Virus record (IMG/VR): IMGVR_UViG_3300044712_001036
Coordinates: 1 to 41,505 of that record
DNA from: a virus
Length of the DNA stretch: 41,505 nucleotides
Reading direction: 5' to 3' (one strand)
Shown: positions 1-41,505 of the stretch, one piece after another
Layout of the letters: each line of letters starts with the position of its first letter
Numbering within the stretch: position 1 is the stretch's first letter
Program-made: the position numbers and the translations under genes
The notes under the pieces: model-generated
What the model was told of the DNA's origin: nothing
Seen by the model: the letters and a program-made list of their open reading frames with translations, nothing else
Database searches by the model: none

Positions 1-33
1 TCCGCCAGGCGCGGGGTCAGATTTTTGATCATG
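1..33 (-). CDS. Duplicate 5' end of the RDF/gp3-like gene
   Basis: The minus strand from 33 down to 1 holds the ATG and first 11 codons of the gene fully present at 39976-41403. Its ribosome site is GAGGAGG followed by AAACC and the ATG. It is cut by the window edge and exists twice only because of the terminal overlap. Confidence 0.85.
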
Positions 34-116
34 GTTTCCTCCTCATTCACTCGCCGGAGCCGGAGCCGGAGCCGGAGCCGTAGCCGTAGCCGGAGCCGGA
101 GCCGGAGCCGTAGCCG
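1..116. repeat. Terminal direct repeat (circular overlap)
   Basis: Bases 1-116 are identical to 41372-41487. After that both copies continue as the same kind of GCC-GGA/GCC-GTA hexamer array but with a different order of units. The simplest reading is that the genome is circular or circularly permuted and the assembler opened it inside the low-complexity array, duplicating the start of the gene that begins at 41403. A true short terminal repeat is possible but less likely, because the end falls inside a repeat that short reads cannot cross. Confidence 0.9.
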
Positions 117-301
117 TAGCCGTAGCCGTAGCCGTCGCCGGAGCCGTAGCCGTAGCCGTAGCCGGAGCCGGAGCCGTAGCCGGAGCCGTAGCCGGAGCCG
201 GAGCCGGAGCCGTAGCCGTAGCCGGAGCCGGAGCCGTAGCCGTAGCCGGAGCCGGAGCCGTAGCCGGAGCCGGAGCCGTAGCCGTCTTTTACATTTTCCA
301 T
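47..301 (-). CDS. Gly-Tyr/Gly-Ser dipeptide repeat protein (84 aa)
   Basis: After a six-residue head (MENVKD) the product is 38 consecutive Gly-X dipeptides, then Gly-Glu and a stop. X is Ser 20 times, Tyr 17 times and Asp once. Gly is always GGC, Ser always TCC, Tyr always TAC. I see no folded domain, membrane segment or signal peptide, and I do not recognise a family. The ATG overlaps the last codons of the upstream DUF6948 gene by 13 bases, behind a GAAGG site. The TGA stop is followed 13 bases later by the start of the RDF-like gene, whose ribosome site sits directly after the stop. So it has a proper start, stop and operon position. The [G/S]Y[G/S] pattern resembles eukaryotic low-complexity domains such as that of FUS, which form condensates; a similar role here is inference. 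The repeat unit is six bases, so slippage changes length without breaking the frame. Confidence 0.7.
   Translation of the reverse strand: MENVKDGYGSGSGYGSGSGYGYGSGSGYGYGSGSGSGYGSGYGSGSGYGYGYGSGDGYGYGYGYGSGSGSGYGYGSGSGSGSGE
53..283. repeat. Hexanucleotide array GCC-GGA / GCC-GTA
   Basis: About 38 tandem hexamers, GCCGGA or GCCGTA with one GCCGTC, lie in one block. Read on the minus strand they give Gly-Ser, Gly-Tyr and one Gly-Asp. The copy at 41423-41505 starts with the same units and then differs in order, so the array may be polymorphic or was collapsed in assembly. Confidence 0.95.
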
Positions 302-636
302 ACAGGAACCTTCTCGATGTTTTCCCGAGCAACGTCGGTAACACTCAGGATCTCGATTGCTTCAGTCAGAATGACCTGATCAACCGGGGTCGGAAATTTG
401 CACCCGCCCGGATTCTTGGTCCCTTCCTGGGCCAACTGACTAAGACTGGCAGCGCCAGCCCATTGCCAGATACGGCGGGCATTGTGAAGCAGGACCTCTT
501 TCCCGTTGCGCTCGAACAACTCACCAGCGAACACGCCAGCGCTGTAGGTGCGAACGATCACGTAGGGCAACTTCTTCGGGGCCAGGCCCTTCACGGGTTT
601 CTTGGGGGCTTTCACTTTGGCTTCCTTGGTTTCCAT
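289..636 (-). CDS. DUF6948-like phage protein
   Basis: The 115-residue protein has a Lys/Pro-rich head (residues 1-23), then a compact domain with YVIVRTYSAGVFAGEL, NARRIWQW-GAASLSQLA and a C-terminal VPVWKM. I recall this pattern from the phage DUF6948 family, whose biochemical role I do not know. The ATG at 636 follows AAGGAG at good spacing. It is the second gene of the leftward operon, after the HTH protein, and its last codons overlap the Gly-Tyr/Gly-Ser gene. Early position suggests a role in host takeover or replication rather than in the virion; that is inference. The family call is from memory of the conserved ends, not from a search. Confidence 0.75.
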   Translation of the reverse strand: METKEAKVKAPKKPVKGLAPKKLPYVIVRTYSAGVFAGELFERNGKEVLLHNARRIWQWAGAASLSQLAQEGTKNPGGCKFPTPVDQVILTEAIEILSVTDVARENIEKVPVWKM

Positions 637-675
637 TAGATTTCTCCTTGTGAGTCTTCCGACTCGGTTTATTTT

Positions 676-897
676 TTAGCCGGGAAATTCCGGCATCTTC
701 TTGCTTTCCATCACCGCGTCAATCTCGTTGCGGTCGTAAACCAGGCGTTTGCCCAGAGCAACGGGACGAATGTGGGGCCGAATGGTCACATCAAAATGAC
801 GATCCGAAATGCCCAGGTATTCAGACGCCTCCAGCCTGTCCATCCATCGCCGATGAAAAATACCCAGGTGCCTGGCGATCTCTTTGGCGTTGTCCAT
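676..897 (-). CDS. Excisionase-like small HTH protein
   Basis: The 73-residue protein has a MerR/excisionase-type helix-turn-helix at about residues 19-60: RLEASEYLGIS, then a wing ending ALGKRLVYDRNEID. That layout is typical of HTH_17-type excisionases and small DNA-binding proteins. The ATG at 897 was chosen over a longer upstream reading because AGGAGG lies four bases before it, and the upstream part runs through a terminator hairpin. It is the first gene of the long leftward operon, next to the repressor control region, where a Xis or Cro-like regulator is expected. Which of the two it is cannot be decided from sequence; excision directionality might instead be set by the gp3-like protein at 39976-41403. 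Confidence 0.65.
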   Translation of the reverse strand: MDNAKEIARHLGIFHRRWMDRLEASEYLGISDRHFDVTIRPHIRPVALGKRLVYDRNEIDAVMESKKMPEFPG

Positions 898-909
898 GCT
901 TCCTCCTGG

Positions 910-956
910 AAAAACAGACCGCCCTCCGAACTGGGATGAGCAGTTGGAGGGCGGTC
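910..956 (-). terminator. Intrinsic terminator in the leader of the leftward operon
   Basis: A perfect 11-bp stem (917-927 with 946-956) is extended by a further 5 bp (929-933 with 941-945) after one bulged base, with a 7-base loop. On the minus strand it is followed by TG and five T residues at 914-910. The ribosome site of the first gene begins a few bases after the T run, so the terminator lies between the promoter and the whole operon. On the plus strand no T run follows, so it acts leftward only. Confidence 0.8.
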
Positions 957-1033
957 CCAAAAACTGGCCTCGAGGGCCGTTTTATGCTAAAATTATCAGG
1001 ACCCGCTCATCCCGGGTTGTTTATTCAGTTGTA

Positions 1034-1065
1034 AGTGGTTCGGGGGTTGCCGCCCCCGGGCCACT
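1034..1065. other. Strong hairpin in the leftward leader
   Basis: AGTGGTTCGGGGG pairs with CCCCCGGGCCACT (two G-T pairs) around the loop TTGCCG. No T run follows on either strand, so it is not a terminator. It would form in the leader RNA between the promoter at 1149-1177 and the terminator at 910-956. It may be part of an antitermination or attenuation element; this is inference. The rest of 957-1148 holds no open reading frame I can support. Confidence 0.6.
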
Positions 1066-1148
1066 CTTAAAACGCCTAGTTAGTAGTCACCAGATTCGTG
1101 ATGGTTAAAAACTATTGCGCTTTTGTCGATTGGTGTTTCGACGTCCTG

Positions 1149-1177
1149 AGAATAAGCTATAGCTTAAAAAGTGTCAA
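1149..1177 (-). promoter_or_regulatory. Leftward early promoter (PL-like)
   Basis: On the minus strand a perfect -35 box TTGACA (1177-1172) is followed after exactly 17 bases by TATTCT (1154-1149), a 4/6 match to the sigma-70 -10 box. Transcription would start near 1142 and run left into the long operon. The 14-bp palindrome at 1153-1166 fills most of the spacer, so a bound repressor would block RNA polymerase. Confidence 0.8.
1153..1166. promoter_or_regulatory. Palindromic operator TAAGCTATAGCTTA
   Basis: A perfect 14-bp palindrome lies between the -35 and -10 boxes of the leftward promoter and 25 bases before the repressor start codon. It is the natural candidate for the binding site of the S24 repressor, which would both shut the leftward promoter and control its own gene. 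I found no second exact copy in the intergenic region. Confidence 0.75.
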
Positions 1178-1191
1178 GAGGAAAATAAGAT

Positions 1192-1818
1192 ATGTCTTTT
1201 AAGAAGCATTTGGAGAGGATCTTAAGAGAAAAAAACATTTCTAGGGAAACGCTTGCGGAAAAGTTGGGGGTCAAGCTCCCGAACATTTCCCAATACACCA
1301 ACGGAAACCCAACGCTGGAGACGCTTCAAAGAATGGCATCAGCGCTTGACGTTGGAGTGGGGGACCTGCTTGGTGAGGAACCACCAATAAAACCCAAAGA
1401 GGGATACGTCTACATTCAAGAGCTCGACATTGAAGCCTCGGCCGGTCATGGCGTTGTGCCAGGACAGGCAACCATTGAAAGTTATTTCATTATGAAGACC
1501 GAAGACTTTCGCCTGGAATTCAACGGCGTCGATCCGGCCAAGGTCAGGGTAATTGAGGTTCGCGGTGATTCCATGGCCCCAACGTTTTTGAACCATGACA
1601 GAGTTCTGGTGAACACAGGAGACACAATCCCAGACGACGGTATTTTCGTTCTCTGGATCGACGGCCACCGCTACATCAAGCGGGTTCAACGGATTCCCGG
1701 AAAGGGTTGGAAGATCAAATCGGACAATAAAAACTATGAACCGATCGAGCTCGACAAAAACATGAAGGTCAACGTTGAAGGAAGAGTAATCGGGGCAATA
1801 ATGGTAAGGAGGACTTAA
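1192..1818 (+). CDS. S24 (LexA/CI-type) phage repressor
   Basis: The 208-residue protein has an N-terminal HTH_3 domain (about residues 5-60; LAEKLGVKLPNISQYTNG is the recognition helix area) and a C-terminal S24 peptidase fold. The catalytic Ser127 is in GDSMAPT, and Lys163 is in YIKRV. An Ala84-Gly85 pair is a possible self-cleavage site, as in LexA, so RecA-stimulated induction is plausible. The ATG follows AGAGG with a slightly long spacer. It is divergent from the leftward promoter, whose spacer carries the likely operator. It ends at 1818 and the cargo gene starts at 1819, so both should be expressed in the lysogen. Confidence 0.93.
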   Translation: MSFKKHLERILREKNISRETLAEKLGVKLPNISQYTNGNPTLETLQRMASALDVGVGDLLGEEPPIKPKEGYVYIQELDIEASAGHGVVPGQATIESYFIMKTEDFRLEFNGVDPAKVRVIEVRGDSMAPTFLNHDRVLVNTGDTIPDDGIFVLWIDGHRYIKRVQRIPGKGWKIKSDNKNYEPIELDKNMKVNVEGRVIGAIMVRRT

Positions 1819-2379
1819 ATGAAAAGGGCGTTTTGCTTAATTATTATTATCCTGGTAGCTTCCATGAAATCATCATTTGCACTGGGAATTGATTATTCAT
1901 TTTTCAAAAAATCAGAAAGACTAAAATTTTTAAGCAGGCTTTCCATTTCACTTTCAGAACTGAATAATTCTGTTCCAAATGTTAAACCATCCGAAAAAGA
2001 ATGGATCGACAGGGAGTATTCAGAAGGATCAAATAAAAGACTATTGCTGCTCATTAAGAGCCCGGAATATAACCATTACTTATTGAAAACAAAGTTGGAA
2101 AGAGCCGCTCAATGCTGCGTTGAAATAAAAAACTCAAATGATAACTTCGAAGAAATAGGTCACTGGACAAACTTGTTTTTTACGCTAGGAAGATTGAAAC
2201 CAAACCAAGATGAAATAAATGATCTAGTCAGGCTTGGCAGGGTAATCGGAAATGGAGACGCGTATTTCAAAAAACTCACAGAGGTTTATTCATTTGAGGC
2301 GTTCATTTATTTGACAATAATTCAGCCGTTCTATCTGAATTATTCTGCGCCAGAATCGGGAAGAAAGGTCTGGCAGTAA
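1819..2379 (+). CDS. AT-rich secreted cargo protein co-transcribed with the repressor
   Basis: The 186-residue protein starts with a classic Sec signal peptide (MKR, then a hydrophobic run of Ile, Leu and Val, ending SSFA-LG). There is no lipobox Cys. The rest is Lys/Glu/Asn-rich and mostly alpha-helical in character, with a CC pair near residue 93. I recognise no domain. The ATG begins directly after the repressor TAA, with GGAGG in the repressor's last codons (GTAAGGAGGACT). The gene is clearly richer in A and T, and in AAA/AAT/ATT codons, than its neighbours, a sign of recent gain. Position and export make it a lysogenic-conversion or superinfection-exclusion candidate acting in the envelope; this is inference. 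Confidence 0.85.
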   Translation: MKRAFCLIIIILVASMKSSFALGIDYSFFKKSERLKFLSRLSISLSELNNSVPNVKPSEKEWIDREYSEGSNKRLLLLIKSPEYNHYLLKTKLERAAQCCVEIKNSNDNFEEIGHWTNLFFTLGRLKPNQDEINDLVRLGRVIGNGDAYFKKLTEVYSFEAFIYLTIIQPFYLNYSAPESGRKVWQ

Positions 2380-2593
2380 CCGGTCCGCAAAATGGTAGTA
2401 AAACAATTCAATTTTATTCAATTTATTTCCGACTCAGATCGGGAATCGCTCATCAATTCAGCTTCTTTCAAAATGGTTCCTACTCAAAATCAAGTCCCGC
2501 CCCAGGCAATGACAGACCGGAGATCAGCATAGGAAGCGGATCTCCGGTTTTGATTTTAGCCCTGGTAGTAAACGGGTAGTAAAGGACGACAGA
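2380..2593. promoter_or_regulatory. Control region upstream of integrase, possible attP
   Basis: The region has no gene. It holds an AT-rich stretch with a tandem ATTCAATTTTA/ATTCAATTTAT repeat at 2406-2426, three copies of GGTAGTAAA (2394-2402, 2564-2572, 2575-2583), and a terminator at 2516-2557. The last two GGTAGTAAA copies are 11 bp apart, about one helical turn, and end ten bases before the integrase ATG. AT-rich DNA with short direct repeats next to an integrase gene is typical of attP arm sites, but the core cannot be found without the host sequence. Confidence 0.45.
2516..2557 (+). terminator. Intrinsic terminator after the repressor and cargo genes
   Basis: ACCGGAGATC (2516-2525) pairs perfectly with GATCTCCGGT (2539-2548) around a 13-base loop, followed on the plus strand by TTTTGATTTT. 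It would end the repressor-cargo transcript before the integrase, which therefore needs its own promoter. Confidence 0.75.
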
Positions 2594-3607
2594 ATGAGCA
2601 GTATCTACGAGAAACGAGGGTGGTGGTATTACCAGTGGAGGGAAGGCGGAGATACCAAAGTCCGGGCCCTTCGCACACAGAATAAAACCTTGGCCGAGCA
2701 GGTTCAGAAACAATGGGACGCAAAGCGGGAACTGTTCGCCCACGGGATCACGCCTCAGAAGATCGACTTCCAGACGGCGATCGAGAAATTCCTCCTTCAC
2801 AAGGCAACGCAGCTGAAGGAGCGGTCCCGCCTGTTATACGTCAGCCAGCTCCGGACCCTTCACGCCGGCCTGGGGGTGAAACACGTTGGGGAAATTTCCT
2901 CAGACAAGGTATCGGCGTTCGTTGCAGCCAGGCAAAAGGCAGGGGTCACCAACAAAACAATCACCGATGAGCTGATCCTTCTCCGAGGATTATTCAAGTA
3001 TCTGCTGAAGGAGGGTCTGATCAAGGAGGTTCCCGTCAGATCCTGGCCGACGCTAAAGATTTTCACGAAGGACCCGGAGCGGATCGGATTCTATACCCAG
3101 GAAGAGATCAAACAGTTGAAATGGTATTTCCATGGGCATCCGTTCCAGGGCCCGTTTCTTTTCACGCTTTACACCGGCGTCCGACGATCAGAGATACGCC
3201 TCGCCCGCCGGCGAGACATTAACCTGGACAAGAACCTGGTCGGGTGTCGATCGGTAAAAACCGAGGGCCACGGGGAGCAGATCCGATATATCCCGATGCA
3301 CCCGGAGCTGAGAAAACTCCTGTCCGCCTATGCTGGAAAGGGAAAACCGGATGACTTCCTCTTCCCGGAACTGTTCGATCACTCGCGGAACTGGCCGCAT
3401 GAGTGCATGAAAGAAGCCTGCAAAAAATTGGAGATCACCTATCGCAGGTTCCACGGACTGAGGCATACCGTTGCAACGTTCCTTCTCGATTCCGGGATGA
3501 GCCTCAGAGACCTCATGGAGATCATGGGCTGGACCACGCTGGAGACCGCACAGAAATACATCCACTTCGCCCGGGCCGCGGGAAAGAAAATGACCCTCCC
3601 GTATTGA
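2594..3607 (+). CDS. int: Tyrosine integrase
   Basis: The 337-residue protein is a site-specific tyrosine recombinase. An N-terminal arm-binding-like segment (SIYEKRGWWYYQW) is followed by a SAM-like core-binding domain (about 57-150) and the catalytic domain (about 165-330). Catalytic residues are visible: Arg197 in TGVRRSEI, Lys222, His287 and Arg290 in HGLRH, Trp313 in MGWTT, and nucleophile Tyr322 in QKYIHF. It should insert the phage DNA into the host chromosome. The ATG at 2594 follows AAAGGACG. It converges with the end of the late operon, separated by a terminator for the minus strand. Confidence 0.95.
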   Translation: MSSIYEKRGWWYYQWREGGDTKVRALRTQNKTLAEQVQKQWDAKRELFAHGITPQKIDFQTAIEKFLLHKATQLKERSRLLYVSQLRTLHAGLGVKHVGEISSDKVSAFVAARQKAGVTNKTITDELILLRGLFKYLLKEGLIKEVPVRSWPTLKIFTKDPERIGFYTQEEIKQLKWYFHGHPFQGPFLFTLYTGVRRSEIRLARRRDINLDKNLVGCRSVKTEGHGEQIRYIPMHPELRKLLSAYAGKGKPDDFLFPELFDHSRNWPHECMKEACKKLEITYRRFHGLRHTVATFLLDSGMSLRDLMEIMGWTTLETAQKYIHFARAAGKKMTLPY

Positions 3608-3628
3608 GTTGTAACCAGATCGGCTTAC

Positions 3629-3660
3629 AAAAAAATCCCCCAGGCTTTTTGCCCAGGGGA
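3629..3660 (-). terminator. Terminator of the long leftward operon
   Basis: On the minus strand an imperfect hairpin (CCCC/GGGG and GGC/GCC arms, two mismatches, loop AAAAA) is followed by seven T residues (3635-3629). It lies about 65 bases beyond the stop of the 1974-residue gene and between that operon and the convergent integrase gene. On the plus strand no T run follows. Confidence 0.8.
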
Positions 3661-3723
3661 GAAATGAGAGGATCTTTTGAGAGGAAACCAAGATAACCAC
3701 AACCCACCCGGGCTGATCAATAC

Positions 3724-6700
3724 CTATTTCTTTTTCGACTCCTCATGGAGCTGGTCCAGCTTGTCATAGATCAACGACCCCTGGCGGGCTGTCTCGCTTC
3801 TGAGGATATACATTTTCTGAATCTCGTTCGCCTTTTGTTTGGGGTCCATTTTTTTGTCATCGGTCAGTTGCTGGATCCGTTCGCTGATTTGCCCCAGGGC
3901 TTTGTTGACTTCGGTCAGTTTGGCATATACGCCGGACGCCTGTTTCTGTTTCGCCTCGTCAGCCTGGCCATGCTCGAAATAATACTTCATGGTTTCATAC
4001 TTCCGAGAGGCATCGTTGAACTGATTCCGGAACCGCTTCACCATCTCCGACCGCTGGAACGCAGGATAGGCGAAACCCTTCACGCCTGGAATGTCCTGGT
4101 TCTGGGCTTCCGGTTTGTTGGTTTTCGGGAGAATCCCCAGGGCTTCACCGGCCGCATCGACGGCACCGATACCATGGGCAAACATTCCGCCGCCGAACCC
4201 GCGGCCGTAATTGTCCAGCACGGTCGGAGCAACGCCGATCTTTTTCCCTATGGCCTTCGCGGTCCCAGAGGTTTTCGGTCCGAATTGTAATTCTGGTTCC
4301 AACTTCATCTGATTATCCGGGATCAGATCCTGACCGGTCCACATGGATTTATTGAGGATATGCTCCGCGATCGGCGCCGCGGAAGTCGGGATAACGTTGG
4401 GCATAAACGCCGCCTTCAGGGAATCGCCGAAATCATCGAAAGCGTGTTTGTCTTTGAGGTAGTATTTATTAACGCAGCGCTCGACCAGGCTGGAGAACAG
4501 CAGCCCCAATTCCCGGGGCTTGGGAATCCGATAGACTGAGTTTTTCACCAGGGCGGCCTTCTGGTCCAGGGTGAGTTTATCCCATTCCGCCCGAGTGATC
4601 GACGGCCCGGAAATATGAATCCAGTGGGTGTCTTTCACAATCTGTTCCACGTCCTGATACCGCGGATCATCCTTGTTCGCCATCCACGCGTAAAGGGTGG
4701 GCATCACCAGGTAAGCCATCGCCCGGGCTGTCATCTGCACGGGGTCACGCCGGAAGGAATCCACGGATCCGTTGATGAACTTATCAATACCCTGGACCGC
4801 GGCATTTTGGAAGGCGATCATCCGGTTTAAGTTCTGGGTAACCGCCCCCATCCTGGCGAAATCCAGAGACACATCACGCGAGGCGAGACCCGCCTCCATG
4901 GCACCAGCCTTTCCGGGTTTCTCTTTCTGCAAACCCAGGGTAAATTCTCCGACCCTGGTCACCTGTTCCGAAAACTTTGACATCAGCTCGAGGGTTTTGA
5001 TGGGTGAGGTGATGAGGTTCGTGAACCTGGCCAGCCCCTTGGGATTCTCAAGGACCCGTTGCAATTCACCTTGCAGACCTTCCCGGTTCAACGCCACCAG
5101 CTCAGCACCAGCCCCGCCCGAAGCCATCCATTTCCAGTATGTTTCAGACCGCCGGCCAGTGTTTGAGATCCCATGGAAAACAGCCCGAAGCACATCGACC
5201 ACCGGGACGGCCTGGTATCTCGAGAACAGCGCAGACGAAAGCGTATCCATCACGATATTCCTGGCCGTGAATTCCGGGGTCAGGGTGGCGCCGGCCCGCA
5301 GCCACGCGGCAGGCTTGGCCATCAGCTGAATCCAAAGCGGAGCGGTCTCACGATCCAAAGACTTGAGAACGTTCTCGATCTCCGGATGAACCTGGTAGAG
5401 TTTCTGTTGTCCGCCATCGAATACCGAGATCACGCCCTTCTGGGGAGTGTTCCCCTTCCGGAAAACCATGAACATTTTATCCTGCAGCGACTGAGGCAGA
5501 GCGTTGAAATGGGACAGTTCCGCGGGGGTCATCTGTCTCCGGATCTCATCCAGGGAAAACTGAATCGCCTTCTGTTGGTCAGGAATTTCCGCAACGTATT
5601 TTCCCATCCCGCCGGACTTCCTGGCCAGATTAACCAGGGCCTGGCCAACCGCGTTACGTTCGGCCGCCTGGATGAAAGCGTAGGTGTTCTTGATCACGCT
5701 CTCGAGCGGATCAATAATGTCCCTGGTGGACCCCTTCATTTTCTTGACCGGAGAGTTTTTAACCTCGAACCCTGAGCCGGATCCGGACCCGCCGCCGATC
5801 GTGAGATCACCTTCGCCAGGTTCGCCCATGATCCGATAGAACGGAATATAGTCCTGGTTCTTCGATCGGATCAGAGCCCGGTCCGCAGAGGAAAGGATCC
5901 CGCCATCAACCAGATACTGCATCACCTGGTCCTGGTATTTGTAGAGATCCTGGGCCACGTCCGAGAATTTTCGATCGTTGCCGTTACGATCTTTCCCGAT
6001 CACCTGGTCATCGAAGCGCTTCATTGTCTCGAGCGCATCCTCGATTTTGATTCCGGTATCAACGTCCTTGCCGCGGGGCCCCTGCTGAAAATACTTTTCC
6101 TTCGCCCGCCTGGCCACCAGATACGCCCGCAAATCCATCAGGCGATTCCCGGCCGGCTCGAGGATTTCCCGGAGCCCCTTCCCGGAAAACTTCAGGGTGT
6201 CATAATCAAACGGCTTGTGATCGATAAACGCCGCGGCCTTGCCCATCGCCCCGGAAAACAGGCGGGCGATCTTGTAGGGGCTCAGGTATGCCGGCAGGAG
6301 TTTCCCGCCGTTCATTTCCATTTCCACTTTCCGGAGGGGTTCGAGCCGATCAACCACGGTCTTGTAAAGGTCCCCGAAATTCCCGGACAGCTTCCGGTAT
6401 TTTTCCAAGAGGGTGGGGGCCCCGGGCACGTCGATATTACTGATCACGCGCATCACCGGATCCTGGCGGAAATAGTTCTCGATCTCTCCGCGGATCGTGT
6501 TCATTGCGGTGTTCATTTCCTTGTTTGCAGCCAGGCGCTTCTGGAATTCAACGAGGAATCCGGGAGCCTTCTGAGCGGCCTTGATTGGGTCGGTCAGGTA
6601 ATACCGGGCGAATTCCGCCAGCCCTTCCTGGAGGGTGGGTTTCCCGCCCTTGCCAGGTGAAGAGATCGGAAGCAGTTCCCCGGAGAACGGGGCCAGCGTT

Positions 6701-9648
6701 GCATCATTCCAGCCCATCAGCACGGAGAGATGATGCCCCAATTCGTGGGAGCCGACTTCAATATCCTTGCCGTCACGGAGCCGGATCAGTTGCTCCTTGG
6801 TGTTATATGTTCCCAGGACATTCTGGGGGGCCTTCATTTTCCCCTGGCGGATCGGAAGAAGAGCCTGGAATAACTCCATAATTTTGGAGCGCTTCACGGG
6901 CGCCTTGATGGTGGGGTCAACGGTGTCCTGGGTCATGTCCCGGCGATCGATCCGGCCGGTGGATTGGTCGAAGTTTTGGATGCCGTCAGAGGGTTCAGCG
7001 GACCGGGCAGACCCGGTAGACCCAGCGGGCTCAGCAGAATTCTGAGGCGATACCGGACCATCCTGAAACGCGGCTATTGCCCCATCCTGAGCAGCCGGCG
7101 CGAACCTATCACGCGGATCCGCGTCCACCTTCTCGATGGCATGTTTCAGGAGCAGCGCCTTGTCAGGGGCTTCAGCAGGTCCGAACAGGGTGGGCTGTCT
7201 GGGATCACCAGCCCCGCGAAGCAAATCGTTGTATTCCTTCACCAGGTTCGCAATCTTATTCGGGAACCGTTTATTCTGGTCCAGGAACCGGAGGAACGTT
7301 TTCCCCGCCTCGCTCATGCCGTCCGGGATCAGTTGCCCCTGAGCCAGGTATCCATCAACAGTTTCCTTCTGGCGCCTCAGCTCAGATAGTTTATTCGCAG
7401 CCTCCGAGATTTCCCCGGAGATACCCGCATCGAACAGGGCCCCGTCAGCAATATCCCGGTTGACCTTCGCCGTGTCCGGAGCAGCACGAAGCAGACCGTT
7501 GAGAACATTCTTCACATTCGCGTCCGGATCCTCAGCCAGGGTTCCGACCGCCTTGGGGTCACCATACGCCCAGGCAAACAGAGCATTTTTCACGCGGGCC
7601 AGGCCGGTCTGGGAGATTTCCCCGGTGGGTGTCATGTTCTGGCCCATTTCCTCAGCGCTCGAGGTCCGCCGGAAAAACTCCCGGAAGAATCCAGCGTTGC
7701 CGGCCGTGTTCAGGTTCCCGTCCTCAGAGACATTCAACGCCCCCAGGATTTCCGGGACCGCGCCGGCGTCCTTCATGGCCTGTTCCGTTGCCGACATGGC
7801 CAGCTGGCTCCGCTGGTTCGCCTGGTCAGCAAACGCCATACGATCAGCCGGCGACAGTTCGGCCGTCCGTTCCCGGACCAGCATGGGTTTCTTCATTCCC
7901 TGAATTGCAGCAGGATCAAGGCCAAACTTCTGAGCGTTGTCCAGGAGATACTGCCGGTATCCTTCGCCGTTGCCGGCATCGTAGGCCATTCTCAGCCCGA
8001 TGGTTCTACCATTGCCAGACTCGACCAGGCCATCCGGTCCGATCACCGGGGCCCCGTCCGAAGCCTTCACGAAATCCGTAATCAGTTCCTCGGCTCGAGG
8101 GCCCTGAGCAATACTGTTTATCTGATCAACGCTTGCCGCCCTGGTTCTGTCCCGACCCTGGAGAATATCAACCGGATACCCTTCCTGGTTCGATGTCAAC
8201 ACCTGGTCAGCATCGACCACGCGGAACCGGACCGGAACCGCCATACCCTTCGCGGTGACAGCTTTGCTTTCGATCCCGACCTGGCCAGGGAGAGCTTCGG
8301 TCATCACGCCAGCCGGCTGGACAGGCAGCACCGAGGGAGCCGGAGGGGTGAAATCGATCCCCGACATGGGCCCGGGTTTTGCCGGCTCAGCAGGAGCAAC
8401 CGGAGCAGGATCCGCAACAGGTTCAGCCACAGGAGCCAGATCGTTGCCGACAAATTCCGGAAGGTTTGCAACGAACGACTTCGCCGCATCCGCCGGCATG
8501 GCAGGAACACCAGCCAGGCGATCACGCGCCGCCATACCTTCAGACATTCCGCCATGAGCCCCGAGAGCCAGACCTTGAAATGCAGCCGGCGCACCACCTT
8601 CAACCAGGGCCTTCACGGGATCAATCTCTTGTGTCGGATCAACCGACTTCACAGCCGCCTGGGTCATCAGATCCGCAGCGGTCCCGGTGGCGCCCATCTT
8701 CGCAGCCTCGCGGGCCGCACCTTCAACGGTCATTCCGGCAATCTGAGCAATGCGCCCCCAGTTCCCACGCTGAGCCATGCCGGTCAGGATATTCTGAGCC
8801 GCCTCTTGAGAAGCGCCCCCGCCCATGATCCGCTGCAACGCACCAGACCAGAGCAGAGCCTCAGCAGAGCCAGCAACCAGGGACGTTGCCGGGGAAAACT
8901 GTCCGGTTTTTTGCTCAATCAAATCGCTGGTTTTCGTCACCGATCCGGGAGCCATCACCAGGGCAGGGCCGGCCACCTCAGCCAGCTTTTCCGCAGCCCC
9001 GAGAGCTTTCATTCCGCCCGTTGCCGCGCCCATCATGGCCAGGTCCGGGGCCATCTCGACAGCCGCATCAGTTCCCTGAAGGACATTCATCGGCAACGAG
9101 TCAACGCCGATCCCGGTATCACTCACGGAAGGAGTCCCCGGGGGCAGAGCTATATCAATCGCTTGCTGATCAATCGCCGCCGCCTGGTCCAGAGCCTGGC
9201 CAGACTTTTCCCAATCCTGATTCCCGGTCAACCCCCCATACGTCCGCTCGAGGAATCCGCCCACCTTCTTCACCAGGGGCAGGGTTTTCAGGGCGCCGCG
9301 TTGAATTGCATTGACCCCATACTCGAGAACGTTCGAGGGACCAGGATCGACCAGGAGGGCCCGCTCAGGATTCTCAAAATCCAGGCCGAAATTCCCAGAG
9401 GGCTGGTTGTCCGCCTCATTCTGAGCAGCCCGGAAATTCTTGGCCGTTGCCATGTTCCGATCGATCTCGGAATGGCCGCCGACCAGCTGAGTTTTTTCCT
9501 CCGGGTTCAGGGCGTCCCAATCGTTATACGCCCCGCGCATGGTCTGGTCCAGCACGTCGGGGTTTTCCGGGAGCAGGCGGACGAATTCATCTTGTTCGTC
9601 CGGAGTCAGATCGGGGTGAACAGCGGCAACGATTTTCTTCAGACTCAC
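3724..9648 (-). CDS. Giant polyvalent ejection protein (ParB-like, zincin, LPD38)
   Basis: The 1974-residue protein is the last gene of the late operon, where short-tailed phages keep the large internal protein ejected with the DNA. Visible parts: Ala/Gly-rich hydrophobic segments (about 200-370); a Pro/Ala linker (405-445); a DdrB-like ParB-superfamily domain (about 465-640, with SGNGRTIGL at 544-552 and an LVRER strand); a metallopeptidase motif HELGH at 968-972 with downstream EGLAE (Glu1008, Glu1012) as a third ligand candidate; a Gly/Ser linker near 1286-1293; an LPD38-like region (about 1435-1680); and a Lys/Gln-rich helical tail. Polyvalent proteins are thought to enter the host with the genome and counter defences or prepare the cell. 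The start is GTG at 9648 behind AGGGGG, since no ATG has a better site. Confidence 0.8.
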   Translation of the reverse strand: MSLKKIVAAVHPDLTPDEQDEFVRLLPENPDVLDQTMRGAYNDWDALNPEEKTQLVGGHSEIDRNMATAKNFRAAQNEADNQPSGNFGLDFENPERALLVDPGPSNVLEYGVNAIQRGALKTLPLVKKVGGFLERTYGGLTGNQDWEKSGQALDQAAAIDQQAIDIALPPGTPSVSDTGIGVDSLPMNVLQGTDAAVEMAPDLAMMGAATGGMKALGAAEKLAEVAGPALVMAPGSVTKTSDLIEQKTGQFSPATSLVAGSAEALLWSGALQRIMGGGASQEAAQNILTGMAQRGNWGRIAQIAGMTVEGAAREAAKMGATGTAADLMTQAAVKSVDPTQEIDPVKALVEGGAPAAFQGLALGAHGGMSEGMAARDRLAGVPAMPADAAKSFVANLPEFVGNDLAPVAEPVADPAPVAPAEPAKPGPMSGIDFTPPAPSVLPVQPAGVMTEALPGQVGIESKAVTAKGMAVPVRFRVVDADQVLTSNQEGYPVDILQGRDRTRAASVDQINSIAQGPRAEELITDFVKASDGAPVIGPDGLVESGNGRTIGLRMAYDAGNGEGYRQYLLDNAQKFGLDPAAIQGMKKPMLVRERTAELSPADRMAFADQANQRSQLAMSATEQAMKDAGAVPEILGALNVSEDGNLNTAGNAGFFREFFRRTSSAEEMGQNMTPTGEISQTGLARVKNALFAWAYGDPKAVGTLAEDPDANVKNVLNGLLRAAPDTAKVNRDIADGALFDAGISGEISEAANKLSELRRQKETVDGYLAQGQLIPDGMSEAGKTFLRFLDQNKRFPNKIANLVKEYNDLLRGAGDPRQPTLFGPAEAPDKALLLKHAIEKVDADPRDRFAPAAQDGAIAAFQDGPVSPQNSAEPAGSTGSARSAEPSDGIQNFDQSTGRIDRRDMTQDTVDPTIKAPVKRSKIMELFQALLPIRQGKMKAPQNVLGTYNTKEQLIRLRDGKDIEVGSHELGHHLSVLMGWNDATLAPFSGELLPISSPGKGGKPTLQEGLAEFARYYLTDPIKAAQKAPGFLVEFQKRLAANKEMNTAMNTIRGEIENYFRQDPVMRVISNIDVPGAPTLLEKYRKLSGNFGDLYKTVVDRLEPLRKVEMEMNGGKLLPAYLSPYKIARLFSGAMGKAAAFIDHKPFDYDTLKFSGKGLREILEPAGNRLMDLRAYLVARRAKEKYFQQGPRGKDVDTGIKIEDALETMKRFDDQVIGKDRNGNDRKFSDVAQDLYKYQDQVMQYLVDGGILSSADRALIRSKNQDYIPFYRIMGEPGEGDLTIGGGSGSGSGFEVKNSPVKKMKGSTRDIIDPLESVIKNTYAFIQAAERNAVGQALVNLARKSGGMGKYVAEIPDQQKAIQFSLDEIRRQMTPAELSHFNALPQSLQDKMFMVFRKGNTPQKGVISVFDGGQQKLYQVHPEIENVLKSLDRETAPLWIQLMAKPAAWLRAGATLTPEFTARNIVMDTLSSALFSRYQAVPVVDVLRAVFHGISNTGRRSETYWKWMASGGAGAELVALNREGLQGELQRVLENPKGLARFTNLITSPIKTLELMSKFSEQVTRVGEFTLGLQKEKPGKAGAMEAGLASRDVSLDFARMGAVTQNLNRMIAFQNAAVQGIDKFINGSVDSFRRDPVQMTARAMAYLVMPTLYAWMANKDDPRYQDVEQIVKDTHWIHISGPSITRAEWDKLTLDQKAALVKNSVYRIPKPRELGLLFSSLVERCVNKYYLKDKHAFDDFGDSLKAAFMPNVIPTSAAPIAEHILNKSMWTGQDLIPDNQMKLEPELQFGPKTSGTAKAIGKKIGVAPTVLDNYGRGFGGGMFAHGIGAVDAAGEALGILPKTNKPEAQNQDIPGVKGFAYPAFQRSEMVKRFRNQFNDASRKYETMKYYFEHGQADEAKQKQASGVYAKLTEVNKALGQISERIQQLTDDKKMDPKQKANEIQKMYILRSETARQGSLIYDKLDQLHEESKKK

Positions 9649-9658
9649 AGGGGCCCCC

Positions 9659-10792
9659 TTATTTTTTCTTCTTCGCCTTCATCGCTTCAAGAGCAGCCTT
9701 CCCGGAACCCATGGGAGCAGCAGCGGCCGGAGCCTTCGGAGCGGAACCGCCCAGGCCACCATAGGAATGGTCGATCGAATTCCCGCCGGCGCCGCCACCA
9801 GGCAACCGCTTATTCACGAACTGGGAGAGGACCATCTTCGTTGAAACGTAATCCGGATCTTGTTCCATCTGATCGGCCAGGGCGTTCAGGGTGGCCGCCT
9901 GGTCGGGCATCATGGTTTCGCCGGCCTTCTTGCGGAGAGCCGCAATGTTGCCTTCCTGTTTCTTCACCAGGTCCGCATAGATCCGCATTTCCTTGATCGA
10001 ATCGCCGGAGCCCGATCCGCCAGACCCGCCCCCATGGTTGGGAGCAAAGGGGGCCGTGAAGATCGGTTTCTTCGTTGTCGGATCGAGCAGGATCGTGCCC
10101 GGTCCCACCTGGATCGGCTTCTGTTCACCCTTGATAATTTCCTTCGCGTCCAGGGTTTCAGGATTCACAGCCATCACGGACCCGCCCGGGCCTTCCTGGA
10201 ACGCATACTTAACCGGGGGCTTCAGCTCCGCGCCCGTGGTCTGGCCGCCAAACTCAGCCGATACGACCGGGTTGGAATTCACAATTTTCGCCGCCTGGTC
10301 ATACATGCCCCGCTTGATCAAACCTTCCACCGGCTTCATCGCGTAATCCTCGATCTTCGCCGCCTCATCCATGCGGCCTTGTCCACGCAACGTGTCCACC
10401 TGGGCTTTCTGGGTGACGCCGGTCGGGACCGTGGTCGGGATGACACCAGGGATTCCAGCGACAGCAGACGCCAACGGGGCCAGGGTGCCGAACGTTGTAT
10501 TGATACTGTTCCCAACGTCCCCGACAACCTGTTCCTGCATCACGTCCCGCTTCTTCTGGTTCATGTCCATCATGGTTTTCTGGCGGGCGAGATCGTTCGT
10601 TGCCTTCTGATCCTGGACCCGCTGTTCTTCCAGCTTGAACTGCCGATCTGCGTCCTGCTTCTTCCGGCGCTGATCCGCGATCTTCAGGAGAGCGTCAGCC
10701 CATCCCCCGGTATTCCCGTAAGCAGCAGCCAGCGGAGCCACGTCGATCGTCGGACGAGCCGGCGCATACAGATCATTGATACTCAGTCCCAT
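9659..10792 (-). CDS. Internal virion / ejection protein (377 aa)
   Basis: The protein has a charged helical segment (about 40-95, rich in Lys, Arg, Gln, Asp), a small Ala/Gly/Pro hydrophobic part (about 100-130), then a segment rich in Pro and Gly ending in Gly/Ser linkers (near 255) and a poly-Lys tail. I recognise no catalytic motif. Length, composition and its place directly upstream of the giant ejection protein, only 10 bases away, fit a partner internal virion protein of the T7 gp15 or P22 gp20 kind. That is a context call, not homology I can name. The ATG follows GGAGG at five bases. Confidence 0.6.
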   Translation of the reverse strand: MGLSINDLYAPARPTIDVAPLAAAYGNTGGWADALLKIADQRRKKQDADRQFKLEEQRVQDQKATNDLARQKTMMDMNQKKRDVMQEQVVGDVGNSINTTFGTLAPLASAVAGIPGVIPTTVPTGVTQKAQVDTLRGQGRMDEAAKIEDYAMKPVEGLIKRGMYDQAAKIVNSNPVVSAEFGGQTTGAELKPPVKYAFQEGPGGSVMAVNPETLDAKEIIKGEQKPIQVGPGTILLDPTTKKPIFTAPFAPNHGGGSGGSGSGDSIKEMRIYADLVKKQEGNIAALRKKAGETMMPDQAATLNALADQMEQDPDYVSTKMVLSQFVNKRLPGGGAGGNSIDHSYGGLGGSAPKAPAAAAPMGSGKAALEAMKAKKKK

Positions 10793-10804
10793 GACGGACC
10801 TCCT

Positions 10805-10948
10805 TCAGAATTTCCATTCAACGCCCCAGGAAGGTTTTTCCCCGCGGGCGATCTTCAGCCTGGCCAGAGCGGCACCCAATTTAATGCCCACCTGGCTTTC
10901 CGCGGCCCCGATACTTACCGAGATACCGGGGCGGACGGAGGGTTTTTT
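10805..10948 (-). other. Candidate -1 frameshift extension of the holin-like gene
   Basis: The sequence A AAA AAC (10948-10942) lies in the phase required for -1 slippage within the holin-like frame (GTA AAA AAC). After a -1 shift the frame stays open for 45 codons to a TGA at 10807-10805, directly before the ribosome site of the next gene. The extension ends KPSWGVEWKF and contains LGAALARLKIAR, which looks coding. Without a shift the normal frame stops at 10915 and this stretch would be empty. The alternatives are an indel in the A6 run, either real or a sequencing error. Confidence 0.55.
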
Positions 10949-11316
10949 ACAGCATCAGGGAGGACCGGAATCAGACCAGCCTGGCCGGCCTTCCCGCGGG
11001 CATCCCAGTAATACGCCAGCAGGCGGGTGACCGCCTCGGTCTTCTTTCCGGCCGTATACAACTCTTCAACCTGGCGGGTGAGTTTCAGAAGTTCGTCCAG
11101 CTTCGTTGCCCCGTCCCATCCCTTGATAGAGCCCAACCATTCCACGGCCTTGAAGCCCAGGTCAGCAACATTCTGGACGGTCGGGGCGTATTCATCTTCC
11201 CAGGTCTTTGCCGGGTCAGCCTTCGCCCGGGCGTTGATATAATACGCGGCCGCATGGAGAACCAGGGCCAAGCCAACCAGCAGATAAGGGGAAACCTCGA
11301 TCAGTTTCATCAACAT
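10915..11316 (-). CDS. Holin-like membrane protein
   Basis: The 133-residue protein has one N-terminal membrane segment (about residues 6-26, SPYLLVGLALVLHAAAYYIN) followed by a soluble part with TWEDEYAPTVQNVADLG and a helical Lys/Glu segment. The ATG at 11316 was chosen because AAGGAG lies seven bases upstream; it begins two bases after the endolysin stop. Membrane anchoring and position next to an M15 endolysin suggest a holin or lysis accessory protein, though no known holin family is recognised. Near the C terminus it carries an A AAA AAC heptamer that could give a 170-residue longer form (see 10805-10948). Confidence 0.6.
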   Translation of the reverse strand: MLMKLIEVSPYLLVGLALVLHAAAYYINARAKADPAKTWEDEYAPTVQNVADLGFKAVEWLGSIKGWDGATKLDELLKLTRQVEELYTAGKKTEAVTRLLAYYWDARGKAGQAGLIPVLPDAVKNPPSAPVSR

Positions 11317-11318
11317 AA

Positions 11319-11741
11319 TTACGCTCCTTTGATATTCAAGTTTGCGGCATTCAGGGCGATATAAACCCCGCGCCGTTGCATCCAAAAAGCCCTTGGCTCT
11401 CCGGTGGCCAGGTCACGCCGATCGACGTGGATCCCCGGATTATGCCAATCAGGATAAACGCCGATCCCATGGAAACCGAACCGGGCAGCAGCGAAGAACG
11501 CATCCAGCGCAGACATGCCAGGGACGTGGAGATCAACGGCCAGCCCCCGGTAGTGAGCTGAGCCCTCGACGTGATTCCCCTGGGTCCCGCAATGGATGAC
11601 CACGGACCGGCCTAGGAATTTCCGGAAAAGAACCAGCTCCCGGATCAGAGCCGGGTCCATCCGGTCAGGATCCCCCCAGGGTTCCGTTGCCTTGAAACCT
11701 TCAACGGTGGACCAGTCGATATGTTGTTGGATGGGAAGCAT
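11319..11741 (-). CDS. M15-family peptidase endolysin
   Basis: The 140-residue protein carries the zinc peptidase signature of M15A D-Ala-D-Ala carboxypeptidases and L-Ala-D-Glu endolysins. His63 and Asp70 are in SAHYRGLAVD, and His105 with Asp107 are in GIHVD, preceded by GIGVYPDWHNP. It would cut the peptide stems of peptidoglycan at the end of infection. No signal peptide or membrane segment is seen, so release depends on a holin. It sits between two small membrane-protein genes and the holin-like gene, a normal lysis cassette. The ATG lies after a weak GGGGG site and one base after the stop of the upstream gene. Confidence 0.88.
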   Translation of the reverse strand: MLPIQQHIDWSTVEGFKATEPWGDPDRMDPALIRELVLFRKFLGRSVVIHCGTQGNHVEGSAHYRGLAVDLHVPGMSALDAFFAAARFGFHGIGVYPDWHNPGIHVDRRDLATGEPRAFWMQRRGVYIALNAANLNIKGA

Positions 11742-11742
11742 G

Positions 11743-12012
11743 TTAAACCCCCAGGTGCAGCAGTCTCAGGATCGGGTCCTTAAACGTGATCAGCAGGCCG
11801 AACGCCCCGGACGCAACGCCGAATATGATCCCCCATCGGGTAATGGTTTTCTCCAGACTCGCCACCGTGGCCGTCAGTGTCAGCATGTTTTCCTTCATGT
11901 CTTGCGCCTCCTGTCTTGCGTGCTTGCTGTCTGATACCGCCACGGCAAGATCACGCTCCAAATCCGAAACACGCTTCAATAACGCATCGTGAAACCCGCA
12001 TTGATCGCCCAT
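11743..12012 (-). CDS. Coiled-coil membrane protein (XhlA-like)
   Basis: The 89-residue protein has a long charged helix with heptad character (about 8-55, containing LLKRVSDLERDLAVAV), then one membrane segment (about 60-78, WGIIFGVASGAFGLLITF). This layout resembles hemolysin XhlA and related lysis-associated proteins. The ATG at 12012 was chosen over a longer N-terminal reading because it begins one base after the stop of the upstream small gene, and GGAGG is about 14 bases upstream, a rather long spacing. It lies directly before the endolysin. Function as a holin partner is inferred. Confidence 0.7.
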   Translation of the reverse strand: MGDQCGFHDALLKRVSDLERDLAVAVSDSKHARQEAQDMKENMLTLTATVASLEKTITRWGIIFGVASGAFGLLITFKDPILRLLHLGV

Positions 12013-12013
12013 G

Positions 12014-12178
12014 TTAGTATTTGACACCTCCGGCAAGCGATACCAGAAAATCACCCCAGCAGTCCGCAGACCACGACCAGAACAGCGAACCGGCATTGAC
12101 CACCAGATCGAACGCGATGAAAAGAAGAATGAAAACGATTACCTCCAGGAGCAGGAATCGGTAATGGGCGCGGCGCAT
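12014..12178 (-). CDS. Small membrane protein, possible holin
   Basis: The 54-residue protein MRRAHYRFLLLEVIVFILLF... has one strong membrane segment (about 8-30) after a positively charged head, and a Trp-rich tail. Its ATG shares one base with the TGA of the upstream LamG gene (TGATG), so translation is probably coupled. It is the first of several lysis-type genes. Size and topology fit a one-helix pinholin or a lysis regulator, but no family is recognised. Confidence 0.65.
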   Translation of the reverse strand: MRRAHYRFLLLEVIVFILLFIAFDLVVNAGSLFWSWSADCWGDFLVSLAGGVKY

Positions 12179-13629
12179 CAGGGGATATCCCTTCCAACCC
12201 AGGCGGGGCCGTTCACCAGAAGCGACGATACGGCCTCCTGCCCCATATTTGCGAGTGAAGTTCCGGCGCCTTCTGACCCTCGGAAATAGGAGCAAAGGCC
12301 GCTCTCGTTGCCGATGAGTTGGGTATACATATTCGCCTGGATTTCCGCACCGGTCCTTGCCGTATTCCAAAGCCTGACTTCGGCAACCTTGCCATACCCG
12401 TAATACGTGGTTGAGCATCGAATCGCGCCGATTCCAAGGCGGTTGTAGTCGGGGCTGAACGCCTTGGTGCTGCTGTCCGTGGCAACGTTGACCCCGTTGA
12501 CATAGAGAAGGGCTTGTGCCGCAGATGCGACCATAGCGACGTGAACCCACTGGCCTATGACGTTAGCGTTTCCAATGGTGTATTCAACGGGAGTTGAATT
12601 GCGGTTGAACGTGACCTTGTAGGTGCCTGCATTATTGTATGTGCCGATGTAAGCGTAGGCGCTGGCAGATGACGACGATGCCAAGGAAATCGGATAACAT
12701 TCTTTTCCGGCAGTCAGCGACGGAGTGAAAACCCAGGCTTCCATCGTGTAGGGATATGTCGATACCAAAGTATTGGTGCCGCTTCCAATATCGTCTCCTC
12801 CGTCGAAACTCAGGCAATACCGCTGACTTCGAATATCCCCGGCAGGGTAACCATTGCGACGGGTCCAGGTTATGGTGTTTGTTGCTGTCAAATTGCAGCG
12901 ATTTTGCGAATCGTCTCGCATTTCCTGCGAATTGTCGTTGCCGTGTGCCAAAAAAACCAATCCAGGCTCTGTTCCCTTCAGTCGTTTTGGCATATATTTT
13001 TTGATCTCGTCCGGCGGTAGGTCTCGATTCCAGTAGGACACCTCGGCGATTTGGGAATTGCTAAAAGTGCTTGCCCCAAATGCGCCAAGGTAGATAGTGC
13101 TGGAGGCAAGAGCAGATGTTGCCGATGCCGAGGTGGTAACGGCTTTTGATTCCCCGTTGACGTAGGCCTTTGTATTGCTGATGTCCCCCCCTGAATAGGT
13201 TACTGCGATGTGCGTCCAGGATCCTACGGGCGGGGTAAACGCCGGGTTGCACTGAGCATATGACCCGTAAAAATTGATGGTGAGCTTTTGACTTGTGCTG
13301 AAACCAACGGAAAAAATCTTGCTGGTTGCTGCGAGTCCAGTATAAAACCAGTAACCATTAGCAGACGAATTCAGCAGTTTTACCCAAAGCATGACCGTTC
13401 TTGGACTATCAAGCCGAGGATAATTTGCCGCTGCAACCGCGGTCCTTGAAAATTGATTCACCCCGTTAAAAATCGGCGCCCAATCGCTGTTGAGCCAGGA
13501 GGGTAGCGTCGTCTGGCTGCATCCAACCATCGGCGACGGGAACCCGGAAAGATATCCGGGCAGCGTCCCCGGAGCCTGGGCGAACGCGACCCCGGCGACC
13601 AGGACCAGGAGGCAGAGAAATTTCTTCAT
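12178..13629 (-). CDS. Secreted protein with two LamG-type lectin domains
   Basis: The 483-residue protein begins with a clear Sec signal peptide (MKKFLCLLVLVAGVAFA, cleavage after Ala17). Two concanavalin/LamG-like jelly rolls follow, at about 51-205 and 270-425. Both show the family pattern: a Phe-Asn/Asp-Gly start, then (M)LWV or MEAWV, GSWTHIAV or GQWVHVAM, a short YVNG, and VSYWNRDL or VRLWNTART near the end. These domains bind sugars or mediate adhesion. A signal peptide is unexpected for a virion protein, yet the gene sits in the late block between ejection and lysis genes. It may be exported during infection or lie on the virion after use of the Sec route. The ATG follows GGAGA. Confidence 0.8.
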   Translation of the reverse strand: MKKFLCLLVLVAGVAFAQAPGTLPGYLSGFPSPMVGCSQTTLPSWLNSDWAPIFNGVNQFSRTAVAAANYPRLDSPRTVMLWVKLLNSSANGYWFYTGLAATSKIFSVGFSTSQKLTINFYGSYAQCNPAFTPPVGSWTHIAVTYSGGDISNTKAYVNGESKAVTTSASATSALASSTIYLGAFGASTFSNSQIAEVSYWNRDLPPDEIKKYMPKRLKGTEPGLVFLAHGNDNSQEMRDDSQNRCNLTATNTITWTRRNGYPAGDIRSQRYCLSFDGGDDIGSGTNTLVSTYPYTMEAWVFTPSLTAGKECYPISLASSSSASAYAYIGTYNNAGTYKVTFNRNSTPVEYTIGNANVIGQWVHVAMVASAAQALLYVNGVNVATDSSTKAFSPDYNRLGIGAIRCSTTYYGYGKVAEVRLWNTARTGAEIQANMYTQLIGNESGLCSYFRGSEGAGTSLANMGQEAVSSLLVNGPAWVGRDIP

Positions 13630-13632
13630 CTG

Positions 13633-14106
13633 CTATCTCCAGCCAGAAAACACATTCAGGATCATGCTACAGGTTGCAGCCGATTGGGCGATCCAGGAGA
13701 GCTCCGCGCCGGTCCCCCCGTAAACGATTGGAAAGGGAGAGTTGTCCCCGTTGCCCATGGCGTTCCCCGAAGCCTGGACGGTGGCGGATGACAGGGCAGC
13801 AGACCCCCACTTAAGGGAGCCGCCGGCCTGCCACGTGAAAACATCACCCTGGGTCAGACTGGCAACCGATGACAGCTTCGTGACCGTGTTGGTGGCGAGG
13901 TTAACCACGTAACTGGTCATGGTGGCGACCTGCCAAGGGGCGGTTGTCCCGTAGGATGTTACCCGAAACGGCCGCCAGATTCCGTTTGTATCGTCCCAGC
14001 CGAAAATGCAACCGTTCGGAGCCGTCATCAAATCGCGCTGAGGATACCCAAACGCCACCATTGCAACCGCCACCAAGACGAGAACAAAAACAAAATACTG
14101 TCTCAT
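13633..14106 (-). CDS. Secreted structural-like protein (157 aa)
   Basis: The protein starts with a hydrophobic export segment (MRQYFVFVLVLVAVAMVAFG) and continues as a beta-rich, Thr/Ser/Gly-rich protein. Phrases such as CIFGWDDTNGIWRPFRV and the GGTGAELSW near the end look like small phage fibre or appendage proteins. No lipobox is seen. The ATG at 14106 follows AGGAGG with an eight-base spacer. Its stop is three bases before the start of the LamG gene, so the two probably act together. No family name can be given. Confidence 0.7.
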   Translation of the reverse strand: MRQYFVFVLVLVAVAMVAFGYPQRDLMTAPNGCIFGWDDTNGIWRPFRVTSYGTTAPWQVATMTSYVVNLATNTVTKLSSVASLTQGDVFTWQAGGSLKWGSAALSSATVQASGNAMGNGDNSPFPIVYGGTGAELSWIAQSAATCSMILNVFSGWR

Positions 14107-14120
14107 TTCATTGCCTCCTG

Positions 14121-15299
14121 TTAAAAGAAAAAACTGCCGACTTTGAGGAGCGTGTCCAGCGTTGACGGCTGGTTCGCCTTTGCCGCTGCAATCTGAGCCT
14201 GGTTCGCCATGTTCCCGGCCTGAGCCTGTCCCATGGCTCCGCGCATAACGGCCAGGTTGTTCCCGGTATCCTGATTCAGACCGGCCTGAAGTTTGTATTG
14301 ATCAACGTAATTCTGAGCACGGTTCTTCGCGTTCTCCTGCTGGATCAGGGCCATTGATTTCCCGGTCCCGGTGATCGAATCAGCAACGCCCTTGCCGGTG
14401 TCGGTGATCACGTTGGCCTGGTTCTGGGCTCCGGTCTGGAGAGCGTTGGCCGTCCTGAGCCCGGTATTCATCCCAATGTCCGCCAGGGCGTTTCCTTTGC
14501 CAACGTTCAGATTGGCGACCTGTTGACCGCCCTGCATTTCCAGGTCCGATCCTCGGGTGGCACCCTGCATACCGAATTGCGCCATGTCCTGGAAACCACG
14601 GACGAGCTTGTCAGCCTCATCGGAATTGATCCGGTCAACGGCTTCAGCGGACAGGCGGGCGCCGGTTCCGGAGTCGTTGATTCCCCGAGCCCGCAGAGCC
14701 CGGGCCAGATCCTGGGCGGCTTTCTCCTGGCGATATTTCACAATCGCGGAATTGTTGAGCTGAGCCATGGGGTCAACGCCGTCATTAACCAGACCAAGCG
14801 CACGTTGCCAGGCAAGGGTTCCAGTTGTTGCGGCGGATTTCGAAGCATCGTTAAACGGTTGCTGGGCAGCACGGGCGGCCGCTAATGCCTGTTCCGTCCG
14901 AGTGATTCCGGAATCGTATCCGCTGGTCACATCGCCCCGGGATTGCACTCCGGCACCCGTCAGACTCGATACGGCCCGGCTAGTTCCACGGCCGATGGTT
15001 TTCCCGGCCCGGTCTCCGGAATCCGCCAGGGTTTTCTGGGCGTTCAGACTTGAGGTATTCAGCGCCCGGATGGATTTGTTTTCCCCGCCGGCCAGCTCGA
15101 TATTTCCGAGAGAATACCCCTTGTCGATCGACCTCCCGGCCTGTTGGATTTGATCCAGATATTCCTGGCGGGCCTTGTCGATTGCTGAGAGCTGGGCGGT
15201 AGTTCCTGCGTTCGAGGCATCACGCGCCTTGTCAGCGGCCTCCTTGGCGGCGGTTTTACCTGTGAGGTCGTCCCACGCCTTTGAAATGAAATTGCCCAT
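14121..15299 (-). CDS. DNA ejection / internal virion protein (392 aa)
   Basis: The protein is rich in Ala, Gln, Asn, Gly and short charged stretches, with a long helical character and almost no Cys. Low-complexity Ala/Gln helices (ADKARDASNAG, QTGAQNQANVITDTGKG) resemble the P22 gp7/gp16 and T7 gp14 kind of pilot protein that leaves the head during DNA injection. I see no enzyme motif. It lies between small virion genes and the secreted pair. The ATG at 15299 follows AAAGGGTGGTG. The assignment rests on composition, length and place. Confidence 0.6.
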   Translation of the reverse strand: MGNFISKAWDDLTGKTAAKEAADKARDASNAGTTAQLSAIDKARQEYLDQIQQAGRSIDKGYSLGNIELAGGENKSIRALNTSSLNAQKTLADSGDRAGKTIGRGTSRAVSSLTGAGVQSRGDVTSGYDSGITRTEQALAAARAAQQPFNDASKSAATTGTLAWQRALGLVNDGVDPMAQLNNSAIVKYRQEKAAQDLARALRARGINDSGTGARLSAEAVDRINSDEADKLVRGFQDMAQFGMQGATRGSDLEMQGGQQVANLNVGKGNALADIGMNTGLRTANALQTGAQNQANVITDTGKGVADSITGTGKSMALIQQENAKNRAQNYVDQYKLQAGLNQDTGNNLAVMRGAMGQAQAGNMANQAQIAAAKANQPSTLDTLLKVGSFFF

Positions 15300-15325
15300 A
15301 AAATCACCACCCTTTCCGATCGTGA

Positions 15326-15655
15326 TTAAACGATCTCAAACCCCGACATAAAGATATTTATAGCGGTTCCGGCAGAGGCTAAGCCAGACAATTTGTCACC
15401 CGTTGACATGCCCTGGGAGAGCGGAAAAGTTTTTGTTTCGTGCGCGTTGAGAGAAACCGCGTCAAAGATTTTGTTGCCGTCCGCAACGGACCCACCAGAC
15501 GGAACCAGGTGAAGGGTCGCGGTTACCGCCCCGGCCGTATAGTTGACGAGCGTGATCTCTTTCAACACAGCGGACGTTGCCACCGGCACGGTGTAGAGAT
15601 CCGCAGCGCTGTTTGTCAGAGTTCCCTGGTAGAATTTTTTCGGACTGAAACCCAT
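15326..15655 (-). CDS. Small beta-rich virion protein (109 aa)
   Basis: The protein opens with FSPKKFYQGTLTNSAADLYTVP and continues with alternating short strands, ending INIFMSGFEIV. I recall this kind of small protein (ADLYTVP, VLKEITLVNYTAG, TKTFPLSQGM) as common in tail or head-fibre modules of many phages, where it carries an immunoglobulin-like or jelly-roll fold. Its exact role is not known to me. The ATG follows GAGG at about seven bases. Confidence 0.7.
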   Translation of the reverse strand: MGFSPKKFYQGTLTNSAADLYTVPVATSAVLKEITLVNYTAGAVTATLHLVPSGGSVADGNKIFDAVSLNAHETKTFPLSQGMSTGDKLSGLASAGTAINIFMSGFEIV

Positions 15656-15659
15656 ATTT

Positions 15660-15938
15660 TTACCTCATTAAAGAAAGAATTTTTAACAGCTCATCCTGGC
15701 TCACGGCCTGGCTTTTCCCGGACATAAACGCCAACATAATCCACAGGTTTTTATTCTCGTTCTGCAGATCAACGATCAGCCCCGCGGCCGTTGTTCTCCA
15801 TGATTCCAGAGCAGACACGCGAGTTGTCAGGCTGGTAAGATCAACGCCTGATTCATTAGCTTTGTCGGCAAGAGCTTGTTCCCATCGGTCTTGCTCATAC
15901 TGATTCTTTGTCCGGGGCTTCATTATTTTAGTTGCCAA
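15660..15938 (-). CDS. Small helical protein, possible trimerising appendage part (92 aa)
   Basis: The protein has a charged N terminus (KPRTKNQYEQDRWEQAL), a heptad-like stretch (VDLTSLTTRVSALESWRTT) typical of phage trimeric coiled coils, and an amphipathic end. The start chosen is TTG at 15938, which has GAGG nine bases upstream and overlaps the end of the upstream gene. The alternative ATG at 15923 lacks a good site. It lies among tail genes; function unknown. Confidence 0.6.
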   Translation of the reverse strand: MATKIMKPRTKNQYEQDRWEQALADKANESGVDLTSLTTRVSALESWRTTAAGLIVDLQNENKNLWIMLAFMSGKSQAVSQDELLKILSLMR

Positions 15939-16137
15939 GATCGGTTACCTCGATTTCCATTCCGGTCACCACGACCTGGACCGGAGCTTCAACCACAATT
16001 TCAATCTGTCTGGAGCGAAACAAGCCAGACGACGGGAGCTTGATGACGGGATTTTTCCCAGAGGAAATATCGAACTTCCGAGGGACGGACCAGTTTCCGT
16101 TGTCATCGCAAAACCGCAACACCAGAAAGTCAGCCAT
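15928..16137 (-). CDS. Small beta-rich protein (69 aa)
   Basis: A short protein of alternating strands (FLVLRFCDDNGNWSVPRKFDI, then IEIVVEAPVQVVVTGMEIEV). The ATG follows GGAGG at nine bases, and the stop overlaps the next gene by 11 bases. I do not recognise it. The context of tailspike and small virion genes suggests a minor structural protein. Confidence 0.65.
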   Translation of the reverse strand: MADFLVLRFCDDNGNWSVPRKFDISSGKNPVIKLPSSGLFRSRQIEIVVEAPVQVVVTGMEIEVTDLGN

Positions 16138-16143
16138 GTATTG

Positions 16144-16368
16144 TTACCTCCAGGTGAACAGATCCCGAGGGATCGGATGGGGGAATCGATAGTGGTCATC
16201 CGGCAGCAGTTCGCCCGTGCCGATCGGGTCCGGAGTCAAGCGAGGCTTCACCCGGAACCAGATCCGCCGGGTGTCTTCGTCCAGGGATTCAACCTCTTCC
16301 CCGCCGACAACCCGGACAGCCCGGACCAGAGCCACGAAAGGAACGTCAGTCAGAAACGGGTTTCCCAC
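16144..16368 (-). CDS. Small hypothetical protein (74 aa), GTG start
   Basis: The protein has an Asp/Glu- and Pro-rich sequence with VRVVGGEEVESLDEDTRRIWFRV in the middle. The start is GTG at 16368, preceded by GGAGG at seven bases, and overlaps the end of the tailspike gene by 23 bases. The good site and tight packing support a real gene. No domain is recognised. Confidence 0.6.
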   Translation of the reverse strand: MGNPFLTDVPFVALVRAVRVVGGEEVESLDEDTRRIWFRVKPRLTPDPIGTGELLPDDHYRFPHPIPRDLFTWR

Positions 16369-19252
16369 GGATTTGCCTCCAAATGTTCGAGCGGAACGGA
16401 CCGGCCGCGGACGTGATTTCGTCGTTGGCCTGGGGATCGTTGAGCAGGATATTGCTTGTCCAGCACAACCAGCCCCGAGAGCGGCACTCGTCGTATATTT
16501 CCTGTTTCAGAGCGGTGTCCGAGTTCAGGCAGTAATTCAACGCCAGCACATCAAATACGGCCGTCCGGCGCAGTTCTTTCAGGTCTTCCGTGATTTGATT
16601 GTTCCACTCAATATCAGCTTCATTCGTGATCAGCGAGTATTCCCCGGTCTCCCAGTTGTAATCACTGAGAAAGGTCTCGAACATGACATACTCACAGCAA
16701 TCAATAATGTCCGGGAGCATTGAGAATCCGCGGTTCGCAACGAAAATCTTGTCGGGATAGAGCCCCTTCAGATACCGGATATTGTCGATCATTCCTTGCT
16801 TGTAGGTATCCGACTGATAAACGTCGATCGTTCCAATAACGTCCATGAAGATCCCGTCAGCCTGGAGCCCTCGCGTTGTGTAGGAAAAATACAGAGTATG
16901 GCCGGCGGCTGGAGTCGGCCCGCCAAAGGAAAGCGACGGATGAATGATCACATATCCCAGGTGACAATCGATCGAATAATCGGCTTCAGCGGCAAACTCG
17001 TTGCCCAGGGAATCCACCAGTAGCATGGGCTCATCTTCATCAAGCGGCGGGTCCGCTTCCGGAACCAGGAACCCCAGGGCCGTGCCGGAAGTCGTGGTCA
17101 CCTCGATCAGGGTCACCGGAACACGGACCTTTTCAACGCCAGGCTCAAACGCTATACGAAGGTAATAATCCCGGAGCCTGTCCCTCCAGGTGGAGTCAGT
17201 CGAATCCGTGAAGAACGAACCCCAGATACCGTTCTCATCGGGATAGTCCACGTCAGTCAGAGAAAAATCCTGAAGCCAGTTCGTTCCCTTCTCATACTCA
17301 GGGCATCCGGCGTTGAGAGGATCATAGTCCGGACATGACGAATTCAAGCACCCGTTCAGACTGTCCCGATTCCAGTATGTTAATTTTGTATGACCGGCCC
17401 CGCACTCCCCGCCGGCCCGCTTGGTTTTGTATCCGGTCCGCCAATCATTCCCGCAGCACGGACCACACCGACCGACACCAGCACGATACCGATAATTGCT
17501 TTTCGCGCAAGCCTTCACGCCTTCGAGCCGTTGACGATCGAAGACACATTCATTGCACTCGCCGGCAGCCTGGCCGCCCTTCATGTAATACCCGGCATAT
17601 CCCCCGGGCCCGGTGCCGTCACCTGTCCAGGGGGCTTTCCCGGAAGCGGCATTAAACAGGGTTTTCAGCGTTCCATTCTCTTCCCCGAACGAGGTATAGA
17701 CAATGACCTGGATTCCCATGCTCTGCAAAAACGCCACGTCCTGGCGGGTAACACCCATCGCATCGACGATCACAATGTCATAATCGCGGAGTATGTCCAA
17801 CATCCCGGTGGAGTAATAAACCGCGAAGGTGGGGAACCGGCAATAGGTCCTCACTTCCGTGATTCCGGTGTTGGACCGCGGGAGCGTCAGGTCTTCCTGG
17901 GTGGCGATCGGGAGGTCAAAAACAATATCCCCATTTTCCAGCGCAGGATTATCAGGAGCAAACGGAGGAACCGCCCGGACGTTGAAATCACAGGTCAGAA
18001 CCTCAGAGACCTCAGAGTATTTTGAAACGCTGGTATAAATCACTCGATACCAGGGCGCAGCATGGGCTTCTTTATTCCGCAGCTCGAGGGAGTGAGTTCC
18101 GGATCCGAGACCAGTGATATGGTGCTCGAGATAGAACCCGCCCCCGTCCTCATCGTGACAGTCCAGCGTTGTGATGAAGGACCCATCCGAATAAACATCC
18201 AGCTTCCCCCAGCCGTAATCATGCTGGATGGTCACCCAAATTTCATCACCTTCAACGGTCATCGCCGCCTTGTCCCCGATCGTTTCCGAGAACGCCCGCG
18301 GGAGAGTAACACCATACTGGGTTCCGCCGGAATCGGTCAGGTCTCCGGTTGCCGTGTCCCTGGTCCAATCCGATCCGGTATAGGTGACATTCACCAGGTC
18401 ACTGGCCAGCAACGGAATGTTATCGGTATACTCGATCAGCCCCAAGGGGTCAGGATATTCGGCCGTTACCGATACTTCAACAGCATTTAGCCCACTGGCG
18501 AATCCCGACAGATCGGGAGAGAAATCACAGGAAAAACTTGCACCAGGAGCCAGGGTTGCCTGGGTAACAGTTCCGAGCGCAACGCCGGCCAGGTCCTTCA
18601 GGAGCGCATCGAATTCAACGGAGATATTCCGGAAAACGCTGGTGGAATAGTTGCAGAATTCCAGGGCAAAAATGTTGTTGTCTTCCGTGTTTGCGGGTAA
18701 TTGCCAGCCGGCAAACTCGAGGGTGAAGGACGGTTCCCGCTCCTTCCATCCAGCGATCGGACAGAATCCGGTGATCGGGTCCGCGGGCTCATTATAAAAA
18801 ATCTCACAGGTATGGGTTGTGTCCGCCAGGTTATCGACAATCAATACATCAAAGTATTGACCGCCATGCCCGACCGTTGTCGTATCGTGACACACCGTGT
18901 CCTGGGCGCCAGTGGCGCCGACAATAGTGGACGGTAGAACTCCATCGATCCGAATATCTCCGGTTCCCCATTCCCAGTTTGCCATGATTCTGAGGATCAA
19001 CGTAGGACCGGTGAACGTGAAGGACGCCTTGCCCTGGTGGCAAACGTTCCGGGGTTCTTTCCGGGCGGCCGGCGTCGTTGCGTCACCGTCATCCTTCCAC
19101 CAAATCCCCTGGACAACCTCACCGTCAGGCATCAGGAAGTTGTCATCGAAAACCATTTCCTCGATCGGATGAAACCGCAATCTTCCGTTGACGCGGTTTT
19201 GCCCGTAATAAACCTCAGAGGAAAGGACCTGGATCCTGTCTGAGTATTTCAT
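16346..19252 (-). CDS. Tailspike-like protein with GH114-type hydrolase domain
   Basis: The 968-residue protein has beta-sandwich modules in the N-terminal half (about 75-155, 190-290 CARDB-like, and 330-395), then a TIM-barrel type domain split by an insertion. Barrel signatures match GH114 endo-alpha-1,4-polygalactosaminidase and TM1410-like proteins: YDIVIVDAMGV (Asp497), GIQVIVYTSFGE, ADGIFMDVIGT (Asp804), YPDKIFVANRGFSMLPD and VMFETFLSDYN (Glu859). Between the halves, residues 566-650 hold ten Cys residues with CxxC and CxxCC pairs, possibly a disulfide or metal knot. The place directly after the gp10-like connector gene is that of a tailspike, so the enzyme probably degrades a galactosamine-containing surface polysaccharide of the host. 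The ATG is two bases beyond the upstream stop. Confidence 0.8.
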   Translation of the reverse strand: MKYSDRIQVLSSEVYYGQNRVNGRLRFHPIEEMVFDDNFLMPDGEVVQGIWWKDDGDATTPAARKEPRNVCHQGKASFTFTGPTLILRIMANWEWGTGDIRIDGVLPSTIVGATGAQDTVCHDTTTVGHGGQYFDVLIVDNLADTTHTCEIFYNEPADPITGFCPIAGWKEREPSFTLEFAGWQLPANTEDNNIFALEFCNYSTSVFRNISVEFDALLKDLAGVALGTVTQATLAPGASFSCDFSPDLSGFASGLNAVEVSVTAEYPDPLGLIEYTDNIPLLASDLVNVTYTGSDWTRDTATGDLTDSGGTQYGVTLPRAFSETIGDKAAMTVEGDEIWVTIQHDYGWGKLDVYSDGSFITTLDCHDEDGGGFYLEHHITGLGSGTHSLELRNKEAHAAPWYRVIYTSVSKYSEVSEVLTCDFNVRAVPPFAPDNPALENGDIVFDLPIATQEDLTLPRSNTGITEVRTYCRFPTFAVYYSTGMLDILRDYDIVIVDAMGVTRQDVAFLQSMGIQVIVYTSFGEENGTLKTLFNAASGKAPWTGDGTGPGGYAGYYMKGGQAAGECNECVFDRQRLEGVKACAKSNYRYRAGVGRCGPCCGNDWRTGYKTKRAGGECGAGHTKLTYWNRDSLNGCLNSSCPDYDPLNAGCPEYEKGTNWLQDFSLTDVDYPDENGIWGSFFTDSTDSTWRDRLRDYYLRIAFEPGVEKVRVPVTLIEVTTTSGTALGFLVPEADPPLDEDEPMLLVDSLGNEFAAEADYSIDCHLGYVIIHPSLSFGGPTPAAGHTLYFSYTTRGLQADGIFMDVIGTIDVYQSDTYKQGMIDNIRYLKGLYPDKIFVANRGFSMLPDIIDCCEYVMFETFLSDYNWETGEYSLITNEADIEWNNQITEDLKELRRTAVFDVLALNYCLNSDTALKQEIYDECRSRGWLCWTSNILLNDPQANDEITSAAGPFRSNIWRQIRGKPVSD

Positions 19253-19254
19253 TG

Positions 19255-20931
19255 CTACACCGTCACGACCTTCGAGAATTTAAAGAGAACATCGCAGGAA
19301 AAGCCCGTGTCAGTTCTATTTGAGATCCGCAAAACAAGATCGTCCGTTGCCGTGAAAATGAAATAGTTGTTGTCGGTCAAGCCCGCGTCCAGGTTCAGAT
19401 ACTCATAAACAGCGGCTTCCGTTACGGAATCCAGAATTGATACGTCATACTCTGCACCCGCATCCGGATCAGTATTGACGAGCCAACAAATATAATCATC
19501 ACCAGGCACAAGCCCAAGGGAAACTTCCGCCGTGCCGCTTGCAGGAACAGCCAGAGACTCAGAGACCTGGTTGACCGTAAGACCAGACGGAGCATCAGGG
19601 ACCACGGTTTCATCAGTATCACCCCCGTATTCAGGTTCGGTCACCGGGCCAGGATCCGGAGAAAACGGAACGCCCGTGCTGGTCAGAATACCCAGAGAAT
19701 CAGCGGCCTCAGATTCTCCGCGTTTCATAGAGATCGAAAAATTGTCCGCCCGCTTCCGGTTGCTGGTTCCGAACGTATGGTGAATCGTCCGGAAGCACGG
19801 CCGGATCAGGTTCCCGCTGTCGGTCTGGAAACCGTGAGAGACAACCAGGATGGCCGGAGTTTCAGATGATGCCGTGCTGGCGATCAGGCGCATACCACCC
19901 CATTCCGGAACGGTCAGAGACATTTCCCCGATGAACCTGGTATACAGTTCGGTCCCGGTATCCCACATTCCCCATTCTGCCCATTGCTTCCCGAGCAGAT
20001 CATAGGCGAATGTCCGGCCGTTGGTGGGAAAAGACAGGAGATAGAATTTCCTCGAACCCACGTCAACGATCGTTGACCTGGCGTCCCAGGGTGAAGTTAA
20101 ATTCGTGATCACCCGGTCCAGAGCCTGGCTGATCGGAACTGGTTCCCGGCCAGTGAGCTGGACCACTCGCTTTGTGTCATCCAGCCAGATAATACTGTTA
20201 TCTACCTTCTGGACCGAGTAAGGAGCAATGCAGCCCTTTTCGATGATTGCGCCGTCCAACCTGGCGAAAACAGTTGTCGGATTGCCGTCGTTGATGAACA
20301 CGTCCACTGATCGGGAGCCGATGAAATACAGTTCCCGCCAGCCGACCATGATGGCCTGGATCGGATCCGGATTGCTTTCCGCTGAAAGTGACGACGCAGA
20401 GAACACAAGCGGATCCGTGGGAAGCGCACCAGGTTCAGCCCACCACCAGAGCTGTGTTGTTTTTTTGTTTGCGATGATATAACCGTCCATGTAAACCAGG
20501 TGACTGCAGGACGTTGGGGCGACAGCATCCGTTTCCTGGGCAAAGGTGGTCAAGTTCCAGCGGTAAATATGTCCGCCGCCGGCCATGTAAAGCCAGGTCC
20601 CGTTAGTTGCAAAAACGATCGGATCCGTTCCATCGACAGTTACCGACCCGGAGATCAAAGCGAATTCGCCAGTCTTTGAAGCCAGGGCGTAAACCTTGCC
20701 TCCGATAACGGCGATCATTCGTTGCTGTTCAACCCACCAGTAAAAACCCCTGATGGTTCCGGCAGCTCCGTGTGCTATTGTTTTCCAAGCAGCCAGCCCA
20801 GGGCGCCCGCAAAGCGAGCCCTGTTCATCGATATACCCGTTGACCAAAAGCGCCGCCCCTTGTTTCAGAGACAGCGGGTCAACATTCAGATAGGCGGGCC
20901 CGACCAGCGGGATGGGAATTTTCTGGCCCAT
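19255..20931 (-). CDS. P22 gp10-like packaged DNA stabilisation protein
   Basis: The 558-residue protein begins with PIPLVGPAYLNVDPLSLKQ and GRPGLAAW, followed by a series of short blade-like repeats (GTWLYMAGGGHIYRW, WRELYFIGSRSVDVFIN, IIWLDDTKRVVQLTGR). This is the pattern of the P22 gp10-like stabilisation/hub protein that closes the portal after packaging and holds tail parts. The C-terminal third (from about 450) is a separate Asp/Ser-rich beta domain. Its ATG shares one base with the TAA of the gp4-like gene (TAATG), so the pair is translationally coupled. Confidence 0.85.
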   Translation of the reverse strand: MGQKIPIPLVGPAYLNVDPLSLKQGAALLVNGYIDEQGSLCGRPGLAAWKTIAHGAAGTIRGFYWWVEQQRMIAVIGGKVYALASKTGEFALISGSVTVDGTDPIVFATNGTWLYMAGGGHIYRWNLTTFAQETDAVAPTSCSHLVYMDGYIIANKKTTQLWWWAEPGALPTDPLVFSASSLSAESNPDPIQAIMVGWRELYFIGSRSVDVFINDGNPTTVFARLDGAIIEKGCIAPYSVQKVDNSIIWLDDTKRVVQLTGREPVPISQALDRVITNLTSPWDARSTIVDVGSRKFYLLSFPTNGRTFAYDLLGKQWAEWGMWDTGTELYTRFIGEMSLTVPEWGGMRLIASTASSETPAILVVSHGFQTDSGNLIRPCFRTIHHTFGTSNRKRADNFSISMKRGESEAADSLGILTSTGVPFSPDPGPVTEPEYGGDTDETVVPDAPSGLTVNQVSESLAVPASGTAEVSLGLVPGDDYICWLVNTDPDAGAEYDVSILDSVTEAAVYEYLNLDAGLTDNNYFIFTATDDLVLRISNRTDTGFSCDVLFKFSKVVTV

Positions 20932-21584
20932 TAGTAAGCCCCTTTGACGAAGCCACTTTCATCGACGGCTGGCATGTCAATTTCTTCCGCATCGTCGATA
21001 TACCCAGCCGCGACGGCCCGAAGATCCCGGCGTTCTTCCACCGGCATTTGATACTCAGCAGACAGATCCGCCGCCAGAGCGAACGTCAGCGCTTGAATCC
21101 AGTGTTGAGGGAAATCAGGCTCATCGCTTGCCTCATCGAAATCATACAGGCGCCGGGTCTTCTGGTAGGTCATTGCATACGCGGCATCAGGGACCGGATA
21201 CAAATACAGTTTTTTGTTTGCCCTGTCCCAGTAGGCAGTTGTCGGCTGGCCGGCCGTGGACCGATCCGGAATAGCCAGCCAATCCTGGACGGGGACCAGG
21301 GGAACCTGGACGTTGAGCGCAGGAATCCAAATGTCAGCAATGTCCAGGACGTCCGCAGCAACGGTATAGTTGTCCGTTGCGATCACGGTATTGAGCGAGG
21401 CGGAAGAGTTCAGCCAGAGCTTTTTCCCCCGCCGCTGGAGAACCTTTGAAAGCGCATTGAACGCCGTCACACCGGCCGCCAGCTTCTGGGCGGAAATGGT
21501 CTGATCGTCGGGGATCACGCCGGAGATCCGGAACGCCCGGAAAATAATCTGGTCTCTCGTTTGAACCCAATCACTCGACGACAT
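20931..21584 (-). CDS. P22 gp4-like head-tail connector protein
   Basis: The 217-residue protein resembles the P22 gp4 tail accessory factor family: an N-terminal helix pair (TRDQIIFRAFRISGVIP, LAAGVTAFNALSKVLQRRG), then LYLYPVPDAAYAMTYQKTRR, and a helical end. gp4 binds the portal after DNA packaging and is the platform for gp10. The ATG at 21584 was preferred over one four codons upstream because GGAGG lies five bases before it. Its stop overlaps the gp10-like start. Confidence 0.85.
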   Translation of the reverse strand: MSSSDWVQTRDQIIFRAFRISGVIPDDQTISAQKLAAGVTAFNALSKVLQRRGKKLWLNSSASLNTVIATDNYTVAADVLDIADIWIPALNVQVPLVPVQDWLAIPDRSTAGQPTTAYWDRANKKLYLYPVPDAAYAMTYQKTRRLYDFDEASDEPDFPQHWIQALTFALAADLSAEYQMPVEERRDLRAVAAGYIDDAEEIDMPAVDESGFVKGAY

Positions 21585-21600
21585 AACAACCTCCAATCAG

Positions 21601-21632
21601 AAAACCGGGGGCCAGATTTCTCCAGCCCCCGG
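21601..21632 (-). terminator. Possible weak terminator before the connector genes
   Basis: CCGGGGGC (21605-21612) pairs with GCCCCCGG (21625-21632) around a 12-base loop. On the minus strand it is followed by only four T residues. It lies between the secreted 186-residue gene and the gp4-like gene. The short T run makes partial termination or RNA processing the most that can be claimed. Confidence 0.45.
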
Positions 21633-21640
21633 ATCACATC

Positions 21641-22201
21641 TTACAGACCGGACAGAGACAGCGGCCGGCGGGCGAGGCTTCGATACGTTGCGGTAACGCC
21701 AGACGCACCCAGCAGAGTCGTGCCAGGGGTGAACGAACCGACGGAAGACGTCACCACCTTCACGGCGCCGATCGGGGTCTGGGCATCAGTCAGCGACGGA
21801 TATTTCTCAGTCTCATACGACGGCAGGATCGGGCCCTGGACCGTGGACCAGGCACCAGCAGAAGACAGGCAGACCATGAAAATACATTGCTGAGAGGCAC
21901 CAAGAGCCACGTGTCCCGAGGAAAACGAAATCTGCACGGGAGCGGTGGCGGTATAAAACTGACACCCGACCAGGTAAGTGGGCGTTGCCGTGATCGTCAG
22001 GCCAGAAGTCGGAGAACCGACCGCCAGCCCCACATTGGTCTGAGTGTAGTTGTTCAGAGCGTTCTGCACTTTATACAGAGCGCTCACCAGATCGGCCTGG
22101 CTCAACCCATTACCAGAGGAATCGATTCCGGCGGCGTTTACGGAACCAGCCAGGCAGAAGACGGCCGCGAGAACAATCGCGATCAGTCTCAGCTTATTCA
22201 A
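21641..22201 (-). CDS. Secreted structural-like protein with TTG start (186 aa)
   Basis: The product begins with an export signal (MNKLRLIAIVLAAVFCLAG, cleavage near VNA-AG). It continues as a beta-rich domain with a PIGAVKVVTSSVGSFTPGTT motif that I recall from phage head-fibre and decoration-type proteins. The TTG at 22201 was chosen: AAAGGA lies seven bases upstream and overlaps the last codons of the decoration-like gene, whereas the longer reading has no ribosome site. A Sec signal on such a protein is odd. It lies between the decoration candidate and the connector genes. Confidence 0.7.
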   Translation of the reverse strand: MNKLRLIAIVLAAVFCLAGSVNAAGIDSSGNGLSQADLVSALYKVQNALNNYTQTNVGLAVGSPTSGLTITATPTYLVGCQFYTATAPVQISFSSGHVALGASQQCIFMVCLSSAGAWSTVQGPILPSYETEKYPSLTDAQTPIGAVKVVTSSVGSFTPGTTLLGASGVTATYRSLARRPLSLSGL

Positions 22202-22682
22202 GGTTGTTTCCTTTCGTGAGGAAATACTCAACGATGAGCTTGATCTTGCCGGAGTTCAGGCTGTAGGTGCTGCCGGAAGAGTTGGGGATCACGATGTCGA
22301 TGGTGTCATCGGCCGCATACAGCTTGCCCTTGGCGGTGTTGCCGGCGTCGTTGAAGGCACCATTGCCGACATACAACCCGGTGGAATTGAGATCGATCCC
22401 GGCCACGGCCCCGTCAATGTAACCATCGGGGTCATCACCATCACCGACTTCGGCAGCGATGGAAACGCCTTCAGCGGTCTCGACGATGAAATACACATTC
22501 TGGACCAGGGTCCCTTTCTTCACGGGAGCGACCTGGATCGTGTAGGTGTCGCCGGTCGGAATGTCGATCTGATTTTCGGACTTGGAGAAATCCACTTCAA
22601 AGACACCATAGCCCTTGTATCCTTCAAGGATGGTGTGGGGCTGACGGACAGCCGAAAGTTTGGTAACAGTCACAGCGCTCAT
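22194..22682 (-). CDS. Head decoration-like protein (162 aa)
   Basis: A beta-rich protein with a repeated small-residue pattern (VEVDFSKSENQIDIPTGDTYTIQVAPVKKGTLV-type strands, TAEGVSIAAEVGDGDDPDGYIDG). It follows the capsid gene, the usual place of a head decoration or stabilising protein. No enzyme motif is seen. The ATG follows GGAGG at about seven bases. The name rests on position and fold impression only. Confidence 0.6.
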   Translation of the reverse strand: MSAVTVTKLSAVRQPHTILEGYKGYGVFEVDFSKSENQIDIPTGDTYTIQVAPVKKGTLVQNVYFIVETAEGVSIAAEVGDGDDPDGYIDGAVAGIDLNSTGLYVGNGAFNDAGNTAKGKLYAADDTIDIVIPNSSGSTYSLNSGKIKLIVEYFLTKGNNLE

Positions 22683-22753
22683 TGATTAACCTCCTGGTTT
22701 TGTTGCATGGGAGCCAGGTCACCCTGGCCCCCGGGAATCGTTACGCGAATCGG

Positions 22754-23758
22754 TTAGGCGTCGCTGATCTTGGTGCGGGCAACGTTAATACCGACACAGG
22801 CCCAATCCTTGGCATCAAACACGGTGCGCTGAGCCTTGCACATGAAGGTGATACCGTAGGAGTGGAAGCGCTCGAAATCGTCTTCCGCGGGGATAACGCG
22901 AGGTCTCTGACCCCAGGCCATGGCCATCGCCTGTTTGCCCAGGAGGACGCCCTTGGAGTAGGGGATCGTCGCGGTGGAACCGGCATCGGTGCCGATCGGA
23001 CAGCGGGCATGGGAATGGATAACCAGGCCGTCATAGATCGCGGTGGCGCCGGTGAAGATCGGATTTTCCTTGCCACGGTCCGCAGCTTCGCGCATGGCCT
23101 GTTGATATTCCGCGTTGTCTTTCAAGTCGAAAAGAGCATCGTCATGGATCAACAGGACCAGGTATTCCTTGCCGTTGACCTTGATCGGCTTCAGGGGCTG
23201 CTGGGTCATGTTGCCGCCATTGAGGGCCCAGATCCGGGCTTTCTTCAGCATGGTCGGAGTCAGCTTGTCCGCGGCCGTCAGGGTGGCCAGGCTGGTGGCA
23301 GTTCCGCCGTAGAAGTTCTTGACAAACGCAGAACCAAAGAGAGCGTTGAAGAGAAGAATGTCGATCTTGTTGGTGCCCCATTCCTTGATGGCGGTGCGGG
23401 CTTCAGTGTCGATCGAAAAGAACACTCTTTTGTTGGGGAGCGGCCCGCCGCAATCAACGGCATGACCATATTCCTCAAGGGAAATGTTCATGTTGGTGAT
23501 GCTGAGCGCTTCTTCGTTGCCCTTCAGGGTTTTTCCGGACGAGCCGGTGATACCCTCGCCGACCAGCTGCTTGATCAGGTGGACCTTGACCACATCGCCC
23601 TGGGACTTTTCCAGTTCGGTTTTTTCGTGGACAATGCTATCACCGGACTTGCTGGTGAACTTGTCGAAGAACGTTTCCGCCTTCATTTCACGGAAAAGTT
23701 TTTCATCCCATACCTGTTTTGACGCTTCGTTGGTAGTCGAAAAATAGGTTTTACCCAT
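22754..23758 (-). CDS. Major capsid protein (N4-gp56 / DUF4043-like)
   Basis: The 334-residue protein has the pattern I recall for the DUF4043/N4-gp56 capsid family: KQVWDEKLFREMKAETFFDKF, a GDVVKVHLIKQLVGEGITGSS loop with GNEEAL, then EYGHAVDCGG and an EWGTNKIDILLFN helix, and a long HK97-like C-terminal domain. It forms the icosahedral shell. It lies directly after the scaffold gene and before the decoration candidate. The ATG follows AGGAGGG at nine bases. The 71 bases beyond its stop hold only the next ribosome site and a short inverted repeat. Confidence 0.88.
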   Translation of the reverse strand: MGKTYFSTTNEASKQVWDEKLFREMKAETFFDKFTSKSGDSIVHEKTELEKSQGDVVKVHLIKQLVGEGITGSSGKTLKGNEEALSITNMNISLEEYGHAVDCGGPLPNKRVFFSIDTEARTAIKEWGTNKIDILLFNALFGSAFVKNFYGGTATSLATLTAADKLTPTMLKKARIWALNGGNMTQQPLKPIKVNGKEYLVLLIHDDALFDLKDNAEYQQAMREAADRGKENPIFTGATAIYDGLVIHSHARCPIGTDAGSTATIPYSKGVLLGKQAMAMAWGQRPRVIPAEDDFERFHSYGITFMCKAQRTVFDAKDWACVGINVARTKISDA

Positions 23759-23764
23759 GGGTAA

Positions 23765-24697
23765 TTACCCTCCTAATTGCTTGAAATAGGCGTCCAGTTC
23801 AGCGTCCGACATCTCCGCCAGTTGCTCAGCAGAGACCGCGCCCGCGTTGCGCCCGGATTCAGTTCCGCGCCCGGTCTTCGTGGTAATGGACACCCCGGAA
23901 CTTTTGGCGGGGCCAGCTTTACCACCGGGAGCCGCAGAGGTGCCCGAGGGCTTTCCTCCGCCTTTCACTTGCTGTTCCAGCCTGGCCCGTTTCACCAGGG
24001 CGAGGATCGAACGAGAAGAGAACGAAAACGGATCCTTGATAAAAGCCTCGATGTCGGCCTTCTCGATCTCATCATCCACGAGGATTTCAACGATGGTGGG
24101 CATCAGGCTCCGGAATTCTTCGGCCGGAACCTTCGCCATAACGGCGTCAATCGTTGCCGTCCTGGCCGCCTCAGCCTTTTGCTGTTCCTCAGTCTGGGCT
24201 TTCGTCTTCTCTTCCAGGCTCGCCTTCACTCGATCGGGGACCAGCTTGGAAACGATGCTTTCAACAATTTTCGCAACATGGCCTTCAGGATCTTCAAAGA
24301 ATTGATCCGGACTCAGCTTGTCCACCTTGGGTTCCGGTTTCCCGGGGTGTCCCGCGGCAGGATCCTTGCCCGCCCGCATCATCTGGATGACCTGGTGCAG
24401 CTGTTCTTGCAGGGTGGAAACCTGGCCGCGCAACGTCCCGATCTCCGTGGACTGTTTGCCGATCATGGCTTCCTTTTCCTGAAGACGCTTCTCGATCTCC
24501 GCCTTGTCGCCAGGCTTGTCAGGGGTGCCCGCCGGTTTGTCCGCCGGATCCTTCGAGCCATCTTCTTCGTCAGAGAATTCGCCTCTGGCGTCCTTTGACA
24601 AATGCTCATCAAGAGCGTTGTCAGGCAGATCCGCAACGAGAGCCGTAAGGTTCCCGGGGTCTACCGCGCCACCAGCCACACCACTTTCATTCGCCAT
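23765..24697 (-). CDS. Scaffolding protein
   Basis: The 310-residue protein is highly charged and mostly helical, with a heptad coiled coil at about 67-120 (IEKRLQEKEAMIGKQ and so on), further Glu/Lys helices at 165-245, and a basic, Gly/Ser-rich tail. This layout, just before the capsid gene, is that of phage scaffolding proteins that shape the procapsid and leave before packaging. The ATG follows AGGAG at nine bases. No protease motif is seen. Confidence 0.8.
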   Translation of the reverse strand: MANESGVAGGAVDPGNLTALVADLPDNALDEHLSKDARGEFSDEEDGSKDPADKPAGTPDKPGDKAEIEKRLQEKEAMIGKQSTEIGTLRGQVSTLQEQLHQVIQMMRAGKDPAAGHPGKPEPKVDKLSPDQFFEDPEGHVAKIVESIVSKLVPDRVKASLEEKTKAQTEEQQKAEAARTATIDAVMAKVPAEEFRSLMPTIVEILVDDEIEKADIEAFIKDPFSFSSRSILALVKRARLEQQVKGGGKPSGTSAAPGGKAGPAKSSGVSITTKTGRGTESGRNAGAVSAEQLAEMSDAELDAYFKQLGG

Positions 24698-24778
24698 TCT
24701 TGAAAACTCCTGTCCGGTCCTCGGGTAGAGGGTGTCCGGTATATTTTCCGGGTCCCTATTCGGGAGTTTCCGGAAAGC

Positions 24779-24822
24779 AAAAAGCCACCGAGACCGTGGT
24801 TTTATCCACGATCCCGGTGGCT
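24779..24822 (-). terminator. Hairpin terminator between portal and scaffold genes
   Basis: AGCCACCG (24783-24790) pairs with CGGTGGCT (24815-24822), and inside it CGTGG pairs with CCACG. On the minus strand the stem is followed by TTTTT (24783-24779) and further T-rich bases. The 24698-24875 gap otherwise holds no gene. It has two copies of ACCGGACA on the minus strand, the second overlapping the scaffold ribosome site. It may set lower portal and higher capsid expression, but no clear sigma-70 promoter is seen downstream. Confidence 0.65.
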
Positions 24823-24875
24823 CTTGGCTCCTATTAAAAACTGCTTAGGTCAAGCAACCGATCCGGCTTACTGCT

Positions 24876-25025
24876 TTACAAGGACTCACGCCGCTCCAGG
24901 TTCGAGATCCCGCCCTGTTGCAGGTTCAAAATAATTTGACCCGTGAATCCTGTCTTAATTATACCCATCTGTGCCAGGACCTTGGCAAGACTCTTCTTGA
25001 TTTCCTTTGTTATTTTTGTCGTCAT
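24876..25025 (-). CDS. Small conserved portal-adjacent protein (49 aa)
   Basis: A protein of 49 residues, MTTKITKEIKKSLAKVLA... with GFTGQIILNL and a closing GGISNLERRESL. I recall short phage proteins with the pattern GFTG-x-[IV], N, GGI and an ES end next to portal genes, but no function. The ATG overlaps the portal stop as ATGA, which supports coupled translation. It fills part of what would otherwise be a 324-base gap. Confidence 0.75.
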   Translation of the reverse strand: MTTKITKEIKKSLAKVLAQMGIIKTGFTGQIILNLQQGGISNLERRESL

Positions 25026-27166
25026 TGTCCCGCCCCGCCCTTGCCCAGGTTCGCCACCGCATCGACCGGGGCCCCCTTGGCAATCGCGGTTTTGCCCAAT
25101 TCCATCTTGAGCTTCTGGTTTTCAGCATCCTGAGTCGCCTGTTGCTGAGCCGCGAAGGAAGCCTTGATCCGCTTACGATCGGCCAGGGGCATGTCCGCCA
25201 TGTCGATGAGAACATCATTCGGAACAGGAACGCCACCCTTCCGCAGATCGGACCACTTGCTGAAGTTCGCCCGCCTGGCCGTTGCCGACCAGGGAGAATC
25301 CGATACCGTAATATCCAGCTTGGTCGCGTCGTTCTTCAGGATCTCAACAATGTCTTGCATCGTGAAATCAGTCGCGGCCTGGCCGTTGATTTGTTCATCC
25401 TCAGTCGCCCGACCGATCACCATACGGGCCACGCGATCCGGAGTATAAATCTTCTGGACCCAGGCGATCATGGCCTTGCCCAGCTGTTTCTTGAGCTTCG
25501 CGTGATTGTCGAAAAGGAATTCATTGCTGGCCATCCCGGCCCGCCGGCGTTCAGCCAGGGCATCACCCGACGTATCAGGCGGAGCGTTCAACCAGGCGCG
25601 GTCATGTGATAACACCTGGTAAAACTTTTCCGTTGCGTGAGACATGGCATTGATCAATTCCGTGGGGACCTTCGTCCCTTCCGCCATCTTCGGCGGCCGG
25701 TTCACATCGGAGACCTCACACATGAAGCCTGGCTTGCTCACATCGGCCTTGAATTTTTCTTTCGCCGCATCCGTGGGGAATGTCCGCTTGTCCCAGAAAT
25801 AGCCATACGGGCTCATCTTATTGGTAACGTCGTTCCCCTGGGAATGTTTCTTGTTGACCTCGCGTTGCAGATCCTTGCCCGCCTCGAGCTTCCCCCACCA
25901 GCGATTCCGCCGGAACTTCGCATACGTCGAAAAAATCTCACCATCCACGCCGACCGGGAGATCCGGGTAAACGTCCTCGAGCAGGATCGTGCCGGCCATG
26001 ATGGTTTTCCGATTCCGAGCCAGCGGTTTCCAGGTAATCTCAACGCCCGGGATGGTCCCGACCTTCCGAGCCTCCGAGGTTTTCCACGCGGTCCCGTCGA
26101 TCACGGTTCCATCAGGGAGCCGGATCAGCGGGCGCTTGCCGAATTCCTTGCGCCAAATCTCATAAACCCGGACTTCCTTCCGGGCCCGGTTGAACAGATT
26201 CACGTTGCTCGAGTAGGCGCCGGAACCGTCATCAATCACGATCGGTTCATTCACCAGTTGGCGGACCACGCCCACCGCGTCGGTCTTCTCCGGCCACAAT
26301 TCCTCGACCTCATGGCCATCCATCCAACGAGCGAATACCTTCACATGGCAATCCCGCATATCAACCCGTTCGTGGTATCCGAAATAGGTATCCCGCGGAA
26401 TCACGCGGTTGACGGCCAGTTCCGGATCGATGCCGGTCTCATCCTTGTAGAGTTTATAAACTTCCCGGCCCATCACCACCAGGTCCTCAAACCCCATATC
26501 TTCCTCAGCGTCCAGGTTGACGTTGCTCGAGATAATTTTCAGGATCAGGGTCCACAGGTCCGCGGTCTTCTGGTCGGTCCCTTCCGTGGGCAGACACATG
26601 AAATCGCGCCGGTTCTGGCGCATGTATCCCACCAGATCATCAACCACGCCCTCGCACAGATTCACTGTCACGGCCGCCCGGTCGGAATCCAAAAGCGCTT
26701 TCTTGATCCCGGGCTCCCACTGATCCCCCATGTAAAACGATTCGCTCTCGTCTTCCATGCCCCGGCTCACGGTCTCCCGATCGATGCAAGAGAGGAACAT
26801 CTTCACGCACTCAGCCGAGACTTCCGCCTCATCTTCCCCGACCTCTTCCGAAGCAACGATCTCCTGAATCTCATGGACGTGACCATCTTCCGCAGGGACC
26901 AGCATCCAGTCCTCGAGACTGAATTCCGGGAGCGGTGGCGCCACCATCACCGGAGCCCCGTCCGGACCCAGAGCCGGCTGGCCATCGGGCCCGATTTGCG
27001 GCTGAGGCGTCAGCGGACCGTTGATATTTCTGATCTCATGCCGGTGGCCCTGGTCCTCAGACGTGACCCCCGCACCGGCCGCGGCGTCGATCACCAGTAA
27101 ATGGAAATGTTGTTTCCCGGGGCCCATTGTAATCAATCCCGTCCTGAGCAGTTTCATTCCAGGCAT
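25022..27166 (-). CDS. P22-like portal protein
   Basis: The 714-residue protein forms the dodecameric DNA channel at one head vertex. After an N-terminal extension (1-105) rich in Asp, Glu and His/Gly, the portal body starts near CVKMFLSCIDRETVSRGM. It shows P22-type features: SFYMGDQWEPGI, VVDDLVGYMRQNRRD and VIPRDTYFGYHERVDMRD. The C-terminal part (about 560-700) is helical with Gln/Lys. The length matches P22 gp1 (about 725). The ATG follows AAGGAGG at five bases and ten bases after the terminase stop. The next small gene overlaps its stop. Confidence 0.9.
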   Translation of the reverse strand: MPGMKLLRTGLITMGPGKQHFHLLVIDAAAGAGVTSEDQGHRHEIRNINGPLTPQPQIGPDGQPALGPDGAPVMVAPPLPEFSLEDWMLVPAEDGHVHEIQEIVASEEVGEDEAEVSAECVKMFLSCIDRETVSRGMEDESESFYMGDQWEPGIKKALLDSDRAAVTVNLCEGVVDDLVGYMRQNRRDFMCLPTEGTDQKTADLWTLILKIISSNVNLDAEEDMGFEDLVVMGREVYKLYKDETGIDPELAVNRVIPRDTYFGYHERVDMRDCHVKVFARWMDGHEVEELWPEKTDAVGVVRQLVNEPIVIDDGSGAYSSNVNLFNRARKEVRVYEIWRKEFGKRPLIRLPDGTVIDGTAWKTSEARKVGTIPGVEITWKPLARNRKTIMAGTILLEDVYPDLPVGVDGEIFSTYAKFRRNRWWGKLEAGKDLQREVNKKHSQGNDVTNKMSPYGYFWDKRTFPTDAAKEKFKADVSKPGFMCEVSDVNRPPKMAEGTKVPTELINAMSHATEKFYQVLSHDRAWLNAPPDTSGDALAERRRAGMASNEFLFDNHAKLKKQLGKAMIAWVQKIYTPDRVARMVIGRATEDEQINGQAATDFTMQDIVEILKNDATKLDITVSDSPWSATARRANFSKWSDLRKGGVPVPNDVLIDMADMPLADRKRIKASFAAQQQATQDAENQKLKMELGKTAIAKGAPVDAVANLGKGGAGQ

Positions 27167-27176
27167 GTCACCCTCC

Positions 27177-28808
27177 TTATTTTCCCATCCAACCGTGCTT
27201 CACGGCCGGCCGCCATATCTTCCCCCGGAGCTTCAACCCGTCCGCCCCGGGCTTCTTCTTCTTGAAATTCTCATCCGGCCAGGTGAACGTCAGACACAGA
27301 GCGTCCGCCTTGTTCGGACTCGGGAGCCCCCGGTTTTTCATACTCTTCTTTGACTCCACCTTGATCCGGCCGTCCGGACCAACCTCATACCGCGGGTTCG
27401 TCAGCTCCCCCTGGAGGTCTTCATCCCGATCAACCTGGAGAAGGCCCGCCTCGAACTTTTCCCGGCACCGCCACCACAGCTCATCCCGCAGACCGTAAAA
27501 CTTTTCCGAATCCGTTGCCGATTCCGCGACGTTGACCGGGATGATCACCCTTGACGTCAGCTTTGTCAGCAAATCATAAACACCCCAGCCTAGTCCATTC
27601 ACATCAAGGAAAACCGCCTCCGGTTCCTCGTCCGTGATTATCCCGAGCAGGATCCCCGTCAGTTCCGTTGTGTCATCCCGCCTTATTTCCACAGGCTTAC
27701 GGACCTTCGGCCCCTGCCTCAGCACCACCACGGAAGGATCCCCTTGCCGGCCAACGTCCACACCCATCACCAGGGGCGTGTCCTCCGGGACCTCGAACTC
27801 AGATTCAAACGACTGATCAACCCAATCCCACGGGATCAGCGTCCCATCCTCTGAGAGCGGCGGGAGCCCCTTCACGCGGATCCGAAACGTGTTACTCGAG
27901 CGGCCATACTTCTCCGCCATCCGTTTCACGTTGCCCTGATCAACGATCGGACTTTCCTCAGCGTCCCACCGGAGCCTGATATACTGGTCCTTGTTCTGTC
28001 CCCACTGACTGTTAAATGCGTATCCCCGCCGCCTGGTCGGGTTGAATATCAATATCTCCAGGTTGCATTTCCCGGTCATGGTTCCCTCAAGTGGCTTGAA
28101 AACCGGATCCGGAATACCAGACGCTTCTTCGGCCAGCACGAAGAAATAATCTTCATGCCGACCGGCCAGAGTCTCAGACTGTTCCTCAGCGCTCGCGTTC
28201 GGCCGTGCCGTCCGCCCTTCAATGAATGTGTCTTTGCCTCCGGTCTCGTTGAGGAAAATCTTTTGCGTCTGCACCGTGATCAACTGCCACAGCGGACAGA
28301 TCCGATCACCCTTCTCGTTGCGTCTGTTGAGCCACTTATAAACTTCCGCGAACGTGATCGATTCAATCTGGTGAGCCGCCGGCGCCGTGACCATGACCTT
28401 CGGCCGCGGGAAACAAACCAGAATCCAGATCAGCACCCAGGCCGCAAACCCATCCTTTCCGGTCCCCTGGCCAGACGTGATACTCAACCCCCTTTTCCCC
28501 ACATACTCAGCCAGCTCCGGCGGGATCGGTTCACCGTTGTATTTCATCACCCTGGCTTTCACCAGGTCCCGGATTGCCTCGAGCCCCTTTATCTGCTGAG
28601 GCGTAATATCCAACCGGGGATTCTCCGCAGACGGCCGCACCCCCAGCACTTCCCGGACGAACATTACCGGATCCTCACGCCACCGGATCAGCGGATTCCC
28701 CTGGCCAGGTGTCGCGTCGATCGCCGCCTGGGGAAGTGAATTTTTTCCCGGACGGGCTTCCCCCTTGCGGGGGTGATACTTCTTCCTCGCCGTTTCCGTT
28801 GCCATCAT
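27177..28808 (-). CDS. terL: Terminase large subunit
   Basis: The 543-residue protein is the packaging ATPase-nuclease. The ATPase half has Walker A SGQGTGKD at 112-119 and Walker B YFFVLAEEAS near 221-230, with Asn255 in IFNPTRR as the coupling motif. The RNase H-like nuclease half has acidic residues Asp351 (GVDVGRQGDP), Asp402 (FLDVNGLG) and Asp502 (NKADALCL). The start overlaps the stop of the upstream gene as ATGA. The RuvC-like pattern with P22-type portal and connectors suggests headful packaging, which fits a circularly permuted genome. Confidence 0.93.
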   Translation of the reverse strand: MMATETARKKYHPRKGEARPGKNSLPQAAIDATPGQGNPLIRWREDPVMFVREVLGVRPSAENPRLDITPQQIKGLEAIRDLVKARVMKYNGEPIPPELAEYVGKRGLSITSGQGTGKDGFAAWVLIWILVCFPRPKVMVTAPAAHQIESITFAEVYKWLNRRNEKGDRICPLWQLITVQTQKIFLNETGGKDTFIEGRTARPNASAEEQSETLAGRHEDYFFVLAEEASGIPDPVFKPLEGTMTGKCNLEILIFNPTRRRGYAFNSQWGQNKDQYIRLRWDAEESPIVDQGNVKRMAEKYGRSSNTFRIRVKGLPPLSEDGTLIPWDWVDQSFESEFEVPEDTPLVMGVDVGRQGDPSVVVLRQGPKVRKPVEIRRDDTTELTGILLGIITDEEPEAVFLDVNGLGWGVYDLLTKLTSRVIIPVNVAESATDSEKFYGLRDELWWRCREKFEAGLLQVDRDEDLQGELTNPRYEVGPDGRIKVESKKSMKNRGLPSPNKADALCLTFTWPDENFKKKKPGADGLKLRGKIWRPAVKHGWMGK

Positions 28809-29170
28809 TCCCCCGACGGCATGACCGGCACCCGGCCCAGCTCAGCGGCCGCCGGATCAGCCGGAGCATCAGACTTCTCCGCCGGCTCACCCTCCGGTTT
28901 CTCGAGCGTTGTCTTCAGGAACGTGAACGCCCGAGCAGCCAGCCCGAACGCCGAATTCTTCCGGGCCGCCGGAGACAGCTGACCAGGCTGAACCCCCTCG
29001 AGTTCCAGCCGAAATTGAACCTCATCACTACCGTCCGCAGCCTCGAACACGATCCGCGCCTGGCGGACCTTGCCACCGGGGCCCGAAGGTTTTTCAATCA
29101 TCACAGCACGGACGCCCGCCGGCAGACCCGGGATACCCTTGGAAAACGGGATGGGACCTTTGTTTCTCAT
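28805..29170 (-). CDS. Hypothetical protein before terL (121 aa)
   Basis: The protein has a central strand-rich part (VRQARIVFEAADGSDEVQFRLELEG), a helix with AARKNSAFGLAARAFTFLK, and a Pro/Ala/Glu-rich flexible tail. I recognise no domain. It overlaps the terminase ATG by four bases (ATGA). The ATG follows AAGGAAG after a longish spacer. Position could suggest a terminase accessory, but the HTH protein at 30264-30818 is a better small-subunit candidate. Confidence 0.65.
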   Translation of the reverse strand: MRNKGPIPFSKGIPGLPAGVRAVMIEKPSGPGGKVRQARIVFEAADGSDEVQFRLELEGVQPGQLSPAARKNSAFGLAARAFTFLKTTLEKPEGEPAEKSDAPADPAAAELGRVPVMPSGE

Positions 29171-29174
29171 ACTA

Positions 29175-29351
29175 TTAACTTCCTTCCGCAGGTTCTACCT
29201 GCTTGATTCTATGCCCACATTGCGGGCAGAAATTCCAATAGTTTTCATTCGGACCACCGAACCGGAAATGCCACGCGCACCCGCACATCGATTCCCAGAC
29301 ATAATCACGCCCGGGCGCCTGGGCCCAGAGACACACGGGATCGTTGCTCAC
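29175..29351 (-). CDS. Small zinc-ribbon protein (58 aa), GTG start
   Basis: The protein has a clear zinc ribbon: MCGCAWHF, then after 16 residues FCPQCGHRI (CxC plus CxxC). Its GTG start overlaps the TGA of the upstream gene (GTGA), and its TAA ends just before the next ribosome site. So it exactly fills the 29171-29347 gap. It is too short for ordinary calling. The function is unknown; such ribbons usually bind nucleic acid or another protein. Confidence 0.75.
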   Translation of the reverse strand: MSNDPVCLWAQAPGRDYVWESMCGCAWHFRFGGPNENYWNFCPQCGHRIKQVEPAEGS

Positions 29352-29698
29352 AGGCCGACCTCACGCTTCGCCCCTCGTTGTCTCTCCGCGAACGCCCGCA
29401 CATGCTCACGCATCCGAGCAGCACGGCAAGCATCAGAACACAGCTTCGCCCGCGGATCACCGACAAACAAAACTCCGCAGACGATACACGCCCGAGCGGC
29501 CTTACCCGCACGGTCACCAGGCGCCACCACCTTATCAACCCAGCCGACGTGATCATCCTTCCTCCCGACAGGAACCACCTGGCCACACGAACACACGCGG
29601 ACCAGCTTCCGCTTCAGAGCCTTCAGGGGCTCAGCGTTGCCCGAAAAATACGCCACGATGGCAGACTTATACAGCGCCAGCTCAGTCATGGGATCCAT
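29348..29698 (-). CDS. Cys-rich zinc-finger protein (116 aa)
   Basis: The protein has a helical head (MTELALYKSAIVAYFSG) and a Cys-rich centre: VCSCGQVV, ARACIVCGVLFVGD and KLCSDACRAAR, followed by a basic Arg-rich tail. The Cys pairs fit one or two zinc-binding sites, and RAKLCSDACRAARMRE resembles an RNA/DNA-binding finger. The ATG at 29698 has GGAGG six bases upstream, so the longer upstream reading was rejected. It overlaps the membrane-protein gene by 17 bases. Confidence 0.7.
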   Translation of the reverse strand: MDPMTELALYKSAIVAYFSGNAEPLKALKRKLVRVCSCGQVVPVGRKDDHVGWVDKVVAPGDRAGKAARACIVCGVLFVGDPRAKLCSDACRAARMREHVRAFAERQRGAKREVGL

Positions 29699-29909
29699 CA
29701 GAAACCTCCTTTTTGTCAGACATTTTTTCCGGAGCCGCAGACCGCTCCAACAATTCCAGCATCTCAGCCCGCTCACGGGCGATCTCTTCATCCAGGGCCA
29801 GCCAACGGTCATAGACCCAGCTCAGAACCAGGCCAGCCAAACCAACGACAGCCGCCAGGAACAGGGCGGAGACCGTGAAGACTTCGTGATCAGACAGCGA
29901 TTCAGCCAA
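29682..29909 (-). CDS. Small membrane protein with coiled coil (75 aa)
   Basis: The protein has one membrane segment (about 10-32, TVSALFLAAVVGLAGLVLSWV) followed by a charged helix (DEEIARERAEMLELLERS). The start is TTG at 29909, with GGAGG eight bases upstream. The topology (short periplasmic or external end, cytoplasmic or periplasmic helix) fits a small lysis, exclusion or host-takeover protein. It lies in the packaging region, not the lysis cassette. No family is recognised. Confidence 0.65.
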   Translation of the reverse strand: MAESLSDHEVFTVSALFLAAVVGLAGLVLSWVYDRWLALDEEIARERAEMLELLERSAAPEKMSDKKEVSDGSHD

Positions 29910-30264
29910 CGGAAGGACCTCCTTTTATTTCACTTGCGATGTGCGAAGGGGCATATAGACCCCCGGTCCTCGACCGGGATCGGAGCGAGGGGACCCCCCC
30001 CAGGCCGGCGGGTCGGTCCGGTCGGGTCCGCCTCGAGAACCGCGGGGCCCTGGCGGTCGGGTCCGAGAATGTCACGGTTCGAGCCGTGCCCTTTCCGGGG
30101 CAGGTCACCGGGCCACCGAAAAACACCATGCCGTTGCCATGAAACGCTGGCGGATTCCGGTTTTGCCCAGGAAGGTTTACATAATTAAGAGTATCGGACG
30201 TCCCGGAAACGCTCATCAACACAGGGGCGAATTGATAACATTGTGACATTGTAGGAACGTGCAT
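29902..30264 (-). CDS. Doubtful ORF in a GC-rich region (120 aa)
   Basis: An open frame starts with an ATG that shares a base with the TGA of the TerS candidate and runs to the next gene. The sequence has little regularity, becomes Arg/Pro/Gly-rich, and no domain is recognised. The DNA here is unusually GC-rich with hairpins and repeats, so an open frame may be chance. Perfect packing between neighbours favours a gene, composition argues against. If it is not coding, 29924-30263 is a 340-base intergenic region next to the packaging genes. Confidence 0.3.
   Translation of the reverse strand: MHVPTMSQCYQFAPVLMSVSGTSDTLNYVNLPGQNRNPPAFHGNGMVFFGGPVTCPGKGTARTVTFSDPTARAPRFSRRTRPDRPAGLGGVPSLRSRSRTGGLYAPSHIASEIKGGPSVG
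29962..30088. repeat. GC-rich hairpins and 12-bp direct repeats near terS, pac candidate
   Basis: CGGTCGGGTCCG occurs at 30019-30030 and 30054-30065, 35 bp apart, with a partial copy GGTCGGTCCG at 30011-30020. A perfect 7-bp stem CCCGGTC/GACCGGG (29962-29978, loop CTC) lies at the left, and CACGGT/GCCGTG (30073-30088, one T-G pair) at the right. Terminase recognition sites usually lie in or near terS, so this is a pac candidate. tRNA-like reading of the GGTTCGAG was checked and does not fold. Confidence 0.45.
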
Positions 30265-30818
30265 CACTTTTCGCCTTTGGAGCGGGGCACCTTTGCACCT
30301 TCCGCCGGCTGAGAAATCGTAACGACCTCACCAGGTTCCGGGAGAGTGGCCGGCCGATCGGGCTGGTTCTTCTGGACCTCAATCACCTTCCCCGCGGGGC
30401 GGTCCGCCTGCATCTGCATGGAGATCAACGAGAAAACGTTGCTGGTAGACTCGCCATCAAGGAGTCGCTGCTTTTCAATGGCAATGCCCAGGCCGATCAT
30501 CAGGTCCTTGAAGTTTGCGGACTCGATTACGCCAGGTTCTTTCAGCTCAGCCAGAATAGATGAGCTGATCAACACAAGATCGGAAGAGGTTTTCTTTTTA
30601 AGTTCGTTCGCCGTTGCCTCTTCCATCTCATCCAGGCCGCTATCCAGGACCCCTTTAACTCCGACATGAGAAACCCCGAGCTTCTTGGCAATCGCCCGTA
30701 AAGACATTCCCTGGTCTCTCATCACCTTGGCCATGACTTTCTTGAAGGCAGGGATTTTATGGTCTGGTCTGTTTACCTGCTTCTTGTTGGGATCGGGAGG
30801 AAGTTTCTTCCTTGGCAT
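30264..30818 (-). CDS. Terminase small subunit candidate
   Basis: The 184-residue protein has a basic head, a helix-turn-helix at about 38-58 (MSLRAIAKKLGVSHVGVKGVL), a helical middle (DEMEEATANELKKK, about 62-130) and an acidic/basic tail. This HTH-plus-helical-oligomerisation layout, a few genes before terL, is that of small terminase subunits that recognise the packaging site. The ATG at 30818 was chosen over a longer reading because it starts two bases after the upstream stop, with GGAGG about 13 bases upstream. It could also be another DNA-binding regulator. Confidence 0.65.
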   Translation of the reverse strand: MPRKKLPPDPNKKQVNRPDHKIPAFKKVMAKVMRDQGMSLRAIAKKLGVSHVGVKGVLDSGLDEMEEATANELKKKTSSDLVLISSSILAELKEPGVIESANFKDLMIGLGIAIEKQRLLDGESTSNVFSLISMQMQADRPAGKVIEVQKNQPDRPATLPEPGEVVTISQPAEGAKVPRSKGEK

Positions 30819-30820
30819 GG

Positions 30821-31306
30821 TTACGCCGTCACCTCCTCGAGCCCGACACACTCTTTCTTCTCCCTGGCTTCCTTCTGGTCTCTTCTCACTTGTGCCTGAT
30901 ACTCCTTCCATGTCTTCCCGCCAAGGACACAGGCAGGGTAATCAGGGTTCACATAGCAGCAGTAAGCCATCAAAATCCCGTTGACCAGTTTGTCCCTGGT
31001 CGGCTCCTTCCCGTCCTTGGTAACGTAATCCTCGAGCAGAGAGTCCAAGCGCTTCCCAGCTTCTTCTGGTATCACTGGGATTAGTTCCAGACAGAGATCA
31101 GAGAGTTCTGTTGTCCCTGAGAGAATTTTGATGATTCCGGCCTTGTTTTCCCGCAACATGGCAACGACGTTGCCTGGTGGGACAGGTCGGAACCCCAGAG
31201 TAAAATCAGGTTCTTTTCCTTCAACCCACAGAGAGACACCAGAACGGTTACAGAAGAGTATGGTCTCTATGGGGGAGACTGGGGATTTGGTAGTCAATTC
31301 GGGCAT
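30821..31306 (-). CDS. Hypothetical protein after the primase (161 aa)
   Basis: The protein has an N-terminal strand-rich part (ETILFCNRSGVSLWVEG), then helices and a Cys-containing segment (MAYCCYVNPDYPACVLGG) before a basic Lys/Arg-rich tail. I see no nuclease or nucleotide-binding motif. The start lies two bases beyond the primase stop and the end two bases before the TerS candidate. It sits at the border between replication and packaging genes. No family is recognised. Confidence 0.65.
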   Translation of the reverse strand: MPELTTKSPVSPIETILFCNRSGVSLWVEGKEPDFTLGFRPVPPGNVVAMLRENKAGIIKILSGTTELSDLCLELIPVIPEEAGKRLDSLLEDYVTKDGKEPTRDKLVNGILMAYCCYVNPDYPACVLGGKTWKEYQAQVRRDQKEAREKKECVGLEEVTA

Positions 31307-31308
31307 GG

Positions 31309-33990
31309 TTAAATTCGTCCTTCCTGGTCTGAAATAATTTCGCCTGGGTGGTGTAGCTGGTTTCTAGATACACCTAGCAGCACCCCACCTGATTCTTGCT
31401 CCTGGCCTGCTTCTGATGGTTTGGTGTAGTTGGTGTAGCTATTTTCCCCTTCCTTTCCCTTTTCTTCTTCTCCATCCTTTTTTGCCCCCTCGCCATCCCT
31501 CTTCCCTTCTTCTTTCTCTTCTTTTTCTGTATAAAGGGAGAAATCAGCTACACCAGCTACACCCTTGGATCTGTCGCCTGCTTTAATGCCTGTTTCATGG
31601 GTGGTGCAGCTGGGTGTAGCTAAGTTTTCAGCTACACCTTTTTCCCCGCCATCCTGGTCAAAGGTGACCACGGCCCTGACTCCTCGTTTTTGCCGGGTGA
31701 AATCAATGTTGATTCCAAGCGTCCGGAGATCCGGTAAAATGCGGCGAATTTTTCCAGATAACCGAGTGGAGTCGGCCGGCCAGTCTCTTCTCTTCTTCGC
31801 CGTTTCCGGAGCAATTTTATTCAATTCCTCCAGCAGGTCACTGACCATTCCGCCCCAATACTTCTTGTCTTCGGCGAACTCTTGAATAGCCTTCGCCAGA
31901 GGCGAGCTTTCAATAGCGTTTTCGACCGCATGAGCGGCCGAGATCCGATAGGTCTGGATGAAGGTGTCTTTGGGCATTTCAAGACCAGCCTCGGCAGCAA
32001 TCACCCAGTTGGCAAAGTCGGCCATCCTGGGAACTCCCTCAGGGGGACCAGCCTCTGGCTTGTGATTCTTCAGAGCAACGGAAACCGCAGAGAGCAGAGC
32101 CCCAAGGATCCGCGGCCTGGCGGCTTCAAACTCGGCCATGATGACACGCTCTTCTCTCCGGGCAGTATCGGGAATCGGGTCCAGGTTCAGGATCAGGGCC
32201 CGGTTTCTCAGGTCTCCGCGGTGGGCAACGTCATCAATACCATTCAGGATTTGCGGCCTGGTGGCTTCCGTGATTGATTCTTCGTTGTTGGTATACAGTT
32301 CCCGCTTCGAGAACCCGCCGCCGGTGGCCAGGCGACAGAAAATGTCAGACAGACGATCGGGAATCCCTGAGAGGTTGTCGAAACAGATGACCCAGGAATT
32401 GTGAGCAGCAATCAAAATATCTTCATCTTCCTTGGGTATGCAGCGGATCGGGGCCAGGTTCGGATCGATGATCCCGCGGAGCAGCCTGGACATGGTTGAT
32501 TTTGCGGTCCCTTGTTCTCCCTGGAGGATCAGAACAGGGTAGGGGCCCTTGGGATGAAGTGAGCCGACCAGCCAGGCAAGGGTGAGAATCCATGATTCAT
32601 CCTGGTGGCAGTTGATGAGCGGCCGCAGTTCGTTCAGGGATCCGCCCGTCACAGGTTCCGGGAGGGGCAGCATGGACTTGGAGCGCCGGAACTTCACCGG
32701 AGGATCCTGGATGATCCGCCAGCCGTCCGCGGTGATCTCGATGCAACGCCAGGCATCATCACAAAGGTCCAGATATATTTTCAACCCTTCCGGGGTGTCC
32801 AGGTGACCGACACGGACGAAAAGGTTTTCCATCCGGGCTTGTTTGGGACCAAATTCCGCTTGAGCAGCAATGGCATCAGAGATCCGGCGGGCGTTCGTAT
32901 CGCTCAGGGACTTTGAAAACGTTGCCTGGTTCAAAGCCATCAGCCACCAGCGGAAAGACGGCGACTGGATGAGCAGGTTTTGCCGGCCGGACGTTGTTGG
33001 AACGGTGGCATGAGCCCCGACCGCGGTCCGGAAAAGATCGATTTGTTCGAGAGCCAGGGACATAAGACGTTCAACTTCAGTAGGGAGAACCTTCTTTTTC
33101 GGTGATTGTTTGGGCCCGGGCTCAGGGTCAGAAGACTCGGGAGCCTCGGGAGCCTGGCCGGCCGGATCCGCCGGAGACTCCTCAGCCTGGCCGGCGGAAT
33201 TCTCTTCGGGCTCCTTCCATTCTGGAGCCGTCCGAACCAGTTCAAGGAACGCTTCCCGGGTTCCGCCCTGGGTAATCCAGTCAGAAGCATCCTTCACACC
33301 ATCGCCTGGCAGCTCGAGAACAACAACAGAAGCAGCCTTCCCATGGAGATTGTCCCGGACCTGGGCCGCGTGTTTCTGGCCGGCAAACTTCTTGCCCGCA
33401 TTGTCTTTGTCGGCAACGATCACCACATCCCGGCCGTTGAGGGTGTTTGAAAACCAGGATCTCCACTTGCCCGCGCCCATCGGATTACACGTTGCCGTGA
33501 AACCCAGGGCCCGCAGGTTATCAACATCCTTTTCCCCCTCACACACAACCACCATTCCCTGAGAAGCCAGCAGCTCAGGCAGGCGATAGAGAACCAGGTC
33601 CACGTCCTTCAGATTCCAGATCCATTTATCCGCCTGGTCGGGATCCGGCCGGCGTTGTCGGAAAGACTTGGGATCAAACCGGACCGCCTGGAAAAGCAGC
33701 TTGCCGGACGCGTCCAGGTAATCATAGGTAGCAACGATCCGGCTTCTGGGCTTGTCTTCTTTCGGCGGGAACAGATCGGACATGGTAAGACTCAGAGCAG
33801 AAAGGACCGACTCAGCAGAACATCCAGCCTGGCAATGCAGCACGGTCTTCCCGTCCTTGCCGACAGCCACGGATAAGGACGCTTTCTTGTCCTCATGAGC
33901 AGGGCAGCACGCTTGCCAACCAGCGGTAGTTATTTTGATAGAGGTGAGCCGGGACAAGATACCCGGTGTCACCCCATGATTGTCACCCAT
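31309..33990 (-). CDS. Primase-helicase (Toprim plus SF3-like ATPase)
   Basis: The 893-residue protein has a zinc-binding primase head (Cys29, His32, Cys53, Cys57), a Toprim domain (VVVCEGEKD with Glu151; IVADKDNAG with Asp194 and Asp196), a Pro/Glu linker (about 258-300), and an ATPase with Walker A GEQGTAKST (491-499) and Walker B VICFDN (534-539). The tail (about 780-893) is low complexity, Glu/Lys/Gly-rich. It should prime and unwind DNA at the phage origin, like the P4 alpha type. The ATG at 33990 has GGAGG six bases upstream and overlaps the methyltransferase stop by eight bases; a longer start was rejected. The 3' end carries iteron-like repeats (31350-31638). Confidence 0.9.
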   Translation of the reverse strand: MGDNHGVTPGILSRLTSIKITTAGWQACCPAHEDKKASLSVAVGKDGKTVLHCQAGCSAESVLSALSLTMSDLFPPKEDKPRSRIVATYDYLDASGKLLFQAVRFDPKSFRQRRPDPDQADKWIWNLKDVDLVLYRLPELLASQGMVVVCEGEKDVDNLRALGFTATCNPMGAGKWRSWFSNTLNGRDVVIVADKDNAGKKFAGQKHAAQVRDNLHGKAASVVVLELPGDGVKDASDWITQGGTREAFLELVRTAPEWKEPEENSAGQAEESPADPAGQAPEAPESSDPEPGPKQSPKKKVLPTEVERLMSLALEQIDLFRTAVGAHATVPTTSGRQNLLIQSPSFRWWLMALNQATFSKSLSDTNARRISDAIAAQAEFGPKQARMENLFVRVGHLDTPEGLKIYLDLCDDAWRCIEITADGWRIIQDPPVKFRRSKSMLPLPEPVTGGSLNELRPLINCHQDESWILTLAWLVGSLHPKGPYPVLILQGEQGTAKSTMSRLLRGIIDPNLAPIRCIPKEDEDILIAAHNSWVICFDNLSGIPDRLSDIFCRLATGGGFSKRELYTNNEESITEATRPQILNGIDDVAHRGDLRNRALILNLDPIPDTARREERVIMAEFEAARPRILGALLSAVSVALKNHKPEAGPPEGVPRMADFANWVIAAEAGLEMPKDTFIQTYRISAAHAVENAIESSPLAKAIQEFAEDKKYWGGMVSDLLEELNKIAPETAKKRRDWPADSTRLSGKIRRILPDLRTLGINIDFTRQKRGVRAVVTFDQDGGEKGVAENLATPSCTTHETGIKAGDRSKGVAGVADFSLYTEKEEKEEGKRDGEGAKKDGEEEKGKEGENSYTNYTKPSEAGQEQESGGVLLGVSRNQLHHPGEIISDQEGRI
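31350..31638. repeat. GGTGTAGCT iteron cluster, candidate replication origin
   Basis: Forward boxes GGTGTAGCT or near copies begin at 31350, 31423 (GGTGTAGTT), 31432, 31603 (GGTGCAGCT) and 31613. Reverse boxes AGCTACACC begin at 31546, 31555 and 31630, with weaker copies at 31366 and 31376. Many are paired at 9-10 bp steps. A polypyrimidine stretch on the plus strand (31441-31540) lies between them. Iterons inside an initiator gene are known for lambda O; P4-type primase-helicases bind similar GGTGAACAG boxes. They explain the odd low-complexity protein tail. Confidence 0.7.
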
Positions 33991-35158
33991 TGGAAACCTC
34001 CATAGACATAATGGCCCGTCCAATCAATTCAACGACCTGAGGAACTACCGAGTTCCCCGCAGCTTTGAGAGCGTTTCTGTTGGCAAATCGCACCAGTCTT
34101 GTGGATACCCCATCAGTTGCAGCACCCACCGAGAATTCAGAGAGCCGCGGGGCTTCCCATTGGTGTTGTTGCTCTCCGGGCCTGGAAGGCCACGCATTAC
34201 GGCCCCCGGAACCGTATCCCGCGTCATTTGGGATGGAGGAAAAGTGTCGTTCTTGCCATCCTGAGCCGCCGGGGTTGGCCAGCTCGACGCCGCAGCCGTG
34301 ATTAGATTCACCCCGCCCGAGTTCCGCGCCGACTTGGTTTCCTTTGTTTCCGGACCGCGTTCCCCGTCGCACTTGTTCGGTGTCGGCCATTGCCTCGCCT
34401 GAACCGTTATCGAATCCCCGGACGTTGTTCCCTTCTCTCGGCCGTCCGATGCCTTGGGGGTCAACCAATTCTCTCGAACCTGTTGCCCCAGGGTTTCCGT
34501 GAATTCCGGGGAAGAATACCCGTCCACCTTGTTGGCTCTCGGAGTCTGTCATCTGGCCATTGCCGGAAGTCCGTTCCTCGGATCGTTCGATATTTCCCCA
34601 CGCTTCTCCGCATCGTTCGCCCGGGCAGTTGGCCACAATCCAGGCTCTGTCTCTTTTGTGCGGAGCCCCGACCGCCCAAGCACCCACCACGGACGCCCAG
34701 ACGGAGTAGCCGGATTCTTCCAGGTCAGCAATAACCCGGTCAGCCCCTCTAGTTCGGAGAGCAGGAACATTCTCAGCCACAACCCACCGGGGTCTAATTT
34801 CTCGGACAAGTCGGAGCATTTCAAACCAGAGACCGGACCTTGTTCCCTCTTTAATTCCAGCCCCTTTCCCGGCAACGGAAATGTCTTGGCAGGGAAACCC
34901 TCCGGCAATAACATCGATGGATCTTCCGGGGCCGACAACCCCATCCATTCTGAGAATGTAAGATGACAAAAGTTTAACGTCGTCATAAATCTTTACCCCC
35001 GGAAAGTTTTTGGCAAGGACGGCTCGCGGGAACGGCTCTATCTCACAAAATGCGGCCGTTGTCATTCCGGATCTATGCAGACCCAGAGAGATGCCGCCAA
35101 TCCCTGAGAACAGGTCAAGGACGCGCAGTCTTTTTACCCCATGATTGTCTTGAGACAT
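33983..35158 (-). CDS. DNA cytosine-C5 methyltransferase
   Basis: The 391-residue protein has motif I DLFSGIGG (15-22), motif IV GGFPCQDIS with catalytic Cys90, motif VI ENV (129-131), motif VIII HKRDRAW (167-173) and motif X GNSVVPQ (about 369-375). It methylates cytosine C5 in DNA, probably to protect phage DNA from host restriction. No restriction enzyme is adjacent, so it is an orphan methyltransferase. Between motifs VIII and X, the target-recognition region is built of repeated units starting (V/L/M)-(A/V/T)-(D/N) that are also open in another frame (see 34045-34986). It starts inside the end of the VRR-NUC gene and ends inside the primase start. Confidence 0.93.
   Translation of the reverse strand: MSQDNHGVKRLRVLDLFSGIGGISLGLHRSGMTTAAFCEIEPFPRAVLAKNFPGVKIYDDVKLLSSYILRMDGVVGPGRSIDVIAGGFPCQDISVAGKGAGIKEGTRSGLWFEMLRLVREIRPRWVVAENVPALRTRGADRVIADLEESGYSVWASVVGAWAVGAPHKRDRAWIVANCPGERCGEAWGNIERSEERTSGNGQMTDSESQQGGRVFFPGIHGNPGATGSRELVDPQGIGRPREGNNVRGFDNGSGEAMADTEQVRRGTRSGNKGNQVGAELGRGESNHGCGVELANPGGSGWQERHFSSIPNDAGYGSGGRNAWPSRPGEQQHQWEAPRLSEFSVGAATDGVSTRLVRFANRNALKAAGNSVVPQVVELIGRAIMSMEVSNG
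34045..34986 (-). other. Conserved-looking second reading frame inside the methyltransferase gene
   Basis: Within the methyltransferase gene, on the same strand but another frame, lies an open reading frame from ATG 34986 to 34045. It is broken once by a TGA at 34551-34549. It reads like a phage protein family I recall: FPAKTF, a GLKCSDLSEKLDP segment, and repeated WPTP-type units (at 34635, 34551 where the stop replaces Trp, 34467, 34389 and 34281), then LNSRWVLQLMGYPQDWCDL. In this frame units share W-x-T-[P/A]-x-[A/K]-x-D-G. Whether it is translated is unknown. Confidence 0.55.
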
Positions 35159-35454
35159 ACCATTGCTTCCTCTACTGACCGGGCGAGGATATAGACCCCG
35201 CCCATAGATTCAACCATGCTCTGGAAATTCTTCTGCTGGGGAGTTTGCCGGCCGGTTGCAGACTTCACTTCGATACCCAGAAACCGACCAGACGGGGCGA
35301 TGATCCCGAGAATATCCGCGGATCCCTGGAGACCGAACCGGACGAGCTTCCCCCGCTCATCGATCAGGGCCCCGGAATTGTTGCGCCAGACCCTCAGACC
35401 AGGCAAAGAGCCAATAGCCAGGAGAATACGTTGCTGGATTTCATGCTCGAGCAT
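35134..35454 (-). CDS. VRR-NUC domain nuclease
   Basis: The 106-residue protein is a stand-alone VRR-NUC (PD-(D/E)xK) domain: LEHEIQQRILLAIGSLPG, WRNNSGAL, GSADILGII with the metal-binding Asp, then GIEVKSATGRQTPQQKNF with the E-x-K pair. VRR-NUC proteins act on branched DNA; phages use them as Holliday-junction or replication-fork nucleases. The ATG at 35454 was chosen: AAGG precedes it, and the longer upstream reading has no conserved part. It overlaps both neighbours by 14 and 25 bases. Confidence 0.88.
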   Translation of the reverse strand: MLEHEIQQRILLAIGSLPGLRVWRNNSGALIDERGKLVRFGLQGSADILGIIAPSGRFLGIEVKSATGRQTPQQKNFQSMVESMGGVYILARSVEEAMVCLKTIMG

Positions 35455-35914
35455 CGCTGGAAACCTTCTTTCCCTTGGCTGGATTCTTGGTTGCGCTCTT
35501 GGGATGATGTTTCCTATAGTTGAAAGCCTGTTGACACGCTGAGTTACAATGCTTTTGAAATTCCTTGTTTGGGGTGAAAATCTTGCCGCACCGGCACACC
35601 CTGGACTCGCCGGGCCGATCCTGGTGGGGGGCAATCTCAACCCGTTCCATTACAACGGTGAATACTCCCATGGTGACCACCTTGGCCAGACAATGATGAA
35701 CCGCCCAGTTGAGAGCGGCCGCCGCTTCAGAAAACGCCAAAGGCAACGGAGCCGCCGCCAGGTAACGGAACTCGAGGTAGGCAACTGTCCTTGATTCCCT
35801 GGATTCAATCAGAGCCCTCAGAAGTTCCCAACGAGCTCGAAGAAGCTCATCATTCTGTATGGTCCACTGTCGAAGAAAGGTTTTTGCGGGCTTCCGTGGT
35901 TTCGTCTGGCTCAT
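35441..35914 (-). CDS. Zinc-finger protein (157 aa)
   Basis: The first two-thirds are helical and Ala/Leu/Arg-rich (about 15-75, LLRARWELLRALIES). The end has a compact Cys/His cluster: VCRCGKIFTPNKEFQKHCNSAC, followed by a basic tail (YRKHHPKSATKNPAKGKK). This looks like a treble-clef or zinc-ribbon nucleic-acid-binding end. The ATG overlaps the previous stop as ATGA. No family name is known to me. Confidence 0.7.
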   Translation of the reverse strand: MSQTKPRKPAKTFLRQWTIQNDELLRARWELLRALIESRESRTVAYLEFRYLAAAPLPLAFSEAAAALNWAVHHCLAKVVTMGVFTVVMERVEIAPHQDRPGESRVCRCGKIFTPNKEFQKHCNSACQQAFNYRKHHPKSATKNPAKGKKVSSDARA

Positions 35915-36072
35915 CTATTCATGGTCTCCGCGATCCGCTCAGCCTGCCAAGACTCTTGCATCCGGGCGAACAGGGACCCGTCAAGGAGATCTATCACTCG
36001 CCATGGATAAGCATCACCAGGTTTTTGAGTGACAATGAAGCGCTTCGCGTCCGCCTTCTTTTCCTCGATCAT
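35911..36072 (-). CDS. Small hypothetical protein (53 aa)
   Basis: A short charged protein, MIEEKKADAKRFIVTQ... with YPWRVIDLLDGSLF. The ATG at 36072 overlaps the helicase TGA (ATGA), with AGGAG eight bases upstream; the longer reading to 36099 lacks a site. Its TGA overlaps the next ATG too. The tight double coupling supports a real gene. No domain is recognised. Confidence 0.65.
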   Translation of the reverse strand: MIEEKKADAKRFIVTQKPGDAYPWRVIDLLDGSLFARMQESWQAERIAETMNR

Positions 36073-37502
36073 GCCGCATACTCCTCTTTCCTGGGCCATC
36101 GCCCGTATTTAACTTTGAACCGAAACGCCGCCCACCCTGGTTTGTATCCCTTCTCCAGGGCCACCTTCTGGACGCCGCGTAAGAAACTGACTCGTTGCTC
36201 GAGACCTTCAGACCGAAACTTCTGGATCAGATCGGGGCGAACTTCCTCGAGGGATCCCTTCTTTTCGGGTGGGGGCTTGATCATGGTTTTCCCCTCGAGT
36301 TTTTCCCAACAGCAGGGACATTCTGTTGCCGACTTTGGCAGAACCGCGTAACACTTCGCGCACGTTTGGAGAGCCAGGCCGGCCGGCGCCCGCTTACTCG
36401 GAGCCGACAAGCCTTCAGACAGATCAACGTCATAAACATCCGAGGCAAACCCATGACGGGCCAGGTTGCCGGCATGGTCCAGGATCAGAGCCTCGCCCTT
36501 CCCTGGGTGGGGTCTCAAAACTCTTCCGATTTGCTGTAGATAGAGGGATAAACTGGCGGTTGGCCTGGCCTGGATACAAACCTCAACCGCCGGGTTGTCA
36601 TAACCTTCCGAGAGGATTCCGCAGTTACAGACCACCAGAAGATGACCGGCCACCAGGTCCGCCAGGATCCGGGTCCGCTCTTCCTTGCTGGTGTTTGCGT
36701 CTAGATGAGCTGCTGGAATCCCAGCCATGTTAAACGCCCCCGCGAGCCGCGTGGAGTGATCAACGTTGACCGCGAAGCAGATAGCTCTCTTTCCGCTTGC
36801 CACCCGCTGATAGGTGGCAGTAATGTCTCCAATGATCTTGGGTTTATCGACCCGGGCCATGTTGTCGGCTTCCGAGTAATCGCCGCGGACTGTCTTCACG
36901 CCCGTCATATCAACGGCGGACGGAGCCCAATACCTGGCGTTGACGAGATACCCAAGTTGCGTTAGTTCCGATATGCCCGCGACCCGCGTGACAGCCTGGA
37001 ACGCACTCCCTAAGCCTTGCCCGTTTGATCGGAACGGGGTGGCGGTGAGCCCGATCACCGTGGCTTCCGGGAAAAGGGAGATGATCTCCTGATAAGACGC
37101 CGCGCTTGCATGATGAGCTTCATCGACGATGATCAGCTTTACCCCCAAAAGGAAAGCCTCCATTTCAGGGGTTTGTCTGGGTCCGACTCGACGCGCCAAC
37201 GTCTGAATACTGGCCACCTGGACCGGGTTCCGCGTAAAGGGGTGACCGGCCATGATGATGCCGTGTTCGATGCCAGAGATCGTCAGCTTTGATGATGCCT
37301 GGTCAATCAGTTCCTTCCGATGAGCCAGGAATAAGACGCCCGCGGCACCGTTGCCCAGGGAAACCGCAGACCGCACCAGATGAGCAGCGATCACGGTTTT
37401 CCCTGAGCCGGTGGGGGCCACCAGCAGCAGCCGAGAATGACCGGAATGAAACAACTCCCGGAGAGATTCAACGGCACGCTGTTGGTAGGGGCGGAGTTGC
37501 AT
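36069..37502 (-). CDS. SF2 DEAH-box helicase with C-terminal zinc ribbon
   Basis: The 477-residue protein has Walker A APTGSGKT (29-36), DEAH (127-130), motif III TATP near 153-156, and the second RecA domain with QIGRVLRP (motif VI) in the 320s. After it come a zinc-binding site CAKC and CPCC, and a basic end with a Trp-Pro-Arg segment. It unwinds or remodels branched nucleic acid during replication or recombination. Its ATG shares a base with the upstream TAA (TAATG). It probably works with the VRR-NUC and RecB-like nucleases of the same operon. Confidence 0.9.
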   Translation of the reverse strand: MQLRPYQQRAVESLRELFHSGHSRLLLVAPTGSGKTVIAAHLVRSAVSLGNGAAGVLFLAHRKELIDQASSKLTISGIEHGIIMAGHPFTRNPVQVASIQTLARRVGPRQTPEMEAFLLGVKLIIVDEAHHASAASYQEIISLFPEATVIGLTATPFRSNGQGLGSAFQAVTRVAGISELTQLGYLVNARYWAPSAVDMTGVKTVRGDYSEADNMARVDKPKIIGDITATYQRVASGKRAICFAVNVDHSTRLAGAFNMAGIPAAHLDANTSKEERTRILADLVAGHLLVVCNCGILSEGYDNPAVEVCIQARPTASLSLYLQQIGRVLRPHPGKGEALILDHAGNLARHGFASDVYDVDLSEGLSAPSKRAPAGLALQTCAKCYAVLPKSATECPCCWEKLEGKTMIKPPPEKKGSLEEVRPDLIQKFRSEGLEQRVSFLRGVQKVALEKGYKPGWAAFRFKVKYGRWPRKEEYAA

Positions 37503-37867
37503 TAGAATTCCTGGTCCTCGCTGGTCTTCCGATACATGCCCTCAGGGGCAGGGGGAGCAGACCAAGGCACTTCCGAGCGATAGCCCATAGGAGGGATAGC
37601 CTTTGAAGGCCCGATTTCCTCAGCCGATACGCTTCGTTGATTTTCAGGGAGCTTGTTTTCATCCAGCTTGTGATCACCACACCAGTCGTTGACGAAAACA
37701 GCCGGATACCCGCTCAGGGTTGGAGCATGACGACGGCAACGGCCCATGTGGATAACAGGCTTGTCGACTCCGGCCAGCGTGGTAGCTATTCCACCGGAAG
37801 CCTTCCCAACAAACCACATGCAGGTTTTGCAGCGCATGCCATCAGATCGATGTTTCCAGGGGTCCAT
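37502..37867 (-). CDS. Small Cys-rich phage protein (121 aa)
   Basis: The protein has a CKTCMWF start motif, then GRCRRHAPT and FVNDWCGDHK, giving four Cys in a C-x2-C ... C ... C pattern that probably binds zinc. I recall this GxCRR-x-APT...DWCG pattern as a common small phage protein of unknown role. The C-terminal third is Pro/Ser-rich and flexible. The ATG shares a base with the TAA of the upstream gene. Confidence 0.75.
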   Translation of the reverse strand: MDPWKHRSDGMRCKTCMWFVGKASGGIATTLAGVDKPVIHMGRCRRHAPTLSGYPAVFVNDWCGDHKLDENKLPENQRSVSAEEIGPSKAIPPMGYRSEVPWSAPPAPEGMYRKTSEDQEF

Positions 37868-38607
37868 TATTCACTCTCCTTTGCTTCAGCAATCGCGTCA
37901 GCAGCTTCCTGAACAGCCTCGCCGGCCTTCTTGAGCTTGTCCTCCACGGACTTGTCAGGAGTCTCAATATCATTCAGCGTCAGCTGGCGATCGGAAGGGG
38001 TCATGTCGTCCTCACGAACGGCGTCCAGGGTATCCATCCGATACAGGGTCTTCTTGCCTTCTTTGGGAACGTTAAGCCGCCATTCGCAGCGGATCCGCCG
38101 CTCTTCACCGCGGTTGCTGATGTCGGTGGAAAGGACCTTCAACCTGGCCGCAACTTCGGTTTCCCTGGCTTTGTATTCCGACTGGACAGCAGCCTTACGG
38201 CTCCGGATAGTCTCCAGGTCCAGAGTTTTCCGGGCCAGTTCGTCCGAGCGTTCCGACATTTCCTTCTGGGTGAAAGCAGTGAATAGGTGTTCATAGGTTT
38301 CCCGCACCACCACCTTGGGTTCCGGAACGACCTGAGCAGCCGGAGCCGATACCGGAGCCGCGGCCGTTGTCTCCTTGGTTTCTTTGGCTTTCTTCATGGT
38401 TTCCTCCTGTTTTCCTTTGTGAGAAATTGATAGTTTTGAATCAAGCAACGATTCTGCTTCTTCGTAATTGTTGGCCTGGTATGGATTGGCAACGAAAACA
38501 ATCAAGGGGCTTAACTGAGCTTCACAGATCGGGGTCATGTCGCCGCCATAGATTTTGACTACCTTGGCTCCCCAAATGTTTTTGTATCCCCAGAACCAGA
38601 ACATCAT
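37867..38607 (-). CDS. Helical phage protein with an internal start (246 or 176 aa)
   Basis: The frame is open from ATG 38607 to 37867, but a second start at 38397 (MKKAKETKE) has an ideal AGGAGG five bases upstream. The 176-residue part is a conserved-looking helical phage protein (ERSDELARKTLDLETIRSRKAAV, DRQLTLNDIETPD). The extra 70 residues (FWFWGYKNIWGAKVVKIYGG, a Tyr/Asn-rich segment) look like a separate small gene whose stop is missing. AAGGAGGG lies directly before ATG 38607, and the next upstream stop overlaps it (ATGA). Both forms may be made. Function unknown; it lies between the zinc ribbon and the Cys-rich protein. Confidence 0.7.
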   Translation of the reverse strand: MMFWFWGYKNIWGAKVVKIYGGDMTPICEAQLSPLIVFVANPYQANNYEEAESLLDSKLSISHKGKQEETMKKAKETKETTAAAPVSAPAAQVVPEPKVVVRETYEHLFTAFTQKEMSERSDELARKTLDLETIRSRKAAVQSEYKARETEVAARLKVLSTDISNRGEERRIRCEWRLNVPKEGKKTLYRMDTLDAVREDDMTPSDRQLTLNDIETPDKSVEDKLKKAGEAVQEAADAIAEAKESE

Positions 38608-38774
38608 CCCTCCTTTTTCTTTGCCGGCGCCTGAGCGGTCACCGGATTCTTGCAGTCATGGCACACAGGGTTTTCCTAGATCTTCTTCTCCCAGCGATCC
38701 CGGTCAATGTCACGGGACAGCATGGTCTTCACGGGTTGGTTGCAGACGCGGCACTTCCAGTTGATGACCTTCAC
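38604..38774 (-). pseudogene. Zinc-ribbon gene split by an in-frame amber codon
   Basis: From a GTG start at 38774 (overlapping the nuclease stop as GTGA) the frame encodes KCRVCNQPV and, after an in-frame TAG at 38678-38676, NPVCHDCKNPVT. It ends in TGA at 38606-38604, overlapping the next start. The two CxxC pairs needed for one zinc ribbon lie on either side of the amber. Both ends keep normal operon overlaps, so the TAG is either a recent mutation, a sequencing error or a recoded codon. TAG ends the gp10-like gene normally, so the code is not changed genome-wide. Confidence 0.7.
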
Positions 38775-39979
38775 GCCACAGCCTCCGTTGCATCCCCGTC
38801 CTTGGCGATCGACGCGGTGACCTTCACGGATTTCCCGGCAGGGGTCCGCAGCTCTTTGACCAGGGCCTCCAGGGCTTTCTTCTGGTCCGGCAACGACTTA
38901 CACAGATCCCCAAACGCGCCGGAATCGAATTTCAAAATCTCGAACGGTGGCCGGCCGATCAGTTCCTGGGCCTTCACGAAGATTTCCCCGACCTGGTAAT
39001 CGTAGCCGGTGGTATATTCGATGGCCTTCACCAGGCGCCCGTTGATCTTCTGGGGACCATGTTCCCGGAGCAGGGCTTTCCGCTTCTCGTTGAGATCCTT
39101 CTCAAACGATTCCGCGGCCTTCTTGATGGCGGTGATCTTCTCGAACGCTTCCATGATGGCGGGAAGGTTCTCGATCTTCGCCTCGATCTCATACAGCTGA
39201 GGGTTAGGGGGTGCCGCGACCTGTTGATTGAAAGCCGCGCACTTGGATTTCAGAGAGCAGTAATCGCAGAACTTGTTGGGGATTTCCGGGAAGTTTTCCG
39301 GGTTGTTTTTGTCCTTGTGAGCAGCCAGGAACGCAGACGCCAGACCGTCCAGATACGTTGCCGCAGACTTTAACGATTCTTCATCCCACCTGGTCGATCG
39401 ATACGCGCCGCCCTTCTCGAGCCCGAAGAACGCCACTTCAATTTGAGACACCTGATACTTGAGGTAAGCAGCCAGGGCGTAACACGTCAGCTGGAGATCG
39501 TCCTCTTGTTCGGTGAGCCCGGTCTTCCAGTCGATGATCCGGAAGGTCCCATCCTCCATCACATCAACGAAATCCATGCCACCACGCAAGCCCCACACGC
39601 CAGGAACAACCTCGACCTGGAAGAAGGTTTTCTTGCCGTCCTTGAAGTTGAAGGAGACTTCCCCGTCTTCAGATTCAATGGTAACGATACTGTCAGGGTT
39701 GATATTCAACCGCTCAGATTCCCGGACGGCCAGGTAACACTTCTCAGCACGGGCCCGATAGTCTTCACCAACGCCGGCCAGCTTCGCCGCTTCGTTGTAT
39801 CCATCCCAGAAATTGTGACCGCGGAAGAATTCAGCCAGGCCGGCATGAACGCAGCCGCCGAATTTCGTTGCTGGTGATTCCGTGAATTTCTCATCCCGGA
39901 ACCGACGCGGGCACCGGCGGAAGGACTCGAGCTTTGAAGGGGAAATGAATTCTACTTTCGCTTGAGGGTTCTGGTTCAT
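38771..39979 (-). CDS. RecB/Cas4-like PD-(D/E)xK nuclease
   Basis: The 402-residue protein has the RecB-family nuclease core: FISPSKLESFRRCPRRF with Cys23, His45 in GGCVHAGL, Asp136, FRIIDWKTG with Asp150 and Lys152, and the QLTCYALA helix. With Cys23, a C-terminal CDYCSLKSKC (Cys238, 241, 247) makes a four-Cys set that can hold an iron-sulfur cluster, as in Cas4 and AddB. A second, helical domain follows (about 250-400). It should process DNA ends in phage recombination. The ATG overlaps the stop of the gp3-like gene (ATGA), so the two are likely partners. Confidence 0.88.
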   Translation of the reverse strand: MNQNPQAKVEFISPSKLESFRRCPRRFRDEKFTESPATKFGGCVHAGLAEFFRGHNFWDGYNEAAKLAGVGEDYRARAEKCYLAVRESERLNINPDSIVTIESEDGEVSFNFKDGKKTFFQVEVVPGVWGLRGGMDFVDVMEDGTFRIIDWKTGLTEQEDDLQLTCYALAAYLKYQVSQIEVAFFGLEKGGAYRSTRWDEESLKSAATYLDGLASAFLAAHKDKNNPENFPEIPNKFCDYCSLKSKCAAFNQQVAAPPNPQLYEIEAKIENLPAIMEAFEKITAIKKAAESFEKDLNEKRKALLREHGPQKINGRLVKAIEYTTGYDYQVGEIFVKAQELIGRPPFEILKFDSGAFGDLCKSLPDQKKALEALVKELRTPAGKSVKVTASIAKDGDATEAVA

Positions 39980-41403
39980 GCCTGGGCCCCCTGTCCTTGG
40001 TTCTGGGTTTTGATCTGACGGATCACATCACGGACAGCAACGGTTTCCTCGAGGGTCCACTTGTCGGCGTTGACTTCCGTTTTGTTGGTGGCCTTCTTCA
40101 CATAGATCACGAACGCCCCGCCGCCGATATTGTGAGCGGCCCGCAGCTTCAGGATCTCGTCAACGATGGCTTTCTTTTCCCCGTCCTCAGAACGGGCAGA
40201 CGCGGGAGGATTGGCCGGAGCCGAGGCAGTTGTGGACTTTGGGGGGGCGTAAGCCTGGGCCTCCTTCAGGGTTTTGAATTCCTTAAAGGCAGATCCCGGG
40301 CACTTGGGACATTTTTCCGGAAGGTTATGATCCGTGATCGTTGCCGCACAAACAGCGCAGGCAAAATGGCGGAGAGGTTTTTCCGCGGGGTTTTCCTGGG
40401 TCTTTTCAGGCGCCTTGTCTATGGGCTTTTCCTGGGCAACGGGAGCCGGATCCGCCTGAGTGACCGGGACCGCCGGAACGGTTTCAGCTTCCGCAACCGG
40501 GTCAGCCTTTCGAGCCTGGGCTTTCTTGGCCAGAGCGTCCGCCAACGTTTCCCGAGGTTTTTCCGGGTCAGCTTGGCCAGCCTGATCGGGGTGAAATTCC
40601 TCGATCTCGTCACGGTCAAGAGGTTCTTCGTCAGCTTTGCCCCGCTCGAAATCTTTGCGGACTTCAATGGCCAGGGTGTCCATCCGGATCCCGGCCTCAA
40701 GGCGCATGCGTTCGGTCTTGATGGCAGCCTCGAGCATTTGAACCGGAGAGCCCTTGAAGAACAGACCAACGACGCCGATCGTGGTCGGGTCACCTTTGGG
40801 GGTGAACGTTGCTTTCTTGAAATACTTCATGGTCAGGGGAATTCCGGCCAGCTTCCCACCCGTGCAGGCGGTCAGGAACTTCAAGGATCCGATGATATTG
40901 CTGATGCTGTTCCAGCTGGTGGTAGAGAATTTCCACACACCGCCGGCGATCTCGGCCGATCGGAGCAGACAATTCAGAACCCCGTGAGGTTTGCAGGGAT
41001 TCTTGTCCAGCTCGAGCCGGTTGCAGGGGCAGCCGACTTCTTTGTATTCACCGGTATTGAAGTCAACGACCTCGATACCTTTCTCTCCATCACCACGACA
41101 CAGGCACTTCTTTCCCTGGTAGAAAGCGTATTGCGTCCGGAAGTTCAGGGACTCCTTGCCAGGTTCTTCGTTGTAAAGGAGAACGATCTCCAATTCCGTG
41201 GGCTTCTCGCCCACCTGAGCATGGACAGCCTGATCACGCTCGAAGTTGCCGTCCTTGCCGCGGTTCATCCCAGTGATAACGAAGCAGTCATACTTGACCG
41301 GGGCCCGATACTTCCCACCAGCCTGGGAGGTTCGTTCCTCGCCAACGCCGCCGATCTTGATACGCCCGATTTCCGCCAGGCGCGGGGTCAGATTTTTGAT
41401 CAT
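39976..41403 (-). CDS. RDF/phiC31 gp3-like phage protein
   Basis: The 475-residue protein begins LTPRLAEIGRIKIGG and continues with KYRAPVKYDCFVIT, then LYNEEPGKESLNFRTQYAFYQGKKCLCRGDGEKG. This is the pattern I recall for gp3-like recombination directionality factors, also annotated as hydrolase or metal-binding proteins. A Cys cluster (CPCNRLELDKNPCKPHGVLNC) follows. The middle is Ala/Pro/Glu-rich and flexible, and a zinc ribbon CAVCAA...CPKC lies in the C-terminal third. Roles in the family include DNA binding and excision control; which one applies here is not decided. The ATG at 41403 has GAGGAGG and AAACC before it; a GTG six codons upstream was rejected. Confidence 0.65.
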   Translation of the reverse strand: MIKNLTPRLAEIGRIKIGGVGEERTSQAGGKYRAPVKYDCFVITGMNRGKDGNFERDQAVHAQVGEKPTELEIVLLYNEEPGKESLNFRTQYAFYQGKKCLCRGDGEKGIEVVDFNTGEYKEVGCPCNRLELDKNPCKPHGVLNCLLRSAEIAGGVWKFSTTSWNSISNIIGSLKFLTACTGGKLAGIPLTMKYFKKATFTPKGDPTTIGVVGLFFKGSPVQMLEAAIKTERMRLEAGIRMDTLAIEVRKDFERGKADEEPLDRDEIEEFHPDQAGQADPEKPRETLADALAKKAQARKADPVAEAETVPAVPVTQADPAPVAQEKPIDKAPEKTQENPAEKPLRHFACAVCAATITDHNLPEKCPKCPGSAFKEFKTLKEAQAYAPPKSTTASAPANPPASARSEDGEKKAIVDEILKLRAAHNIGGGAFVIYVKKATNKTEVNADKWTLEETVAVRDVIRQIKTQNQGQGAQA

Positions 41404-41487
41404 GGTTTCCTCCTCATTCACTCGCCGGAGCCGGAGCCGGAGCCGGAGCCGTAGCCGTAGCCGGAGCCGGAGCCGGAGCCGTAGCCG
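41372..41487. repeat. Second copy of the terminal direct repeat
   Basis: Identical to bases 1-116. Beyond 41487 the hexamer order differs from the copy at 117 onward, which points to variation or collapse of the array rather than a simple end repeat. Confidence 0.9.
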
Positions 41488-41505
41488 GAGCCGGAGCCGT
41501 AGCCG
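41418..41505 (-). CDS. Partial second copy of the Gly-Tyr/Gly-Ser repeat gene
   Basis: The minus strand holds the stop (41420-41418), the closing Glu, and about 13 Gly-Ser/Gly-Tyr units before the window ends. Counted back from the stop, the first nine Gly-X units equal those of 47-301, then two Tyr units are replaced by Ser. The gene is cut by the window edge. Confidence 0.8.
   Translation of the reverse strand, partial: GYGSGSGYGSGSGSGYGYGSGSGSGSGE

Follow-up and report, generated by a model that had tools for sequence, protein, structure and literature searches.

Genomic context of the locus

The window, meaning the whole stretch of DNA analysed, is a complete IMG/VR viral record of 41,505 bp. 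The genome, from an uncultured phage, is podovirus-like; its integrase is encoded on the plus strand, its virion genes on the minus strand. A C-5 cytosine methyltransferase (33983-35158, minus), a Gp3-like recombination directionality factor (39976-41505, minus) and the integrase (2594-3607, plus) indicate that the phage is probably temperate. The features of the locus are collected in Table 1.

Table 1. Features of the candidate frameshift locus and its flanking genes
Feature	Coordinates	Strand	Description
54-aa membrane peptide	12014-12178		upstream of the 133-aa gene
XhlA-like gene (by appearance)	11743..12012	minus	coiled coil and C-terminal membrane helix; weak matches only; another holin candidate
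Endolysin-like gene (peptidase M15-type)	11319..11741	minus	PHROG 894 endolysin, E 9e-6; weak Peptidase_M15 matches below cut-off
Short-form gene (0-frame ORF)	11316 (ATG) to 10915	minus	133 aa; one predicted N-terminal membrane helix
Heptamer A_AAA_AAC	10948-10942	minus	X_XXY_YYZ phase; frame-0 reading GTA AAA AAC
-1 frame extension	10805..10948	minus	47 codons (KKPSVRPGISVSIGAAESQVGIKLGAALARLKIARGEKPSWGVEWKF) and TGA
Predicted hairpin	10905..10932	minus	10-bp stem, 10932-10923 paired with 10914-10905; 8-nt loop CTCGGTAA; candidate stimulator
Next gene downstream	9659..10792	minus	377-aa protein

The 133-aa ORF is preceded by a Shine-Dalgarno sequence (AAAGGAGCG) and begins 2 bp past the endolysin-like gene directly upstream of it. 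The original prediction called this gene holin-like, a label that we regard as a guess: searches of Pfam, PHROGs and NCBIfam at E values up to 1 gave no hit for the protein, described holin families included. Its predicted membrane helix spans residues 10-33, hydrophobic by sequence, in a low-confidence structure model (confidence 54). The gene's position and this predicted N-terminal helix would suit a holin-type or an inner-membrane-spanin-type (i-spanin) protein equally well, and the XhlA-like protein and the 54-aa membrane peptide are equally good holin candidates.

Several other features of the genome deserve mention. The 1974-aa virion-type protein encoded at 3724-9648 (minus) matches Pelagibacter and other podovirus proteins over its C-terminal 900 residues (25-33% identity, PHROG 9854), and its N-terminal half is poorly shared. 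A cysteine-rich 968-aa protein (16346-19252, minus; PHROG 37372) is present in Pseudomonas phage SCYZ1 and only two further viral contigs, from phages that are otherwise different. The adjacent genes at 12178-13629 and 13633-14106 (minus) both start with signal-peptide-like N-terminal sequences, which is unusual in structural or tail-region proteins of phages; the former matches virion-structural PHROGs. The gene list has a 690-bp gap at 15656-16345 (minus) in which two small ORFs, 15687-15923 and 16153-16344, show good codon usage and are probably genuine genes. Finally, ORFs 30264-30911 and 30821-31306 share 91 nt (30821-30911, minus); a start may be misplaced or the overlap may be real.

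Slippery heptamer and predicted downstream hairpin

The sequence A AAA AAC was reported to lie in exact slippery phase near the end of the gene, and it does so at 10948-10942, where frame 0 reads GTA AAA AAC. In the -1 frame no stop interrupts the stretch from TGA 10957-10955 to TGA 10807-10805, and the 0-frame stop is TAA 10917-10915. Both frames are open together, so that a shift could work, in a single zone of 14 codons, and the heptamer falls within it. In-phase A_AAA_AAN occurs three times in 12,094 codons, so that about 0.0035 would be expected by chance in this zone; A_AAA_AAC itself occurs once, at this site. The 30 nt 5' of the heptamer (TGGTCTGATTCCGGTCCTCCCTGATGCTGT) contain no Shine-Dalgarno-like stimulator, which counts against frameshifting, though such an element is optional and is missing from many known frameshift sites.

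AAC is a weak slip codon in bacteria, and A_AAA_AAC slips less well than A_AAA_AAG in E. coli (PMC5009743). The identical A6C heptamer nevertheless supports -1 frameshifting of about 2% in E. coli in the insertion sequence IS1 (PMC12428005), and for the g-t shift of HCTV-2, an archaeal virus, A_AAA_AAC is the listed heptamer (PMC5009743). These two cases make a low-rate shift plausible here, and a high rate less so.

The predicted hairpin holds the 0-frame TAA in its loop. Its 28 nt fold with -16 kcal/mol (z -4.1, with none of 200 shuffles as good), a value obtained for a window picked to fit the hairpin; wider folding windows give z scores of only -1.8 to -3.2, which counts against frameshifting. 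Compared with 6000 codon positions of the same genome, equal or better folding is found at 0.4% when 38 nt after a 6-nt spacer are considered, at 0.7% for the first 52 nt, and at 1.3% when the best spacing is allowed. The spacer between heptamer and hairpin is 9 nt, with an alternative pairing predicted to begin at 6 nt. Stimulatory structures usually start 5-8 nt downstream of the slip site (PMC4066793); a 9-nt spacer is slightly beyond this range and counts against frameshifting, yet it is close to the usual spacing. No complement of at least 4 bases to the loop is present downstream, and no simple pseudoknot was seen. No known RNA family was matched. A role as terminator was discarded: the hairpin is not in the output of the terminator scan and has no T-run.

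Coding signal of the extension

Counted from the heptamer the extension comprises 47 codons; 45 of these follow the two slipped lysines, in agreement with the 45 open codons originally claimed, and about 36 lie past the 0-frame stop. It was further proposed that the extension fills the gap to the next ribosome site. The Shine-Dalgarno sequence of the 377-aa gene (AAGGAGG) indeed starts at the TGA of the -1 frame, and the gap between the two genes shrinks from 122 bp to 12 bp when the extension is included; neighbouring gaps of the cassette measure at most 14 bp.

Codon usage was scored in sliding 90-nt windows with a model trained on 18 other genes of the window. Frame 0 is ahead by about 11-20 bits over nearly the whole gene, and the -1 frame leads from about 10940. 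Past the 0-frame stop the -1 segment averages 0.31 bits per codon, equal to the median for real genes, and +14.8 bits in total. An open frame that is equally gene-like turns up in just 0.03% of dinucleotide shuffles and in 0.14% of off-frame or antisense segments. The extension is thus more than chance and is gene-like (chance 0.0003-0.0014). Its sequence is basic, with a net charge of +6, and its hydrophobic moment is no better than that of shuffles, giving no sign of an amphipathic helix.

Homologue searches

No homologue of the 133-aa protein was detected in peptide scans of IMG/VR and GTDB, in phages and plasmids (tblastn), in the PDB (phmmer), or in 38 plus 10 distant viral records. Exact 8-residue matches are needed in the IMG/VR and GTDB scans, which therefore reach close relatives only. 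The absence of homologues from the collections searched, and hence of a conservation signal, counts against frameshifting. Among the IMG/VR records searched, which may lack near-identical ones, no near-identical sequence with a different A-run length was found. The 377-aa neighbour likewise has no homologue in the collections searched for it.

Relatives identified through the 1974-aa, 968-aa, capsid and terminase proteins have virion genes in common with this phage, at about 25-40% identity, and no counterpart of the 133-aa gene turned up in them. In the nearest relative found, the major head protein is 40% identical and the late genes are in a partly similar order; it too lacks a recognisable counterpart. 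One faint hit of the extension (E 9), in Pseudomonas phage Ep007, is located just past stop codons in a T7-like genome and was discounted as fortuitous.

Alternative explanations

We consider programmed -1 ribosomal frameshifting the best single explanation of the locus, with a probability of roughly 0.5, a figure that, like the other likelihoods expressed here, is a judgement from pieces of evidence and not a computed posterior. It is a good candidate for a known mechanism in an unusual gene. The frameshift claim has gained from the switch in codon usage near the heptamer and from the stable predicted hairpin near the usual spacing. It falls short of proof, and its main rival is the one named originally, a one-base indel in the A6 run. 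Such an indel could be a sequencing or assembly undercall or a recent real mutation, and the true or ancestral gene would then be a single frame of about 170 codons with nothing programmed. An indel would account for a coding switch within a homopolymer, for the gap being filled and for the gene-like codon usage of the extension. In a survey of prokaryotic frame transitions, most orphan singletons were put down to errors, indels or gene overlaps (PMC3711429), which favours this explanation and keeps the prior for programmed frameshifting low. What an indel leaves unpredicted is the hairpin, matched at 0.4-1.3% of positions, and it would give the slippery phase with a chance of just 1 in 3. Moreover, 22 other runs of at least 6 bases lie inside listed genes that remain open, a count that only bounds the error rate, since the gene list favours open genes. 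On balance we judge an indel somewhat improbable, and a competitor to be taken seriously.

The coding signal could also belong to a separate micro-ORF of 24-28 codons starting at TTG 10879 or GTG 10891, perhaps translated by reinitiation past the 0-frame stop, with the A-run incidental. This is possible because most of the signal (+11.9 of about 14.8 bits) falls after GTG 10891, and the Shine-Dalgarno pairing energies of -6.4 and -5.0 kcal/mol are within the range of real starts in the window. The start codons are rare and the product is very short, however; the seven codons from the stop to the GTG are coding-like as well (+2.9 bits), and a micro-ORF gives no reason for the heptamer and the hairpin. 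We regard it as unlikely. An extension that is non-coding spacer, open by accident, appears more doubtful still. About 39% of gap shuffles do keep the -1 frame open, and several other gaps of the window hold segments with positive coding scores, but openness combined with so gene-like a composition is as rare as given above, and the heptamer and hairpin would come on top of it. Transcriptional slippage, in which RNA polymerase would add one A to the run and normal translation would yield the long form, seems to us the least probable of all. Some slippage sites have a hairpin adjoining an A-run, a layout that is matched here. The run at this locus is 6 bases long, whereas slippage sites usually have homopolymers of at least 8 (PMC3711429) or 9 (PMC5009743).

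Comparison with known frameshift systems

One close parallel is the insA-insB' junction of IS1, where the identical AAAAAAC stands in equal phase towards the end of the first ORF and a longer fusion product is made; downstream RNA structure is proposed to help (PMC12428005), as the predicted hairpin might do here. IS1, however, encodes a repressor and a transposase and has a proposed pseudoknot, whereas the present candidate has a small predicted membrane protein and a simple predicted hairpin. The lambda-type tail assembly chaperones G and GT come from a dsDNA phage gene whose slippery heptamer is close to the 3' end, and the longer form is rare (PMC5009743). In contrast to G/GT, the gene here has no tape measure gene or chaperone after it and belongs to the lysis region of a podovirus-like genome. 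E. coli dnaX resembles the locus in its A-rich heptamer followed by a stem-loop (PMC5009743); it differs in having A_AAA_AAG and an upstream Shine-Dalgarno stimulator, and in that its shifted product is the shorter one.

Proposed mechanism and implications

If programmed -1 frameshifting operates at this locus, one start would give rise to two proteins. The majority of ribosomes would stay in frame 0 on AAA AAC and terminate 8 codons on, yielding the 133-aa short form. A minority would pause at the hairpin, with the 0-frame stop in its loop, and slip one base back on A_AAA_AAC. These ribosomes would continue in the -1 frame, swapping the short tail for a basic tail of about 47 residues, and the resulting long form of about 170 aa would end where the ribosome-binding site of the 377-aa gene lies. 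By analogy with IS1, the rate of slipping, if it occurs, would be no more than a few percent. The rare long form would tune the protein, provided that the latter acts on the envelope together with the neighbouring endolysin; we can at most infer a lysis-timing role for the two forms. The complete scheme, a lysis-region membrane protein with a common short and a rare long form made by -1 frameshifting on A_AAA_AAC with a stop-containing hairpin, in which the ratio of forms sets activity, is tentative and rather less probable than frameshifting as such.

To our knowledge, -1 frameshifting is established for few phage genes beyond tail assembly chaperones, a few capsid genes and insertion sequences. 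Among the titles and abstracts searched, which cover the literature in part, none has a programmed -1 shift in a holin or spanin of a DNA phage as its subject. Dual-start holins such as lambda S107/S105, two forms from one lysis-region gene, are alike in logic only, being two forms of one small membrane protein. Their difference is N-terminal and arises from two starts, whereas the candidate here would acquire a C-terminal tail by frameshifting, and the protein is a putative holin at most. If real, such a shift beside an endolysin would be a C-terminal counterpart of the dual-start holins.

Follow-up and report, generated by a model that had tools for sequence, protein, structure and literature searches.

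We asked why the 3′ end of a viral primase-helicase gene is crowded with short repeats in both orientations, and whether these repeats form a replication origin that the gene carries for its own product. The window, meaning the whole stretch of DNA analysed here, is a virus record of 41,505 bases, and its genes include those for an integrase and a CI-like repressor. Its likely initiator is a 904-aa primase-helicase, and the preliminary description had located an iteron-type origin at the 3′ end of the corresponding gene. The features of gene and repeats (boxes) are the following:

31309–34023, minus strand: primase-helicase gene, likely initiator, 904 aa.
33262–33951, minus strand: zinc finger (residues 25–70) and Toprim primase (residues 158–254) parts, from Pfam and PHROG.
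31906–33081, minus strand: helicase part, residues about 315–706, from the structure model.
31657–31860, minus strand: C-terminal winged helix, residues 722–789, proposed box-binding domain, from the secondary structure of the model and co-change with the boxes.
31312–31656, minus strand: low-complexity coding tail of 115 codons, which holds all nine boxes.
31350–31358, plus strand: box GGTGTAGCT.
31366–31374, minus strand: box GGTGTATCT, 1 mismatch.
31423–31440, plus strand: tandem pair GGTGTAGTT GGTGTAGCT with a 9-bp period, flanking the core.
31442–31528, no strand assigned: 87-nt tract, pyrimidine-rich on the plus strand and purine-rich on the coding strand.
31529–31545, minus strand: short pyrimidine/TATA element beside the inner box pair, a possible melting site judged from its sequence.
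31546–31563, minus strand: tandem pair GGTGTAGCT GGTGTAGCT with a 9-bp period, facing the other pair.
31603–31621, plus strand: tandem pair GGTGCAGCT (1 mismatch) and GGTGTAGCT with a 10-bp period.
31630–31638, minus strand: box GGTGTAGCT.

The Pfam matches behind the zinc finger and Toprim parts are weak and under the curated cut-offs, and the PHROG match of the primase-helicase to DNA primase has an E value of 1.2e-30. For the helicase part, Pfam and NCBIfam give the family no name of its own. Elsewhere in the window, positions 39976–41421 (minus strand) encode a 481-aa protein that matches a Gp3-like ‘recombination directionality factor-like’ family (E 1.5e-33) and is adjoined by a PD-(D/E)XK nuclease gene (38771–39979). 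Rfam and tRNA searches of the window gave no matches.

With at most one mismatch allowed, GGTGTAGCT occurs 12 times in the whole window against 3.4 expected by shuffling, and 12 occurrences were reached in 0 of 100 shuffles. Nine of the 12 boxes cluster in 31350–31638, and the remaining three (19253, 24394 and 24674) correspond to the chance level. The preliminary description had counted at least eight boxes in both orientations in under 300 bases; there are nine, and its interval of 31350–31638 is exact to the base. They start at 31350+, 31366-, 31423+, 31432+, 31546-, 31555-, 31603+, 31613+ and 31630-, which on the coding strand gives the orientations + - - + + - - + -. The boxes had also been described as lying mostly in pairs 9–10 bp apart, which holds for three tandem pairs, whose starts lie 9, 9 and 10 bp apart; three boxes stand alone. 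The polypyrimidine stretch reported amid the boxes is real, with a C+T content of 93% over 31441–31530. Between the two facing tandem pairs lies a 105-bp core, composed of the short pyrimidine/TATA element and the 87-nt purine tract, and the facing pairs can fold as a hairpin (−18.5 kcal/mol, z −6.1).

A direct search of viral and genome collections found no close relatives of the whole 904-aa protein. Searching by tblastn with the helicase part retrieved one phage (two records) and 31 plasmid records, and the plasmid homologues include archaeal (Methanothrix), cyanobacterial, Chloroflexota, Methylobacterium and Streptomyces plasmids. An alignment of five tblastn relatives and the window was used to fetch further loci, from which the best 80 of 155 viral and the best 80 of 225 genome relatives were kept; with nine annotated records this gave 169 relatives, or 170 loci with the window. 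Statistics were based on 122 non-redundant relatives and the window, of which 121 loci (window included) have at least 300 nt of 3′ sequence. By their record titles, the fetched loci, many of them metagenome-assembled genomes (MAGs), come from Bacillota, Acidobacteria, Alpha- and Gammaproteobacteria, Nitrospiraceae, Planctomycetota, Chloroflexi and Deltaproteobacteria, and further from Actinomycetes, Rubrobacter, Armatimonadetes, Hydrogenedentota, Nitrospinae, Atribacteria, Gemmatimonadetes, a Flavobacteriaceae MAG and the archaeon Methanocrinis.

Arrays were scored in these loci by a word-count search that was blind to the box of the window and covered the 1200 bp surrounding the end of the helicase match. 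A score of at least 12 was obtained in 60 of 121 loci, compared with 6 of 121 control stretches taken from within the gene and 9 of 110 taken from upstream, and a score of at least 14 in 43 of 121 loci, compared with 0 of 121 and 6 of 110, respectively. Of the 121 loci, 50 had the strict arrangement, defined as a tandem pair and an inverted tandem pair within 300 bp, on the 3′ side of the helicase match; it was present in none of 121 inside-gene stretches and in none of 363 shuffles. In a held-out whole-genome sample of 19 usable loci, mostly distant homologues, the strict arrangement was found in 3 (controls 0) and a score of at least 12 in 6 (controls 2). The 3 of 19 indicate that nearer relatives commonly have the array and that it is sparse in distant homologues, some of which may have decayed or may have their origin in another place. 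The Stanieria and Methylobacterium homologues showed no convincing array. Phage Zeta1847 passes the score, yet its upstream control scores higher, so its array was judged unconvincing, although the phage stays in the counts. Relatives with a conserved protein tail and scrambled boxes had been named in the preliminary description as evidence to look for against an origin; the reverse was seen, in that the tails differ and arrays with a 9-bp period persist.

The window is one member of a family whose boxes have a 9-bp period and a core in common and differ in sequence. Although the 9-bp period was not a criterion of the array search, neighbours on the same strand were spaced by 9 bp in 160 of 295 cases (2 of 50 and 4 of 59 in controls), and the top words contained GACG or CGTC in 44 of 60 arrays (15 of 123 and 8 of 112 in controls of any score). 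Over 61 loci the mean box was T-G-(G/C)-(G/T)-G-A-C-G-N-T, as obtained by alignment to a running mean, which favours agreement. The 61 loci are the set with a score of at least 12 and L145, a Hydrogenedentota MAG that was added because its box resembles that of the window; both read GGTG-TA-G, with TA replacing the AC of the consensus. Variant boxes include GGTGAACTT in L057 and GGAGGCG in the archaeal loci L016 and L166, and GCGGACGGT and TTGCGACGCA are among the different box types of the relatives. In the two archaeal arrays (L016:4350–4680, Methanothrix; L166:5303–5784, Methanocrinis), GGAGTACAT and GGAGGCGAT are mixed in one 9-bp register. The genome of Fervidicola ferrireducens holds two family members, L106 and L120, whose boxes (TGCGGACAAT and TTGCGTCGCA) and wing sequences differ, which makes them a natural test pair for specificity.

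Boxes of the GGTGTAG type were also seen directly 3′ of initiator genes from other families, at L006:8328–8440, L012:55–160 (D5_N/DUF5906) and L004:1604–1900 (VapE-like). A box-pattern search in viral contigs gave 12 loci, which by estimate is about the chance level for 16 fixed bases, and therefore only its dense clusters served as leads. These clusters, with 9–11 GGTGTAG boxes within 400 bp (L014:7204–7595, L011:6215–6525 and L008:11954–12270), lie beside genes that by Pfam are unrelated to the helicase of the window. GGTGTAG boxes may have arisen in more than one helicase family or have spread between families.

We then considered which part of the protein could recognise the boxes. An AlphaFold2 model of residues 308–805 (86 sequences, pLDDT 92.3) showed a helicase followed by a winged helix of the order helix-helix-helix-strand-wing-strand (model residues 420–482). 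The best structural match was the SaPI5 primase-helicase 7ola, with a Z score of 20.1 over 375 residues at about 10% identity; others were D5 of poxvirus and the corresponding mpox protein E5 (Z about 13–18.5) and SCCmec Cch 5dgk (Z 13.5). On the strength of the model, the helicase part is assigned to the SF3/D5-like AAA+ helicases. Box distance correlated with winged-helix distance when helicase distance was held constant (partial r 0.15, p 0.007), and the reverse control did not reach significance (r 0.09, p 0.12). In a sliding-window partial correlation, the wing came out best among 231 windows (z 2.1, p 0.024, before correction for picking the best). The idea that the boxes change together with the DNA-binding part of the protein thus finds a positive, statistically weak signal, and these sequence comparisons lend weak support to a co-change of boxes and winged helix. 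A column-by-column analysis of specificity residues was uninformative, its top columns including near-invariant helicase positions.

The nine boxes, the arrays of the relatives, the fold and the P4 layout described below support the proposal that the 3′ end of the primase-helicase gene contains an iteron-type origin. Judged from sequence, the 3′ coding tail of this initiator gene very probably holds such an origin, which the initiator's own winged helix would bind. In the proposed mechanism, the C-terminal winged helix would bind the 9-bp boxes. By analogy with SaPI, SCCmec and P4, the facing tandem pairs would load helicase rings on both sides of the pyrimidine/TATA core, this core would melt and the fused Toprim primase would make the first primers. 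Cumulative GC skew, which the preliminary description had put forward as a check, has no turning point at the array. Nor was an AT-rich melting element apparent, as spacers between facing boxes are no richer in A+T than the other spacers across the family, and the only DnaA box in the window (TTATNCACA, at 37747) lies far from the array.

Alternatively, the boxes could be operators through which a transcription regulator controls downstream genes, with replication starting elsewhere. The next gene begins at 31306, directly behind the tail, and a candidate regulator, a helix-turn-helix (HTH) protein, is encoded nearby at 30264–30911. However, the arrays are kept at the 3′ end of the helicase gene across many phyla and beside different neighbours, and their boxes point both ways at a 9-bp period, a feature also of the P4 replication region, so that we regard operators as improbable. 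Iteron-like arrays serve partition in some plasmids, and several of the relatives are plasmids, which raises the question of whether the array is a centromere-like partition site or an incompatibility site rather than an origin. Against this, the array follows the helicase gene, the par genes of plasmids L022 and L024 are located elsewhere, and no par gene was present among the window proteins scanned; a partition role is accordingly very unlikely.

For an origin within a coding region, it was of interest to determine whether DNA or protein function sets the sequence of the tail. In 2000 dinucleotide shuffles of 31309–31700, the mean was 0.07 boxes and the maximum 2, against nine observed, and over 2000 synonymous recodings of the tail, which used codons sampled from this gene, the mean was 0.70 and no recoding exceeded 4. 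The nine boxes occupy 4 of 6 phase/orientation combinations and encode the peptides GVA, LATP, SCT, SYT, NYT, GVS and QLHH. Since the boxes stand in several frames and encode unrelated peptides, they form no protein repeat, and DNA sets the sequence of the tail, as the preliminary description had supposed. Among the 60 array-bearing loci, at least 75% of the boxes lie in the helicase reading frame in 41 and part of them in 5, and of the 42 loci that have at least six in-frame boxes, 37 use three or more phase/orientation combinations. The arrays beat all 200 synonymous recodings in 39 of 42 loci with in-frame arrays; as this test scores the best word picked from the same stretch, it is biased towards success, and the inside-gene and shuffled controls are fairer. 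That the repeats merely serve a repetitive protein tail, as its charged, low-complexity composition might suggest, is extremely unlikely and, unless the arrays of the relatives are unrelated, was ruled out by the reading frames and the recoding: the boxes stand in several frames and on both strands, synonymous recoding removes them from the window and from the majority of the 42 in-frame loci, and 14 of 60 arrays lie wholly outside the reading frame.

Tail length followed the position of the array. The median tail was 102 aa in 37 loci with an in-frame array, compared with 29.5 aa in 12 loci with the array downstream (p 1e-6) and 27.5 aa in 36 loci without an array (p 5e-11). The archaeal plasmid pH6Ac (L016) has the layout of the window, with in-frame box pairs around a 55-nt purine tract, and a Chlorohelix plasmid has the same layout, but past the stop codon. 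Because relatives with the array past the stop codon or without an array have short tails, the tail appears mainly to carry the origin DNA. In this replication gene, DNA function would take precedence over protein coding, the tail apparently being there to house the origin; in the proposed mechanism, the coding tail would exist chiefly as a carrier of origin DNA.

A similar arrangement, with related short boxes, seems to exist in many uncharacterised bacterial and archaeal viruses, plasmids and genome-borne elements. We see about an even chance that they and the window form a broad, unannotated class of replicons in bacteria, archaea and viruses, with the origin in the 3′ coding tail of the helicase initiator and one box code (9-bp period, GACG core, and variants such as GTAG) that co-changes with the wing, so that origin and specificity would be predictable from sequence alone. 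An initiator helicase with 3′ iterons, as in P4 and SaPI, is an already known kind. What is new, as far as the literature was searched, is the embedding of the array in the coding tail across a wide unannotated family, together with the common 9-bp box code; a limited search found no description of iterons inside the primase/helicase gene for the helicase family of the window. The origins of most environmental phages and plasmids are unknown, and here a probable one can be read directly from sequence, in a helicase family that lacks a Pfam or NCBIfam name and spans archaeal plasmids to many bacterial phyla. A helicase with the origin in its own gene would be a self-sufficient mobile cassette, which would help to explain this spread, and initiator–origin specificity could be studied on the naturally diverse boxes and winged helices.

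Among known systems, satellite phage P4 resembles the window in having tandem and inverted box pairs around a pyrimidine-rich core in the 3′ region of a primase-helicase gene. In the P4 record, its crr (‘cis required region for replication’) directly follows the 3′ end of the alpha gene and contains two 120-bp repeats, each with type 1 boxes as a 9-bp pair followed by an inverted pair, arranged around a pyrimidine-rich core. Zinc-finger and Toprim primase parts occur in P4 alpha as in the window protein, and PMC4234260 describes for alpha a winged helix that binds the origin repeats. Unlike in the window, crr is outside the alpha reading frame, its boxes are GTGAACA-like and its pairs face the other way; moreover, the annotated P4 ori is elsewhere and crr is a second element. 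P4 alpha and the window protein gave no BLASTP match, and profile comparison aligned the P-loop region only, with a probability of 6%. The early comparison with P4-type alpha stands for the layout, and the sequences have no recognisable relation. The window element 31529–31545 (coding strand TTTCTCCCTTTATACAG) resembles the P4 crr core TTTCTCCTTTTATTTCAG (L214:4331–4355), both being pyrimidine-rich, a likeness that may be due to chance.

In SaPIs the origin is directly downstream of rep, and the Cch2 protein binds direct repeats 3′ of its gene, as stated in PMC7581432; in initiators of the SaPI Rep and SCCmec Cch and Cch2 kind, the C-terminal domain binds iterons directly downstream of the gene. 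The iterons of SaPI Rep and of SCCmec Cch and Cch2 differ from those of the window in lying downstream rather than in the coding tail, and in their box sequences. The record of pFP11 contains a homologue of the helicase of the window with a box array 3′ of the gene. PMC3583192 reports a rep/iteron replication locus for pFP11; for pWTY27 it states that replication needs repA, repB and a 300-bp iteron stretch to which RepA binds. pFP11 is unlike the window in its separate primase-polymerase gene and non-coding array, and its helicase homologue is not necessarily the published Rep; pWTY27, like pFP11 a Streptomyces theta plasmid, is likened by its rep and iteron locus. ORF904 of pRN1 combines a primase, an SF3 helicase and a C-terminal winged helix, with an essential element 3′ of its gene, and pRN1 is described without iterons and with a stem-loop origin in PMC4234260. 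ORF904 has an archaeo-eukaryotic primase, in contrast to the Toprim of the window protein, and a pRN1-type stem-loop origin without iterons was rejected for the window, where the hairpin is built from the iteron pairs themselves. In phage lambda, the initiator O has its own iterons inside its gene, as in the window; O is not known to be a helicase and ori lies mid-gene; the predicted fold of the window protein is a helicase with a winged helix. By its predicted fold and box layout, the window protein would group with the initiators of the P4 alpha and SaPI Rep type that have 3′ iterons, the array standing at the 3′ end of the gene or directly behind it.

Follow-up and report, generated by a model that had tools for sequence, protein, structure and literature searches.

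Within a 41,505-nucleotide stretch of viral DNA, referred to here as the window, is a locus whose overlapping frames very probably encode the two polypeptides of a single cytosine-C5 methyltransferase: alpha and, nested within its gene, beta. Alpha, in frame 0, would supply the catalytic domain (motifs I–VIII) and motif X. Beta, in the +1 frame and with an internal start of its own, would comprise an array of W-P-T-P modules of about 38 residues followed by motif IX, its modules standing where target-recognition domains (TRDs) are found in other C5 enzymes. The two chains are likely to assemble in trans into an active enzyme in which the modules would choose the DNA targets, with alpha between motifs VIII and X reading the beta DNA mostly as a poorly constrained linker. 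Methylation may allow the phage to escape host restriction.

The window has a temperate phage layout (1192–41421), with a LexA/CI-like repressor (1192–1818), an integrase (2594–3607), and capsid, portal, terminase, primase, helicase and Cas4-like exonuclease genes; VRR-NUC lies immediately upstream of the methyltransferase. A very large protein of 1974 aa (3724–9648) matches several PHROGs of unknown function. At both contig ends is a (GCCGGA)n hexamer array (53–284, 38.7 copies; 41424–41505, 13.7 copies), suggesting that a circular or terminally redundant genome was opened inside the array.

Alpha matches the C5 catalytic domain family PF00145, with FPCQDIS and AENVPAL in its sequence; it carries motifs I–VIII and X and is without motif IX in frame 0. 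Among 229 complete nested relatives, the motif IX pattern is absent from alpha in 227 and motif X is present in 222, and a motif IX-like block is found by strict pattern in 193 of the betas. In the window, motifs IX and X of a C5 enzyme are thus held jointly by two chains and not by one, X being the GNSVVPQ of alpha and the IX-like LNSRWVLQLMGYPQDW belonging to beta.

The nested frame was first noticed in a preliminary description of this DNA as a second frame running through the methyltransferase gene with a single stop; it is the +1 frame, and the stop is a TGA (34551–34549). That description had FPAKTF lying over the catalytic FPCQDI, as it does in the sequence, placed five repeat units exactly (34635, 34551, 34467, 34389 and 34281), and correctly reported an end motif over methyltransferase sequence (LNSRWVLQLMGYPQDW from 34140, over GAATDGVSTRLV). 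The WPTP proteins with an LMGFP end and methyltransferase-related annotations that it mentioned correspond to PHROG 1008, whose profile matches beta on either side of the stop (phrog_1008, E=1.8e-7 and 2.3e-15), placing both halves in that family; both frames therefore exist as protein families, as it had proposed, PHROG 1008 being the second. Absent from it were the second-frame motif IX, the single-chain fusions and the TGG that relatives have at the stop site.

Table 1. Features of the methyltransferase locus in the window. L numbers are our handles for related loci; identities are for the beta frame unless stated.
Feature	Positions	Strand	Remarks
Alpha, C5-cytosine methyltransferase ORF, 391 aa	33983..35158	(-)	PF00145 E=2.6e-40; phrog_363 E=3.2e-74
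GGGGGT, weak ribosome-binding-site candidate	34995..35000	(-)	8 nt upstream of beta ATG
Beta, nested +1-frame ORF, one interruption	34045..34986	(-)	ATG 34986, TAG 34047-34045
Alpha motif IV GGFPCQ, overprinted by frame-2 GGFPAK	34886..34903	(-)	Sequence
Alpha motif VIII region GAPHKRDRAW	34640..34669	(-)	Sequence
Beta module u0, WPTARANDAEKRG...	34552..34635	(-)	84% to L242, 79% to L123; alpha frame, same bases: 60% (L242), 43% (L123)
In-frame TGA in beta, first codon (W) of u1	34549..34551	(-)	TGG in L147, L148, L149, L173
Beta module u1, stop then QTPRANKVDGYSS...	34468..34551	(-)	65-68% to L147-149, L173; alpha frame: 28-35%
GTG, possible beta re-initiation after the TGA, 160 aa product	34525..34527	(-)	From ORF list; putative
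Beta module u2, WLTPKASDG...	34390..34467	(-)	Unit boundary
Beta module u3, WPTPNKCDG...	34282..34389	(-)	44-53% to L181, L168
Beta module u4, WPTPAAQDGKN..PPSQ..RDTVPGAVM + linker	34141..34281	(-)	73-83% to L121, L145, L001-L003; alpha frame: 23-50%
Beta motif IX block, LNSRWVLQLMGYPQDWCDLP	34075..34140	(-)	88% to L008; position of motif IX in single-chain relatives
Alpha motif X GNSVVPQ, spans beta end	34037..34057	(-)	Sequence

Judged by chance tests and by the distribution of stops, the +1 frame is genuine coding sequence under selection. In 5000 synonymous-codon shuffles that kept the methyltransferase protein and its codons, 6.1 stops were expected in the window's beta region, which has one (P=0.001); W-x-T-[P/A] occurs four times in the window, against a shuffle mean of 0.40 and no shuffle (0/5000) reaching four, and LMG[FY]P arose in 0.36% of shuffles. 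The longest-ORF test was not significant for the window copy alone (P=0.19), owing to its in-frame stop; over 79 genes (relatives plus the window) it reached P<0.05 for the +1 frame in 74 and for the +2 frame in 1, and a WLMGFP-like motif was present in 57 of them against 0.22 expected. Further loci were gathered with either frame as bait. In those that could be classified, which span phages and contigs of bacteria in many phyla, the ORF is nested in +1 in 232 and in +2 in none.

Stop depletion coincides with the nested ORF. In 106 genes, the ratio of observed to expected +1 stops falls to 0.18 over the catalytic overlap and to 0.05 across the modules, but is 1.31 and 1.64 just outside beta; in the +2 frame it is 0.94–1.12, that is, without depletion. 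A chance open frame was rejected on the synonymous shuffles and the stop depletion. Codon choice upstream of motif X carries the same imprint: in A-[DNHY] of alpha, the alanine codon is GCT in 158 of 159 cases (34 expected, same genes), and the D/N/H/Y codon has T as its third base in 172 of 173 (91 expected, same genes). These are the bases needed for the LMG of beta, and the codons were counted unconditionally, that is, without requiring LMG in beta.

Which frame is constrained where was examined in 103 nearest pairs aligned as nucleotides, with differences counted by alpha codon position; full alphas were aligned in place of mixed fragments, which MAFFT misaligned. The proportions at positions 1, 2 and 3, which are not independent between pairs because phage loci share kinship, were.185/.134/.502 before beta,.202/.129/.367 in the catalytic overlap,.312/.171/.229 in the module region from motif VIII to the beta end, and.23/.148/.466 after beta. 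In the module region the free position is therefore alpha position 1, the wobble base of beta, so that the wobble switches between motifs VIII and IX of the methyltransferase. The shift is plain in close pairs, L225/L234 differing at 17, 3 and 3 sites by alpha codon position.

These patterns bear on the reading of the second frame as a by-product of alpha's amino acids and codon bias that was annotated by mistake. Gene callers often choose one frame only, and pipelines differ among close phages, as that reading would have it, but a stop depletion and a wobble switch that do not extend beyond beta, shuffles that single out +1 over +2, modules conserved in L121 despite its broken alpha and the existence of single-chain fusions make it extremely improbable. 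Selection on the second frame, suggested in the preliminary description, is borne out by the stop depletion, the wobble switch and the shuffles, and its suggestion of overprinting by the depletion and the 232 loci nested in +1. The second frame of homologues is not riddled with stops: it is open in relatives, and PHROG 1008 provides the matching proteins.

In C5 methyltransferases the stretch from motif VIII to motif IX holds a variable target-recognition region, and motif IX belongs to the small domain (PMC3404938). Akhila gp60, from a mycobacteriophage, is a single ORF of 483 aa with PF00145 at residues 1–182 and motifs I–VIII, after which come five D-L-L-P-T-P modules, FPEWMMGWPAGW (motif IX) and GNGVCPQQA (motif X); a protein from a Tsukamurella plasmid is laid out likewise. 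Motif IX was assigned in the fusions by position and consensus, and the PTP modules, [FL]PEWMMGWP.GW and GNGV were read directly in the Akhila and Tsukamurella sequences. These two proteins and Daenerys gp70 match PF00145, phrog_363 and phrog_1008 within one ORF. As the fusions match the alpha and beta families, frame 0 corresponds to alpha (I–VIII, X) and the nested frame to beta (modules, IX). We base the argument on the Akhila, Daenerys and Tsukamurella plasmid proteins, because a further fusion, in a MAG (L161), may stem from an indel.

A third arrangement is found in split tandem forms (L089–L092 and L121, including Stasia, Sebastisaurus, phiBT1 and, as L121, Brevibacillus), in which alpha stops after motif VIII and the +1 ORF carries modules, motif IX and motif X; in L121 the modules are conserved though alpha is broken. 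With few exceptions, one chain of the two carries motif X and the other does not. Taken together, the fusion, tandem and nested relatives indicate that one enzyme exists as a single chain, a tandem split and a nested split. On this comparison beta belongs to the same enzyme as alpha, and the window holds the nested-split kind. The preliminary view placing the target-recognition region in the second frame agrees with the single-chain relatives and with beta's being the constrained frame between VIII and IX. Among mycobacteriophages, the single-chain form occurs in Cheoctovirus (L259, L258) and two overlapping ORFs in others (Stasia, Peaches); given this mixture, the split may have been gained or lost on several occasions.

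Were beta instead an overprinted accessory protein with another role, such as a regulator or an anti-restriction protein that merely lies within the methyltransferase gene, the lack of a known-domain match to its N-terminal half and of any structure match would be unsurprising. We consider this very unlikely: single-chain and tandem forms show the C-terminal half of beta to be the enzyme's missing middle, and alpha is without motif IX in 227 of 229 relatives. An accessory protein unrelated to the enzyme was rejected on the fusions and the missing motif IX of alpha. Searches of solved structures and of Pfam gave no sequence match to beta, and a single-sequence query with the beta half of the window retrieved no relative from viral contigs, though alignment queries did. 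In AlphaFold models the module region has pLDDT values of 30–55, and the window's beta half (pTM 0.21) has no confident fold; for the L161 single-ORF fusion the catalytic domain is good (HhaI/HaeIII) and the module region is again without a confident fold. As AlphaFold left this region unfolded, a TRD-like fold of the modules is putative.

Candidate beta starts have a Shine–Dalgarno core in 34% of cases, against 12.8% at same-frame control starts, and at least one candidate start with such a core is present in 145 of 192 loci. Together with stop depletion from the beta N-terminus, this favours internal initiation over frameshifting. Programmed +1 frameshifting after motif VIII would join the alpha catalytic domain and the beta modules in one chain, matching the part order of split tandem and single-chain relatives, and the two frames do overlap at motif VIII. 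It is nonetheless very unlikely, as openness and constraint of the beta frame set in some 20 codons ahead of motif IV, well before the junction, and beta starts are equipped with Shine–Dalgarno sequences; the ribosome would also have to shift once more, back to frame 0, to read motif X. Of the preliminary description, then, the protein families, selection, overprinting and target-recognition region are supported and the frame switch is not: enriched starts and +1 depletion from the N-terminus are as expected for a separate polypeptide.

The window's own beta is interrupted by the TGA at the first codon of u1 and is otherwise intact. It may be truncated there, read through (the context is TGA-C, a leaky stop context) or re-initiated at GTG 34527, upstream of which inspection of the sequence found no clear Shine–Dalgarno sequence. 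A consensus error at 34549–34551 is possible, and TGA recoding was rejected because the alpha gene itself ends in TGA. Compatible with the two-chain explanation of the family is decay of this copy, a change of TGG to TGA having inactivated beta and left the enzyme dead. To this we give slightly less than an even chance: the TGA stands where L147–L149 and L173 have TGG, but the rest of beta, motif IX and alpha are all intact, a GTG start follows, and the stop is leaky or possibly an error. From sequence, the chances that the window enzyme still works appear about even.

Cutting 244 betas at W-P-T-P-like starts gave 568 modules with a median length of 38 aa and 1–7 per protein. Module families recur in different orders and have 70, 50, 29, 23, 16 and fewer members, some being single-linkage chains that are perhaps mixed. 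The window has five such units in tandem between motifs VIII and IX, in the manner of a TRD array. Second-frame identity to relatives is 65–84% for u0, u1 and u4 and about 44–53% for u3, and mostly exceeds by a wide margin the alpha-frame identity of those bases; the module comparison found no relative of u2, the other four units having second-frame relatives. Kagunavirus coliphages with 92–94% identity across the gene are set apart by whole modules: K1G has one, EP-M-A and EcoPhCCP1 have two, with the extra module on opposite sides, and SCS92 has a different one. Such whole-module differences, which extend to the gene of Bas76, are the behaviour expected of exchangeable target-recognition cassettes. 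The modules are, to judge by these phages, exchangeable between phages, and we infer that each reads a DNA target.

The small gene of M.EcoHK31I reportedly lies inside the large gene in another frame, and the window shares this nesting, with its nested frame interrupted by TGA. M.EcoHK31I (YGGCCR) and M.AquI are two-polypeptide C5 enzymes (PMC3404938). Their chains are reported to assemble, as alpha and beta of the window would. As in the window, the large chain of M.EcoHK31I carries motifs I–VIII and X without IX and the small chain carries motif IX; unlike in the window, where conserved target-region modules are in beta, its predicted TRD is in the large subunit (PMC3404938). The constrained frame between VIII and IX being that of beta, we liken the working of the window enzyme to that of M.EcoHK31I without counting it as a strict member; beta is longer than the M.EcoHK31I small chain and modular, the comparison being one of architecture. 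M.AquI is likewise split between motifs VIII and IX, but its small chain has IX and X, whereas X of the window is in alpha; L089–L092 and L121 match M.AquI. Target-module arrays between VIII and IX are also present in the multispecific methyltransferases of Bacillus phages (SPR, phi3T, rho11, H2; PMC8936443, PMC12707154). These resemble the window in having several target modules there and in belonging to temperate phages, but are single chains in a single frame; the likeness is one of layout, and homology of W-P-T-P modules to their TRDs is only putative.

PHROG 1008 is annotated 'DNA methyltransferase'. It includes the nested ORF annotated in Paenibacillus larvae phages (Fernvirus), 'g55 internal gene', and ORF30 of coliphage K1G, which lies inside the C-specific methylase gene and is labelled a 'putative Mte8-like protein'; these are of the same family as beta and, in the nested-type phages examined, have the same nested position. 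The 'Mte8-like' label, Mte8 presumably being the UniProt mnemonic of EcoHK31I, is only an indirect hint at kinship with M.EcoHK31I. The annotations leave nesting and function unexplained, and some phages, Leyra and Bloom among them, have the methyltransferase label on both frames. In the recent GenBank records of the close coliphages SCS92 (L252, 289–951) and EcoPhCCP1 (L257, 289–1080) only beta is annotated 'methyltransferase' and alpha is omitted; other coliphage records do the reverse. The record of Streptomyces phage phiBT1 (L092, 1781–2831) says 'DNA methylase may be inactive'; its unannotated +1 ORF carries modules, IX and X, so the split enzyme could be active.

Our literature search, which covered few subscription papers, found no description of overprinting in phage methyltransferase genes. 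We lean towards a wider reading in which the window represents a class of C5 enzymes, widespread among phages and bacteria, whose entire target-recognition region is an overprinted, separately translated W-P-T-P cassette subunit, drawn from a shared repertoire and swapped from phage to phage, with the catalytic frame as filler. If so, specificity would evolve by in-phase cassette exchange under two-frame constraint. The two-chain enzyme explains an annotation puzzle in many phage records, in which both frames of one gene are labelled methyltransferase or one is chosen, and provides a long, deeply conserved same-strand phage overprint whose partner is known and whose function is testable. With modules swapped among near-identical coliphages, the idea can be put directly to the test by sequencing methylomes. 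As the target-recognition part lies in an unannotated frame, it may be impossible to predict from the annotated protein which DNA many 'orphan' phage methyltransferases are specific for.
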